A stretch of 64,000 bases of DNA from Hyaloraphidium curvatum (Eukaryota > Monoblepharomycota > Hyaloraphidiomycetes > Hyaloraphidiales > Hyaloraphidiaceae): the NCBI GenBank assembly GCA_025558095.1, contig JAIVFI010000004.1, positions 496,001 to 560,000 of the forward strand. Direction: 5' to 3'. The notes under the pieces are model-generated. The model saw nothing but the letters and a program-made list of their open reading frames with translations, made no database searches and was not told the origin of the DNA. Of the stretch, positions 1 through 64,000 are shown one piece after another. Position 1 is the first letter of the stretch; every line of letters starts with the position of its first letter. The translations under genes were made by a program, and so were the position numbers.

Positions 1-652
1 GGCAGGCCTTTGTCCTGTCCATGTCGTTCATCTTGCTGTAGGCCAGGGCCCGCACGTGGCTGATTGCCGACTCGAGCCTCCGCTCCTCTGGCCCGCCCGC
101 AAAGTCCCCCTCGGGCTGCTCGCCCAGCAGCAGCAGCGCGTCCGAGAACTTTTCCAGCCTGACGGAGCACAGCGCGGCGAGGTAGCGGCACTGCGGGTCC
201 GCGTCGAGCAGGGCGGGGTGCGATAGCAGGCGCTCGGCGCGCGTGTACTGGCCGGTGCGGAAGTAGATCTGGCCCAGGGCGAGGGCGTCTGCCGGGTCGT
301 CTGCATGCGGGGTCTGAGCGGGCTGGGGCGTGCGACGCCTCCATTTCGACCCACAGGTCATTGTGAGCACCTTGTCGCCCCAGAAGGCGGCCTCGTCGTG
401 CATGTGCGCGTCTGCCGCGCGGTCGCGCCACGCCCGCAGCTCCGCGGCGGTGCGCGACGCGTCGGGCGCGGTTTGGGGCGCGTGGGGCGTGAGCGGGTCC
501 GGCAGGGCGCCCGGGAACGGCGCGAGGTTGGCCGGCAGCGGCGAGTAGCCCAGCGGCGACAGCGCGCCCGGGGACGCGCCGAACGGCGGCCGCGCGGCGC
601 GCTCCTTCTGCGGCGCCGCGGGCCGCGCCGGCCGCGCCCCTTTGGGCGGCAT
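1..652 (-). CDS. CDC16: Anaphase-promoting complex subunit Cdc16/Apc6, N-terminal part
   Basis: Partial gene running off the left edge. Exons 652-355 and 300-1 are joined by a 54-nt intron at 301-354 (GTGGGT...GCAG). About 199 residues are visible. After a Pro/Ala-rich N-terminus comes LRAWRDRAADAHMHDEAAFW, then GDKVL, and across the intron a TPR-like stretch DPADALALGQIYFRTGQYTR and CRYLAALCS. This matches the first TPR region of Cdc16/APC6 (typical pattern: FWADKV, YWLAQ, LTGQY.RA, CRYLAA). Apc6 is a homodimeric TPR subunit of the APC/C ubiquitin ligase that drives mitotic exit in the nucleus. The start ATG at 652-650 is the first Met of the open frame. The rest of the protein lies outside the window. 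It is divergent with the LENG8-like gene. Identification rests on motif order, not a search. Confidence 0.85.
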   Translation of the reverse strand, partial: MPPKGARPARPAAPQKERAARPPFGASPGALSPLGYSPLPANLAPFPGALPDPLTPHAPQTAPDASRTAAELRAWRDRAADAHMHDEAAFWGDKVLTMTCGSKWRRRTPQPAQTPHADDPADALALGQIYFRTGQYTRAERLLSHPALLDADPQCRYLAALCSVRLEKFSDALLLLGEQPEGDFAGGPEERRLESAISHVRALAYSKMNDMDRTKAC

Positions 653-963
653 CGTCGCGGCGGCGGGGGGACGCAGATCCCGGTTGGTTGACTTTTTAGA
701 CCCGATTTCTGATGGGTTGATTGCCAGCCTTGAAGCTTGAACTGCTTGAACTGGTCGAATTGATTCGGCCAACCTTCAACCCGACGAACTGGTGTCTAAA
801 GACACCAGCCTTGAAACTTCTCCGTCCTCTGCACCCCGTTCCCCACCCGCCCCGCGAGGATGGCGGGCCAGCCGGGAGCCGCGTGGTGCGCATCGCCGCC
901 CGCCGCTCTCCGCGCCGCCAACCGCCCCGCAGGACCGCCGCCGCGCTCGCCAACCCGGCCGCC
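653..963. promoter_or_regulatory. Divergent promoter region between CDC16 and the LENG8-like gene
   Basis: This 311-bp gap separates two start codons facing away from each other, so it must contain both promoters. It is locally less GC-rich than the flanking genes. It holds a run of related short words (TTGAAGCTTGAACTGCTTGAACTGG near 729-755) and a perfect 9-bp inverted repeat at 789-808. No TATA box is evident. Reading frames here lack coding character. Confidence 0.6.
789..808. repeat. Perfect 9-bp inverted repeat in the divergent promoter
   Basis: CTGGTGTCT, a 2-nt AA spacer, then AGACACCAG. The two arms are exact reverse complements. It is placed roughly midway between the two divergent starts, so it could be a dimer-binding operator acting on both genes; that is inference. 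Confidence 0.6.
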
Positions 964-3281
964 ATGCAGGCATACTCGTCCTTCTATTTCGCTTCCTCCC
1001 AACCCGCGACCGGCTACGCAGACCCGCCGCCGCCCGGAGTCGCCGCGCCCGCCGCCGCGCCCAACCCCGCTGCCGCGGCGGCCGCGCAGGCCGCGTACCA
1101 GGCGGCCTATCCGGCATACAGCCAGTACGCGGCCCAGACGGCCACGCAGTACGCATGGCCGGCAGCGCAGTACTACCAGGCGCCCGCCACTGCCGCCGCT
1201 ACCGTCACCGGGTGCGTCTCTTGGGGTCTGGGGGCGCTATTGGCGCTCATCGTCCCCCCAATCGCCAGCGCCTACTCCCAAGTCACCGTGCCCGCGCAGC
1301 CCGCCGCGTCGTTCCAATCCACCTCCGCGCAGAAGTATCCTCCCATCGCCGACACGCCGTGGCGCAAGAAGCAGAGCGCGAACACCTTTGTCCAGCAGCA
1401 AGCCCCAGCACCCGCAGCCGTCCCGCAGCCGGCGCCCCAGCCGGCGCCGTCCTACAGCGCGGCCGTGCGGACAGGCGCGTCAGACAGTGGGCATCGGCGG
1501 TTCCTGCACCCCTTGTGTGCCTGACGCCTCGGCCCGCCTCGCAGAACCGGCCTACATCCAAGTCGGCCGCCGCGACGCCCCGTCCGCCTCCGGCAACGTA
1601 AGTGCTAACCCCGCCCCCGTAAAGCAGGAATCCGCGGCTTCGTCCTTTGCGCCGGGCCTGAAGTGGGAGATCTCGCGAACGGACGCCGGATGCTTGGCTG
1701 ACGTGCCGCGCGCCGCCAGGGCATACGTCACGAAGGCTATGCAGATCTGCCCGACAAAGAACCGGGACCACCTGCAGGACTGGCTGCGGACGTTTTTGGC
1801 CGAGATCGGCGACGCGCAGTGGACCAAGGACTGGGACCGGGAGCCGCTTCCTCCGTGGGTCTCCCCGACCATCGTGCGCCCACTGTCGCCTGACCGCCCT
1901 TCCCCCTTTTCCAGACCGTGTTCCGACGACTTCGTTCCGCCCAAACCCGCGGCATCCATCCCCACCCCGGTCCGCACGCCGGGCAAGGCCAAGAAGCGGC
2001 GCAACCCCCTCTCCGAGTCGGACACGGAGGACCCCCCGCCGGTCGCCAAGCTCCGCACGGACGAGCTCGCCAAGCGCGAGAAGCGCGCGCGGCGCTTCGA
2101 TTCGCCGCAGCCGGCGGCGGCGCCGCGGCGGCCGGTCCTGGAGCGGCTGGGGACCGCCGTCGACGCCGAGCCCAACCCGGACGTGATCGACTGGGACAGG
2201 CACACGATCGTCGGGACGTCGCAGGTGCTGGAGAAGCACTACTTGCGGCTGACTTCGGTGGGCTTCACTGTCTGTCGCTCTGTGGGAACCCTTGCTGACC
2301 CTTCCGTGGCCTCCAGGCTCCCGACCCGGCCAATGTCCGCCCGCTCGAGGTGTGCCGGCAGACGCTTAAGCTGCTCAAGCGCAAGTGGAAGGACGAGGCC
2401 AACTACGCCTACATCTGCGACCAGTTCAAGTCGCTCCGGCAGGACCTGACGGTGCAGCGGATACGCAACGCCTTCACCATCGACGTGTACGAGACACACG
2501 CCAGGATCGCGCTGGAAAAGGTTCGATCGCCTTGCCGTTGCCGGCCCTGTGCGGCTCGTAATGAGTTTCGTTGCAGGGAGACTTGGGCGAGTTTAACCAA
2601 TGCCAGAGCCAGCTCAAGCACCTGTACAAGGAAGTGAAGGGCGCGGGGCACGAAAACGAGTTCAAGGCATACCGCGTTCTCTACTGCCTCTATACCTTGA
2701 ACCGTAGAGGTGCGTCTCGGCGTCGTTTGTAGCCCGAGCCAACGTTGCTTACGCTTCCTCTGCCAGACATAAACAACCTCCTGCAGGACCTAACCGCCGC
2801 CGATCGCAAGGACCCCCAGATCGCGCACGCCCTCGCCGTCCGCAAGGCCGTCGCGCACCGCGACTACCACCAGCTCTTCCGCCTCTACCGCAACTACCCC
2901 AACAACATGAGCCCCTACCTGATCGACCACTTCGCGGAGCGGGAGCGGATATACGCCCTCAAGATCATGTGCGCCGCGTACAGGATGTCCAGGCTCGACG
3001 TCGGGTTCGTGGCCGAGGAGCTCGGGTGGACGGGGCCGGACGGGCTCGCGGAGTGCGTCGCGCAGCTGGAGAAGTGGAAGGTGCCCCTGCTGCCGATCGA
3101 GCCCGCCGCGGACGACATGGATCTCGAGGGAACGGTCAGCATGAGGATCGACACCAAGGAGGGCGCGAGGGTCGTCGCGGGGCTGTGGAAGCAGGTGCGT
3201 CGTTTTCCCGTCGCGTAACGGGCATGGACGCTGACCGTCTGGCGGCAGTTCCAAACGGTCGACATCAAGGGCCAGCAATAG
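964..3281 (+). CDS. SAC3/GANP-family protein, THP3/LENG8-like
   Basis: Eight exons encode 638 aa: 964-1211, 1269-1486, 1545-1854, 1915-2257, 2317-2520, 2577-2709, 2767-3194 and 3249-3281; the frame closes exactly. The N-terminal 350 residues are low-complexity Ala/Pro/Gln/Tyr. A basic patch (KAKKRR) precedes the conserved SAC3/GANP region beginning [19 protein letters not shown]. It continues with [20 protein letters not shown] and [20 protein letters not shown], the signature of LENG8/yeast Thp3. Members act in transcription-coupled mRNP assembly and nuclear RNA surveillance. The Ala/Tyr-rich start MQAYSSFYF was chosen because it is the first ATG in frame. Oddity: an in-frame 30-nt segment at 1598-1627 looks like a miniature intron (GTAAGT, GCTAAC, GCAG). 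Downstream, Utp4 is convergent with a 161-bp gap. Confidence 0.88.
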
Positions 3282-3442
3282 TCTCCATGCGGGTGCCAAC
3301 ACGCCGAGACGCGAGCGGTGCGTACAGAGGCCCATCGGCCCGTCGGGCTGGTAAGTATCAAGGCACACGAGTATCGCGCCGCGTTCGACGGTCTTCGACG
3401 CCATGTACAAGCGGATGTCTCCGTCAATACATGGGAAACCGG

Positions 3443-6053
3443 CTACCCCGACCCGCCGTACGTTTTGCGGTAGAACGAGGGCGGGAGCGACTCGAGGATG
3501 CCGAACCACGGCCTCTCGACCGCCACCATTTCGTTCCCACCCGCAAAGTCCAGGAACATGAGCGGCTGGTACCGGTGGATCTTCAGGAACTGCGTCCCCG
3601 ACGCCAGTTCCCGCGGATCCCGGCCCTCGTCACCCTCGGGCGGCGCCCCGAGCTTCTCCTCCAACAGCTTCCGGTGCTTTTCCCGGCGCTCGCGCTTCTC
3701 GTCCTCGTGACGGTGCTTCTTGCGCACCTTCTTCTGGGCCCCGGGTTCGGCGTCGGGCTTCGGGGCAAGAGGAGGGCCGAGCTTCTTGATCTGCGAGGCG
3801 ATGCGCTTCCGCTTGGCCTGCGAGATGATGGCGTCCTTGGGCATCTTCCCCTGCGGGAGCCGGGGATACATTAGCGCCGACCGTGGGTCCTGCCCAAAAG
3901 ACGAGGTTCACCTTGTCGAGGTCGACCTGGACAAAGAAGGTCACGCCCCAGAAGATGATTGTGCTCGGCCGGGCGGGGTTGAAGGCGATTCCGACGATTT
4001 TGTCGCCGGTCCCAAGGAAGCGCGCGGGGAGGTCATTGGCGTACTCGCGCATCCAGTCCGTGAAGCGGCGGTCCTCGACGTCGTAGCACAGGAACTCGTT
4101 GCTCACGCACGCCACGACGAGGATGCTGTGCGAGGTGGAGTGGAAGGCCATGGCCGTGACCGGGGAGGAGAGACGCGGGACGGTGGCGTGGTGCTGCGGG
4201 GAACGGCGTGAGAAGGCAAAGACGGGCACGAGCGCCGACGACAGATACCTGGAGGGAATCGAGGTTGAAGGATTCGATGTGGCCGCGGCCGTCCACGCTA
4301 GCCAGCCACTGTCCATCGGCGCTCACTGCCAATGCAACGATGCCCCCGCGTCCGACGTGATGCTCAAACACCTTCACGACCTCCATGCTTTCCAGATCAA
4401 TGGCCCGGATGGCGCCGTAAATGTCGGCAACAATCAGGCGCAGGCAGTCTGGGGTGAAAACGAGCGCATGTGCGCCCTCGTCGAAGGGAAGATCGTTCAC
4501 TTTGCGCACCCGCACGGGATCGGCGGCGGGGTCTAGGCGGAAGAGTTTGGTCTCCTCCACGTCCGCCACGGCAACCCAACGCCCGTTCGCGGCAATGTCC
4601 CCGCACGTGAGGTTGTGACCTCCCGAAATCTGGATCTCCAGCACCGCACGGAAGCTTTCCTTGAGCTCGACAGCTGATCGGCGCTTTCCGCCCTCGTCGC
4701 CGGACGTTTCCACGTCCTCCACGCTTCCAAGCCGCCAGAGCTTGACGCTCTGGCTGAAGCGGCACATCAGGAGACGCTGTGAGGGGCACAACTTCAGGAG
4801 CGACCTCGCTGGGAACGGCGAAAGCCGCTTTTGCGCGACGTTCGGAAACTCCTGAGCCGGGCATGTCACCAGCTGCGTGTCAACGCCGCCCGTCACGAGG
4901 CTGTTGATGGGCTTCTCCTCCCAAAGGGCCAGCGCCCTGACATCGTGCGAATGCCAGCGCCGTTCCCCGGAGACAACCCAAGTGAGCCGCGGAGGCACGT
5001 CCGCATTCTGACCCTCAAACTCGTCCACTCGACGCAGCTGGACGACTTTGCGGTCCACGCCGCTGCTGAAGATCGCCGTCCCTGCCCTATTGACGGCCAC
5101 GCACAGGATGTCGGCGGCATGCACTTTCCGAAGGGTCTGCACGATGGTGCACGTGTCCCCGCTGAAGATGTGGAGGTTGCCAAGAGAGGTGCCCGCCACC
5201 AACTGTCCATCCGCGAGCAGCTCGACGGCCCAAACAAGGGTGTGCTCCCGTTTCTCCCTGTCCACCGTCATCCTCTGCAAAACGCGTCCCGTTTGAACGT
5301 CCCATTTCCTCACGGAGCTGTCGGACGACCCGGCAAAAATTGAGCTGTCATCCGCGGACCAAACCAGGGACAGCAAACGAGCTGGGCGAGCCAAAGAAGT
5401 TAGCAAGAACGAGCTAAAGACATGAAGACGGCAATCCCACCGTCAACTCTGTCCAACGCCCTCTGGAACTCCAAATTGCCGTCCGCGACATCGAAAAGCC
5501 GGATGGTCCCGTCCTCGCACCCCACAGCCAGCACAGTGTTCGCGTGATTGGGAGCAAGGCACCAGACGGCTCCGCCGTTGGAATCCAGGCGCCGTTTCGG
5601 CGCTAGAGTGTCCAAATCCCACTCGGTGATCCAACCGTTGTGGCCCGACGACAGGAGCCGCGGTGGAAGCGCGGCCAGCCTCGCTGACCGCTCCGCCCTG
5701 ACCGTCCCGTCCATGTCCTCGTCCTCGTCGTCATCTTCATCCTCCAAAGGCTCCGTTTGGTGAAGCCAACAGAGTCCAGCGATGGAGTAGTTGGTACCCC
5801 CAGGTATCACCTATCCACAGCGTCAGCACTCGCAGTCCCGCCACGGCTGGTCAAGCCACACCTTTCGAGCATGCCAATCATCCGCAGGCGCTCGGATCTC
5901 GATGTCGCCGTTGGCGCGCCCGCATGCCAGAAGGGGTCGCGGAACCGAGGCAGGAGTAAACTCCAGAGCGTTGACAGCGTAGGGTACGTAGTCGACAAAG
6001 CGGCAGCGGTGGACATTGACCGCCGAGGAGCCTGCTTCTGTCTGCGAGCCCAT
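3443..6053 (-). CDS. UTP4: U3 snoRNA-associated protein Utp4 (cirhin), WD40
   Basis: Five exons give 794 aa: 6053-5862, 5810-5441, 5381-4249, 4193-3912 and 3850-3443. The order is that of Utp4/cirhin: VHRCRFVDYVPYAVNALEF at the N-terminus, repeated WD40 blades (for example GWITEWDLDTL, VGCEDGTIRLF, GSSDSSVRKWDVQTGRV), an acidic DEDDDEDEDMD insert in blade 2, and a C-terminal tail. The tail is a basic KRKRIASQIKKLG segment followed by YQPLMFLDFAGGNEM and ERPWFGILESLPPSFYRKTYG, which is diagnostic. Utp4 is a t-UTP subunit of the SSU processome in the nucleolus, needed for pre-18S processing and rDNA transcription. An upstream in-frame ATG at 6179 would overlap the divergent MMAB start, so 6053 is preferred. 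The last intron (3851-3911) uses donor GTGAAC and has a CTAAT branch-like site. Confidence 0.92.
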
Positions 6054-6177
6054 GATTCGGACTCGGCGCCCTTTCGGGCGGTTCGCGGGCTGCAGAAAGC
6101 TCGGCAAAGTCGCTGCTCCTAGCTTGTTTACGGGAGCGTCGATCTGTCGGACTCGTCGGGCGAGACAACGCTCATTC

Positions 6178-7226
6178 ATGCCTTCCCAAGCTAGCCGACG
6201 CCTCGTGCCGATCCTTTCTTCCTTTGTCGCTGCTGCTCCCGTGCCGGCCGCCGTCGCCTCCTCCGGCTGTGCAGCACGTCGCCCTCTTCATTGCTTCACA
6301 AGGCAAGCTCGACCATCCCGCGGCATCTTCCCTATGGCTTCGGAGGTTACCGATCTGTATGTCTGTCCCCGGCTACTAATCTTCGGTCCACTGATGTCTG
6401 GTGGGCACCGCCTTTCGTAGCCCGGAGGCTCCCGGGACGGTTCGGAGAATCCGAATCTATACCCGGACGGGGGACAAGGGGACCACCTCGCTCTATACGG
6501 GGGAGAGGCGGGCAAAGGACGATGTGATCTTTGAGGCCCTCGGCAGTGTCGATGAGCTGACTTCGACGCTGGGACTTGCCTTGGAGCACTGCGAAGCTGG
6601 CGGGGAATCGCTTGCTGACTTGGCGAAAAAGCTGGAGGAGGTACCAAGCGTCGGCTGCTGTGGCACCAAAGCCGGTGCTCATGCAAGCTTCCTCTCTGCC
6701 CCACCGTAGATACAATCGCGCCTCCAGGACCTGAACTCGAACATTGCCACTCCGAGGAACTCGGAGAAGGTGACGCCGGACAGGCTAGTCAAAACAGAGT
6801 TTGACAGCGACGGCAAGCTGTCGCTGGAGCTCGAGAGCTGGATTGACAAGTACGACGACGAGCTTCCTCCTTTGCGGCAGTTTATTCTGCCGGTGCGGTG
6901 TGATTGCAGTCGGGGATGGCCTGAGTGTTGACCTGTCCTTGGCAGTCTGGCGGAGTTACCGCGTCGACTATTCACATTGCTCGAACGATTTGCAGGAGAG
7001 CGGAACGCAGGGTCGTGACTCTCGTTGAAGCTGGCATCGCCAGCCCTGGCTGCCAGAAGTACTTGAACAGGTGCGGGGATTTATCGCAATCGGAAACCGA
7101 TCCGAATTGACTAACTTCGGCATCAAAAGGCTTAGCGACTTCCTTTTCTGCGCCGCTCGATACGCCGGAATGAAGGCCGGCAAGAAGGATCGGATCTACG
7201 TAAAGCGCGATCTTCCTTCCAGTTGA
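6178..7226 (+). CDS. MMAB: Cob(I)alamin adenosyltransferase (MMAB/PduO type), mitochondrial
   Basis: Five exons encode 267 aa: 6178-6356, 6421-6640, 6710-6892, 6946-7070 and 7130-7226. It transfers the adenosyl group of ATP to cob(I)alamin, making the coenzyme of methylmalonyl-CoA mutase. Family motifs are in the expected order: RIRIYTRTGDKGTTSL (ATP-binding N-terminal motif), EALGSVDELTSTLGLA, then FILPSGGVTASTIHIARTIC followed by RRAERRVV, and NRLSDFLFCAARYAG near the end. The first 50 residues are Ala/Arg/Ser-rich with no acids until after residue 50, consistent with a mitochondrial presequence. Divergent with UTP4 (124-bp gap). The gene implies that the organism uses vitamin B12, which most yeasts and moulds do not; this is a lineage clue, not proof. 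Confidence 0.93.
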
Positions 7227-7381
7227 ATGCCGCTATGTAGTAAATGCCGAGATTGTATGGCTACATGGCGAAAAGCAGTGATCGTCGGGATGGGGTCTCT
7301 GTGGTCGTCACGCTCCGCCGAGTGACCAGGCGGACGAGTGACGAGGAGGCACGGCCCCCGCCCCTCCGCACATCATTCACG

Positions 7382-10300
7382 ATGGCGGACGATGTTGAGC
7401 ATCGGTCACTCGAGGAGCTTGAGGAGGACATTGCGCCGGAACATGAAGAAACGGGCGCTGAAGGTGCCGATGCCGCCGACGCGTCGGCCGAGGCGAACGG
7501 TGGCGAAGCTCCGGGTGTTGGAGAGGACGGCCCCGACGAGGACGCTGGCGAAGGAACTGGCGAGAATGCCACGATTCTTCGCGGAGGATCGGCCGGGGAA
7601 GGACCGTCCGGAACGACGGACACTGCCGCGCCGAGCGGGGAAGTCGCAGCAAACGGGACCCATCCTTCGCAGCCGGACGCGCCGCTGAAGGAACCAAACA
7701 TGGACGCAGAAGAAGGCGACGGCGAGGCCGACATGGAAATGAGCCCTCCGCCCACGCCGGACCCTCCCGAAATGCCCGTGGCTGCGAACACCGCGGACGC
7801 GTCGGACGCGCAGTCGGGCGGCGATCAACCTTTTCCGGGCGGGTCGTCAAACTTCGCGCCGCCGGAAACCACGTATCAGTATGTTTCAGTGGGGCCGCCT
7901 TCCGCGGACCCCGCGGTCCCTCCACGACCGACCGAAACCAAGAAGAATTCTGCTGTCCCGCCGACTCGCCAGGACCGCTTCCAGAAACTGGAGCTCCGCA
8001 TAGCCAACGACCCGTGGGACACTGATGCCTGGCTGGGTTTGCTGGGGGAGGCAATGAGACGCGGCGAGCAGTCGATTATCCAGGATTCGTTTGAGCGCTT
8101 CCTGAAGCAGTTTCCGACGTCGGTGAGTAGACGCGTGTCTTTCAATTTGCTCAAATCCCAGAACATCCGTTTCAGGCTCGGCATTGGATTGCGTATGCCG
8201 ACTTTGAGATTGCTCGCGGTGACGTCCAGCGAATCGAATCCATATTTGCTCGCTGCCTCCGCTCCGTCCTCGATGTCGATTTGTGGAACTGCTACTTGTC
8301 GTATGTGCGGAAACGATACAACAATGACAAGGATGCCACGCATCGTTCGACCGTTCAGAAGGCGTTCGAGTTCGTGCTACAGAATGTCGGGCTGGACAAA
8401 GACTCCGGGCCGCTCTGGGGAGACTACATCGCCTTCTTGAAAACCGGCGAGGTAAGCGTCGTTGTAGGCCATGTGTCTGCCTGGGGGATGTTGTGGCTTT
8501 CCTTGTGCCCGGGTCGTGAGAATCGATACGGCCATTCGTTCGCGCCGCGCGTGTCTCGTTCCTTCCTCATTTCGTCTTGCTTCCTTCAAACCCTTTGCTT
8601 CCGATCGTGATGCCCAAAGACACGCAGCACGTATGAAGAGCAGCAGAAGATGGATCTCCTACGAAAAACCTATCATCGCGCCCTTTCCGCGCCCATCGCC
8701 AACATCGAGCAGCTGTGGCGGGATTACGATTCCTATGAGAACGGTCTTAGCCGGATGACGGTGCGATCCGCGGCGTGCCAGCACCTCGTTCAAGAGACTT
8801 ACATGTTGCCGCATGTCGCTGCAGGCCAAGAAGTTCATTTCGGATCGATCACCCGGTTATATGCTCGCCCGAAGTGCGCAGAGGGAGCTCCGGATTCGCC
8901 TAGAATCCCTCGACATCGCCCAGAAGAATTGGCTTGCCAAGCCCCCTACGTGGAGCGAGAAGGAGTGCCAGATCGTGAGTTGCAAGGGATCTTGCTGCGG
9001 TTTGTACAAACCAGCTCTCTTCAGCTCATGACATGGAAGCGCTACATCGAGTGGGAGCGATCGAACCCCATGAAGCTGGATGACAAATCGGGGCTCGCGA
9101 ACCGCGTCGTTTACGCATACAAAAGGGCCCTCTTGATGCTGCGCATGTTCCCGGAACTCTGGTGAGATCGTGTCTTCGCTTCGCATCGCGCACTGACAGC
9201 TCCCAACAAGGCACGAGGCATCTGCGTATCTGAGCGAAGTCGGCAGGGGCGAGGATGCTGTCGCGATGCTGAAACAGGGTGTTGAGGCAGTTCCCACAAG
9301 GTATGCAGTTGCTGTGTCCACAGACTGCGCGCCTCTGACCTGCCCTTAGTATTCTGCTGCACATGTCACTCGCCGACCTTCTCGAAACCCGAAACCAAGT
9401 TCCTGCAGCGAAGCAGCTGTACGAAACGCTGCTCACCAACTTGGAGCAGTCGATCGCGGACATTACCTCTCGGGCGGAAGCCGAAAAGATCAGGGTCGTG
9501 AGCGCGCTGGCACAGCAGCACAAGGCCGGTCCACCCGGTGCAATCATGGACGGAGAGGAGAGGGAAGAACGCCGACAGAAGGAAAAGGCCGCGGTGGACA
9601 AGGTGGAAGCTGCCAGGTTGAAGGACGTTGGCGACGTGAAAGAAAGCTTGGCCTTGGCCTGGATCTTCTACATGCGATTTTCTCGCCGGACGGAGGTACC
9701 TTGAATCCGTGGTGAGCCTTGATTCCCGACTTACGCCCGTTTTGCCGCAGAACATCAAGGCCGCGCGTGCTGTTTTCTCGAGGGCTCGTAAATCGCCGAA
9801 CTGTTTGCCTCACGTCTATGTTGCCTCGGGTAAGAGGGAACCTCAATTTCACTCCTTCCTCTAAATGCCACTGGCAGCCCTCATGGAGCACTACATCAGC
9901 AAGGATCCCCAAGTTGCGGGCCGCATATTCGAGTTGGGACTCAAGAACATCCCCGAGGGGAGCGGCGAGCTTCTTGTGGGGTACACATCCGAGTATTTGG
10001 ATTGGCTTATTTCCCAGAATGACGATAACAGTGAGTCCAGCAAAGTGTCCCAGTTCATTGGAGCCCGCTGATCGATTGGCTGGCAGACACGCGAGCTTTG
10101 TTTGAGCGGTCTCTTCTGGCAGTACCCGCGGATAAGGCTCGAGTCATATGGTCCAAGTTTGCTGCCTACGAAGCGCAGTTTGGGGATCTTGGAAGCTTGC
10201 TGCGCGTGGAAAAGCGCCGAGCGGAGGCGTTCCCCGAAGGTGACGAGGTCATGCTTTCACTCGCCCTGATTAATGACACGATCTCCCGCAGACAACTACC

Positions 10301-11050
10301 ATTTGGCCGGTCTCTCCAATGTTGCGGACCGCTACACTTATCTTGATTTGAAGGTCGTGGCAGTTCGGGAGCTTGGCTTGCCGGCGCTGCAGGGAATGGA
10401 CAAAGCCATGCTTCTGAAGCCGAAGGCTCGAGTCGGACCATCTTTGCCAACTGCCGACAGTCGCAACAAGGTGGATGCGCTGGAATCGAAATCGTCCAAG
10501 CACCCGCTGGATTCCTTCCATCCCGAGCGGTATCCGCGCCCCGACTTTGGTCGCTACGCGGCCCACAAGCTGGAGGCGACGGCTGTCGCGGTCGCAAAGG
10601 TCAAACAGGAGCGCGAGGATCGCCCTCAAATGCCCAGCGCAATGGTGCAAGTCGCCCCTCCAACGATGCCGCCGGCGAATCAGACACCCGTTGTACTTCC
10701 AACGCTTCCTGGCGGCGGTCCCTTGCCGGAGCTCGTTGCTCGTCTTATTTCCCTGCTCCCACCTCCTCATCAGTACACCGGTAAGCAACGGTTCGGCGCT
10801 CAGTCCCCTTCACATGTGCAACTACTTCCCCATAGGCCCGGTCTTGCCCAGTGACGACCTGATCGCTTACATCCGATCTCTTCCTATACCGATGCCCGGA
10901 GCGACGGCCACATTTCCACCTCAGGGGGAAGTTTACGGACAATACCCGCCATCGGGCGCTTCGGGAGCGTGGAACGCGCCGCGTGGGGGACCTGCAAAGC
11001 GACGGAACGACGAGGACGATCGCGGCCGGCCCAAGAGGTTCCGTGATTGA
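7382..11050 (+). CDS. RNA14: mRNA 3'-end processing protein Rna14/CstF-77
   Basis: Twelve exons give 989 aa: 7382-8122, 8176-8451, 8620-8760, 8825-8974, 9025-9161, 9211-9300, 9350-9695, 9751-9829, 9878-10030, 10087-10239, 10292-10780 and 10836-11050. A ~200-residue acidic low-complexity N-terminus is followed by HAT (half-TPR) repeats: [98 protein letters not shown]. The hinge RYTYLDL is followed by a Pro-rich tail with [16 protein letters not shown], as in the monkeytail/Pcf11-Rna15 contact region. It scaffolds cleavage factor IA/CstF in the nucleus. An in-frame upstream ATG at 7265 exists but [12 protein letters not shown] is a natural start. Intron 2 (8452-8619, 168 nt) is about three times the usual length and its acceptor (8619) is the least certain junction. 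Confidence 0.92.
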
Positions 11051-11088
11051 GAGGAAGATGTGTAGTTTGTCTCTGAGCACGAAAATCC

Positions 11089-12600
11089 TCAAATCTCCAG
11101 CGCGAATCCAATCCCGACCTTGCCGGCACCACCCTGCCCCTTCGAGTAGTCCATTTCGCCAGTGAGCTGCAGAGCAAGCGTTGAGAACCAGGAGACAATC
11201 GCCGAGCAATTAAAGGCGAACCCAACTGACCTGCAAAGTCAATCCCTGCGCCATGCGTTCCTCCATCACCGTCTGCACTTTCCCGTGCGTGTCGACGCTG
11301 CCGCGAATCGTGGCGAAGATCGTGTCGACCTTGAAACCAACGGTCGCAACGGCCTCGCGCCTCCCGCCCCCAATCAGGGCCTGGATCTCGGAGCCCAACT
11401 CAGCGCGCTGGTTCAGGCGGTGGTAGTAGGATGCGTGGAGGATGCCCGCCGCGGGCTGGTAGGTTGCAGTGAAGGTGTAGGAGGGGTCCAGGGGCATCGG
11501 CGGCGGCATGCCCGGCGGCGGAGGGGGTAGCTCCTTGATCACCGACGGCTTCCCCGAGTAACGGGCGACGAGCGAGATCGTCTGCTCCTCCACCTCCGGC
11601 GTCGGCTTCTGCAGCAGAAACTCGCCGCCGAGGGCAAGGTTCTGGGTCACGGACTGCAGGTAGGAGGCGACGAAGATGCCCGTGAAGGTCGAGTTGTACC
11701 ATTTGCCGAAGCCGCTCTGGGGCTTCCCTTTGGAGAAGGAAGGCGGCAGGTCGATGGGATTCGGATTGACGACCTTCACGTTGAGGGAAAAGTCCGACCC
11801 GACGTAGTCGTGCTCCACTTGGAGCATCGAGTTGCCTCCGGCCGGGGCCAGCTGGGCCTGGAACTTCGTGGTGGATTGGCGTTTGGGAGCCGGCGGCGCC
11901 GCCGGCGGCATCAGCTGGCCCGGATTGTCCGGGTCCTCGACCGGCTGCGGCATCGGGGGCTGCTCGAACCAGTTGTAGTTGACCCGCGCGTTCAGGGTGG
12001 CATCGCTATCGATCTGCCCCTGCAAGAAGACCTGTGAAATGCAGAAGCGATCGCAGATCAGGGCGCCGGGATTCAAAGAGGTGGAAGAGCCCTCCACATA
12101 CGCGATCGCCGACGTACACCGTGCTGAAGTTGTACATGTTCGGGTACTGCTGCGACGCCCAGGAGAGCGAATGCGCAACTTGAAAGTTGGGCGACAGCAG
12201 AGACGTGAGCTCGACTTTGCCGCCATCGAACGAGTACAGCGACGGGAGCAGGCCTGGTAACGTCGACAGCGGAAGCAGAGGCGCTGCCGTGGTCAGGCGA
12301 TGGTTTCGCCAACTGTAGGCGGAGGGACCGACCTCGGACTTCCCGGTGCAGGTTCTCAAAGCTGCCCGGCGACGGCAGATTGAGGCGCTCGCGGATGTGT
12401 GCGAAGCGGTCGATGTAGCTCCACAGCCCCGACGACGCGCGTTTCGGGGCCGATACGGCGGATCCGGCAGAGGCGGCGCCGCTTCCCGTCGAGAGCCCAG
12501 ATTTGCCGCCGCCGAGCAAATCCGAAGCGGAGACGCCGCCGTACGCCGGAGGCGCGCGGCCCGCATCAGGGACTAGCAGCCCTTCGCCCTTGGACGCCAT
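11089..12600 (-). CDS. TOM40: Mitochondrial import receptor Tom40 (beta-barrel)
   Basis: Four exons encode 432 aa: 12600-12333, 12253-12102, 12031-11231 and 11166-11089. It forms the outer-membrane protein-conducting channel. Seen: a Gly/Ala/Pro-rich N-terminus, PGSFENLHREV, FDGGKVELTSLLSPNFQVAH, TLNARVNYNW, DYVGSDFSLNVKVVNPNP, QNLALGGEFLLQKP, SYTFTATYQPAAGILHASYY, then the terminal strand LTGEMDYSKGQGGAGKVGIG ending FALEI. The last strand is supplied by a separate 78-nt exon; without it the frame would end in a non-family sequence. Two Pro-rich loops (near residues 190 and 320) are longer than usual. The start is the ATG at 12600. Tail-to-tail with RNA14: the two stop codons are only 38 bp apart. 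Confidence 0.88.
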
Positions 12601-13282
12601 CGCCACGTCCGGTTGCGTCGCGGCGCCGGACTATTTAGAAAACGATGCGCCGCAAACCCTTTCCTTTCAACAAACACAATGCGACACAGCTCGGACTCTG
12701 ACGCTCTGCTGATGAAGCTCCTCGTTTTCCGTCGCCGAGATTCACATCGCTCTTAAAAACTCGCCCGCGAACGTCGTGAGACCTGAGCTGGGCGCGTCCT
12801 GGAGAGCGAGACATGTCCAGCCCGCGAAAAACCACGCGGCGCGAGCCAACGAGCGAACTTGGCTCGCTGGCGGCATCCACTAAATGGATGTCGTCTTTCA
12901 GATGTGTATTCGGTCGTGATGGCGCCGACAACTGGATGCTGGTCCTCATCGATGCGAGAGTGATCCATCAGACCAAACCACACAGCTAGATAATAGATCT
13001 GCAGTCGATGCTTTGTTTTCAACCATTTCCTCGAACTTTTCCGTGGTTCGCCGCCGTATTTCGATTCGTTGGTGCAAGAAGGCCCGGGCGGGGAGCCGAA
13101 GGTCAGTCCGGCCAAACCCACACCACACCTCGCACGCCGCTTTCCAGCCGCATCGAGGCCCGCTCGCCCAACGATTGCTTGCTGAAACTCGGCTACGTTG
13201 AAGCCGCATCGCGTTCCGCCCGACGTCGCGTCGCTAGCTGTCGACCATCGCGTGAAGCCTTCGTTTCCCAACCGCCAGCACA
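12601..13282. other. Intergenic, divergent promoters of TOM40 and the GYF gene
   Basis: 682 bp with no reading frame of coding character; the long minus-strand frame crossing it has no recognisable domain and continues antisense into the GYF gene. The region is relatively AT-richer than its neighbours (for example around 12,640-12,780 and 12,990-13,080). No TATA box, repeat or RNA gene is apparent. Confidence 0.5.
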
Positions 13283-16200
13283 ATGTCGCTCTCGTTCGGA
13301 CCCACATGGTAAGCTTGCGGCGGATGCAGAACGATGCGCTCGGGTACCGTCCGCGGCAGCGGGCTTCGTGGTGGCCGGGTGCGGCACCGTGTCTTCCCCG
13401 GTTTTGTTGGTCCTTTCCGAAGAGCTTCCGGCACTGATGCGCGCTCTCGGCAGGATGAGGAAAGCTCCGGTTCCCGGCTCGAGAGAAGCATCGGACACGG
13501 CGGGCCCGCCCAATCCGTGGAGCGCGGGGAGCGGTCTCAACAAGGGGAGCGTTTCGCCGACGAAGCACGCGTCGGGTGCTGCAGGGTCTGCACCGCCGCC
13601 CTGGTCGCGGGCGCCGAGGGAAGCCCATCAGGCCCCGCCGATTGCGAACGGCGTGCTGGAAGGGGGCTCTGCGGACGGACCGGAGCCGCTGTCGAAGGAG
13701 CCGCGCAGGTACCCGCGGGAGTTTCTTCTGAAGTTCTACGACCCGTCTCGGCCGGCACCGGAGGGCATGGAGAGGATGGAAGCTATCCTTGCCGAGCAGG
13801 AGCAAGAGGCGAAAGTAGGCATTGGGCCGGGCCCCTCTGCCGAACAGCTGGTAACTGTCTGCCTCCCACAATAGCAAGCTGCTGCGGAAGGCCGAAGGTA
13901 TCCGCGGGAAGGAAGCTTCAGCAGCACCAGGGGCGATCGCGACAAAGAGTTCGGGGCCAGATCCATGCCTCGCGGATTCGGTCGTCCCTCGGAGAGGCGT
14001 AAGTGTCGTCTGTGCTGCTTCGGCGGTCGCACTCGTTCACTTCCGACTCAGAAGGCGAAGACGACGGCTCGGGCTACCGACGTGGCAATGCACGAGACTC
14101 GGATCTGTGGGATACGCCAACTGCCGGATCCGGAGGCGGTAGCTTTGGCACGGATGGTGCTTTCAAGGCCCCGGGCTCCATCGGTTCCGAAAAAGCTGCC
14201 CCTTGGTCTATGAAGTCTCACGATGCCGGAGCGGCCAAGCTCGAAGCAGATAGGGAAGCTTTCCGTCAGCAAGCATCGAAGGCGAGTTTCTGTTTGCGAA
14301 ACTAGATTGGGTCGCTGAGGCTTCGAAACAGGCCGGTTCGCCGGGCGAGAAGGTTGCTATACCGTTGCCAACGTCGCCTACGAGGAAGTATGCAGGGGAA
14401 CCCGGCCAGCTGTCGGCTGCAGAGCCGAGTCCGAGCACGGACCGCGCACGGATCGTTGCTGCGGGGACGTCTGATCAGGGCATCCAGGCTCCTGTTGCAG
14501 TGTCGACTGTGGAGCAAGGAGGCCCACCGCCTCTTCCGGCCGATCAGTTGACGGATATGTTTGCTCGCGTCTCTCTTCCTGTCACGACATCGGCCGGGTT
14601 CGGACTGGCGCCTAGCGGTACCGCAAGAACCTCCGCGCTTACCACGGATATTCTGGCGTCGGATCCCCTGATGGGACTCGGCGGAATGCGATCAGCGCAG
14701 TTCCCTGGAGCTGGCGGCACTTTCGGTGCCCTTGAAACGCCCGGCATGCGGTCCGCGGCGTCCATGCAGTTCGGTGGCGTTGGAACGGACCTGCGTGGAC
14801 TTGGTGGTATCGGCGGTATCGGTTCCTTGGGCGCGGTGGACCTTTCTTTTGGGAATCCCGGGAGCCGAACTGTCGCGGAGCAACGGGCGGGCATGGTGAC
14901 GCAGATGCCGACTGTGCCGGCCCCCTTTGCGGTGCCTCGCCCGGAGATCGCGCCCCCCAAATGGGTCTACAGAGATCCTCAGGGACAAATTCAAGGTGCG
15001 TTGGCGAATGTGCTGTCTTAATGTTCGAGCTCACAGACTCTTCCTTCCATGCAGGGCCTTTCTCGCATCTCGAGATGCAGGAATGGTACAGCAACGGTTA
15101 CTTCGATCTGGCACTACCCATCAAGCATGCCGATGCGCCCGGTTTCGAGCCTTTGGCCCGTTTCCTCCAGCGGTACGGTGAAGTGACTCCGTTCAAGGAC
15201 GAAGCGGATGAATTCGTTCGCCGGGTGAGTTGGGTTTACCGATTGCTGTTCGTTTGCTGACCCTCTGCTCTGTCAAAGGTGCAAGCACAGCGTACCTTGG
15301 TGCCTGCGACAACCTTGGCAGGTCCGGCCGATTCTTTGTTCAATCCGTTTGGTGCCAACTCGATCGGAACGGGCCAACCTACCGTGTTGGATCAGTTGTC
15401 CGCGAATCGCGGGGTCGGGCTGCTGCAAAACCCGATGCACCCTGGAATCGGACTGCCAAACGCCTTGGGGCCGATGTCGACCGTCGGTGCAGCCGGTGTG
15501 TCCGCGCGCGCCTGGCCCGACGCAGCGCTCGGATCGCCCATCGCGCACACGGCGGCCGGCTGGCCGCCGGCGAACCTTGCGGGCAATCAGGTCGCGGACT
15601 TGGCTGCTCTTGCTGCCTCTGGTGCGCTCAGTCAGGACGCACTGCTTCTTCTGTTGCAGCAGCTTCAACAGCAGCAGCAGCTCATCGACCAGCTCAAGCA
15701 GCAGGAACTGCAGCAACGCCAGGCGACCTCGACGCCGGGAATTGAGACGCTCACCCCCGCGCCTGCTCCGCAAAAGACGGAGGAAGTCGGTGCCGGTGGT
15801 CCGACTTTCAGCCTCTTTGGCGAGAGCGCCCCGGTTGCGCCGATTCAGGCAATCGCCGCCGCCGGTGAAGCCGAGCTCCTCCGCCCTGGTTCCCCCGTCG
15901 AAGTTCCCGAGATCAAAGAGGCTTCTGGAGCCGTCACCAGCCAACCCGCTGCTTCGGCTGCGCCGGTGACGGAGTCGGGGATTGGCGCAGATGTCGACCA
16001 AGCACCGAGCGTGATTGCTGCAGGCCAAAGCAGAACCCAGGCCGCGGTCGATGCTGTTCCGGGAGACAAGGACAAGAAGAGGCCCTCGGGCAGTAAGAAG
16101 AAGTCCGCCACCCCTTCTGCGCAGGCTGTGGAAGCGGGGAAGGCCGCGGAACTTGCCGCCAACGAATCGGTGCAACTGGACGACGAATCCAAGAAGGCAC

Positions 16201-17227
16201 CGTGGGACGCGAAGCAGGGGCCGACGACCCCCAGCCTGAAGGAAATCCAGGAGATGGAGGAGAAGGAGAGGGAAAAGCAGCGCAAGCGCAAGGAGCAGGT
16301 TTCGAAAGCGCAGCTTGCGGAGGAGGTCGCGAAGGCCCAGGCGGAACAGGAAGCCGCCGCGGCGGTAGCCGCCAGGCTTCAGCAGTCGCAGGCGGCTTGG
16401 ACGGCGCCGAGAGGCAAGAAGCTCTCCATGGCAGAAATCATGGCGGAGGAGGAACGGCGAGAGAAGGAGCGGAAGGCGAAGCTTGAGGCGCAGCGCTCGG
16501 CTGCGGCCCAGTCCGGCCTGGCGCCGGAAACGTGGTCGACCACGCGCCGTTTTGCTGACGCTGTTGGCGCGCCTGCGCCGGGGCCGGCAGGAGCATGGAG
16601 CGGAGTTCGCCCCATGAGCATTCCCGGGGCCGCGGTGGTGCGGCCTGCGGTTGTCATCCCTCAGGCTCCCGCCGCCAAGGCGGGCCCGGCGACGCCCGGC
16701 CCGCCGCCCCAGGGCACCCCGACCGATCAGTCGCAGAGCGACTGGCAAGTTGTCGGAAAGGCGGCCGGAGCTCAGCCCTCTGCAAAGACTGGCCCAGCTG
16801 GCGGCGTTTCGGCCCCTGCATCTCGGCCTGGGAACGCCGGGGCCGCGAAGGAGAAGGAGAAAGGGCCTTCGGAGGAGTTCATGAAGTGGTGCCGGACGGC
16901 TCTGAAGCCGCTCATGTCCGGCGGCCCGGTGAACGGTGGGATCCTTGCCGCCTGATGGCTGTCTGGGCGCCGCTGACGTGTTCCCGTGCAGCCGACGAGT
17001 TTGTCGCCATGCTCCTTTCCTTCTCCGTCAACGACACCGCCACGGTTACCATGGTCTGCGAGGACACTCTGGGTTTCACAACCGCCATCGACCCGCGGAA
17101 GTTCGCCGCGGAATTTATCAGCCGGCGCAAAGCAGATGTCGGCATGGCGCCAGCAGCCAAGTCCGGGACCGGCCTCGAGGGGTTTGAAACCGTCGGACGT
17201 GCGCAGAAAGGCAGCAAGAAGAAGTGA
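13283..17227 (+). CDS. GYF-domain translation regulator (GIGYF/Smy2-like)
   Basis: Preferred model, eight exons and about 1158 aa: 13283-13308, 13454-13814, 13875-13998, 14052-14264, 14306-14995, 15055-15224, 15279-16935 and 16992-17227. It starts MSLSFGPTW, as fungal GYF proteins do. A canonical eIF4E-binding-like motif YPREFLL lies near residue 85. The GYF domain is at 14953-15224: WVYRDPQGQIQGPFSHLEMQ, then EWYSNGYFDLALPI, which binds Pro-rich ligands. A long charged coiled region (EEKEREKQRKRKEQ, 16255 on) and a conserved C-terminal helical segment ADEFVAMLLSFSVND followed by AEFISRRKAD complete it. GIGYF/Smy2 proteins repress translation and recruit decay factors. Weak spots: the 60-nt intron at 13815-13874 was chosen over an implausible 24-nt one, and the frame changes between 14260 and 14306, where only a 41-nt intron (14265-14305) fits; an indel is possible. 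Confidence 0.85.
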
Positions 17228-17268
17228 TCTCTGATGTATTGAGGAGATCAATTTCATCCATTGGCGAC

Positions 17269-19921
17269 TCAGCGGCCGCTTTGGATCGTGATTTGGAGGT
17301 TGAAAAAGGAGCACCAGAGCATGAGGAACATCCCTGAAGCCGCCAGGACAGCCCGCACCACGAACAGAGGCAGAATCTCGGAAGCCGGGATCGTTATCTC
17401 TCCCTTGCTCCGTCGTTGGATCCACGCCAGGGTACCCATTACAAGCTGGGTCAGAAGGGGAATTGCAAAGAACTGGGCGAACGTCGACGGGAGAGCTACC
17501 ATCCTCATGAAGAAGGGGAGGCGATTGCTTCCGAGCGTGAGGAAGTACGCCGGCCCCAGGGAACGTATCAGGGCAAAGGCGCCAACGAATGCAGTGTTCA
17601 TCAATGCAAGCCCTGCTGCGAGCTGCGGCACGTATTCGTTGTCGTAGGGATTCGAAGCCGGATCAACCGGGTCCGGTCCCGGACCTGCCGGTCTTTGGGC
17701 CTCCGGTGCGGGCTGCGGGGGTTCGGCGGGGCGGTCTTCGGCAACTTTCGTCGGCGCTTTCCTCCGGCGAGCGCTGCCGGCTCCATCGACAGCGGTGGAG
17801 CTCCCGGTGGCATCCGTGGTCCCGCCGGCCAGCTCCGATTCCGTCTCCTTCTTCTCGTCCGCGGCCGCTGCGCCCTTGCGCCGCGCCCACCATCGCACGA
17901 TCCCGGGGAGTGCAAACGCGGCATAGGCTACTTGTAAACCAAGCGCGGGAAGCACGAGCGAGCTGATGGTGCCGTAGTTTTCGTAAAACGACGGCCGGTC
18001 GTACGTGGCAAAAGCGCTGAAACCCTGGTCAAAGAAGATGTACCGAACTGTGCCGTTGGCTGCCCGACCGAAAGCGACGCGAGGATCATTCCGCAGAAGC
18101 TGCGCCGACAGGTCCGCATCGAAAGCCGCGCCAGGTTCCCGCGGCACGACCCGGAAAAGATCCTTTGCTCCTTCCTCATCGACAGGCACCAGCTTCACTG
18201 CCGTCGATGCCCATCCAAGGTTCGACAAAGCGCTCCCCGTCATGTCCTCCAGAACCAGCGAATCGCCCTCCGCCACCACGCGCACTTGCCGCCGCAGCTG
18301 CATATCGAGCAGGAGATACTCCACGTTCATGTACGCGCGCCGTGCATGGGCAAACACGCCTTCGAATTCGTGCAGGTTGATGTTTTCGGGCGGAGCGCTT
18401 TGGGGAGGAATGGCCCTGCCAGAGGCAATCGAAGGATCCACAAAGCGCTGGAGGAAGCTCGCCACCACGTTGTACTTGAATGCACCTTCCGCACTTGAGG
18501 GGAAGCAAGAAGTCAGAGGACCATCGCAATCCTCGCCACGTACTCACTCTGTTGCCTCCACTCGAGGAATGTTGAAAAAGAGCCCGACGTTCTTCTCGGG
18601 CACAATGCCGCAGAACGATTTTGCGTACAAGTAGTCTCCGGCATGAGAAACAAGCGTAGCGTCGTCGGAAATCTCAAACAGCTGCCAAGACAGGCCGGCA
18701 GAAGCCCGCAGACCAGGGTGATTGCGGAAGTGCGGCCGCCGCATGAGCTCGACATCATCCTGCGGTAGAACACCGTTCGCGGCAGGCGGTGCAAGGTGGA
18801 AAGTCATGTACTTGGCCATGTCGGCAGCGGTGCTGAAGACATGGGGTCGCGTCAGGCTTGCTGGGTTTTGGCCCCAGCGACAACCCACGTAACAACGTTG
18901 CCTGCGGCCACGGCCCGCAAGTGGATCGAAGGGGTCAAGCTCCACCCGTCTTCTTGCCGAATGTGGCCCCGAGCAAGCGCAAGTTTGCCGGCCGCCAGCT
19001 TCTTGGCCACGGGATCCTCGGCATTCTCAGGGAGCATGGTTGTATCCGCCATATCCAGAGGATCGAAAACCACGCGCCGCACGTAATCGGGAAACGACTC
19101 GTTGTGGAGCAGTTTTTCCGTCGCCAAAGCAGCCAGAGCGATGCCTGGATAATGGGTTGGTACTGCGCATCCCGTCCGTTAGAACAGAATGCTCCCACCA
19201 TGGTTGGAATAGGCATACGCTTCCTTGGGGTGCCGCACGCGGCTGGGGAACGGTTCGAACGCCTCAATCTCGTTCGCCTAGCCGCAGGCGAGCGCGAATA
19301 GGACGCAATCAGTCAAACTCGGGAGAATAGGCAGCAGTCGCACCTGACTGGGATCACGGGCAAACAACCCCATCAGTTTGTCTTCAAACCCAGCAGAGTG
19401 GGTCAGAAGGTCCACAAAGGTCACGGGCCCCGAAGGGACGTAGGAGTAGACCGGTTTGCCGTCGATGCTGACGTCGTTGGAGACGATCGGCGGGACGTCG
19501 GCGTCGAGGTCCCAGATGATGCCGTCTCGGCGGGCCCGCATGATCGCGGTTCCCGTCATCGTCTTGCTTATCGACGCGATGTTGACCAGGGTAGTCTTCG
19601 GGTCGAATGGTGTCTTTGCCACCGCGTCCGAGTAGCCGACGCTGGAAGTTGCGCCGCCAGGTCACCCGAGTCCTGGGCACGTTGGAAACCCAGAAAGACC
19701 ACATACCCGCCCAAGTAGACTGTCTTTCCGCCACTGACGATGGCGATAGCGGCGCCGGGGATCTCTCCCCTCTTGAACGCGGCCCCGAACGTCTCCTCGA
19801 CATACTCCTTCGCGCTCTCCGGTGTGAGAGGCCGCGCTTCCCGCGCGAACGCGACATTTCCGGCGAGGAGCAGCAGGAAGATGGCGGCCATGCCGACGAG
19901 GCGGCCATGGAGCTGCGCCAT
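17269..19921 (-). CDS. Secreted/membrane class-C beta-lactamase-like serine hydrolase
   Basis: Six exons give 785 aa: 19921-19707, 19641-19344, 19277-19199, 19144-18889, 18832-18548 and 18493-17269. A clear signal peptide (MAQLHGRLVGMAAIFLLLL..A) precedes a serine hydrolase of the beta-lactamase/PBP (MEROPS S12) fold. The SxxK catalytic motif is SISK in LVNIASISKTMTG, the YxN motif is YSN in AYAYSNHGIALAAL, and HAG in LVSHAGDY stands where KTG/HxG is expected. The final exon adds a ~350-residue C-terminal part with several predicted membrane helices (LVLPALGLQVAYAAFALPGI, LAAGLALMNTAFVGAFALIR, ILPLFVVRAVLAASGMFLML) separated by a Pro-rich linker, an architecture seen in bacterial esterase/PBP-like hydrolases. 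Substrate is unknown; a true beta-lactamase role is not implied. Bacterial ancestry is plausible but the five local-type introns show long residence. The stop is 41 bp from that of the GYF gene, tail-to-tail. Confidence 0.85.
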
Positions 19922-20322
19922 GGTTATCGCTTTGTGGCCCGGACGCGTGCCTCCCACGCGGCCTTTTGTCCTCCGTCCATGTTTGCCCCTGCAATCGTTG
20001 CCCCTCTGGCCGCCCTCACCGGCCGTCTGGTTGAAACCTGTGAGAGACCTATGAGAGGCCTTTGCAGATGTGCTTTGGCTCTGCGACCTTTAGCCAGCAC
20101 GGCCACGGAAGATCGGTGACGTGCCCGATCACGACAGGAGTGCTGCCCTAGCTCAACTCCAAGCCGGACGATCTGTTTCTTTTGAATTCTTTTGGCATGG
20201 AAAGAAGGCGGTGCTTCAGTCCGAGGGACAAGATCGCGGTCTTCACACTTGCCACTGACAGATCAACAGTGGACCACAGGGACCATTAGAGAAGTCCGAG
20301 CTCGCGGCGGGCTTAGCCCCTC
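19922..20322. other. Intergenic, divergent promoters of the S12 hydrolase and MATE genes
   Basis: 401 bp between two outward-facing starts. No coding frame, repeat or TATA box stands out. Confidence 0.5.
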
Positions 20323-22119
20323 ATGGAGAGTGGCGAAAGCGCGACTGCAAATGGAGAATTTGACGCACGGGGGAGCCCCAACGAAACGACTCCGCTGGTG
20401 GGAGACACGCAGTCGGAGTGCTCAGACTCGGACAGTTCCAGGGATGAATCTGCCGCAGAGGAGACCCGGGAGCTCCTGTCCTTCACGTTGCCCGTCAGCG
20501 CTGCTTACCTGCTCAGTTATTTGGCGCAGGCGACGTCTATGGTATTCCTCGGACATTTGGGGGCGATGGAGCTTGCCGCCGGCTGTTTGGCAATCACCTT
20601 CGGAAACGTGGCCGGTTTCTCCATGTTGATCGGCCTCGCGACCGCTGCGGACACGCTATGCGCGCAGGCGTGGACGATGAAATCGGACGATCCGCATGCC
20701 GTCGGGGAGATCCTCCAACAGTCGCTGCTCGTCATGTTCGTGGCCTGCGTCCCGACTTGCCTCGCCTTCTGGTTCGCAGGGCCGATCCTGCTGGCCCTCG
20801 GCCAGGACAAAGATGTCGTGGCGCTCGCATCGGAGTTTCTTAGGATTCTGATCCCGGCTGTGCCGGCTTTCGGGGCCTTCGAATCGATCAAGAGGTTTCT
20901 GCAATCGCAAGGCGTCGCTTCTGCCTATACGGCGGTCATCTTTGCCACCACAATCCTGAACGTGCCCTTGACGTACGTGCTCGTGTGGCGGGCTTTGGGC
21001 TTCGTCGGGGCACCCATAGCGATAGCCGCCGTCGCCTGGGCTAATCTGCTGCTGATCCTCCTCTACGCCCGGTTCGTGGACGGCGCGCAGGGATTCGGCG
21101 GATGGTCGCGGGAGGCGGTGCGGTGGAGGGCCCTCAAGGCCTATCTGAAGCTGGCGCTTCCCGGCGTCCTACAGGTGGCCTCGGAGTGGTGGACCTTCGA
21201 GGTGCTGGCCATCATGGCCGGTCTATTGGGAAGCAGGGAACTCGCGGTGCAGAGCGTCGTCACGACCATAACGTCCTTGATATTCATGCTGCCGCTTGGA
21301 CTCAGCGTCTCGACGACCACTCGGGTTGCGCAGAAGCTCGGGGCGAACCGACCGCAGAGAAGCCAGATGGCGTCCCTCTGCGGCCTGGGTCTCGGATCCG
21401 CATTCGGACTGGTCGCCATGGCCGTGCTGCTCGTGTTCAGGCATCAGCTGGGCGGCCTTCTTACCTCCGATCCCGATGTCATTGCGGCGGTCGGCGATGT
21501 GCTGTTGGTTGCCGCCTTTTACGAGCTCGCTGACGCCATCAACTGCGTGGCAGCCGGTGTCCTTCGCGGCGTCGCTGCGACCGGATACGCAGCTGCGGCC
21601 GCCTTTGTCGGCTACTACGTCGTCGGGCTGCCTCTCTCGGGCGTGCTGGCATTCGGGCCCCCGGCATTGGGGCTCCGCGGGATATGGATCGGGATTACGG
21701 GAGGGATTGCCCTTTCCATGACGCTGCAGCTTGCCGCCATCTCGACGATCGACTTTGAGGCCGAGGTTCTGCGGACCAAGAAGCGGCTTTTGGTTGGGGA
21801 GAAGCCGTCCGCCCTCTTCAGCCCGGGTTTGGGCTCGACCATCCTCCGCAACGGCCACTCGGGCTTTTCCGCGGACCTGAACTTCACCTTCCGATCCCAG
21901 GCGAGCATCGACGAAATTGCAGCGGCCGCGGCGGCGGCGTTCCGCGACCCGGGCGCGCCGTCGATTCGCATCACCCGCACCGAGCCTGTGCCGACGGACC
22001 GGATTCTGACACGGACGGCGGCTTCAAGATTCACGGCGTCGCCGCTCGTGTCGCCGACGCTCTTTGGGTGGGCATCCTTCAAGAGCAGGATGGAGGCGGG
22101 GGCGCCGAATGACGTGTAA
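20323..22119 (+). CDS. MATE-family multidrug/toxin extrusion transporter
   Basis: Single exon, 598 aa. After a ~45-residue acidic/Ser-rich cytosolic N-terminus come about twelve hydrophobic helices in the two-times-six MATE arrangement: LLSFTLPVSAAYLLSYLAQA, MVFLGHLGAMELAAGCLA, LATAADTLCAQAWT (the conserved tail of helix 2), IKRFLQSQGVASAYTA (the MATE FLQSQ motif), then the second half with GVLQVASEWWTFEVLAIMAG, RVAQKLGANRPQRSQ and AAGVLRGVAATGYAA. Family members export cationic drugs and metabolites by H+ or Na+ antiport at the plasma or vacuolar membrane. The C-terminal 100 residues are a Ser/Arg-rich tail. It lacks introns, unlike most neighbours, which could reflect recent retroposition or transfer, or chance. 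Confidence 0.92.
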   Translation: MESGESATANGEFDARGSPNETTPLVGDTQSECSDSDSSRDESAAEETRELLSFTLPVSAAYLLSYLAQATSMVFLGHLGAMELAAGCLAITFGNVAGFSMLIGLATAADTLCAQAWTMKSDDPHAVGEILQQSLLVMFVACVPTCLAFWFAGPILLALGQDKDVVALASEFLRILIPAVPAFGAFESIKRFLQSQGVASAYTAVIFATTILNVPLTYVLVWRALGFVGAPIAIAAVAWANLLLILLYARFVDGAQGFGGWSREAVRWRALKAYLKLALPGVLQVASEWWTFEVLAIMAGLLGSRELAVQSVVTTITSLIFMLPLGLSVSTTTRVAQKLGANRPQRSQMASLCGLGLGSAFGLVAMAVLLVFRHQLGGLLTSDPDVIAAVGDVLLVAAFYELADAINCVAAGVLRGVAATGYAAAAAFVGYYVVGLPLSGVLAFGPPALGLRGIWIGITGGIALSMTLQLAAISTIDFEAEVLRTKKRLLVGEKPSALFSPGLGSTILRNGHSGFSADLNFTFRSQASIDEIAAAAAAAFRDPGAPSIRITRTEPVPTDRILTRTAASRFTASPLVSPTLFGWASFKSRMEAGAPNDV

Positions 22120-22924
22120 ATCCATCCAAAAGAACACTATGTCACCCGCGCTCAATGATCGGGACCGTTGCTCTTCGAATGGATTTGGGGCCCGCTCTCT
22201 AGGTCCACTAGCGAACGAGCGGCGCCAGGGGAGACATGCCGCGTGTCAGGGACGGACCGACAGGGGATCGACACGCCGCTGCATCAGGCCCCGAAGTGGT
22301 TACCTCCCGTCTTGTGCTTCATGTACAAGTGTCGTGATGGGCCGGAAAGTCGGCCCCGATCTCGTTTCTCGTTCTCCGATCTGACTCGACTGCAAGCGGC
22401 AACGCGGAAGGTGCCGATTCCCGGTGCGGGCTTGGCCCGAACTGCCCCGCCTAGATGTGCATTAATCAGAGTCGCCCCGAATAACACCGTGGCGTCTTTC
22501 CTAGTGGAAGTGGATCGGCGGGGAACGACCGGAAGGATGTTTCGAATCGGGCCGGCCATGTTGCCGAAGGCCCTTTTTCGTTCCCATCATCACGTGTTTC
22601 TCCTTCACACGGTGTTCTCGCCATCCCGACGCCCTCACAGGTTCGTGTCCGCCCCGCGGGGAGTGGTGCGGCTACGTGAAGTACGGCAGCGCGGGGCGTC
22701 ATCGGGGGAAGGGCCGCAACGGCCTGCGGGCTGCTCCCCGAGGCTCCGCGGTCCGGCCCGGCCGGCTGCTTGTCCGCCGTTCAACGCGTTCGCCCCGCCT
22801 TGGGCGTGCGGCTTTCGGTGCAGGCCGGCTGCCTTGTGCTCTGCGTGCCGCGCCGCCGTGTTGCGGCTTGCCCCGCCCCGTTGCGACCGGTGCCTGACCA
22901 TCCCGTAGAGAACTCGCATCGAAG
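22120..22924. other. 805-bp gap, upstream region of the fumarate reductase gene
   Basis: Co-oriented genes flank this interval, so it holds the MATE 3' end and the fumarate reductase promoter and leader. A 247-codon open frame (22168-22908) has no recognisable domain and a composition typical of GC-driven chance frames. Nothing else is seen. Confidence 0.45.
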
Positions 22925-25311
22925 ATGTCGACCCAGGTCATCGTCGTCGGCGGCGGTCTCGCCGGCCTTTCGGCCGCCCACACCGTCATTGAGCGCGGCG
23001 GCAACGTCGTCGTGCTCGAGAAGAACCCCTTCCTGGGCGGCAACTCGACCAAGGCCACCTCGGGCATGAACGGCGCCCTGACCAAGACCCAGATCAAGCT
23101 GGGCATCCCCGTGCGTGGCGCCGCACCGCTCGGTCGCCGGCAGGTGCCCTGACGCGCCGGCATCCGCCCCGCAGGATTCGGTGGACATCTTCTACGAGGA
23201 CTCGGCCCGCTCGGCCCGCGACCTCATCGTCCCCGAGCTCACCAAGGTGTTGACCTACAACTCGGCCTCGGCCGTCGAGTGGGTCAACGAGAAGTTCGGC
23301 GTCGACCTCAGCCTGGTGTCGCGTCTCGGCGGCCACTCGCAGCCCCGCACGGTGAGCCTGCGGAACTCCGATCGGGCACCCCCGGACGGTCCCGGCTCAT
23401 ACAGGATGCTTTCCCCAGCACCGCGGCAAGGAAAAGTTCCCCGGCATGACCATCACGTACGCTCTGATGGAGAAGCTCGAGGACCTGGCCATCTCGCACC
23501 CCAAGAACGTGCGCATCATCAAGAAGGCCAAGGTCACCCGCCTCCTCCAGGACGCCGCCGGCAAGGAGGTCATCGGCTGCGAGTACGAGCACGACGGCAA
23601 GCTCTTCTCGGAGTACGGACCCGTCGTCCTGGCCACCGGTGGCTACGCCGCCGACTTTACCGCGGACTCGCTCCTCAAGAAGTACCGGTGCGTGCGACGC
23701 GGTTGGGCGCAGATGGATGCGTGAGATGCTTACCTTCGTGTTGTCTGAAGCCCCGACATCTACGACCTGCCCACCACCAACGGCGACCACTCGACCGGTG
23801 ACGGTATCAAGATGGCCCTCGCCCTCGGCGCCAACACCATCCACATGGAGAAGGTGCAGGTGCACCCCACGGGTCTCGTCGATCCCCAGGAGCCCGACGC
23901 CAAGGTCAAGTTCCTGGCTGCCGAGGCGCTCCGCGGTGTCGGCGGTATCCTGCTCAACAAGGAGGGCAAGCGCTTCTGCGACGAGCTCGGCCACCGCGAC
24001 TACGTGACGGGCGAGATCTGGAAGACCCCCGGCCCCCACCGCCTCGTGCTCAACGGCGCCGCCGGCCGCGAGATCGAGTGGCACGTCAAGCACTACCGCG
24101 GCCGCGGGCTGATGAAGTCGTACTCGTCGGGCGCCGAGCTCGCCAAGGACATGGGCATCTCCCCCAAGACTTTGGAAGAGACCTTTAACGCGTATAACGA
24201 GGTGGCTGCTTCCAAGAAGGACCCCTACGGCAAGAAGTTCTTCCACAAGTGCGTTATTCGCTTGTTTGTTTGATTGCTTCGAGATCTGACACTCCACCCC
24301 CCCCTTTCTCCTCCTTTCTTCGCTTTAGTGTTCCTTTCAAGATGGACGATGAATTCTGGGTTGCGCACATTACGCCCGTGCTGCACTTCACGATGGGCGG
24401 CCTCCAGATCGACGACCAGTGCGACGTCATCTCGTCGGCCGGCGCCACGATCCCCGGCCTGTTTGCCTGCGGCGAGCTCGGCGGAGGCGTGCACGGCGCC
24501 AACCGTCTCGGCGGCTCTTCGCTGCTCGGCTGCGTCGTTTTCGGCCGCGTCGCCGGTGACACGTGGGTGTCGGGCGGGGTGGGGCGAACCGATCCCTTGG
24601 CTGACAACGTTTCGATTCTCCATCGCGCGCTTTTTCTTCCGTCGCATTCATGCAGCGCCTCGCGCTACCTCTTCTCGCGCCTGTCGTCGTCGCAGGTCGC
24701 GACCGCCCGTGTCGGCCAGGTCGCCAACCAGCTCGGCGGCATGAAGCTCAACGTCGTGCCCAGCGCCAACGGCCTGCAGCTCGAGATCACCTGGGGCGGC
24801 GACGCCATCAGCGTGCCCGCGCCCCTGCCCGCCGCCGCGCCCGCGCCCGCCGCCGCCCCCGAGCCGGCCGCCCCCAAGGTCGACCGCAGCAAGGTCTACA
24901 CCTACGAGGAGGTCGCCAAGCACAACACCGAGCAGGACTGCTGGGTCGTCGTCAACGGTGCGTTGACGACAGGAGGGCAAATTGGTTGTTGTTTCGGTGA
25001 CTGACGTCCGGGCTTTCAGGCGAGGTCCTCAACGCCACGCCCTTCCTCGGCGACCACCCCGGCGGCAAGAAGGCCATCCTGCTCTACGCCGGCAAGGAGG
25101 CTTCGGAGGAGTTCAACATTTACGTATACATGTTTGCGCTGCTCCGTTCGGTCGCTGACTCGTTCCGTCTTGCAGGCTGCACAAGCCCGACGTCGTCGAG
25201 AAGTACGCTCCCCACATCATCATCGGCAAGAGTGGGTTGCTCTGACTGCCTGGCTGCTCAATCGTGCTGACCGCTTGTCGCGTTTCAGTCGACCCCGCCT
25301 CCAAGAAGTGA
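22925..25311 (+). CDS. Soluble fumarate reductase (Osm1/Frd1-like) fused to cytochrome b5
   Basis: Nine exons give 618 aa: 22925-23110, 23175-23351, 23419-23687, 23751-24248, 24329-24562, 24656-24957, 25020-25131, 25176-25231 and 25289-25311. It begins with an FAD-binding Rossmann motif VIVVGGGLAGLSAAHTVIE and EKNPFLGGNSTKATSGMNG. The FRD/SdhA-type catalytic region follows: VQVHPTGLVDPQEPD, FCDELGHRDYVTGEIW, and the substrate-side HFTMGGLQI and GELGGGVHGANRLGGSSLL. A Pro/Ala linker leads to a C-terminal cytochrome b5 domain with YTYEEVAKHNTEQDCWVVVN and the haem motif HPGG. It has no mitochondrial presequence, so a cytosolic location is likely. The enzyme reduces fumarate to succinate with reduced flavin or b5, re-oxidising NADH under low oxygen. 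Exon 7 ends at an atypical donor (GTTTGC, 25132) and the 44-nt intron is short; this junction is tentative. Confidence 0.92.
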
Positions 25312-25556
25312 AGTCGGATCGGCAATCTGTTGATCTTTCGAGGGTTGAGGGTTGAAGGTGCAAGTCTGCAAGTCTTCAAAGTGGACTCAACTGTCCGAAA
25401 TACATAGTTGAATCGCTGATTTGCCGGTTTGGAAACTGCGGGGCTGTCGGTCCGAAAGTCGGTGGGTGATGAGTGGGCGGGCGGCACGTTTTCCCGAGAG
25501 GCGCACTCCGCGTTCCGGAGCCGGTGCCCGGCGGCAAAGGGGGCGCCTTTTCGGAA

Positions 25557-28500
25557 ATGGACGATTCGGACGGCGAGGCGCCAATTTGCGGGCGGGGCAA
25601 GCCGCCGAGGGTGCCGGACGATGACTCGGACGGCGGCGAGGTGGCGGCGGGAAAGGGCGGGTCGGGCGGTTCCAGCGAGCCGGGCGACATCGAAAGTGAG
25701 ATGACGGCTTTCATTTGCGACGGGCGGAATCTGACGGCCGGCTTCCGAAAAGCGGAGGGCGGCTCCGGGGCTTCCGGTCCAGCGGGCCAGCCTCGGAGCG
25801 GCGGGCCTTCCAAAAAGGGGGCCGGCTCGGAGGACGATGATTCGGAGAATGGAGGCGACGAAGAGATGGGGGATGGCGAGGAGCGGAGCGATGGGGAGGC
25901 GGGAGGTGGGGGTGCGAGATCCGGGGGGGTGGCCGAGCGGCGACTGACGTGTTCCGGCAGATCGAGAGGCGGACGATCAGGTGATGCAGGATGTTTGGAA
26001 GGTGCAGAAGAAGCTCGAGGGTGGGATCTGGCGTGCATCGGGTTTTGCAGCCTCTGATTTTCGGGGGTTGCAGAAGGGGACGGCGATTTCGATGCGGAGG
26101 GCTCGACGTCCGAGGAGTGCGAGGGCTCCGAGATCGGCTACGATTCGGACGAGGGCGGCGATCGTTCCGGCCAGGCGTCGGAGAGCGAGTCGGACGGATC
26201 GGATGTCGATCGGAGGCCGAGGCGGGGTCGGGGACCGGCGATGCGCGGTCGAGGCGCTCCGGGATGGGCGATGCGCGCAAAAGGGGTGCATGCTGCGGCG
26301 AGGGTGCTCGAGATGGCGGAAGCGGCCGATCCGGAAAGCGGGGCGAGCGACAACGAGGCGAGCGACGACGAGGCAAGCGAGGACGGGGCGGTCAAGCTGC
26401 GCGCGCTAAAAGGGAAGCAGGTCGTGCGGGCGGACGGGTCCTTCGGGAGCAACGAGCGGCCTTCGGCGGCGCGCCTCATGCAGCCGGCGAGCGTGCAGCA
26501 TCCCGTTCCGCGCATAACGGTCGTCGACGACGAGGCGGCGCTGTTCTTCGGGCCGGCCGGCGGTGCGGACGGAGGCGGCGATCGGACCGAGGCGCTCGAC
26601 GGCGACGGCGACGAGGAGATGGAGGTGCTCGAGAGCGGGCTCGTGGAAAAGGGGCGGCTTTCGCCGTTGGAGCTTCCGATCAAGCGGAGGGCGCCCGGTT
26701 CGCGGTCGGCCTCGCACTCGCCGCCGCCGACGCCGACGCCCAAAACTCCGGCCCGCAAGAAAAAGGCCAAGGCGGACGCGGCAGCGAAGGAGCAGGCCCG
26801 GGTCAACCCGGCGGCGGAAATTCAGCGGACGTTCATGTTTGCGCGGGACAAGCTCGGGCGCGTGTTCATGGTGCGGCGGGTGGACGACGACGGACACAAG
26901 TACCCTTGCTATGCGGCGCCGTTGTGCAAATCCAAGAACGTCGAGAACACCTTCCGGAGGCACGCCAGGACGTGCGATGAAGTCGCGAAGCTGGGCTACG
27001 GATTTCTCGACATCACCACCACGCAGTACGGGATCGATCCGCCGCCGGGGGCGTCGGCGGTTCAGCGGGCGGACAAGTTCCTGCAGAAGATGCGGGGTGC
27101 AGTGCTGTCCAACAACAAGACAGCGCCGGAGGAGGAGCGGATCCGGCCGACCAGGAAGGCGGTCAATCCCGTGATCGCGCCGGAGCTCCGGCGTGCGATC
27201 GAGGACGGCGCGTTTGCCAAGACCAGCGCTGGCGATGTGCTGCATTTCGTGCTCGGCGAGGACGGCCGCTTCGTGTGCGGGGAACACGGCTGCGCGGCAA
27301 CGGATCTCCGTCGGCACGCGGAGAAGTGCCCGGTCGCTGCCCATGCCGAGGGCGCGCTGGACCTGACGGTGACGCAGTACGGCATCGCGCCGCTGGCCAA
27401 GAAGGGCGCCACGAAGCTCGAGCGCGCGGACCACTTCCTCAACCAGCTCTTTCGAGCGACCATCTCGATCGGCAAGGCCGGCGCAGCCAGTGCGAAGCGG
27501 GCGGAAGTGATCGAGAAGGAGGCCGGGTCCGCTTTCGAGCTGAACCGCCTGAAGATCATCACCGAGCTGCTGCGGCAGACGGGCGCGGTGTCGCTGGCGG
27601 AGCTGGAGAAGGGCAAGATGTCGTACGAGTGCCTGGTGCAGGGCTGCAACCAGCAGATCCAGTAGTGGGTTCATCACGCGCAGCATCGCGCCGGCGCTCG
27701 ATTTCCCGCTGACCCACTATCCTTCCAGTGCCAAGTTCGTCTGCACGCGCGTCTGCGCCCGGCACCTCGGGGCCCAGGGCTTCGGACTCGTCGTCTGCGC
27801 CGGCTGCGGCGTTATCGCGGACTCGATCATGGCGGGCGAGTACTGCACGGCATGCCTCAGCGACGCCTCGGCATCCTCCCCGGAATCCCGGCACCTGCAC
27901 CCCCTGGCCTACGCCGACTGCGACCTCGCGCTGTACCCCCTGCCGCCGCCCGGCACGCCCATCTTCTACGGCATCCTCGGCACGCCCGAGAACCTCCCCC
28001 TGCTCCGCTTCCGCGAGAAGCTCGTCGAGGTGCGCGGAACTTTCGTCTGCAGGCCGTCGTCGTGCGGCAAGCCCAAGTTCTCGTGGGTCTTTTGCCGGCT
28101 GCGTGTCGAGCATGCGGCCTTGCTCACGCACTCTGCCGACAGGGAAGCAGCAACCTGCTCTTACGAATGCTTCCACGAGTTTGCCGCGGAATGCGGCCTC
28201 GAGTCGCCGCCCCGCTGCGCGAGGGAGCGGTGCAAGCGCGTCGTCAACTTCGGAAACCCGCGCCCCGCCTACTGCATCTGGTGCGCCAAGCACGACGATC
28301 TTCCGCCGCCCGGCGTCGGGCACCCGGCGTCGTACGCGGACTGGGTGCCGAACAGCAAGAGGTGGGCGCGACCGGCGGGGGCTTCTCGTGGCGGGGACTC
28401 ACGATTTTCCGCAGGATCCTGAAGGTGCCCGATTGCGTGCCGGCCAAGATGCCCGGCGCCAAGGAGACCTTCTTCGACGACCCCGAGAACGAGCGGCTCT

Positions 28501-28882
28501 ACTACGAGGAGAACATGGATGTCTGTGCCTACTGCAACGGGTTCCACAGGTGGGTTGTCCGCCCCGGCCGCTCGATCAGCTGCCGACCGTGCACCCGCCC
28601 CGCAGGTCGCACGACGACGACCTGGAGCCGCTCTTCTGCACACGAGAGTGCGCCGTTTCGTACGCCATCGTCGAGAACGTGCGCCTGCTCACGTGCACGC
28701 GGGGCTGCGGTCAGATGATCTCCCGCGTGCACGGGTCGATCATGCACTGCGGCGGGCCCAAGTGCCGCCAGCGGCTAACGGCCGGCACGTACTTGGACAA
28801 CGTAAGGAGCTGGCCGCAGCTTGCTCCGCTGTACCCCGAGCTCAACTTCGACGACATCTCATTCGAGGGGGACGAGGAGTAG
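25557..28882 (+). CDS. Module gene A: acidic protein with C2HC fingers and Cys-cluster array
   Basis: Not recognised. Six exons give 1016 aa: 25557-25911, 25961-26020, 26074-27664, 27729-28361, 28415-28549 and 28606-28882. The first ~400 residues are acidic and disordered, ending in a basic patch ARKKKAKAD. Then come two fingers, CYAAPLCKSKNVENTFRRH..C and CGEHGCAATDLRRHAEKC. Each is followed by a spacer with LDITTTQYGI or LDLTVTQYGI and then RADKFLQKM or RADHFLNQL. A third half-repeat follows (YECLVQGC). The C-terminal 350 residues carry repeated CxxC/CxxxC clusters (CAGC, CRPSSC, CSYEC, CIWC, CAYC, CTREC, CTRGC) reminiscent of treble-clef/MYM-type zinc modules. Nucleic-acid binding is a guess from composition. 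Gene B follows on the same strand after 159 bp, and the pair recurs in decayed form at 38,395-40,114. The 27665-27728 junction could instead be coding repeat with a 1-nt shift. Confidence 0.7.
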
Positions 28883-29041
28883 GTGGTGGCCGAGGCGGCG
28901 GCGGGAAGCGATGCAGAAGGGACGTTTTTCAGATTCACCAGTTTTGCGATTTGCCATTTGTACAGATGATGTTTCGGGCAATTTGGAGGATGACGTGGTG
29001 CCGGGCACGTGCAAATGTGGAGCGGCTGGGGAGGCGAATCG

Positions 29042-32000
29042 ATGAAGAAGCCGCACCGGCCCAGCGGAGCTCCGACAGCCGACAACCCCGGAGCCCTCGC
29101 AACCATGGCGGCCCGTAGGGCGGTCACGGGCGAGCGTGTCCGGCAGATGCTCCTCGACAATCTGACCCCGCTCGCGAGGAAGCTTGTGGACGAGGACGAG
29201 GAGGCGACGGTCAAGCTCAAGCTCGTCGGGCCGGCCGTGCAGGGGGCGCTCATGATCTTCCATGCCGAGAGTCCCTTTACGCTCGCCCATCGGGACGCGA
29301 TGCTGAGCCACCTGCGCAAGCAGCGGGGCGTGGAGCGGGCGCGCGTCGTGACCAGGACCATCAACAACCTCGACGACGGCTTCATCATCGAGGTCCTCAT
29401 CGGCAACCCCGATCCGGACCCCACGTCGCCGCACCCACACTCGAATGCGCTCTCGCAGATCCTGCGGAAGGACAAGGGCCCGGGGGCGCAGCGCTCGAAG
29501 GACGACGATGACCCGTTCGCCGGCAACCTCCCGCACCCACACGCGGCCATGCTCGCCTGGATCATCGTCGGGACGCTGCCGGTCACCGTCTGGAACCCCG
29601 CGCGAGGGGCCATGACGACTGCGGAGCGCACGGCGCAGCAGGCGCGCGTCGACGCGCTGGTGCCGCTCCGACTGCCGTACGCCCAAGTGCGCGCCCTCGT
29701 CTGCGAGGCGCTCAACTACCCGACGGGACCCCTCACGCCGCTGACCGATTCCACGAGAGTGCTGGTGCGCAAGTTCGAGCGGATGGGCAGCGACGGTTCG
29801 GACTTCTGGGCTTCCCTCGGGGTGCGGATCTTTCGAGGCGCTCGGGGCGCATCGAACTCATCGTCACGCCCTGCAGATCGGCCATGCCAGCGGTTACGCA
29901 TTCAAGACGGAGGAGCGCGCCTTGCAATGCGACTACGCTGATCTGGGCACCGTTGCGGAAGTGGTACCGCCTCCGCCGCCGCCACCCCCGCCCGAAGGAG
30001 CCGACGACGATCCCAACCCCAACCCGAACCCGAACCCGGCCGCCGATTTCGCGAACTGGAATATCCGCCGTGTGCACACCTACCCGGGCTTTTGGGGCTT
30101 GAACGTCTCCACCAAGCTGGCTCCCTTCACGGCGGCGCTGCACCTGGGCGAGGGCCACCCCGGGAACTGGGTCCCGAACGCCGCCACCATCGCTCTGCTC
30201 GGCATTCAGGAGGCGCCTATCGACCTCATCGTATGCGATCCGATTTCCGTCGGCGAGCTGCTGGACAAGGTCAAGGTGCCGCCGAACGGGACCGTGGTCA
30301 ATGGGAGCGGGCATCTGCGGAGCAAGGTGATCTCGCGCCTCGTGCATCCGACGGAGGAGCGGCTGCGCACGGCGGCACGTGCCGATCGGGGACCGCGGGC
30401 GCCGAAGGAGAGGGCGACGCTGGTCGACGACTTCTACCGGGAGGACAAGATGGCGCTGTCGACGCACAACGTGGATGCGGCCGAGTACGGCACCGGCGGG
30501 TCGCCTGACGCGCACGTCAAAAGCCCCGCTCGCCGCCCTGCCGCGTTTCCGCCCCCGCCGGAGTCGGACGACCTGCCCGAGGTCCCCCGCGTCGTGATCC
30601 AGATCCGCGTCTCGGCCAAGGATCTTGCCTCGCCGCGGGAGTGCATCTGGCAGGCGGTGGTCCTGCTCCGGGTCATCGAGTACATCGTGCGGCGCAGCGG
30701 CGTGCTCGAGATCATCTTCGTGTTCGAATACGGCGCAGTCTCAAACGCGTCGTACCCGGCGGTCCGCGACAGGAGCGTGCTCTGGAAGGCCATTGAGGGC
30801 GACTTCTCGCAGATTCGCAGCAAGCACAGGCTTGCTTTCGTCAGGCGCAGGTCCCCGGGGAACCCTCCGGTCGGTGCTCATCGGCGCACCCTCGTCCTTT
30901 CTGTCGCCCCGCACCGCATGGATCGCTTCCACCTGCGGCTGGGGGACGAGGCGGCCAAGATCTACGAGGGCCGCTTGCCCAATGACCCCGAGCGCAACAT
31001 GTTTTGCAGCTTCACCCCGGACTCGGCCGACCCGACCGAGTTTGTCGAGCTCGCGCCGGGGAGCCATGCCCTGCGCGTCGAGACGCAGCGCCTCAAGGAG
31101 CTGGAGCTCAACACCGCCGCGCGTGCCAGCAGGATGCACATCGTTGCTTCGGACATGAACTTCAACGCGGCGGTCGATCGAGGGGCCAACAGCCTGCTCC
31201 AGTTCAACATTCAGACGGTGGGCGGGCGCTTCATCTTTTGTGGGCCATGCTAACGCAAATGCTCGCACAGGTCTTTGCCTTCGTCGCCTGTCACGACTAC
31301 TCCAAGGCCGTCCTCATGGACCGCTCTTCCTCGGTCGGCAATCCCGCCTACGGCGTCGACGCGGCCGAGGCCGTGCACCCGATGACCACGCTGCGCCTGG
31401 CCAACACCAACTTCGGCGTCCACTACGTCGCCGAGCACCGCGACGACCTCGAATTCACCACCGTCAGGCTGGACCACGTCTCGGCCAGCCACGAGGACCA
31501 GGCAGAGGCGCAGTTCTTCGAGGAACTGGTCATGGTCGGATGCGCTGCGATCGTCTTTCTCCGCGACCTCTCGCGCCTGACCCGCGGCGGGATTGAGGCC
31601 GTGCTGCGAATCCTGCGCAAGCTCCAGGCCGCGAGCGCCACGCTCGTCCTCATGCACGTTCCGCACTCGTTCCTGGCAAACTGGCCGAATTGCGAGGCGA
31701 TGCTTAGGGCTCTGTGGACGCCGCTGCTGTTCGAGCGCTACCTGCACGCTGTCGGGCAAGCGGCCATGCGCGAGTTCATGAACGAGGTCGACAAGTTTCG
31801 GGCGACGGCTTCGGACTCGACACAAATGATCAACTTCCCCGTCGTCCTCCAGGGCCTGGACGGGAACCCGAACCCCGAGCTCATGCGCCGCGTCGAGACG
31901 GTCGCGGCGCGTGAACGGGCCGCGGCGCAGACGCTGGCTTCGGAGCGCTACGCCCGCTTCCTCACGCGCGTCGAGTCGTCGGCCGCGATCCCCAGCAACC

Positions 32001-32527
32001 TCGCTCCCCCGCCGGGCACGACCGAGGTCACGCAGGCCATGATGGTGGAGTTGGCGCAGATGGCGCAGGTCGTGGTCGGGCCGCAAACCGACGTTCGAGG
32101 CTACGGGCAGGACCTGCCGACGCAGGTTTACCCGGCCCCGTCGTTCACCCGGGAGGGCGTGTGCGCTTGTGAAGCACAGTTCTTTCACGTTCCCTTTTGC
32201 TGGTGCATGCCGGGCGAGTGCCCGTTCTGCGACAACTCGCAGCCCCTGCTCTGCGAGAGCGGCTGCTCGCCGTTCGACTGCCATTGCGCGCTCGGCTGTA
32301 CCTGCAGGTGCCGGCGCGGGCCCGGAAACACCCCCGCCTGGTGCTGCAAACACTCGGACATCGGCGTCACGAACCCGCAGCTGACGGCCTTCCGCATCGT
32401 CGAGGGCCTCGGCCTCGACAACGACGAGCTGCCGGTCGCCCTCCAGAGCAGGGCTCTGGTCGACGCCGACACCGCCGTCGAGGCCTACCGCAGCACCGGC
32501 GCCAAGGACGACGACGACGAGGAGTGA
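29042..32527 (+). CDS. Module gene B: large unrecognised protein with Cys-rich C-terminus
   Basis: Not recognised. Three exons give 1125 aa: 29042-29821, 29877-31217 and 31271-32527; introns of 55 and 53 nt close the frame exactly. An internal ATG at 29105 is an alternative start. Features: an N-terminal domain with GERVRQMLLDNLTPLARKLV, a Pro-rich and Asn-Pro repeat linker (NPNPNPNP, near residue 300), and a middle domain with IIFVFEYGAVSN. A region with VFAFVACHDYSKAVLMDRSS and VGCAAIVFLRDLSRLTRGG follows (alternating hydrophobic strands and acids). The end is a very Cys-rich segment, CACEAQFFHVPFCWCMPGEC followed by CDCHC-type spacing and CKH. The protein ends in an acidic tail DDDDEE. No P-loop, DDE triad or protease motif could be assigned with confidence. 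A shortened paralogue lies at 39476-40114. Confidence 0.7.
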
Positions 32528-33047
32528 AGAGCTGGAACGAGTTTCACGACGGACACTTTTCGCAACGGACGCTTTCGCAACGATGCTTCTCCGAGATACA
32601 CACCGGATCGTGCTTCGACCGCAGATACCCTCTCGAATGTACAGCTTTGTCTTCAATTGGATTCGTTCGATTTTCCGACTTTGCCGCTTCGTCCGCCCCG
32701 TCCGAACCTCTCGCAAACCAGCCAAGAGTTATAAAAGGGCAGGCAATGAAACGGGGAGCAGAGGGAAAAGGGGAAGGTATCGAACGGGGAGGAAGCGAAA
32801 AGATGAGAAGATCGGAAATAGAGCAGTTCGAGCGAGCACTACGAAGCATTCCCGGCACGGCGAACCTAATCATGGCTTTGATGGGCACTGATCAGCTCTA
32901 CCTGCTCGTCGCTCCGGTGGCTCGAACGTCTGGCGAACGTGCCGCATCCGAGCGTCCCCCAGGTCTGCGGTGTGGCAAGTGCCGGGCCCGGATGAACCGC
33001 CATAACCCCCGCGATTCTCTCCTCGAGCAATAGCTGCTCTTTTAACC
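32528..33047. other. 520-bp gap before the carboxylase gene
   Basis: Holds the gene B 3' end and the promoter of the carboxylase gene. TATAAAA at 32730-32736 is one of the few clear TATA-like boxes in the window. A small open frame (32746-33033) is annotated separately. Confidence 0.5.
32746..33033 (+). CDS. Possible small protein (95 aa), hypothetical
   Basis: Open frame of 95 codons whose ATG lies only ~10 bp after TATAAAA, so a transcript from that box would more likely use the second Met at 32803. The segment SEIEQFERALRSIPGTANLI, followed by MALMGTDQLYLLVAPVA, has a balanced amino-acid composition unlike the Arg/Pro-rich chance frames around it, and ends with a CGKCRARM pair of cysteines. 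It stops 14 bp before the carboxylase ATG, so it may equally be leader sequence. Weak call. Confidence 0.25.
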   Translation: MKRGAEGKGEGIERGGSEKMRRSEIEQFERALRSIPGTANLIMALMGTDQLYLLVAPVARTSGERAASERPPGLRCGKCRARMNRHNPRDSLLEQ

Positions 33048-36000
33048 ATGAAGGTGTCTTGGACGGGGAAGCGCCCTGCTTCTTCCAAGCCCGGGGAGCC
33101 GGCGGGCCCGACAGAGGCTCTACCGTCGTCGGCACCGTCTCAACCGCCCGTGTCTCCCGCGTCGTCGCGTCTCGGGGCCATTGCGGGCCATCTGGCAAAG
33201 CCCGGAGCGCCCGGAATACTGATTGCGAACCGAGGAGAGATTGCAATCAGGTGATTTGGTTTCCGGGGCATTGAGCTCGGAGACAGTCGAAGCTGACGCG
33301 ACGGCACGACAACGGCCAGGATCGCGCAGGCGGCGGCTTCGCTGGGCCTCCGATCGATCGCCGTCTTTTCTGAGGACGATTCCTTGAGCCTGCATGTCCG
33401 CAAGGCCGACGAGGCCTACCCGCTCAAGGGTAGAGGGCCTTCGGCGTACCTCGACGTGGCCCAGATCGTCTCGATCGCGCGGGAAGCGAAAGCGGCGGCC
33501 GTGCATCCCGGCTACGGCTTCCTCTCCGAGTTGCCCGAGCTGCCGGCCGCACTGCAGGCCGCCGGGATCGCGTTCGTCGGGCCCTCGCCCGCCTGCCTCG
33601 AACTCTTTGGGGACAAGCAGGCCGCCAAGGACCTGGCGTCCAGGTGCGGCGTGACGATCGTGCCCGGCACGCGCGCAGTGGCTTCGGCGGAGGAGGCCCT
33701 CGTCTTTTTTCGCTCCGTCGCCGATCCCGCCGTTTACGAGGGTGTGATGGTCAAGGCGGTCTACGGCGGAGGCGGCCGCGGCATGCGCGCCGTCACCTCG
33801 TCCGCCGAGCTACCCGACGCCCTGGCGAGGTGCCAATCGGAAGCCCGGGCAAGTTTCGGCCGCGGCGAGGTCTACTGCGAGGCCCTCGTCTCGCGTCCCA
33901 GGCACATCGAGGTGCAGCTCCTTGCGACGGCTTCCCAAAGGATCACGCTCGGAACGCGCGACTGCACGCTCCAGCGGCGCCACCAAAAGATCGTCGAGAT
34001 CGCCCCGGCGCCTTTGCTTGATCCCCGCGTTGCTTCGGAGCTCGAAGCCGCAGCCATCCGGATGGCCGCCGAGGCGCGGTTCGTGGGGCTCGGCACGTTC
34101 GAGTTCCTCGTCAAGGGCAACCGCTGGTGGTTCATTGAGACCAACGCCAGGGTGCAGGTTGAGCACACCGTGACCGAGGAGGTGTACGACGTGGACCTTG
34201 TCGCGGCCCAGATCCGGATCGGGCTGAACAACAACATTTCTTTGGAGGAGCTCGGATTGGGCGACTTTGTCGGCGGGCATGTGAGACCGAGGGGTTGGGC
34301 GGTGCAGCTGAGGGTCAACGTGGGTCCATTCCTCCCCGATCCCAACTTCGTTCATGCCCGCTTTCACAGATGGAGAAGGCCGAGTACCTCGGCGGCCCCG
34401 AGCCCGTCTGGGTCCCCACCTCCGGCTTGACCATCCACGCTTTCGAGCCGCCCTCGGGCCGGGGCATCCGCGTCGACGCTGCGGCGTATTCCGGGTACCG
34501 GACCAACGCCTCCTTTGACCCTCTGCTGGCCAAGCTGATCGTGTCTGGCGCCTCGCTGGGGAACGTGCTCAAGCGGTGCGTCAGGGCCCTGGAGGAGTTC
34601 AGGATCGAGGGCGTCGAGACCAACGTGCCGTTCCTGAGGGCGGTGCTCGAGGCGGAGGACGTCGCCGTTCTCGGATCGCACGCTCCCGCCGGCCTCGATC
34701 TGCACACAAAGTGGATCGAGGAAAAGATGGAGGCGCTCGCAGCTGCGGCAGGGTGGAAGGGCAAAAGGACGGACTCCAAAAAGCTGTTCTTTTCGGGTGC
34801 GGAGCTTGGCGTGGTGACGCCGGCGCGGCAGGAGGGCGGGGCCGAGATGCCGGCGATCGCGACGCCGCCGGGGACCGTGCCGACCGTGGTGCCGATGCAG
34901 TCGACGATCGTCAGGTGGGTTTGGCAGAACCTCATCGGAAACTGCCGGCCCGTTGATCGGATCCGCCCAGCATCGACGTCAAGGTCGGAGACAGCGTCAA
35001 GAAGGGCCAGCAGCTCGGCGTGCTCAACGCGATGAAGATGGAGCACGTCGTCTACGCGACCGTCGCGGGCACGGTCCGCGCCATTACCGGCACCGTCGGG
35101 CTTACGCTCCCCAAAGCCTTCCCGTTCGCCTTCATCGAGCCCTCGGAGGGCGTCGGCGAGGAGGAGGAGGTGCTCGCACAAGTCGACCTCGATCACATCC
35201 GCCCCGATCTGGCCGAAGTCAACTCGCGGATCGCCCTCACCCAGGACGCTGGCCGCCCCGACGCCGTCGCGCGCCGCCGCAAGCTCAGGAAGCGCACCGC
35301 ACGCGAAAACATCCTCGACCTCGTCGATCCCGACAGCTTTATCGAGGTCGGCGCGCTGCAGCTCGCGGCGCAGCGGCAGCGGAGGAGCTTCGAGGAGCTG
35401 CTGAAGCTGAGCCCGGCGGATGGGATGGTTGCCGGTTGGGCTCACGTCAACGGGGACCTGTTTGACGACGAAACGAGGACGAGGGTGATGGTTTCCAGCT
35501 ACGACTACACGGTGTTGGCGGGCACGCAGGGCGTCATGAACCACAAGAAGGTGCGTCGGATCGGCGGTCGGAGCTGGACAGGAACTGAACAGTGTTTCGC
35601 CCGAGCAGAAAGACCGCGTTTTCAAGCTTTGCCTCGAGTACAGGGTTCGCGTCTCCGGTTGCCTTCAAGTTCGATAAGGTCCTCACCGACTTCGTCTCCG
35701 AAACAGGTTCCTGCGGTATTCTTTTGCGAAGGGGGCGGCGGTAGACCCGGGGACACCGACATCGAAGCTGCAGGAGGCCTTGACGGCAACACTTTCCGCC
35801 TCGTGGGTCTGCTGATACCCCGATGTCGTCTGTCCTCATGTCTTGCGATTCGCAGTGGGCTCAACTTTCCGGTCTTGTGCCGCTGATCGGGGTGACGAGT
35901 GGCTACTGCTTTGCGGGCAATGCGGCCATCCTGGGACTCTGCGATGTCATCATTGCGACCGAGGATAGCAACATCGGGATGGGAGGGCCGGCCATGATCG

Positions 36001-37108
36001 AGGGCGGCGGTTTGGGAGTGGTCAAGCCGACCGAGATCGGCCCCGTTTCCGTGCAGGCTCCGAATGGGTGGGTCCAATCGCGGTGGCGACCGGTGTGCAG
36101 TTTGCTAAGGCCCACACCTCCCAGTGTGATCGACGTCGTGGTCAAGGACGAAGCCGAGGCCGTCAAGGTGGCCAAGAAGTACCTCAGCTACTTCCAGGGA
36201 AATTTGAAGGACTGGAGCTGCGCAGACCAGCGCACTCTGCGCCGCCTGATTCCCGAGAACCGCCTGCGTGCGTACGACGTGCGCGACGTGATCAACGCGC
36301 TGGCGGATACGGACTCGGTGCTGGAGCTGCGCAAGCACTTTGGCCAAGCCATGATCACTGCGTTTATCCGCATCGAGGGGAGGCCGATCGGGGTGCTTTG
36401 CAACAATTCGGCGGTGCTGGGAGGTGCGATTGCGTCGGAGGAGGGGGAGAAGTCGGCGAGGTTCATGCAGCTGGTGAGCTTGAGATTTGGACGTAGCTGC
36501 GTCTTTCAGGATGCTAATCTCTTGCAGTGCGATGCGTTCGACATTCCGATCCTCGCGCTTTGCGATACACCCGGTAGGTGGTTCATTTTCCTCCCACCCT
36601 TCAACTCCTTGACGAGCACCCCTGCTTTCAAGGCATCATGGTCGGCGTCGAGCACGAGAAAACGGCCCTCGTCCGACGCGTGTCGAGGATGTTTGCGGCT
36701 GCCGGGTCCATCACGGTGCCTTACCTCATGGTCGTGCTCCGAAAAGGATACGGGCTGGGCGCGATGGCGATGGGCGCGGGATCGTTCCACGGACCCTTGC
36801 TCAACGTGAGCTGGCCGACGGGAGAGTTCGGCGGGATGGGATTGGAGGGAGCCGTGAGGTTGGCGTACAAGAACGAGCTGGCGGCGATCGAGGACCCGAA
36901 GGAGCGCCTCAAGGTCGAGAACGACATGATTGCTCAGCTCTACCAGGCCGGAAAAGCTCTGCGAGCGGGCGAGTTTCTCGAGATTGATGCGGTGATCGAC
37001 CCTGCGGAAACGCGGAAGTGGGTGCTCGCTGGTTTGAAGAAATGTGTCGGAGGGCGCGGATGGACACCGGGACGGCCCAAGAAGAGGCCGATGGTCGATA
37101 CCTACTAG
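33048..37108 (+). CDS. Single-chain biotin-dependent acyl-CoA carboxylase (BC-BCCP-CT)
   Basis: Ten exons give 1180 aa: 33048-33250, 33320-34319, 34370-34914, 34971-35550, 35609-35644, 35707-35802, 35856-36067, 36125-36473, 36528-36573 and 36633-37108. Domain order: biotin carboxylase (ILIANRGEIAIR, AVHPGYGFLSE, the Gly-rich ATP loop VKAVYGGGGRGMRAV, and the catalytic-region ETNARVQVEHTVTE), then BCCP with the biotinylated Lys in AMKMEH, then carboxyltransferase (NHKK, VFFCEGGGGRPGDTD, LVPLIGVTSGYCFAGNAA, and the C-terminal half IPILALCDTPG with GVEHEKTALVRRVSRMF). This order on one chain is that of long-chain/multi-specific acyl-CoA carboxylases, not of cytosolic eukaryotic ACC, which carries a large central region. 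Substrate cannot be read from sequence: acetyl-, propionyl- or longer acyl-CoA are possible. No obvious mitochondrial presequence, although the N-terminus has several Lys/Arg and few acids. Confidence 0.9.
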
Positions 37109-38394
37109 ACGAGGACTGTATTGCGAACTAGACGATCTTTGGCACATGCTGGATCCTGGGCGCCGTCTGTTGTTCGTGAACAAGGACAAGCGAGGTGCGG
37201 AAAATGAGAACCACGAATCCCCGACATCTCTGAGCAAGGAAACGACAACGGCCGATATGAAACAGCTATTCAGCCGTACGAATCATGAGTAGGCTCGAAG
37301 AAATGTGGTCAGTTTGCTGACGCCGGCATCTGCGCAAAGTTATTCCCGCCAAGATCCCCAACCTGTAGGACAATTGCTGCAAAACCAAATGCCCAAAGCA
37401 AGAATCCAGTAGGAACAAACATTTGACGTCTTTCAGTCAATCACCGAACGCTCCACGACGGCATCTAATTCGGCCAGGCTGTTTGCCGACAGAACCAGGA
37501 GCACGAAACCGATGCAAGGGAAACGAAACCGGCCGACTTGAAACAGCAATACGAGCTTGCGAAATGGAAGTCGGCGGAAGGGCTTCGGCGAGCAGGCTGT
37601 CCTTTACATCTGCGCAAAGTTTGACCAGTTCCGGTGCCTGCCACGCAAGCGTGTCGCAGAAGGTCCAAGTGCCCAAACCAAGTATCCAGCAAAAGTAACG
37701 AACCTCTTGGCACGCATTCGATGTCGTGCGGCTCCTCGATAACGGCTCTACAAGGACCTGCGGCCTGTCGGAATGCTCGTTGCCGACGGATCTGGAACCA
37801 CGAGCCCGACGCAAAGGAAACGGCACCGGCCGATTGGAGACAGGTGTACAATAGTGCGGATATGCAACGAGCGGAATAGCTCCGGCGAGCAGGCTGTTCG
37901 CTACATCTGCGCAAAGTTCAGGCGCCAGCGGACTAGCAAGTCCAGGCGTTCGAAAACCGCCCAACGAGCCATCGGAGCGTTGAAAAATGCTTGCCGCGCT
38001 ATGTACTGGCTCGGCAGACGATTGAATGTTGCCCCGCCGGAAAGAGAACGCGGTCTCGCCCAACGAGGAAACTCGACGTCCCAGCTCACTGAACGCGCCC
38101 AAAACCACCCCGAGTACGTGTAGATGACCTCAAGTGATCCAATTTAACGGCAAGATGGCCGAAGGGAAGGGAGGTAGGTCGTACGGGCGTCCGTGCCGTC
38201 CACGACCGCGTCCCGGATGGGTGTGCCAATCCCGTCGAATCCCGGGCCGGCGCCATCGCCTTCCACTCGTTCATTCGACATGGCAACTTCCGTTCCATAA
38301 CCAGCATCGTACCAGCGCCAATAGATTTGAGCGGTCGGACACCTCGACGCGTCTGTTTGGCATCGCGACGACACGTCACGAACGCCGCGGAAAA
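37109..38394. other. Gene-poor interval with degenerate tandem repeats
   Basis: 1286 bp with no supportable gene. Its base composition is nearer 50% GC than its surroundings. It includes the three imperfect repeat copies annotated separately, and ends where similarity to module gene A begins. A minus-strand open frame of 223 codons (37437-38108) starts at GTG and owes its internal repetition to the DNA repeats. Confidence 0.55.
37195..37935. repeat. Three imperfect tandem repeats of about 280-297 bp
   Basis: The word ATCTGCGCAAAGTT occurs at 37328, 37608 and 37905. A second landmark, GGAAACGxxACCGGCCGAxTT-like, recurs at about 37238, 37518 and 37815. In each unit the same further words follow (for example CCCAAAxCAAGxATCCAG and GAGCAGGCTGT). 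Copies 2 and 3 are closest; copy 1 is more diverged. On the minus strand copies 2 and 3 encode similar peptides (LCADVANSLLAGAIP versus LCADVKDSLLAEALP), so the unit may once have been protein-coding. Confidence 0.75.
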
Positions 38395-39182
38395 CGATCA
38401 CAGCCGACTCGCTCGTGGCGGGCGAGGTCTCCACCGCGTGCCTCGCCGACTCGTTGCCCCGGATCCCGAAGGTGCGGAGGCTGCACGTGCCGGCCTTCGC
38501 CAACGGCGTTGCCCGCGCCCGCGCGTTCTACGGCGCCGTCGGAATGCCGGACAAGCTCCCCATGACGCGCTTCCGCGAGGCGGTCCTCGCCGTCCGAGGT
38601 GTTCTGGTCTGCAGGCCGTCGTCGTGCGGCAAGGCCAAGAACGTGTGGGTCTTTCCTGTCCACTCGGGAGCGCCGCCTTGGCTCACAAAGCACGGCCTGC
38701 AAGGAAGCCGCGACGTGCTCGTACGTCTGCTTCCTCGGGTTCTCGAAAGACTGCGGCCTCGACGCGCCGCCCCGGTGTGGGCGGAACGGGTGCCCCCGCC
38801 TTGTCAACCTCGCCGATCCGCTGGGATGCTTGTGCTCCTGGTGCGCCACGAACGGCGACCTGGCGCCCGGGAAAGAAGGGGGGGGGGGGAGGGAGGAAAG
38901 GAGAAGGGGGGGGACGACCTGATCCCCTACTTCTGCTCGCGCGAGTGCCGCATCCTGTACTCGATCGTCGAGAACGTGCGCCTGCTCACGTGCACGCGGG
39001 GCTGCGGCCAGATGATCTCCCGCGTGCACGGGTCGATCATGCACTGCGGCGGCAGCAAGTGCCGCCAGCGGCTGACGGCCGGCTCGTACCTGGATAACGT
39101 CAGGAGCTGGCCCCAGCTCGCCCATCTGTACCCCGAGCTCAAGTTCGACGAGATCGCCGCGGCGGAGGGCGATGAGGAGTGA
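38395..39182 (+). pseudogene. Decayed copy of module gene A (A')
   Basis: Similarity to gene A begins near 38395 (VAGEVSTACLADS against MAGEYCTACLSDA), which corresponds to the middle of A. It continues through RPSSCGKAKNVWVF and, in another frame, EAATCSYVCFLGF and CLCSWCATNGDL, then returns to the first frame with LIPYFCSRECRILYSIVEN. The C-terminal 75 residues, from VRLLTCTRGCGQMISRVHGS to FDEIAAAEGDEE, are nearly identical to A. The finger region and the segment equivalent to A exon 5 are missing; the latter is replaced by a G-rich tract at 38879-38918. A 46-nt intron reading (38652-38697) could explain one frame change. Loss of the whole first half and the simple-repeat junction argue for a pseudogene or a rapidly diverging remnant. 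Confidence 0.75.
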
Positions 39183-39341
39183 AGAGGCGGCGGCGATCGG
39201 TTTGGAGCCAGCGAAAGAAGCGGCTGTCATGTCGGGCACACGGCCTCCGATGCCGATCAGCGCACCTGCACGTGCGCCGGTTCCGGTGGGTGCCTGGCGT
39301 GCGGGGGCATCCTCGCTCGCTCGGTCGTACGGGGCACCAAG

Positions 39342-39371
39342 CGCACGCGCGCCGAGGCGGGTCTGCCGTGA
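39342..39371 (+). repeat. 30-bp direct repeat, copy 1
   Basis: CGCACGCGCGCCGAGGCGGG followed by TCTGCCGTGA. It recurs with one mismatch at 40085-40114. In both places it can encode the same C-terminal tail KRTRxEAGLP plus stop, and both are followed by related sequence ending GTGATCGCTG, so the duplicated block is longer than the perfect core. Confidence 0.7.
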
Positions 39372-39475
39372 CGGCTGAAGCGGTGGGCCGGACGCTACGA
39401 AATTAGTCGTGTAATCGAAGCCGTGATCGCTGGCATCTCCATTATCCCGGGCGTGAAGCAGGTCGCTGTGGAAAG

Positions 39476-40114
39476 ATGAGTCGCCGGGAAAGCCCGGTAA
39501 CAGCCCAGGAGTCGACAGTCCACCCAACCATGACCGTTCCCACGCCGCCGCCCCGTCGGCCCGTCACGGCCGAAACTGTCCGACAAAAGCTAGCCAGGAA
39601 CAGCCTGAGCGGGCTCGCGGAACGCTTGCCGGACAAGGACGAAGAGTACGACCATCTCACGGGCTACGGCTACGTCCATGGGGACAGGAAGCTCGACTAC
39701 GACTTTCCAAGCATCGGGACCGTCGCCGAGGTCGACCGGGAGGCAGAGGAGGAAGACCCGGCCAAGTGGTCGCTGCGTCGCCTGCACATCGCGCCCGGCC
39801 CCTGGGGTCACGCCGTCTCCCGCAAGCTGGCCTTCTTTGCCATCGCTCTGCATGTCGGTGATCCCGGCGCTTGGGTGCCGCGCCGAGGCGCCTACCTACG
39901 CTCGTCGGATCAGCCGCCCGACCCGATCGCCACGGGCCCGATCCCGGTCCAAGAGCTCCTGTGGGAAGCGAGGCTGCCGCAAGGTAGCGCTCTCTGGCGG
40001 AGTGAAGGCCGCCTCCGCACTTCGATCGTAGGCACGCTGGTGCGCCTCACGGACGAGTCGGCGGAAGCCGCAGGGGGGCAGAAACGCACGCGCACCGAGG
40101 CGGGTCTGCCGTGA
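39476..40114 (+). pseudogene. Shortened copy of module gene B (B')
   Basis: Open frame of 212 codons. Its start resembles gene B (ETVRQKLARNSLSGLAERLP against ERVRQMLLDNLTPLARKLV). It then jumps to the part of B at about residue 270: HLTGYGYVHGDRKLDYDFP, GTVAEV, WSLRRLHIAPGPWGHAVSRK and ALHVGDPGAWVP align with HASGYAFKTEERALQCDYAD, GTVAEV and the following stretch. It ends in a new tail KRTRTEAGLP. So it is an internal and C-terminal deletion derivative of B that is still open. It could be expressed as a short protein; without the B C-terminus, loss of original function is likely. It follows A' in the same order as B follows A. Confidence 0.7.
40085..40114 (+). repeat. 30-bp direct repeat, copy 2
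   Basis: Partner of 39342-39371 (one mismatch, 743 bp apart). The two copies bracket B', and copy 2 forms the end of its reading frame. Confidence 0.7.
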
Positions 40115-40280
40115 ATCCCGATGCGGACGGCCGGACTTTGGACATCGATGCATTGTTCGAGGCAGTGATCGCTGATAACGGAGATCTGGGGGGCCGAGGA
40201 CGCGCCATTGCCTGGCTGGACAGGACGCCAAACCACCACCCGAGGCAGGCTTCTGAGGTCCGACCGGCCGAGCCCCGGCC

Positions 40281-42497
40281 ATGGGCGACGCGGGCGAGCC
40301 GGCGGCCAAGCGGCGGCGGCGCGGAGGGGCGCCGCGCGACGGCGGGGGCGGCGCGGCGGCGGGCGGGCCGGCGGGCGGCGAGGCGGGCGGCGGCGCGGCG
40401 GGCGAGCTCGCGGCGCTGCGTGCCGAGCGCGACGCGCTGCGGGCGCACGTGCGGTCGCTCGAGGAGCAGCTCGCCGAGGCCGCCGGCCAGACGCAGCGCG
40501 CAACAACGCTGCTCAACACGATGCCCGTCGTGCTCGTCGAGACGGCGCTCAACGGCGACGTGCTCTTCATCTCGAAGCACTGGGAGAAGATGATGGCCAT
40601 CTCCGACTCGGCCGTCGCCCTGGGCAGGGGCTTCCTCGGCTACATCCACGAGGAGGACAGGGACGCCGTGCTGGCGCGCTTCCAGGCCTTCCTCGACTCG
40701 GGCGAGCCGTACGGCCACTTCGGCGTCTGGCGCCAGTGGAAGGCCGGCCGCAAGGAGTGCATCTACATCGAGGGCTCCGGCGTGATCAACAAGGGCCCGG
40801 ACGGGAGCCCCACAGGGTACCTGTGCACGCTCGTGGACGTCACCGCCATCAAGCAGGCCGAGTTGCGGGTCAACCAGGCCCTTGTGGAGGCGCAGGCCGC
40901 CAACGTCGCCAAGGCCGTCTTCACGGCCAACGTCGTAAGTGACTTTTGGCCGCCTCGGGAGCTCGAGAGGCTCACTTTCCGCCTGCTTTTCAGAGCCACG
41001 AAATCCGGACGCCGCTACACGGCGTGCTCGGCTTTCTGCAGCTGCTCGAGGACACCCCGCTTACAGAGGAGCAAAGCGGTCTCGTTGCCGCGATTCGCGA
41101 CTGCTCCGAGGGCCTGAACGCCTTGGTCTCTGATGTGCTGGACTTGGCCAAAGTGGGTCGCTCTGGGCTGGCCACGGTTGCCCTCGCTCACCGCACCCGT
41201 TCGCGCAGATCGACGCGGGACAGCAGTCCGTCGTCGAGTCGCCCTTCGACTTCCACGGCTGGCTGTGGAGCCTGCTGTACGTCTGGGGCGTCAAGGCCGC
41301 GCAGAAGAACATCACGATCCGGCTGGACATCGGCGGCACCTCCCTCCCCACGGACCAGCTCCTCGACCTCCCGGGTCCCCCGCCGCAATCGCGGTACGCC
41401 CCCAGCTCGCCGCAGCTGGCGGGCCCCGCGCTCAACGGGCACCCCCCCGGCGGCGCGGGCCGCTCGCCGTCGCCGCTCCCCGGCGCAAAATGCCTGCGGC
41501 ACCCCGGAATGCGGTCCCTCCCCGCGATCCTCAAGGGCGACGACGCCAAGCTCAAGCAGATCGTGGGCAACTTCCTCGCCAACGCGCTCAAGTTCACCGA
41601 GCCCGGCGGCGCCGTCACGCTCGCCATCGCCTTGGACCCGCTGCACCCCGCCCGCGGCCCGCGCGCCGATGTGCTCCGCGTGGCCGTCTCGGACACGGGC
41701 TGCGGCATCCCCTCCGACTCGGAGGCGCAGTCCAAGCTCTTCCGCGCCTTTTCGCAGCTCGACACGGGGATCCAGCGCCGCTTCGGCGGCACCGGGCTCG
41801 GGCTGGCCATCTCCAAGAGCCTGGCCGAGCTCATGGGGGGCGAGATCGGGTTCGAGAGCGACGGCGTGGGCCGCGGCTCGCGGTTCTGGGTCTCGGTGCC
41901 GGTGGAGCGCGGCGACGAGGCCGGGGAGGTGCACGGCGCGCCCAAGCCGCGCGAGGCGCCCGCCGGGTCGCTCAAGGAGTTTGCCGGCCTGGCCGCGGAG
42001 CACCCGACGCGGATCCTGGTGGCGGAGGACAACGCGCTGAACCAGCAGCTGCTCCTCAGGCTGCTTACGAAGCTCGGGTACGATCCCGAGGCCGACGTGG
42101 TGGTCGCGAGCAACGGGCAGGAGGCGCTGCAGCGGTTCGTCGCCGTGAACGGGCTGATTTCCCAGGCCAGCCAGTCGCACAACGCGCTGGGGCCGGGGAG
42201 CCCGAGGCCGTTCAAGCTGATCCTGTGGGTCGCCGATCGCGCTTCCTCGCCGTCTTTTGCGCTGACCCATCGTCATCCAGCATGGACCTTTCTATGCCGA
42301 TCCTGGACGGGATCGAGTGCACGCGCCTCATCCGGCAGCTCCCCCTCGCCCCGCACTGTGTCCCGCGGATCGTGGCGCTGACGGCCAACGTGCAGTCGAC
42401 GGACCGGGAAAAGTGCACCGAGGCGGGGATGGACGGGTTCCTGGGCAAGCCGCTGCGGGTCGGGGACCTGGTCGAGACGATCAAGAGCATGGGCTAG
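40281..42497 (+). CDS. PAS-domain hybrid histidine kinase with receiver
   Basis: Four exons give 681 aa: 40281-40934, 40994-41152, 41209-42224 and 42281-42497. A Gly/Ala/Arg-rich start and short coiled segment (ELAALRAERDALRAHVRSLE) precede a PAS domain (about residues 80-200: VVLVETALNGDVLFISKHWE, EGSGVINKGPDGSPTGYLCT). Then HisKA with the H-box SHEIRTPLHGVL, HATPase with N-box GNFLANALKFTEPGG, G1 DTGCGIPSD and G2 FGGTGLGLAISKSLAELMGG, and a receiver with EDN near its start, phospho-acceptor Asp in MDLSMPILDG, and the KP motif GKPLRVGDL. All catalytic boxes are intact. It should autophosphorylate on His and pass phosphate to the Asp, signalling through an Hpt protein and response regulator. 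No membrane helix, so cytosolic sensing via PAS. Confidence 0.93.
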
Positions 42498-42678
42498 GGG
42501 TGCGCGGGGGATCGGAGGGCCGCTGCGGCATGGTCGGAAGCACGGGGACGGCTGCGTATGTAACCGGCATAGACCGGGACGAGGCGAAAAAGGAGTTGCG
42601 CGATGATCTGCGGCGGTTCGGGCGCGGGCGTTGGAACTCTGACTCGACAACGAACAATCAAACTATCCTCGTGGAGCG

Positions 42679-43127
42679 ATGCAGGCCGCCGGCGGGCCCG
42701 AGAAAGACGGTCTGCCGGCGGCGTACCCCGCGTACCCGGCACACCCTACGCAGCCCGCGCCGGCCGCCTACGGCCCCGGGCAGTGGAACTCCGTGCCTCC
42801 CCCGGTACGCCCTTTCGCGCCAATTGGAGAACGAATCTGAGCGGATCGCCGCAGACGTGCTATCACAACTTTGTCGCCGAGCCCGCGCAACCCGTGGTGG
42901 ACGCGAAGGGGAAGGTGTGGGGACTAGGACGTTGTACGCGTGGGTGCAGCCCGCGATTCCGCGTTCGCAAGGCCACAAGGCCACAAGGCCTCCTGACGCG
43001 CCGCTTCGCAGTCTGCTGCTGCTACACCGTCAACGTGAAGGTTCCGGCGCCTACGGTGCGGCGATGTACGGCGTGCGGGCTGCGCGTGGACGCCGAGGGC
43101 CGGGTGCTTCCTCCGCAAGCCCCGTAA
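42679..43127 (+). CDS. Possible small Pro/Tyr-rich, Cys-containing protein
   Basis: Not recognised. ATG at 42679 opens a Pro/Ala/Tyr-rich sequence (AAYPAYPAHPTQPAPAAYGP). A 50-nt GT-AG intron at 42805-42854 restores the frame into TCYHNFVAEPAQPVVDAKGK and ends with AVCCCYTVNVKVPAPTVRRC followed by TACGLRVDAEGR. Unspliced after that point it is 132 aa; a second intron (42914-42977) that also keeps frame is possible. The PAYP repeats followed by a small Cys pair resemble many short tail-anchored or membrane-associated Pro-rich proteins, but no family is claimed. It lies between the kinase and the Rab3GAP2-like gene, all co-oriented. Confidence 0.4.
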
Positions 43128-43269
43128 GGCCGAGGGCCCGATGCCACAGGAAGGATGGATCTGCTTATTCAGCTACCTCGTTTTGCGTTGACGTATTGAA
43201 TGATGACCTCTGTCTTTCTCCGGGCCTGATGAGCGAGAATGGGACCGCAAGACCACAGCGTGCCTCCAA

Positions 43270-44947
43270 ATGTCCCTCCAGGTGAACGCGGCGGACGCGC
43301 GCGGGCGGCCGCGCTCCCCCGCTCTCGGCGGCGGCCGCTCGCCGTCGCGGCCGCCGACGCCGTTTTCCGCGCTCGCGGCGCCCGACGCGGCGGTGTGCGC
43401 GCGGGTGCCCGAGGTCGTCCCGCGCTTCTTCGCCGCGTCGCCCGCGTCGCGCACGTCGTTCCGCCAATCCGCCGATCTCGATCGCAGCCGCGCCGACGAC
43501 GGCTGGGACGTGGCGGAGGACTGGGGCGACTTCGAGACGTCGACGTCGAGCCTCCCGCAGGCCGCGTCGGCCTCGCAGCCCGCGCTGCCGCACTCGATGT
43601 CCGTGCTCTCGCACGATATGCAGCACCTCGCGCTGGCGTCGTCGCGGCGCTTCCTGATTCTGAAGCTGGCGGCCACGGACCGCCCGCTGCGGGATCCGGA
43701 CCCCGCGCGCGAGTTTACCGTGGTCGGGCAGGGCTCGGGCTGCGAGGAGGGCGAGAGCATCACTTGCATCTGCCCACTGGCTGTTTACAGGCGGTCTGGC
43801 AACAAGAGCAGGTGGGTTTGCGTGGTTTCGATGCCTTGAAGGCACCTCATTCAGAGCCGACCTTCCTTCAAGGCCGGGAATCGTGCAGTTCTTCCTGGCC
43901 GTCGGCTACAGCTCTGGTTTTCTCCGCATTTTCTCCGAGCGCGGCGAGTCCCTCCTTTCCCAGCCTCTGCACAAGCGCCCGCTCGTCCGCATCTCGGTGC
44001 GGTACCTCGCCCGCCCGGCACTGGACGACCAGGAGGAGCTCCTTGCCCTCTTTGAAGACCGCCGAGCCGCGGTCATCGACGGCCTTTCCCTGTGGTCCGC
44101 GCTGCGCATGGGGAGCGAGGACCAGGAGGTCCCCGTCGTCGGCTTCCGCAAGATCGCCCTCGCGGGCCAGGAAGCCGTCCTCGATGCCGTCAGCTGCGGC
44201 CCCTCCCCCAACACCTTTGCCCCCGGCCTCCCCACGGCCCCCGCCCCGCCCTTCACCGCGCGCTACCTGGCCGTCGGAACCCGCCCCATGCTGGCCTACT
44301 ACTGCACCTCGGACCGCGCCGGCTTCTCGCTCACCAACGTGGCCAACAGGGTCACGTCGGCGCTGGGCTCGCTCGCGTCGTCGTGGTTCCGCAAGGAGGA
44401 GCGCAAGCCCGAGGACCCCGCTGCCGAGCTGGCCGCGCAGCCGGCGGCGTCCGTTCCCTGCGCGCTGTTCTTGGCGGACCCGGCGCGCAGGCTGGCGGCG
44501 GCGGTGCCGGCCCCGACGGGCGGGCTGGCGGCGCTGACGGACAACCTGGGGCGCGTGATGCTCCTGGACGTGGACGAGGGCGAGATCGTTCGGATGTGGA
44601 AGGGGAGCAGGGGCGCGCAGGTGGGGTGGCTCGAGGTGCCCATGGATGCGGCCGGCAAGGGGGGGAGGGCGTCGCCCGCGCCGTCGCCGGGCGGCAAGAC
44701 GCGGACGGCGCTGGTGCTGGCGATTTACCTTCCTAGGGGGGTGCTGGAAATCTGGCGGATGCGGCACGGGGGCCGCGTCGCGCAGCTGGCCGTGCCGCCC
44801 GGCATGCGGCTCGTCCCTTCGGCGCACGGGACCCTGGGCGGCGCCGTGAACGGGTACAAGCGGACAGAGAACCCGGCCGGGTGCGTGCTCCTGGGGGCGA
44901 GCGGGGAGGTCAGGGTCGTGCGGGTGCCCCCATCGTTCTTGGCGTGA
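43270..44947 (+). CDS. Rab3GAP regulatory subunit N-terminal-domain protein
   Basis: Two exons, 43270-43811 and 43873-44947, give 538 aa. Recognisable Rab3GAP2 N-terminal features: DGWDVAEDWGDFET, SITCICPLA, FFLAVGYSSGFLRIFSERGE, and the characteristic ALTDNLGRVMLLDVDEGEIV followed by RMWKGSRGAQVGW and AIYLPRGVLEIWRMRHG. The human subunit is about 1390 aa and has a large C-terminal half that is absent here, so this is either a naturally short fungal form or a domain-only paralogue. Rab3GAP is a GEF for Rab18 and affects ER-lipid droplet and autophagy traffic. The acceptor at 43872 was chosen because it alone keeps the frame into PGIVQFFLAV. VPS4 is convergent 114 bp downstream. Confidence 0.8.
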
Positions 44948-45061
44948 GGTGATTCGAGGTTGATTGATCGAGCGTGGTATCGTACAAATTGACAAGCTGC
45001 GGCACGGAACCAATAGAACGAGATGGGTATCGCAGAACTCCTCGGGCCCGCAACCATCCCT

Positions 45062-46620
45062 TCAACCCTCCTGCAAGGCCAAGACAGTGTCAGCGAAAGA
45101 AACGGTACACGTTCGTCTCGAAACGAACCTGGCCAAAGTCCTCCATCCACTTGAGCTGCCTCTCCACGTCCTCCTTCCCCACCGACTTTTTCGTGCTGCT
45201 CAGCGCCCAGATGAAATCCCTGAACGTGACCATCGGCACCGCCAGCTCCGCGTCCAGCGGGATCTGCGTCCACGTCATCTCGAACCCCTCGGGGTCCGCC
45301 GGCGAGCACGGCATCACGTGCCGCGTGACCTCGCCCGTCTTGCGGGAGGCCTGCACGACGTGCTTGAAGTGCGTGGCGTACTGCACCTTGCGCACGGGCT
45401 CGAAGAGGGCGTCGCGGACGACGGCGGTGATGTCGGAGCCCGACATGCTGCGGCGGACCGGGGTGAGGAACCGGACCATCCTCCGCCCGACACCGCGGCC
45501 CACCCCTCGGTCATGTCCCCCAGCTTGTCGTAGTCCGCCTCGCCCATTTCCACGGGCGTGTCCCCGATGTGTATCCTCAGCATCTGCACCCTGGCCTCCT
45601 TGTCCGGCAGCGGGATGTAGATCCTCCGCTCGAACCGCCTCCGGAGCGCCGGATCCAGCGCCCAGGGGGTGTTGGTCGCCCCCAGGACGAGGATGCCGCG
45701 GGTGTCGTTGCCGACGCCCTGCATCTGCACGAGGAACTCGGTCTTTATGCGGCGCGAGGCCTCGGATTCGCCCTCGCCGCGCGCGCCGCAGAGGGAGTCG
45801 ATCTCGTCGACGAAGATGATGGCGGGGCGGAGCTCGCGGGCCATGGAGAAGAGCTGCTTGACCAGCCTGTGGGTCGACAGAACGGCCATTGAGTTGGACG
45901 GCTTTCGACCAACTGCAGCCGCCTCGACACCCACCGCTCGGACTCGCCCATCCACTTGCTGACCAGGTCCGAGGAGGAAACGCTGAGGAAGGTAGAGTCC
46001 GCCTCGGTCGCGACGGCCTTGGCCAGGTAGGTCTTTCCGGTGCCCGGCGGGCCGAACAGCAGGATGCCCTTCCACGGCGACCGCTTGCCCGTGAACAGGT
46101 TCGGGAACTTGATCGGCAGGATCACGGCCTCCTTGAGCGCGGCCTTGGCGGCCTCGAGGCCGGCGACGTCGGACCACCGCACGTTGGGCTTGTCGGTCAG
46201 GATGGCGCCGGCCAGGGCGCCCTTGAGCTTCTTGCTGTCCTCGTCCTCCTTCTTGTCGTCGTCCCCGCCCGAATCGTCGTCCCCGCCTCCGCCTCCCTTC
46301 TTTGCCTTCCCGTTGGATTTGCTCCCCGCGGCCTCCTTCTTTGCGATGTGGTTCTTGAGCTTCTCCGCGCGCTCCAGGTACTCCGTGACCTTGCGCTTGA
46401 TCTGCTCCTTTGTGGGCGCGTTCTTCTCGTACTTTATGGCCAGCATGAAGATGTCCAGCGACTGCTGGTACAGCCTGTATGCGTCCTCGTAGTTGCCGCG
46501 GGCATCCTGCTCGGCGGCCTGGTTGACGATGGGGATCGCGCGCTGCGGGGGCGTCAGCGGGGGCGTCGGCGGGGGCGTAGGCGGTGGCGCGGACCGCACC
46601 TCGAGGAAGCTGTTGGACAT
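45062..46620 (-). CDS. VPS4: ESCRT-III disassembly AAA ATPase Vps4
   Basis: Five exons give 439 aa: 46620-46600, 46542-45935, 45866-45504, 45447-45129 and 45070-45062. The MIT domain is restored by splicing the 21-nt first exon (MSNSFLE) to [20 protein letters not shown]. The AAA domain has Walker A GPPGTGKT, Walker B IIFVDEID, the SRH segment [19 protein letters not shown], and a Vps4 C-terminal helix region ([13 protein letters not shown]). The last coding exon is only 9 nt and supplies Glu-Gly-stop, giving the universal Vps4 ending DFGQEG. Vps4 hexamers disassemble ESCRT-III at endosomes, the cytokinetic bridge and the nuclear envelope. A longer, unspliced reading at either end would insert a Pro-rich stretch or a non-family tail. 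Confidence 0.95.
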
Positions 46621-46754
46621 GGCGGCGGGCAGCGCTCCGCCGGAGAGTGTTGCGCGGCGCGGCGGGCGACGCGTCACGCGCCGCATCAGATCGCGCACAC
46701 CGACCCCCGGAAGGCGGCCATCGGTCCTCGTCGCGATATTGGGAATCTGCTCCG

Positions 46755-47778
46755 ATGGCGCACATCGACTTTGATGCCGCGCCGTCCGCGCGGCCCGCGG
46801 TCTCCGCGCCCGGTCCGCGCCGCGCCGCCCGCCCGCTCGGGCCGCCGCCGCCGCTGTCGGCGTTCCACCTCGCAGACGACTGCTCCGCTTCGGTGCTCCG
46901 CCGGACCGGCTGTCTGGGCACGAACCAGAGGCTGCTGGAACACGCGGAGCTCCATTCTTTCGGGCAGGCCGGGACCAGGCCCCTCCAGCTGCTGCCCTGG
47001 GCGGTCTGCAAAGGGATGGGAGGGCCGCAGCTGACACACGACTTCGGCTACTGGAAGCTCGACGTCGGCACCCGCAGGCAGCGCAACGCGCGGTACCACG
47101 CCCTGTGCATGGCCGAGATGGACTGGGTCTTCTCCATCCCTCTCCCAGCCCTGGTGGAGGCGCTCGACCACGTCGCAAAAAGGGGCTGGCGCTCCTCGGC
47201 CCAATCGATCGCGGACCTGCGCGGCCTGCGGGACTACGTCCCTCCGAAACCCTTTTCCGTGGTCGTCGGCACGGACTTCCCCGGCGTCCCGCGCGTCGAG
47301 ACCAAGTACGCGGCCTCGATCGAGGAGCTCACGCGGTCGATGCCCGGGATGCAGGTCAACCCCATCTGCGTGGGGCGTCCTGCAGCCCCGCACGGAACCG
47401 TGCCACCTCCGCGCGGCCAAGGACCTCCTCCGCGCGGTCGGCGACCTCGCCTCCTCCCGCCGCCGCACGCTCGAGGTCGTCGTGTACGTCGGCGTCCCGC
47501 TGCTCGTGGGGTTCGAGGTGGACAGGCACCGCCGCGCGGACGTCGGCGGGCACGAGGCGCTGGACATGCTCGGGGGGGCGGCGGCGGCGGGCGGGGCCGT
47601 GTGCGCGGTGGAGAGGACGGAGGGGTGCTGCTTCCATGCGGGGTCGCCGGCGGCGGCGGCGGGGATGTACGCTTTCGATCCGGCGGACGGGGGGATGCTC
47701 GCGCTGTCGGCGGACGACAGGTCGAGGATTTGGAGGCTGATGGACGCGGCGTACCACACGCGGGCGGGATCCTCCTGA
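46755..47778 (+). pseudogene. Tandem family member 1, frameshifted
   Basis: First of three tandem paralogues of an unrecognised family. It reads from [11 protein letters not shown] through [40 protein letters not shown] and [20 protein letters not shown]. At 47371-47376 (a GGGG run) the frame shifts by one extra base. The family sequence then resumes with LQPRTEPCHLRAAKDLL, LEVVVYVGVPLLVGFEVDRH and CCFHAGSPAAAAGMYAF, ending AYHTRAGSS. Its total length, 1024 nt, is one more than a multiple of three, as expected. It has its own unrelated N-terminal ~50 residues. Either a young pseudogene or a consensus error in a G run. Divergent with VPS4 across 134 bp. Confidence 0.75.
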
Positions 47779-48138
47779 TGCGGGGCGGATCATGGATGGT
47801 GGCATGCCTGCCGTGCGTCGGCAGCAGAGGAGCCTTGTGGTTGGGGCGCCATTTGGTTGATCTTCTTGATTCGATCCATTCGATGCCATTCTCAGCCTTG
47901 CAGCTGTCGGGATCACGAGCCATTACGGCACAATGGCTCGACATCGTTCAGTCCCGGTCCATTTCGTGGACTTCCTGTAGATCGTCTAGCTTGCGGTTCG
48001 TCTGGGGATGACAATCGAGAGAGGAGTCCGGGCGCGGTCGACGCCAGCAACAACTCTGGGCAAGCGAGCGTCTACCCCCGGTCAAACGGCTCAGCTTCCC
48101 CGTCTGCCGGCACTTCTCCCCTCGAAAACACCTTACCG
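47779..48138. other. Spacer between tandem family members 1 and 2
   Basis: 360 bp without a gene. The last ~90 bp match the region just upstream of member 3 (see the regulatory entries), indicating that the promoter was duplicated with the gene. Confidence 0.5.
48065..48138 (+). promoter_or_regulatory. Conserved upstream block of tandem family member 2
   Basis: Compared with the block before member 3 (49347-49414), these words are shared in order: a GAGCxTCxACCCCCGGxCAAAC segment, GCTxAGxTTxC, and CTCGAAAACACCT immediately 5' of the ATG. Conservation could be recent duplication rather than function. Confidence 0.45.
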
Positions 48139-49122
48139 ATGTCGAAGCTCAACCCCGAAGCCCCGGCTTTCGTGCCTTCGTCCTCCAGCGCGGCGCCGGA
48201 GCCTTCCACTGCCTCCCACGCGGGGAGCCCCGCCGATGCGCGCCGCCGGGAAGAATCCATGACCACCAACGAAAGGACCCTCGAATACGTGGAGCTCAAC
48301 TCGTTCGGCCAGCCGGGCGGCTCGCCCCTCCAGCTCCTTCCCTGGTCGACCGTGGAGCGGATGCCCGGGCCAGAGCTCACGACGACGTACGGGTACTGGG
48401 GGCTGGAGACCGGGAAGAAGCGGCAGCGCGACGCGAGGTACAACAAGCTCTGCATGGATGAGCTCGAGTGGCTTTTTACTCTCCCCGACGCCGCCGCGAG
48501 GGAGGCGCTCGATTACGTGGCGGTGCGCGGGTGGACCGGTTCGGCGCAGACGATCGCCGCCACGCTCGGATTGCGCGGCTACAGGTCGCCCAAGACGTTT
48601 CCCGTGGTCGCCGGAACCGGAGGACCGGGGCTGCCCCGCGTCGATCGAAAGCAGGCCGTGTCGATCGAAACCCTCGCGGGGTCGATGGCCGGCATGCAGG
48701 TCACCCCCGTCCGGAACGGCATAGTGCAGGCCAAGCCCAAGCCCTTCCACCACCGCGCCGCGAAGGAGCTTCTGGGTAAGATCAAGGAGCTAGCGGCGTC
48801 CAGGAAGCGGACGCTCGAGGCGTTCGTCTACCTGGGCGTGCCTGCATTGGTCGGTTTCGAGATCGACCGGCGCCGCCGCATCGACATCTGCGAGGAAGGG
48901 GCTCTGGAGATCCTGGGAGCTGCCGCCGCGGCCGGAGGCTCGGTCTGCGTCGTCGACCTTGTGGGCGGGTGTGCGTTCCATGCCGGCTCGCCGGCGACCG
49001 CAGCGGGGATCTACGCCTTCGAGGCGTCGGACGGCACCCTGCTTGCCCTCTCTGCGGAGGACAAGGCCAAGATCTGGAAACAGCTGGACATGGCGTACCA
49101 CACGAGGACGGAAAGCTTGTGA
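48139..49122 (+). CDS. Tandem family member 2, unrecognised ~327-aa protein
   Basis: Single exon, 327 aa, starting MSKLNPEAPAFVPSSSSAAP. Not recognised. Landmarks shared with members 1 and 3: an N-terminal Ser/Ala/Pro leader; LEYVELNSFGQPGGSPLQLL; PELTTTYGYWGLETGKKRQR; DARYNKLCMDELEWLF; ALDYVAVRGWTGSAQTI; GLRGYRSPKTFPVVAG; FHHRAAKELLGKIKELAASR; VGFEIDRRRR; and a C-terminal GGCAFHAGSPATAAGIYAFE ending in KIWKQLDMAYHT. It is mixed alpha/beta by eye, with no signal peptide, membrane helix, metal-binding cluster or known catalytic signature. Lack of introns contrasts with nearby housekeeping genes. Identity with member 3 is about 60% by eye, with the first 20 residues almost identical. Confidence 0.75.
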   Translation: MSKLNPEAPAFVPSSSSAAPEPSTASHAGSPADARRREESMTTNERTLEYVELNSFGQPGGSPLQLLPWSTVERMPGPELTTTYGYWGLETGKKRQRDARYNKLCMDELEWLFTLPDAAAREALDYVAVRGWTGSAQTIAATLGLRGYRSPKTFPVVAGTGGPGLPRVDRKQAVSIETLAGSMAGMQVTPVRNGIVQAKPKPFHHRAAKELLGKIKELAASRKRTLEAFVYLGVPALVGFEIDRRRRIDICEEGALEILGAAAAAGGSVCVVDLVGGCAFHAGSPATAAGIYAFEASDGTLLALSAEDKAKIWKQLDMAYHTRTESL

Positions 49123-49346
49123 TGCAGACTTTGCGAGTCTTGATGCAAACAGAAATACACCAAATCACGACTAGAGGGGGGTAGGGGAGGTTCGGCATCA
49201 TCCAGGTCCGGTCCAGATCGTCGACCTTACAGTGGATGCTGGCACAAAGCGATTTCGCAGCGATCGATTTGGCAGCGGCCATCTACTGGCAGCAAGTGAT
49301 TGCGGCAGCAATGGACGCGGATGACAACACACAGGAGATTCGAGCA

Positions 49347-49414
49347 TCCACCCCCGGCCAAACCGCTTAGTTTCGCAGCCTGCAGACTTTCATCCTCTCG
49401 AAAACACCTCATCA
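49347..49414 (+). promoter_or_regulatory. Conserved upstream block of tandem family member 3
   Basis: Contains GAGCATCCACCCCCGGCCAA, AACCGCTTAGTTTCGC and CTCTCGAAAACACCTCATCA up to the ATG, matching the block at 48065-48138. Confidence 0.45.
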
Positions 49415-50413
49415 ATGTCGAAGCTCAACCCTGAAGCCCCGGCTTTCGTGCCTTCGTCCTCCAGCGCCGGGCCGGAGCCGTCGTCGGCGTCTGTCTCCCC
49501 CGCGCAAATCACCGCCGATGCGTGCCGCCGCGACGGATCCATCGCCGCCAACCAGCGTCTTCTGGAATACGCGGAGCTGTGCTCCTTCGGCCGGCCGGGC
49601 GGCTCGCCGCTGAAGCTCCTGACCTGGGCCGAGGTGGTTGAGATGGGCGGCCCCGAGCTCACAACCGGCTTCGAGTACTGGGGGCTGGCCGCCGGGAGCA
49701 AGAAGCAGCGCAACGCGAGGTACAGCCGGCTGTGCCTGGACGAGATGGAGTGGATCTTTTCGCTCCCCGAAGCCGCCCTCCGCGAGGCAATCGATTACGT
49801 GGCGGTGCGCGGCTGGGTCCTCTCGGCGCGGTCAATGGCGATGACGCTCGGTCTGCGCGACTACAGGCTGCCCAGGATGTTCCAGGTGGTCTCGGGGTCG
49901 AGCGGGCCGGGGCTGCCGCGCATCGAGTGGATGCCCGCCGGCTCGATCGAGGAGCTGGTGGGCTCGATGGCGGGCTTGCAGATCAACCCGATCCGCGAGG
50001 ACCTCGTGCAAGGGAAACCGAAAGCGTGCCACCGCCGCGCAGCTAAGCAGCTCTTGGACACGGTAGAGAACCTGGCGGCATCGAGGAGAAGGACCCTCGA
50101 GGTCATCATCTTCGTCGGCGTGCACGAGCTGATGGGTTTCGACGTAGACTGGCGACGTCGCCGCTCCTCGAACGAAGCCGAGGTCCTGGATATGCTGGCA
50201 GCGGCCTCAGCTGCTGGGGGCTCGGTCTGCGTCGTCGATCAGGTGCAGGGATGCGCGTTCCACGCCGGGTCGCCCGCCACCGCGGCGGGGATCTTCGCTT
50301 TCGAAGCTTCGAATGGCGCCCTGCTTGCGCTGTCACCCGAGGAGAAGGAAAAGATCTGGAAATTCATGGATTCGGCGTATCATACGCACATTCCTCCTCT
50401 CCCGTTCTCATAG
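49415..50413 (+). CDS. Tandem family member 3, unrecognised ~332-aa protein
   Basis: Single exon, 332 aa. Same architecture as member 2: MSKLNPEAPAFVPSSSSAGP, LEYAELCSFGRPGGSPLKLL, FEYWGLAAGSKKQRNARYSR, IDYVAVRGWVLSARSMAMTL, CHRRAAKQLLDTVENLAASR, LMGFDVDWRRRR and AFHAGSPATAAGIFAFEASN. The N-terminal leader and promoter block are closer to member 2 than the body, which may reflect gene conversion. Function unknown; conservation of Trp/Tyr positions and an open frame in two of three copies suggest selection for a protein product. A short-chain dehydrogenase gene is convergent 56 bp downstream. Confidence 0.75.
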   Translation: MSKLNPEAPAFVPSSSSAGPEPSSASVSPAQITADACRRDGSIAANQRLLEYAELCSFGRPGGSPLKLLTWAEVVEMGGPELTTGFEYWGLAAGSKKQRNARYSRLCLDEMEWIFSLPEAALREAIDYVAVRGWVLSARSMAMTLGLRDYRLPRMFQVVSGSSGPGLPRIEWMPAGSIEELVGSMAGLQINPIREDLVQGKPKACHRRAAKQLLDTVENLAASRRRTLEVIIFVGVHELMGFDVDWRRRRSSNEAEVLDMLAAASAAGGSVCVVDQVQGCAFHAGSPATAAGIFAFEASNGALLALSPEEKEKIWKFMDSAYHTHIPPLPFS

Positions 50414-50469
50414 CGAAACTCAAGATGGAAACGAATCTTGTCCAGGACACCAATACACCGAATCAGACC

Positions 50470-51500
50470 TTAGTTTGCCAGCAGCTTCGTGTTGAGCTTG
50501 AACATGCGTAGCGCCATAAAATCGCGAACAGAATAGGGAAGGCCGTTGAGGAACCACACAATCCATTGGTTCGTTGCGCCCCAAACATCGCGCGGAGCAG
50601 GTCGGTCGAAAGGCCAGACTTACCGTAAACCAGTCCGTCAGCAGCTTCCAAACACGCAAGCGAGCAAACGACCCACTTTTGTTCACGACGTGGGTGCAGA
50701 ACTGCTCCACGCTCCACCTGTTGGGATCCACGGCGGGCCCATCGGCCCTCAGCGCCGGGAGCCAGGGCCCGTACATGGTGTCCTTCACCCTGTCGCCGTG
50801 GGAACCCGCCTGGTCCCGGTTCTCGCGGAAGTTGGAGGCCACGGCGCCGAATTTGACCAGCGTGACTTCGATTCCGAAGGGGTAGAGCTCGTCGCGCAGG
50901 CCGTCGGTGAAGAATTTGACAGCGGCTTTGGGCCGAGGAGGCGGCGTCAGATCGGCGTGCAGATCCACGGGCGCGACCCACCTTTGCTCGCGCAGTACGG
51001 CGTCTCGAACGGCAGCGCCAGCTCGCCGGCCAACGACCCCATGTTGATGATTCTGCCTTTCCGGGCTTTCATCATGTGCGGCGCGACGGCCTGTGTGACC
51101 CGAAGGAGGCCAAAGACATTCATTTCGAACATTTGCTTCATCTCGTCGATGGAAGACTCCACGATCGGGCCCTTCGACATGCCGCCGCCAGCCTGCGAAT
51201 CGGCAGTGTCAAACCCGGTGTCGAATGTCGGCGAGGTCCCCCACGAACATTGTTGATGAGGCAGTCGATCCTGCCATCATTCGAGATGATCTCGTCCACG
51301 CAGTCCTTGATGCTCTTCTCGTCGTTCACATCGAGCCGCAGCTTCTGGATCGACGCCGGCAGCGACGACATGGTCTCGAGGCGCCTGGTCGTCGCGTAGA
51401 CCTTTGCGCCGCGCTTGTCGAGCTCGATGCATAGGCCGGCGCCGATGCCGCCATCGGAGCAGCCGGTGACGAGGACCACGGGAGGCGAGGGAGAGGCCAT
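50470..51500 (-). CDS. Short-chain dehydrogenase/reductase
   Basis: Four exons give 286 aa: 51500-51249, 51192-50982, 50925-50677 and 50618-50470. Classical SDR signatures: the cofactor motif TGCSDGGIGAGL (TGxxxGxG, with Arg after the second strand in YATTRRLE suggesting NADP(H)), DVND acidic contact, NNAGG, GRIINMGS with the catalytic Ser of SLAG, and active-site YCASK (YxxxK). The C-terminal part matches fungal 1-acyldihydroxyacetone-phosphate reductase-like/retinol-type SDRs: VTLVKFGAVASNF, then IWPFDRPAPRDVWGATNQWI and a hydrophobic end, which may anchor it to ER or lipid droplets. Substrate is not determinable. Splicing of the last intron at GTAAG/TCTGG is needed to reach this ending. 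Confidence 0.85.
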
Positions 51501-51810
51501 TTCGTCAGGAGATGGCGTGGGAGACGGGGGAAAAGAGCGAAAGCGGCAGAACGCGTTGGTGCCGTCGTAGCCGCCCGCGATCCCCGCCGCCGCCGCCAAA
51601 ACCCACGCGCATCATGGTGCTATACGGGCTGGTCAACGCAGCAGACGGAGAGAATGTCGAAGCAGCACAAGCTTGTATTTCGAGGATCGTGGGTGACACT
51701 CTTTGCTTCTAACCTGCAGCAACGACGCTTCAGTGCCAGGCACTGGATTGCTGCAGTAGTCCTTACCTCCTCCACGTTTTTTCATGGATCGTCTGTTCCC
51801 GAAGTATCGA
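51501..51810. other. 310-bp gap upstream of the SDR gene
   Basis: Bounded by the SDR start and the 3' end of the small gene at 51811-52170. Short open frames only, with no recognisable content. Confidence 0.4.
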
Positions 51811-52170
51811 TCATCCTCCAACCGGGCTCCCGTCCTCGCCCTCCCCGTCCGCGATCGTTCCTTTCACGCCCTCGGCCCCGGCGTCCGTAGCCCGGTAGAC
51901 GGGCGATTCCTTCGCAAACTTGTCGCGCTCGTCGCTTTCCTTGAAACGGTTGCCTTGGCTCGTCGGCACGGCCTCGACGTCCGCCTCCGCGCTTCCCGCG
52001 CCGAGATCGGATTCACCCGGGGCGCCTTCCGGGCCCGATTTGAAGCGCACAGTAACCGAAGTAGCACGGAGAAGGAGGAGTCGCCCGGGCAATGCGCGGT
52101 AAGCGGTGGTCAGGGCGAGCATGTCGCAAGCTGACGTGGTGTTTGGTTTCGCGTCGTGGAATCGGCTCAT
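51811..52170 (-). CDS. Possible small mitochondrial protein (119 aa), hypothetical
   Basis: Single open frame from ATG 52170. From the second Met the sequence MLALTTAYRALPGRLLLLRA, then TSVTVRFKSG, is Arg/Ser/Leu-rich without acids, a good mitochondrial presequence. The mature part is acidic and helical with RFKESDERDKFAKESPVYRA. No family recognised. Divergent with the F-box gene (68 bp between starts). The amino-acid balance supports a real gene; the C-terminus (GEDGSPVGG) could be altered by an unseen intron. Confidence 0.45.
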   Translation of the reverse strand: MSRFHDAKPNTTSACDMLALTTAYRALPGRLLLLRATSVTVRFKSGPEGAPGESDLGAGSAEADVEAVPTSQGNRFKESDERDKFAKESPVYRATDAGAEGVKGTIADGEGEDGSPVGG

Positions 52171-52238
52171 CGCTTCGTCCGCTCCTCCCCCAAACGGAGA
52201 GCTTCAACTTCCCCGAGGAGTAGCGCCTTCAGGCTGTC

Positions 52239-53744
52239 ATGGAGGCCAAAGTCGATGGCGGGCCCTTCCCACCGGCGCCGACCGCGATGGACGGAACCCT
52301 TGGCGAATCCGCGGCCGTGTCTCCCTCGGAACCGCGACCGTTTCCAAAGCTCCCGTTTGAGCTCACGGCCCACGTTCTGGGCTTCCTGAAGGATGTCCCC
52401 TATTCGCTCCATGCGTGCATATGTGTTTCCCGGGTCTGGGCGATCGCTGGCACCCCTGTGTTGTGGAGCACTCCGTCGCTCGCCACCTCGCGCTCGGCCC
52501 GCTGCGTGCTCGGTGTCCTTTCTCGGGGAGTGCCGAAGGACTCGATCCACTCGCGTTCCGGCCCGGACCTTTCTTTCCCCTACCACCAGTACGTTCACAC
52601 GCTGGATCTGAGATGGGGCGGGCTGCTCGCGGTCGTGGGCTCGGCGACGGGGCTCCTGGAGTCCGCTCTGCAAGCTTGCGGCCGGAATCTGCGCTCCCTG
52701 CTTCTGGGAATCAACTCGGGCTGGGTGCTTCGCGGCATTTCGCTGCCGACTTTGTGCCCCGGCGTTAACTTCGTCGACCTAAGCAACTTTGATATTGGAC
52801 CTCACGAAGTCAACGAGACCATCTCGGCAAATGCCCGCGGGTTGACACTAATGGACGTGGACATCAACAAACACTTTGCCGTCGACTTTTTCCGGCGCTT
52901 CGATTCGTTGGAGGAGATCGGATACAGCGACGCGTGGGGATCGCGCCTTTTCGAGCCCAAATTCACGGACGAGGAAGTGGACACGATTGCCCGGTCCATG
53001 TCCGGCGCCAAGGTGCTCAGGCTGAGGCTCGGCGGATCCGTGACCAGGCTCCGCGAAGACTCGGCCCTCATGCTCCACGCTGTGGCGAGGATGGCCAACA
53101 ACGTCCGCGAGCTCTATTTGGAAGATACGTTGACGACAAACGACATCATTCTGCTCACGTTCCTGCGCAACAATCCCCGGTTGCGCGCTCTCTCTGTCTC
53201 TTCCGGGCTCCTCACGCGCGCCTCGCTGGACGGCATCGGGAAGCTGGCCCAGAACCTTGTCCGTCTGCGGATTTCACTCCGCACGCCTTGGACCGCGGGC
53301 CAGCTGGCGCATATCCTCCCGCAGCTCCCGAAGCTGCGCCACCTCCACCTGAACGCGAGCACGTCGCCGCCCCAGCCGACCCGCGACCCGGACCTGCTGG
53401 CCGCGGCCCTCATCTCCACGCGATGCCGTCTTTCGACGTTGGAGCTCTTTGAGCCGACGCCGATGTGGCGGGAAATGTGGCAGCCCGTCCTCGCTCGGCA
53501 CGGGCCCACCCTGGACGCCCTCACGATGAACCCGTCGATCGCCCTTTCGATCGACGATCTTGCCTCGATCGTGTCGCTCTGCCCGATGCTGGGCAGATTG
53601 GTTCTGGTTTCCAAGAGCGTGGAAGGAGGTGCAGGGACCCTTGCGAATCCGGAGCTGACGCGGACCGATCTGAACGGGTTCGCTTTTGTGTATGGCGGGC
53701 GGGAACTTCACCGGGTGCGGGACCTGTCGGCAGTCAAGTCTTAG
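52239..53744 (+). CDS. F-box protein with LRR-like repeats
   Basis: Single exon, 501 aa. The F-box at about residues 37-75 reads FPKLPFELTAHVLGFLKDVP, then SLHACICVSRVWAIAGTPVLW, which fits the consensus LPxExLxxILxFL...C..VSK.W..L...LW. The rest consists of leucine-rich repeats of irregular length: CPGVNFVDLSNFDI, LEEIGYSDAW, AKVLRLRLGG, NNVRELYLEDT, NPRLRALSVSSG, LPKLRHLHLNAS. Such proteins are substrate receptors of SCF (Skp1-Cul1-F-box) ubiquitin ligases. The target is unknown. No introns. The start is the first ATG of the frame; a second Met at 52287 is also possible. Confidence 0.85.
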   Translation: MEAKVDGGPFPPAPTAMDGTLGESAAVSPSEPRPFPKLPFELTAHVLGFLKDVPYSLHACICVSRVWAIAGTPVLWSTPSLATSRSARCVLGVLSRGVPKDSIHSRSGPDLSFPYHQYVHTLDLRWGGLLAVVGSATGLLESALQACGRNLRSLLLGINSGWVLRGISLPTLCPGVNFVDLSNFDIGPHEVNETISANARGLTLMDVDINKHFAVDFFRRFDSLEEIGYSDAWGSRLFEPKFTDEEVDTIARSMSGAKVLRLRLGGSVTRLREDSALMLHAVARMANNVRELYLEDTLTTNDIILLTFLRNNPRLRALSVSSGLLTRASLDGIGKLAQNLVRLRISLRTPWTAGQLAHILPQLPKLRHLHLNASTSPPQPTRDPDLLAAALISTRCRLSTLELFEPTPMWREMWQPVLARHGPTLDALTMNPSIALSIDDLASIVSLCPMLGRLVLVSKSVEGGAGTLANPELTRTDLNGFAFVYGGRELHRVRDLSAVKS

Positions 53745-53873
53745 GCGCTTCAGATGTGTTTTCTTGCTTTCTATAGTCGGAAATTGTGCTTCCCGTGGAG
53801 GCGTTGTGATCGTTGCCTCGCCCTCCACGATCAAGGGTCTCCAACAAGTCGCGTAGACCGCCTCCAGAGCGCG

Positions 53874-55621
53874 ATGAAGCCCCGGATCCCGCGGCTATCC
53901 GCGCCTCTACGGTCGCTGGCCCCGCCGGCGGCGCGACCGGGCGGCGCCGGAGCCCAGAAGCGGGCGCTGCACGCGTCGCCCTCCGCCCTCCAATCCCCGC
54001 CCGTTCCCCCCCGGCCCGACCTAACCCCCGAATCCTCGCCGACCATCACGGGCTCCTACGTCGACCGCGCCGACGAGTACTACTCGCGAATGCGCGACAA
54101 TTCCAAATCGCACTTCCCCGGCGCGTCCGGGTCGGCATTCACCCCCGAGCTGCGGTTCCACGACGACCGGAGCGTCATGCCGACGTACCGCGTGCTGGAT
54201 ACCGACGGGCGGGTGGTCGAGGGGGCGGATGATCCGGGGCTGCCGGTGGAGACGATGCTGCGGATGTACAGGAACATGATCGCGCTCAACGTCATGGACA
54301 CGATGTGGGACCGGCTCGGGGGCCCGTCGGAGGCGTGTTCCGGCGACCTTCTCAACTCCGTTCCACAGCATGTACGACGCGCAGCGGCAGGGCCGCATAT
54401 CGTTCTACATGACCAACTACGGCGAGGAGGGGACTCACATGGGCGTGGCCGAGGCTCTCCAACCCCAGGACGTCATCTTCGGGTACGAGGGTTCCCTTCT
54501 GCTGCCGAAATCGGACCTAACGATCACATGGCCGCCAGACAATACCGCGAGGCCGGCGTCCTCCTGCACCGCGGCTTCACGTGGACCGAGTTCATGTCCC
54601 AGCTCTTTGCCAACGACCTGGACGGCGGCAAGGGCCGGCAGATGCCCGTGCACTACGGCTCGCGCCGCCTCAACTTCCAGACCATCTCGTCGCCGCTGTC
54701 GACGCAGCTCCCGCAGGCCGCGGGGGCCGCGTACGCGCTCAAGAGGACGCGGCGGAACGCGGTCGTGTGCGTCTTTTTCGGGGAGGGCGCGGCGAGCGAG
54801 GGGGATTTCCATTCGGCCATGAACATCGCGGCCACCACCGACGCGCCGTGCATCTTTTTCTGGTGGGCTTCCCCGCAGTTCGGTGGCAGTGCCGCCGATG
54901 ACCGTTTTCGCAGCCGGAACAACGGCTTCGCCATCTCCACCCCCGCCAAGGACCAGTACCGCGGCGACGGCATCGCCGCGCGCGCGCACGGGTACGGCAT
55001 CCCCGCGATCCGCGTGGACGGCAACGACGTCCTGGCGGTGCACAACGCCTCGCGCGCGGCGCGGGAGCTGGTCCTGCGCGAGAGCAGGCCGGTGCTGATC
55101 GAGGCCATGACGTACCGGGTGGGGCACCACAGCACGAGCGACGATTCGAGCGCGTACAGGAGCAAGAGGGTGGGTTTCGCCGTGGGGCGGCCTCGGGCAT
55201 TGCCTGACCTTGCCGGGCGTGGCAGGAGGTGGAAGCGTGGAAGCGGTACGACTCGCCCGCGGTGCGGTTCCGGCAGTACCTCGAGCTCGAGCCACGGTCG
55301 GCGTGGAACGAGGGGCTCGAGACCTCGTGGCGGGCCGAGGTGCGCGCCGAGCTGCTCGCGGCCTTCACCGAGGCCGAGAAGAGGCCGAGGCCGCCGATCG
55401 AGTTTTTGTTCGAGGACGTGTTCGACCGCGTCGAGGGGAGGCTGGCGGAGGAGATGAAGGAGAACGCGGACCTGGCCGCGCGGTGAGCTGCATCTCGCAA
55501 AGTTAGGGAACGACCATTGATGTCGCTGCCCACCAGGCACCCGGAGTTCTACAACGTGGCGAAGCACGCCACGAAGGAGGCTGCCATGAAGAGCAGGGCG
55601 GAGCTCGGATACACGAGATGA
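53874..55621 (+). CDS. BCKDHA: Branched-chain 2-oxoacid dehydrogenase E1 alpha subunit
   Basis: Six exons give 488 aa: 53874-54304, 54369-54482, 54539-54862, 54914-55169, 55226-55482 and 55537-55621. A long Arg/Ala/Pro presequence ([20 protein letters not shown]) suggests the mitochondrial matrix. Signature regions: [80 protein letters not shown], the thiamine-diphosphate loop [40 protein letters not shown], and the phosphorylation-loop [18 protein letters not shown]. It decarboxylates branched-chain 2-oxoacids from Val, Leu and Ile. The protein ends with a conserved region [20 protein letters not shown]. Its products include propionyl-CoA, which ties in with the acyl-CoA carboxylase and MMAB elsewhere in the window. 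Confidence 0.95.
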
Positions 55622-55730
55622 TTGCTATTTCGATTCCCAAACTGTACGCAGCTAAGCGTCAATGCACGTCATTCTATCCACGCATGAAGACACAACAACT
55701 CCATGAAAGAGAAAAACAAACAAGGGACCC

Positions 55731-56837
55731 TCAAAGCCTTCGCCGCATGCCGGGCGCCGCGTACGGCGAGTACGGCGTGTACGGCCGGCTGCCTGCCCCG
55801 CCCCCGTTGCCCGAGCCGACCTTGCCGCTCACGTCCCACGACAGCGCCGCCCCTCCGACCGCTGCACACACCATCAGCCCCGCGGCTGCCGCGACGAGGA
55901 TCGCGGGGACCACGACCACGGCGAGCACGGCCTTGCCCGCGCCCGCCAGCGGCCTGCCGTCCACGGGCACGGCGCCGGGGGGCACGTCTGCGGGCTGGCC
56001 GAGGACCGAGAGGGATTCGAGCAGGGAGAAAAAGGCGGGGACGATGCGGGAGACGATGCCGAATCCCAGGAGCGAGGCGACCACGAGTGCCGCCGCCACG
56101 GCCAGGTCCGCCCCGCCCTCTTCGCGGCCCGCGGGGTACAGCCTGTGGTACGCGGCGGCACCGGCGGCGCTCGTCGTCGAGCTGACTGCCGTCAAGATAG
56201 CCAGATTGCGCCACCACACCCCCGAGCCAAAGATCGGGTAGAGCAGCGGGCGGGAGGCCGGCACGACGTAGAGCAGGAAGGCGGCCGCGATCGAGCCCGG
56301 GACGATTGTCATGGCGATGCGCTCCGGCAGCGACATTTGGGGCGCCTCGGGGTAGTAGTCGTGGTACGGCGGCGGCGGCGAGCGGGAGGGGTGGCGCGGG
56401 CCGCGGGGGCGGAGGCGTGCGCGGGGCGGCGGGACGACGGAGTAGCCGCGGCGGGGCAGCGCGGCCAGGTCGTTCGAGGAGCCGCTCGAGGCGGCCGAGG
56501 GCGCGCCCGCATCGCTGTCGGAGGCGTCGCCGGCGTGTGCGCCCCCGTCCTCCGCGGGCGCGTCGTCGGCTGGCGGCGACGCGTCGCCCCCCGCTGCCGC
56601 GTCCCCCGGCAGTCCCTTTGCGCGGTCGGCGTGCGCGCGCGACCGCCGTTCGATGACCGGCTGCGACGGCTCGGGCGCAAAGTGGCCGTGGTCGTCCGCG
56701 AGCATGTCCGCAAGCAGCTCGCCCTCGGCGGGCCCGTCCGACGACAACTCCGACGCGAACGACGCGTCCGACTCGCTGGCGCCGTACTCGCCGTCCTCGT
56801 ACTCGCTGCCGGACTCGTCGAACGTCGCGTCCGCCAT
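55731..56837 (-). CDS. Four-helix membrane protein with acidic N-terminus, unrecognised
   Basis: Single exon, 368 aa. The N-terminal ~150 residues are acidic and Ser/Ala/Gly-rich (ATFDESGSEYEDGEYGASES), then Arg/Pro-rich (PPPRARLRPRGPRHPSRSPP). The second half has about four hydrophobic spans: IAMTIVPGSIAAAFLLYVVP, LAILTAVSSTTSAAGAAAYH, DLAVAAALVVASLLGFGIVS and AVLAVVVVPAILVAAAAGLM. It ends with Tyr/Pro repeats (SRPYTPYSPYAAPG). No family recognised. The start ATG at 56837 is followed by a strongly acidic opening, which fits a cytosolic N-terminus. Convergent with BCKDHA, 109 bp apart. Confidence 0.65.
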   Translation of the reverse strand: MADATFDESGSEYEDGEYGASESDASFASELSSDGPAEGELLADMLADDHGHFAPEPSQPVIERRSRAHADRAKGLPGDAAAGGDASPPADDAPAEDGGAHAGDASDSDAGAPSAASSGSSNDLAALPRRGYSVVPPPRARLRPRGPRHPSRSPPPPYHDYYPEAPQMSLPERIAMTIVPGSIAAAFLLYVVPASRPLLYPIFGSGVWWRNLAILTAVSSTTSAAGAAAYHRLYPAGREEGGADLAVAAALVVASLLGFGIVSRIVPAFFSLLESLSVLGQPADVPPGAVPVDGRPLAGAGKAVLAVVVVPAILVAAAAGLMVCAAVGGAALSWDVSGKVGSGNGGGAGSRPYTPYSPYAAPGMRRRL

Positions 56838-57007
56838 CGCGGGAGGGGGGGGGGAGGGGACGGGGTGATGTGGCGGTGGACAACCATCAACTTGCTCGCC
56901 GAATCTCGTTTCTCGGCAGAAGCATTCGTCGAACGCCAAGGCATGCTACACAATGAAGGAACAGCCCGGCCTGCAATGCGATACAACGAAACCCAGACGC
57001 GGGCGCA

Positions 57008-58599
57008 TCACCTGTTCTCGTCGAGGAACGCCCGCACGTCCTTCCCCCGATCCTCCACAAAGGCCACCAGCTCGTCACCGCCGCGTTGAACCCCTCGGGC
57101 GCATGCGGCTCCAGGATCGCCGCGCGCTTCCTGATCCATCCGGCCACCTCGTCCGGCGCCAGCGGCCCCTCGAACGCCTGCGCGACCATCGCGACGTACC
57201 GCTTCCAGTACACGGGGTCGTCCATGAGGTACCGGATTAGCGGCTGGGCCTCGGGCGCGCTGCGCCGGTCCAGGGGCGTGCTCCCCTTGTGCGCGGTGGC
57301 GAAAGTGAGGTTCTTGTCGAACGGGATGAAGGTGATCTTCCCCGTCGCGGGGTCGTGAAGAAGTTGTGGATCGCCTTGTCGCCCACGAAGCAGTCGAAAT
57401 CCGCAATCGTCGAAGCCAGGCCGAGGTACCGCAACATGCCGTCCACGTCAAACACCGCCTCTAACCCCGCCCTCCACTTCGCCGGGTCTGCCTTGCGCGC
57501 CGGATCGTGCAGCGAGTCGTACAGCCGCTCCACATCGGACCAATCCCCCGCCTCCTTGTTGCTCTCCTTCTCCCAGTGATTTCCGATGAGTTCCCGCTTC
57601 CCCGCGCCCAGCGTCGCCCCTGCATTCTCGGGCTTGTACACGTTGCCCCCCTCCGCCCCGAAGGGCGCCGCGGGGAACACGTCCGCGGCGTGCTCCACCG
57701 CCGTGTACAGGCCCAGCTCCGGCCTCTCCCCGGCCACGTCCAGTGTCACCCTGTACGCCGCCGTGTGCAGCGCCGGGAGCCCGACCGCGCGGAACAGCTC
57801 GTACGCGAGGGTATCCCGCATCCCCGACGGGTCGTTGAAGTTGTTCGCGAACCCGATCTCGCGGAATCCGTGGAACCGCTGCCCCTTGGTCTCGGGATGG
57901 CGGTCCTCGAGCCCGTCGAACTTCAGCTTGAAGGGCAGCGAAAGCGACCCCAGCACGCGCGGTCCCATGCTCGAGACGCCCTTGTACTTGACGGCGACGT
58001 TCTTCCACGACCTGCCGCCGCACACGACGTCAACCGGGAACCAACCCGGCCCCGGCGCCTCCCCCGGAGCCGCCGGCACCGGCACGGGCCCCAGCCCCCT
58101 CGCCTCCCTCTCCGCCGCCTTCCTGCTCGCCGCCTCGAGCGTCGCGTCCTGCGGCGGCGACCGCTCCGTCAGCCCCACGAGCACCTTCGCCAGGTTGGCG
58201 TCGGCCGCCGCAAAGTGCTCGTCCAGGTTGTCCTGCATCGCGCGCCAGTCCCCGGCCGAGAAAGACAGCGCGAGCGCCGGGACGGCGTCCAAAGGGAAGG
58301 CGGCCGCGGAAGTCGGCGGGTTGCTCCGGCGGCGCCATCGCGAGGGATGCGACGAGGCTTCGAATGTTCACAACAAGACAGGAAGGCCATTGCTTCCGCT
58401 CGGCCGCCAGCAGCTCGCACACGCCCTTGTGCCGCGGCCAGTGGAGCGGATGGCATTCCCTGGTGCAGTACCTGACCATCTTGCACCGCGAGCACCGCTG
58501 CATCTCCTTTTTCGGGTCGCTCCAGAGCGCCCTGCACTGGGCGCACTCGGAAGGCAGAGACGGAATCTCTTTCCTCCACGCGATCATTTCCTTGTGCAT
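57008..58599 (-). pseudogene. MYND zinc finger - CotH kinase-like gene with frame breaks
   Basis: One locus carrying two parts. Upstream part (from ATG 58599): a MYND finger, CAQCRALWSDPKKEMQRCSR followed by CKMVRYCTRECHPLHWPRHK and GVC. Downstream part: a CotH-like domain with LALSFSAGDWRAM, VAVKYKGVSSMG, SLPFKLKFDG, GFREIGFANNFNDPSGMRDT, ELGLYTAVEHAA, FDCFVGDKAIHNFF, KITFIPFDKNLTF. CotH proteins are atypical kinases, secreted or on spore coats, in bacteria and many fungi. Three frame changes: near 58300 between MYND and CotH, near 57355 (one base short after HNFF), and near 57080 (one base short before DELVAFVEDRGKD). No GT-AG intron with correct phase fits the last two. Either a recent pseudogene or residual sequence errors. 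Coding beyond 58599 (a plausible in-frame extension to ~58780) is not excluded. Confidence 0.7.
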
Positions 58600-58809
58600 G
58601 GCGGCGTCCGCACCGTCCCTGGACTTTGCGCTATCGAACACCGGGTGGGGGGAAACGACGACGACAAGATGCGACAGCACGTCGTCCACGGTGCCCTCGA
58701 GCTGGTTGGGAAACCGGCCGGCGTCCTCGCCGGCGCCGTCTCCCCGGTGCCTTATGCTCCCTCGCGGCAACACTTCCACCACACGAAGGCACTAGAAAAT
58801 GATCCGCAA

Positions 58810-59730
58810 TCAGGCCAGCAATCTCACGTGGTCGACAAAGTTGGAGAGGGCTCCGTCCATGCTGACGAGCAGCATGGCGTTGAGGTCGCCACGGTCTCCG
58901 GAGAGGCGGCGCGCGCGGAAAATAGCACGGACGTAGTGTTTGCGCGCCTTCGAGTGCCCCGAGCTGAAAGCGATGGGGAAGGGGAAGCCGTCCCTCATCA
59001 GGCTCCAGGACAGGAAGAGGCGGCAAACACGCCCGTTGCCGTTGCCGAATGGGTGTATGGTGACGAGTTCGTAGAAAAGCCACGTCGCGAGCTCGATGGG
59101 GTGCAAGAGGTTGCGCCGCGTCTCGTAGAGGTCGACAAGCTTTGCGACCGCGGACTCCACTTCCGCCCCGGGCAGGTACTTGTACGAGTCCGCGTGCACC
59201 TCTTCGCCTGGGCCCCTGAACCGCCCCACGACGACAGGTTGATGACTGGTTCCGTCGATGGAACCCTCCATGGCGAGTCGGTGGGTGTCTAGGATGATCT
59301 GCGCCGAAAGGGGCGAGTGCGTACGGTGCACCAGGAGGTGCTCGGCCGCCCGCGAAAACTGCCAAAGCTGACGGTCGCTGGACGCTAACGTGCCGTGCCC
59401 GCCCTCGGCATCCCACGGAACGGCGGAGGGTTCCGAGCCGGGGCTGCCTTGTAGGAAGCCGCGGATGCGCTCCATGGTGGGACCCTCCACTGCTCCCTCA
59501 GGAAGCGTACCTTCTAGGCGGTTGGCGTCGAACACGAGTATTTCCAGCTGCCGGCGCAGAAAAATCGGGAGCAGGCGGGAAGAAGCAACGGAATCGGCGG
59601 TCGGCCCTCGAACGACTACTGCGCAGACTGCCTTCGAGTCCTCTTCCCAGCGACGGTCGGGAGCGTCCCAGACGACGCCGTGGGGATAGCCGACGTCCTT
59701 CGCCCACCGCTCGCGGAGCGCCGTCTCCAT
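58810..59730 (-). CDS. Fic-domain protein with substituted active-site residue
   Basis: Single exon, 306 aa. The Fic core motif is HPFGNGNGRVCR at about residue 228, in the family context ELATWLFYELVTIHPFGNGN. The consensus is HxFx(D/E)GNGRxxR; here the acidic position that coordinates Mg2+ is Asn, while the catalytic His and the Arg are kept. Upstream, FDANRLEG resembles the inhibitory-helix motif (S/T)xxxE(G/N) but with Ala in place of Ser/Thr. A flap-like region VVVGRFRGPGEEVHADSYKY precedes the core. Fic enzymes transfer AMP or other nucleotide moieties to Ser/Thr/Tyr of targets; the substitution may change the reaction. No signal peptide or TPR is seen. The stop at 58810 lies close to the MYND-CotH locus on the same strand. 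Confidence 0.85.
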   Translation of the reverse strand: METALRERWAKDVGYPHGVVWDAPDRRWEEDSKAVCAVVVRGPTADSVASSRLLPIFLRRQLEILVFDANRLEGTLPEGAVEGPTMERIRGFLQGSPGSEPSAVPWDAEGGHGTLASSDRQLWQFSRAAEHLLVHRTHSPLSAQIILDTHRLAMEGSIDGTSHQPVVVGRFRGPGEEVHADSYKYLPGAEVESAVAKLVDLYETRRNLLHPIELATWLFYELVTIHPFGNGNGRVCRLFLSWSLMRDGFPFPIAFSSGHSKARKHYVRAIFRARRLSGDRGDLNAMLLVSMDGALSNFVDHVRLLA

Positions 59731-59854
59731 TGTTGCTGGTGGAGAAGCGCGACAACAATCGCGAGCGAAGCTTGCGCGCGCGCTCCATCGTGCACCAAAC
59801 GTCCCCGAATCTGCCCCCGCGCCCCCCCTCCCCCCTCGCCCACGGAGGAAGGCA

Positions 59855-60205
59855 ATGGCGCCTCCGCAGGCCCCGGGAAATTTTCAGATTTCATGCGCTC
59901 TATGTGACAATTGCGTCGTCTGCAACAGGAACTGCAGGCAGCGCGTCGCCCACGAGTCCACGCTCCAGAAGGCCGGCCGCCCTTCCGATTACTTGCGCTG
60001 GATCACCTTGAGCCGTGACGGTGCCGAAATTTGCGGCACGAAAATCAAGGGACAGGAGAAGCTCCAGGCCGGCGACCACTCCGTGTGCAAGACGTGCTAC
60101 GAGGCAGTCCGAGCTGCCTGGAGGGCAGCAGGCGTATGTGACTTTTCGCGGGCAGTTCTTTCCCCCGTTGACGCCCGCCGGTGGCGCGCTGGAAACGGAC
60201 GTTGA
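59855..60205 (+). CDS. Small Cys-rich protein (116 aa), unrecognised
   Basis: Open frame from ATG 59855. Four closely spaced cysteine pairs, CALCDNCVVCNRNCRQR, are followed by ICGTKIKGQEKLQAGDHSVC and KTCYE, giving eight or more Cys in the first 75 residues with CxxC spacing, so a small zinc-binding fold is likely. After KTCYEAVRAAW the sequence becomes less convincing and an alternative spliced end is possible. An AATAAA hexamer 25 bp after the stop supports a transcript ending here. Divergent from the Fic gene (124 bp between starts). Confidence 0.5.
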   Translation: MAPPQAPGNFQISCALCDNCVVCNRNCRQRVAHESTLQKAGRPSDYLRWITLSRDGAEICGTKIKGQEKLQAGDHSVCKTCYEAVRAAWRAAGVCDFSRAVLSPVDARRWRAGNGR

Positions 60206-60612
60206 GATGCATACGCATGCTTTTCATGCAATAAAACCCGTTGGGAAATGCATGGGTAGTGAGATCCCCTGCGGGGGGGCTTCCGGGCCGGTGGGGGCCA
60301 GACCCAGGCTGGAGCACGCGCCCAACACCCCCTCGCCCCCCCGCGCTCCCCCGTCCACCTGGGCGGGTTCCGCAGGCGGCGGTCACCACCGCGGTGACGG
60401 CGCGTGCGTTCCTGTGCGGGGGCGGCGCGGCGCGGCGGCAGGACGAGGCGCGGTGGGGGCAACCCGGCGCCGCTCCCCGTCGGACCTCCCTCAGCGCTGC
60501 ACCCCTCGGCGCCCTCGACCGCAGCCACGGTCGACGGCGGCGGACATGAGAATGGCGGACATGAAGGGGGACGGCGGCGGCAACACGGCTGAGGGGTGGG
60601 AGGGCGGGCGGC
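60206..60612. other. 407-bp gap between small genes
   Basis: Contains the AATAAA at 60230 and then strongly GC-rich sequence with only chance frames. No repeat or RNA gene seen. Confidence 0.4.
60230..60235 (+). terminator. Polyadenylation signal AATAAA
   Basis: Canonical hexamer 25 bp downstream of the stop of the small Cys-rich gene, in a window where A/T-rich hexamers are rare. Confidence 0.5.
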
Positions 60613-61224
60613 ATGCCGGGACCGCGGTACCTTCTCGCGCCCGGCGCTCCCCGCGACAGGTTCGACGCGCGGGAGGCATTTGCCGACAAGGAGCGCGAGG
60701 AGGACACGTACGACGATCTGCCTCCGCTCGAGTACATCGAGGAGGACGGGGAGGAGGGGAAGGAGGGGAAGGAGGAAGAGCAGGGCGGAAAGGGTTCCGA
60801 CGAGGTCGCTGCTCCCGAGCAGGCGGTTTGCCCCGTGCCCTACAAGGTCGCCACCCTCGTCGGCCTCGTCGAACTTCGAGCCTGCCCCTCGGACCCGCTG
60901 TTCCTCAACCACGCCCGGCCCGGGATCTGCACGAAAGCGGACAGGTACGGGCTGCTTTCGCCGCCCTGGAACATCCAGCTGATGCCTGCCCGACGACATG
61001 TAGCGTCGGTGGACCGCCGCTTGGGGACTCCAAGGTGTTCGACGCGGCCGCGGTCGGCGACGAAACCGTGGGCACGACGAACGTGTGGGTCTCGGGCCGC
61101 TTGTCTGCCTCCGGAGTCGGCTCACGCCCACGCATGCTTCCGCAGGTGCGACGTTACCGGCTTTCACGTCAAGCCCATCTTCGGCACGTGCAGGGTCGTC
61201 GACGTCGACGTTCCCCGCACCTGA
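60613..61224 (+). CDS. Possible spliced gene, unrecognised, structure uncertain
   Basis: From ATG 60613 a frame runs through a strongly acidic stretch (DDLPPLEYIEEDGEEGKEG, EEEQ) and VCPVPYKVATLVGLVELRAC, then PSDPLFLNHARPGICTKAD. Around 60960-61030 the coding frame changes without a good intron; the second frame reads LGDSKVFDAAAVGDETVGTT. A well-formed 61-nt intron (61085-61145, GTGGGT...GCAG) then joins to a final exon CDVTGFHVKPIFGTCRVVDV ending DVPRT. The last exon and intron look real; the middle junction is unresolved, either a missed intron or a 1-nt error. No family recognised. Confidence 0.4.
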   Translation: MPGPRYLLAPGAPRDRFDAREAFADKEREEDTYDDLPPLEYIEEDGEEGKEGKEEEQGGKGSDEVAAPEQAVCPVPYKVATLVGLVELRACPSDPLFLNHARPGICTKADRYGLLSPPWNIQLMPARRHVASVDRRLGTPRCSTRPRSATKPWARRTCGSRAACLPPESAHAHACFRRCDVTGFHVKPIFGTCRVVDVDVPRT

Positions 61225-61826
61225 GATGGCCCGATCCGCTGCAAGCTTTAGCTTGGGCGAGCGGGTGGCCGGCGGAATGGGGTAGCCTGGTGGCGGCTTG
61301 GCATAGCAGTGCGTGATGGAGGGCGAGTCTGCGGCGTGGCAGAGCGGAACACACAAGGTGCAACGGCATCAACAAGAGGCCCGGCAAAAGCATGAGCTGG
61401 ATTTGCTCGGGCTGCCAGCAAGGGAAAGGTGGGCACTGGATGGTGATTCGTCACGACCGTTACCATCCCTAAGCCACCACGCTAGAAGATGGCGCCCAAC
61501 AGGCTCCGAAGAAAGCACGCATGAGCAAGAAGCATCAGACGCAGAGCACCGTGCCCAAGCCCGCCGTGGTCGTCGAGGAATCCGAGCACGACTCTGTTTG
61601 CCCCATTAGAGCATGCCAGGTGGAAGGCAGGAACAAATATGAATCTTCTCCACCAGATTGGCGGCATTTGTTCTCGAGCTCGGGGCACACGGGCGGTTCC
61701 AATTGGGGGCAGTGTTTTGTGTGGAGCGCGCGGAGGGGTGGGCAGGCTTTGCCATAACGGGCAGAACGAAACCAGGACAATCACTCGAACCCCAAAGCCG
61801 TTCGCAGCTCCGTTCTACCGAGCGCC
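61225..61826. other. 602-bp gap
   Basis: Lower GC than the flanks, several short frames on both strands, none with recognisable content. Probably the 3' end of the gene before and the promoter of the next. Confidence 0.4.
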
Positions 61827-62484
61827 ATGTCGTCGCCCCCGGAAGCTGCTCAAATGAGCTTAACTAGTCAGCTGGCACGAGTTCAGCTCCCGGGCGGCTC
61901 GGCGGTGGTCGACCTCGACGTCCCGCTCTCCTTCGTGACAGTTGAATTCCAACTTCAAGAGAAGTCCATTCATGCTAGTGGTCAACGGCGACGACAGCAT
62001 TGCGTTTCTGCTCGGGGCCGTCCCTTCCCCCTCGCCGATATCTCGGCGGCGCCCTTCCCTGGACCTTTCGACCGGTGGATTTTGGATGTTAATTCTCGGG
62101 AATGGACAACAGGTTCGTGCTCGTGCAGATGGAGTCGTCGGAGCGCCGCCGCCGCCGAGAGACCGGACCGGGCCTTCCAAGGAGACGGTAAGTCGGGAGT
62201 TTGCGGTCCTCCCACCGGGCTTCGGCCCACGGCCCGCGCCTGCCTCAGTGCGCGGCCAAGTTCGCTTTTGGAGTGCGCTGACCCGGCGTACGCGAACGTG
62301 CGGTGCCTGCGTCGCAAGCTTGATTTTGCCACAGAAACCGAAGGAGTTCCTCAAGGAGCGTATCACGGCTCTGCTCCGCCAGATCGACGAGGGGACCATG
62401 ACTCAGGGCGACATCAACCAGATCAGCACGCGGGTCTTGGAAGTCTACGTACTATTCTGCGCGCGTAATGCGTTGCTCCTTTAG
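61827..62484 (+). CDS. Possible spliced gene, unrecognised
   Basis: A strong donor (GTAAGT at 62188) and acceptor (ACAG at 62334) bound a 147-nt intron that keeps the frame from GPSKET into KPKEFLKERITALLRQIDEG and TMTQGDINQISTRVLE, a helical segment with good coding character. The upstream start is unclear: ATG 61827 opens MSSPPEAAQMSLTSQLARVQ and LPGGSAVVDLDVPLSF but lies in another frame, so at least one more intron between about 61930 and 62110 is needed. Downstream, a splice near 62440-62486 to MAAQKLLPDGGTGNQGVQSV would extend it past the marked end. No family recognised; strand and existence of the middle exon are the firm parts. Confidence 0.35.
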
Positions 62485-63175
62485 TGCAGATGGCCGCGCA
62501 GAAGCTGCTCCCAGACGGGGGCACGGGGAACCAAGGCGTGCAGTCCGTCCGCCGGCGGTTGCCGTCCCCTCCCCTTCCCTCCCCGGGCGCCGACCCCGCC
62601 CCGCCACACCGGCACCGCTTCCGGCGCCTCCCCCCGCACCTCGCCGGGCCGCTCCCTCCCCCGCCGCGCAGCCCGCGGACGGCGTGCGCGTGTTTGCTTC
62701 GGGGCCGCATTGGGGGCTGGTGACCGCGGGCGGTCCGCGGGTCTTCCGATCCAAACCAAGCGTTCGCCGCCCGGGTCAGGACGGACGGGAGCGGATGGGT
62801 GCGAATGGGGAGCACGGATGGTGGATGGATGCTCCGAAGGAAGTGGATGGGAGGGATTGGGGCTGGATGGTGGGGACGGGGAGGGAAGGGGACCGGAGGG
62901 AGACGGTGGCGGGGTGGGGAGTAGATCGAGGGACCGGGTGGCCGTTTGGGGCCAGCGGGACGGCAGATGAAATCGATCTCGATACGCAGGAAAGAATCCG
63001 GCACCTCGGCCACGGGTTGAGCGGCGGCACCCTGGATTTCGAGGGTCGGGATACCGTTGCCCAGTTTCGATGATTGGGACCCGCGTACCACGACCGATCC
63101 CATCGGAAACCGTACGGAGGGGCGGGCAGGAGTGGTGCAGCGGCCCGTCCCTGTGCGGCCGCGGGACATCCGGCG
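62485..63175. other. 691-bp region upstream of the DP gene
   Basis: May begin with a terminal exon of the preceding gene (62487-62560). The remainder is very GC-rich with GGGAGGG/GGATGG-type runs around 62,790-62,930. No firm gene. Confidence 0.4.
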
Positions 63176-64000
63176 ATGCGGCAGCGCGGCGCGGGGCCCG
63201 CGGGCCCGTCAGTGGAGGGGACGCGGGACGGCGCCGCGCCGGCCGACGACGAGAACTCGCTGCGCGCGCTGACGCGGGCGGTTGTGCGCGTGCTGCAGCG
63301 GGAGGGCGCCGCGCCGTACGGCGACGTCGTGCGGTGCGCGGCGGTCGAGCTGGGAAGGCACGGCGCGCAGGGGCCGCAGGGAGGGCAGCCCGGCCAGCCC
63401 GCACGCGACGACAAGACGCTGCGCCGCCGCGTGTACGACGTGCTGAGCGTGCTGGCTGCCGTCGGCGCGATTTCCCGCGACGGCCGCACGGTCGTCTGGC
63501 GCGGCATGCCCTCCCCGAACCCCGCTCCCCCGCCTCCCCCTCCCCCGGCCCCCTCCCTCCCCACTGCGGACCTCGCCGCCCTCGTCGCCGAGAAGCGCCG
63601 CGCCCTCCAGCGCGCCCGCGAGGCGCACGACCTCCTGCGCTCGCTCGTCACGCGCAACGCGCTGCGCCCCTCGCCCGACGAGCGCGCGCGGGTGCACCTG
63701 CCCTTCGTCCTGCTCGTGTGCGAAAAGGGCACCGAGGTCGACATACAGACCGCGGACAACTCGCACGAGGTGCTGTTCCAGTTCGACGGCGCGTTCGAGG
63801 TCCTCGATGTGGGTTGCTGCCCCGGCACTGTGGAAAACACCTCCCCTGACCACCTCTCCATTGCTTCGCAATGTTTAGGACGCAGCGACCCTCCGCATGC
63901 TCAACCTCCCTCCCCCCATGGACCTCCCCGCCCCGGACCTCCCCCATCCCTCCCCCGCCCCACCGGATCCCGACCCCGCCCCGCTGGACCCCGATCCCGG
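63176..64000 (+). CDS. E2F dimerisation partner DP transcription factor, N-terminal part
   Basis: Partial gene running off the right edge. Exon 1 63176-63808, a 71-nt intron 63809-63879 (GTGGGT...TTTAG), exon 2 from 63880. Winged-helix DNA-binding region: NSLRALTRAVVRVLQREG, TLRRRVYDVLSVLAAVGAIS, RDGRTVVWRG, where the E2F/DP signature RRxYDxxNVL appears as RRVYDVLSVL. Then the DP dimerisation domain: LVAEKRRALQRAREAHDLLR, SLVTRNALRP, VHLPFVLLVCEKGTEVDIQT, and HEVLFQFDGAFEVLD joined by splicing to DAATLRML, matching FNFDxxFEIHDDxEVLKRMG of DP proteins. A Pro-rich insert separates the two domains. DP pairs with E2F to control G1/S genes. Most Dikarya lack E2F/DP, so this is a lineage marker. 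Upstream start extension is possible. Confidence 0.85.
   Translation, partial: MRQRGAGPAGPSVEGTRDGAAPADDENSLRALTRAVVRVLQREGAAPYGDVVRCAAVELGRHGAQGPQGGQPGQPARDDKTLRRRVYDVLSVLAAVGAISRDGRTVVWRGMPSPNPAPPPPPPPAPSLPTADLAALVAEKRRALQRAREAHDLLRSLVTRNALRPSPDERARVHLPFVLLVCEKGTEVDIQTADNSHEVLFQFDGAFEVLDVGCCPGTVENTSPDHLSIASQCLGRSDPPHAQPPSPHGPPRPGPPPSLPRPTGSRPRPAGPRSR

Follow-up and report, generated by a model that had tools for sequence, protein, structure and literature searches.

An orphan pair of adjacent genes for large multi-cysteine proteins, with truncated relics elsewhere in the genome of Hyaloraphidium curvatum

The A-B locus and its gene models

Two adjacent genes, here called A and B, lie on the forward strand of a 64,000-nucleotide stretch of DNA (the window; C4:496001-560000, contig JAIVFI010000004.1) from the 31.9-Mb, 55-contig genome of Hyaloraphidium curvatum, a chytrid-like fungus of Monoblepharomycota in the class Hyaloraphidiomycetes, for which the taxonomy gives one order. 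A and B are coding genes, and both were rebuilt from the genomic sequence (Table 1). As the first-pass annotation had claimed, all seven introns close the frame: the five in A (55, 53, 67, 53, and 56 nt) and the two in B (55 and 53 nt) all have GT-AG borders, and after joining, both frames run uninterrupted up to their stops. The GC content of third codon positions is 0.86 in A and 0.88 in B, as against 0.50 and 0.48, respectively, for second positions. Among the lengths given earlier (1016 and 1125 aa), that of B holds for a start at 29042, whereas A has 1013 aa in the rebuilt model. Intron 5 of A was considered as a member of a repeated-intron family and rejected, its DNA matching itself alone.

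The co-oriented genes are 159 nt apart, as previously described, if B starts at 29042, and 222 nt apart if it starts at 29105. The second start is the more likely one, since the nr model of B (P0001) begins at Met 29105, and since a relic of the pair on another contig (C15, described below) is similar around this methionine and has no ATG at the site of the 29042 ATG. The public B model, of 835 aa, departs from this frame through a non-GT-AG gap of 61 nt (31682-31742). Because the genomic frame of B continues past this gap to 32527, and because the end of B is conserved in a homologous relic on contig C27, the public model is cut short, before the conserved cysteine tail. We suspect that the gap may stem from transcript data, which would imply transcription of B.

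Table 1. Positions in the window of the A and B genes, their protein features, and related sequences
Feature	Position	Strand	Basis or remarks
Upstream stretch common to the C15 relic	25401-25556	+	132/152 aligned bases identical; alignment, own-genome DNA search
Gene A	25557-28882	+	ATG 25557 to stop 28882; 1013 aa; open joined frame
Gene A exons	25557-25905, 25961-26020, 26074-27661, 27729-28361, 28415-28549, 28606-28882	+	Rebuilt model
A first C2HC module, aa 412-480	26898-27104	+	Internal repeat with second module
A second C2HC module, aa 535-599	27267-27461	+	Internal repeat with first module
A Cys-cluster array, aa 654-981	27624-28783	+	28 Cys, mostly paired; introns 27662-27728, 28362-28414, 28550-28605 within
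Gene B	29042-32527	+	1125 aa from 29042, 1104 aa from 29105; open joined frame
Gene B exons	29042-29821, 29877-31217, 31271-32527	+	Rebuilt model
B Resolvase-like stretch, sub-threshold, aa 773-836	31466-31657	+	PF00239 profile positions 37-100
B region homologous to the C27 relic, aa 776-1073	31475-32368	+	BLASTP E 4e-25, 24% identity, 304 columns
B Cys-rich tail, aa 1005-1066	32162-32347	+	15 Cys; invariant columns versus C27
Decayed A relic, pieces A694-787, 800-859, 926-1007	38397-39182	+	tblastn; blastn 87%/244 columns, 70%/348 columns
B relic, 212-aa open frame, B-like start joined to B263-431	39476-40114	+	tblastn 35.5%/169 aa; translation

Architecture of A and B and searches for outside relatives

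Protein A comprises, in order, (i) an acidic low-complexity N-terminus, (ii) a Pro/Thr-Pro and Lys-rich stretch, (iii) two C2HC modules, and (iv) a cysteine array. Each module consists of a C2HC finger followed by a 'TQYGI...RAD.FL' segment, and the two modules align with a score of 99, which none of 2000 shuffles reached (maximum, 47); the repeated fingers reported for A are thus borne out. A three-fold repeat of the cysteine pairs, suggested by eye, is not clearly upheld by the alignment scores, as 73, 107, and 1178 of 2000 plain shuffles, and 160, 194, and 1422 of 2000 shuffles with the cysteines held fixed, scored as high. Protein B is Pro-rich around aa 290 and has a separate cysteine-rich end; both proteins have acidic C-terminal ends. 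The cysteine-rich end of B, noted at first pass, is conserved in the C27 homologue, with 12 of its 15 cysteines in invariant columns of the two-sequence alignment. In the array of A, six of the seven cysteines of A809-877 are kept in a relic on contig C26, and the seventh is replaced by His. A ligand-set test found spaced Cys/His sets conserved between homologues in both A809-877/C26 and the B/C27 tail.

The first-pass statement that the pair matches no known family was upheld, in that nothing in Pfam, NCBIfam, PHROGs, or PADLOC reached a curated cut-off. In Pfam, whole A matched DX (E 0.34) alone, and whole B matched Resolvase (E 0.19) and DEC-1_N (E 0.27) alone, all below the cut-offs; searches with pieces of both proteins gave nothing further. 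No TnpB/Fanzor match was found in Pfam for A or B, no transposase or other mobile-element family matched either above cut-off, and none of the matches to NCBIfam, PHROGs, and PADLOC profiles was curated or convincing. The best of these was to a PHROG without an assigned function, which aligned with the linker of A over 30 residues (E 0.0077). Sequence searches of the PDB returned a best E of 0.31 and no plausible relative; none was found for A or B in the viral contigs scanned, nor for B exon 3 in the prokaryote genomes scanned. Against ~5.8 billion clustered proteins, in searches that detect relatives sharing short exact words within a length range and that remote homologues may escape, (i) A 380-1013 matched none of 7987 scored candidates at E≤10, and these did not include A's own record, (ii) B matched only its own record at E≤10 among 7996 scored candidates (hypothetical protein DFJ74DRAFT_655273, Hyaloraphidium curvatum), and (iii) the B/C27 alignment matched none of 7995 scored candidates. 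Among the papers listed under the organism's name, none deals with A or B, which other literature may cover.

Relics, constraint, and copy boundaries

Relatives of the pair are found within its own genome, as relics at four other places, namely window positions 38397-40114, C15, C26 (A only), and C27 (B only), all of them truncated. Inclusive of the window pair, A is present at no fewer than four places, B at four, and both together at three; these counts are lower bounds, and searches of the genome with pieces of A and B gave no second complete unit. The relic in the window (A694-1007 pieces and B263-431 at 38397-40087) corresponds to the decayed copy 10 kb away, in the same order and orientation, that had been described earlier, and has an internal deletion of B ~53-262. 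The C15 relic (minus strand, ~115260-117017) also crosses the boundary between A and B, with the order unchanged; it contains A1-103 joined to A710-787, a frame break, A797-1010, and then B3-48, and it keeps intron 4 of A while lacking A104-709 through an internal deletion. A and B therefore do co-occur elsewhere, their junction being found in both the window copy and C15. The C26 relic (C26:74285-74503, minus strand) matches A809-877 at 44% (tblastn E 2e-12, and 8e-10 in another search) and is flanked on both sides by weaker A pieces (equalled in score by 25 and 86 of 5000 shuffles), with a frame break as well; no B match at E≤0.3 occurs in the 3.2 kb of sequence covered here, 1.5 kb of it downstream. 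The C27 relic (C27:451475-452530, minus strand) represents B from ~aa 760, with one internal TGA and 24% identity to B776-1071, and has no A match at E≤1 in the 9.9 kb covered here. Weak matches elsewhere in the genome, on C3 (E 0.058), C2 (E 0.030), and C39 (E 0.28) were rejected as relatives, since tblastn of A and B against 10-kb regions at these sites gave a best E of 0.11 and the cysteine pattern was not kept. A 57-base match on C38 (E 8e-8, 82%) involves the acidic portion of A, which is repeat-like.

The C-terminus of A evolved under purifying selection and was constrained in both the C15 and the window copies for some time. Over 214 codons (A797-1010), the comparison with C15 gave a Ka/Ks of 0.27 (95% interval, 0.18-0.41), with a fraction of 0.002 of bootstraps at or above 0.5, and A926-1007 against the window copy gave 0.31 (0.14-0.63). 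The value of 0.27 is lower than expected had the C15 copy been dead from the outset, which argues that it was once a working gene. Elsewhere in A, Ka/Ks was 0.58 (0.30-1.08) for A710-787 and 0.64 (0.30-1.71) for A1-103 against C15, and 0.72 (0.48-1.07) for A694-859 against the window copy. For B, B263-431 against the window copy gave 0.34 (0.11-0.57) at a Ks of 1.84, which is near saturation, and the comparison with C27 was uninformative (0.77 at Ks 1.19). Between A and C15, Ks rises from 0.15 in the first part of A to ~0.5 further on, a difference that may reflect gene conversion between copies.

The sole outer boundary in common between copies is the left limit at 25401, which the window pair has in common with one relic (C15); it is sharp and lies 91 nt beyond the end of the upstream gene, as placed by eye. 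No terminal repeats or matched ends stood out in 25311-33050, and neither the 3' end of B nor the DNA downstream has a second copy in the genome. The neighbouring genes of 22001-35500 are absent from both C15 and the window copy, whose only matches to this region outside A-B are short and of low complexity (E 1.9e-4 and weaker). It had been claimed that A and B travel or duplicate as a unit. The junction does recur, at two places, but the relics are partial, with one limit in common and without a terminal repeat; the pair may travel as a unit, and plain segmental duplication over the junction would leave an identical picture. Since neither junction-spanning relic contains A or B in full, duplicating a few kb around the junction is enough to account for them, and a limit of some kind comes with any duplication.

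Origin and possible roles of the pair

Like the lineage-specific orphan families of fungi, A and B are coding, spliced, and partly constrained, without outside homologues found; unlike such families, they are very large (~1000 aa each) and adjacent, and their junction has been copied together. With the multi-finger zinc proteins (C2HC and FCS/MYM-type arrays), A has in common modules of the form C-x(4-5)-C-x(7-11)-H-x(3)-C, present as repeats, as well as C-x2-4-C pairs, but, unlike the described zinc-finger families, it has no Pfam zinc-finger match at E≤10. Cryptons and IS607/Fanzor-type eukaryotic elements represent the kind of recombinase-bearing fungal mobile element envisaged at first pass; the pair differs from them in that neither protein matches a recombinase of these families above cut-off. 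Overall, A and B have the look of a small gene family that changes fast, and not of a mobile element that has been proven as such.

We give about an even chance to the reading in which the pair is specific to this lineage and encodes zinc-binding proteins, probably nuclear ones, A acting on nucleic acid and B working with it, and in which the copies arose through ordinary duplication. In such a pair, the cysteine clusters of both proteins would bind zinc, A would contact nucleic acid through its C2HC modules and may act in the nucleus, as its acidic low-complexity N-terminus and basic Lys stretch suggest, and B, being kept adjacent, would be the partner of A; the relics would derive from ordinary segmental duplication of the locus, with most copies then lost. 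The truncated pieces are what random duplication and loss would leave, and the intact spliced genes, the C2HC repeat, and the cysteines retained in diverged relics, together with the constraint on the C-terminus of A, favour this reading, as does the lack of a mobile-element family match above cut-off, of matched ends, and of a second B 3' end. Several observations point the other way: host genes seldom encode orphans of >1000 aa that have no recognised domain, the quite different ages of the relics (~84% to 24% aa identity) at four places suggest repeated spread, and the other segments of A do not show constraint. A low-copy two-gene mobile element of unknown class, possibly a recently domesticated one, in which A would recognise DNA and B would cut and join it, is a less likely but live alternative; the window pair would then be the last complete copy and the other places its internally deleted or truncated remains. 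It draws on the recurrence of the junction, in the same order, at two further places (one on a different contig), the sharp left limit in common with C15, the internal deletions in the C15 and window relics, and the copying of the pair without its neighbouring genes, which also speaks against a host pair. However, only one copy is complete, each relic is truncated so that the copied 'unit' itself is not seen, terminal repeats and a second right end are lacking, no transposase or recombinase matches above cut-off, and both genes contain spliceosomal introns of ordinary length.

A more specific version, in which B (aa ~718-840) contains a very divergent serine-recombinase-like core followed by a cysteine-rich DNA-binding tail, seems improbable. 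Such a layout would resemble that of large serine recombinases, in which the core precedes a cysteine-rich DNA-binding tail, and the genome hosts real serine-recombinase elements. Three scores against PF00239 (whole B, E 0.19; exon 3, E 0.069 at 13.7 bits; P0001, E 0.15) point to such a core, but they are mutually non-independent and all below the 23.3-bit cut-off, and profile positions 1-36, which we take to contain the catalytic serine, are unmatched. An R-x-x-R-like motif, 'SRLTR' in B, is 'SRFTR' in C27, with an upstream serine as a candidate only, whereas at E≤10 the Resolvase profile does not match the C27 homologue. In hhalign, the B/C27 alignment matched four serine recombinases of this genome with a probability of 0.5% and on a different stretch; an HMM of the genome's own recombinases listed shuffled copies of B (1000 made) but not B itself; and tblastn of A-B against seven 10-kb regions with serine-recombinase elements gave no link at E≤0.01. 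Two structures were modelled, one from B exon 3 together with C27 and one from P0001, and their mean pLDDT values (34.3 and 31.6) were too low to judge the fold. The recombinase-like core is a weak lead, and the catalytic role for B proposed in the first-pass annotation, which rests on the sub-threshold Resolvase match, gained no support from C27 or from the genome's own recombinases. Capture of the pair from a large DNA virus or virus-like element of chytrids is very improbable; orphan status alone speaks for it, while the introns, the host-like third-position GC content, and the lack of a relative in the viral contigs scanned speak against it. We consider it unlikely that the pair is a two-gene mobile element of a class new to eukaryotes, where A, a zinc protein with tandem C2HC modules, would target DNA and B, a highly diverged, Cys-tailed recombinase, would perform the chemistry, with its last complete copy in the window and its fossils elsewhere in the genome.

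In summary, the A-B pair contributes a clearly bounded family of orphan proteins, in which two cysteine architectures are conserved, from a fungal class with a single listed order. If A and B are a host pair, they are two large multi-cysteine proteins that left no trace outside the lineage in the searches made; if the pair is mobile, it would represent a new class of element.

Intron 5 of gene A and the public model of gene B

The fifth intron of gene A (window 28550-28605) is precisely absent from the paralogous A-B junction relic on contig C15, which retains intron 4, and represents either a gain or a precise loss between these paralogues. A DNA search of the H. curvatum genome found no match to the intron apart from itself. 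In gene B, the public model (an 835-aa nr record) omits 61 nt at window 31682-31742 across a non-GT-AG joint, with the short direct repeat CTG flanking both sides of the gap. The frame shifts after this omission, and the Cys-rich end (aa 1005-1066) is lost. The gap is probably an annotation or cDNA artefact.

Surroundings of the decayed copy

Adjoining the decayed A-B copy are frames at window 40281-42497 and 43239-44537, which by eye putatively encode a hybrid histidine kinase of the PAS type and a large protein resembling a regulator, perhaps a Rab3GAP-like one. At window 37120-38130, in the interval that separates the decayed copy from a carboxylase-like gene, diverged repeats about 250-300 nt long were spotted by eye, with 'GAAACGGC..CCGGCCGA' and 'CATCTGCGCAAAGTT' as their visible sequence signs.

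Serine-recombinase elements elsewhere in the genome

Serine-recombinase loci by contig (C) and locus handle (L)
Feature	Coordinates	Loci	Remark
Serine-recombinase element	C4:366968-375135; copies on C34, C46, C9	L038-L041, L045-L048	~8.2 kb common to four places
Second serine-recombinase family	C9:336634-341290; C22:421396-423738; C2:639742-641904	L042-L044, L025	C9: inverted pair

Copies of the second family share 93-97% identity, with a serine-recombinase match of E 1.4e-15 in locus L018; in the C2 copy, an open frame upstream of the recombinase matches GCR1_C (PF12550, E 8.2e-8). The longer stretch also codes for a serine recombinase (PF00239, E 2.9e-13, 50.6 bits). Long pieces of it are 96.8-99.96% identical among its four places, and this likeness stops at the ends, the flanks being free of it. 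The stretch looks like a serine-recombinase element recently active in a fungal host.
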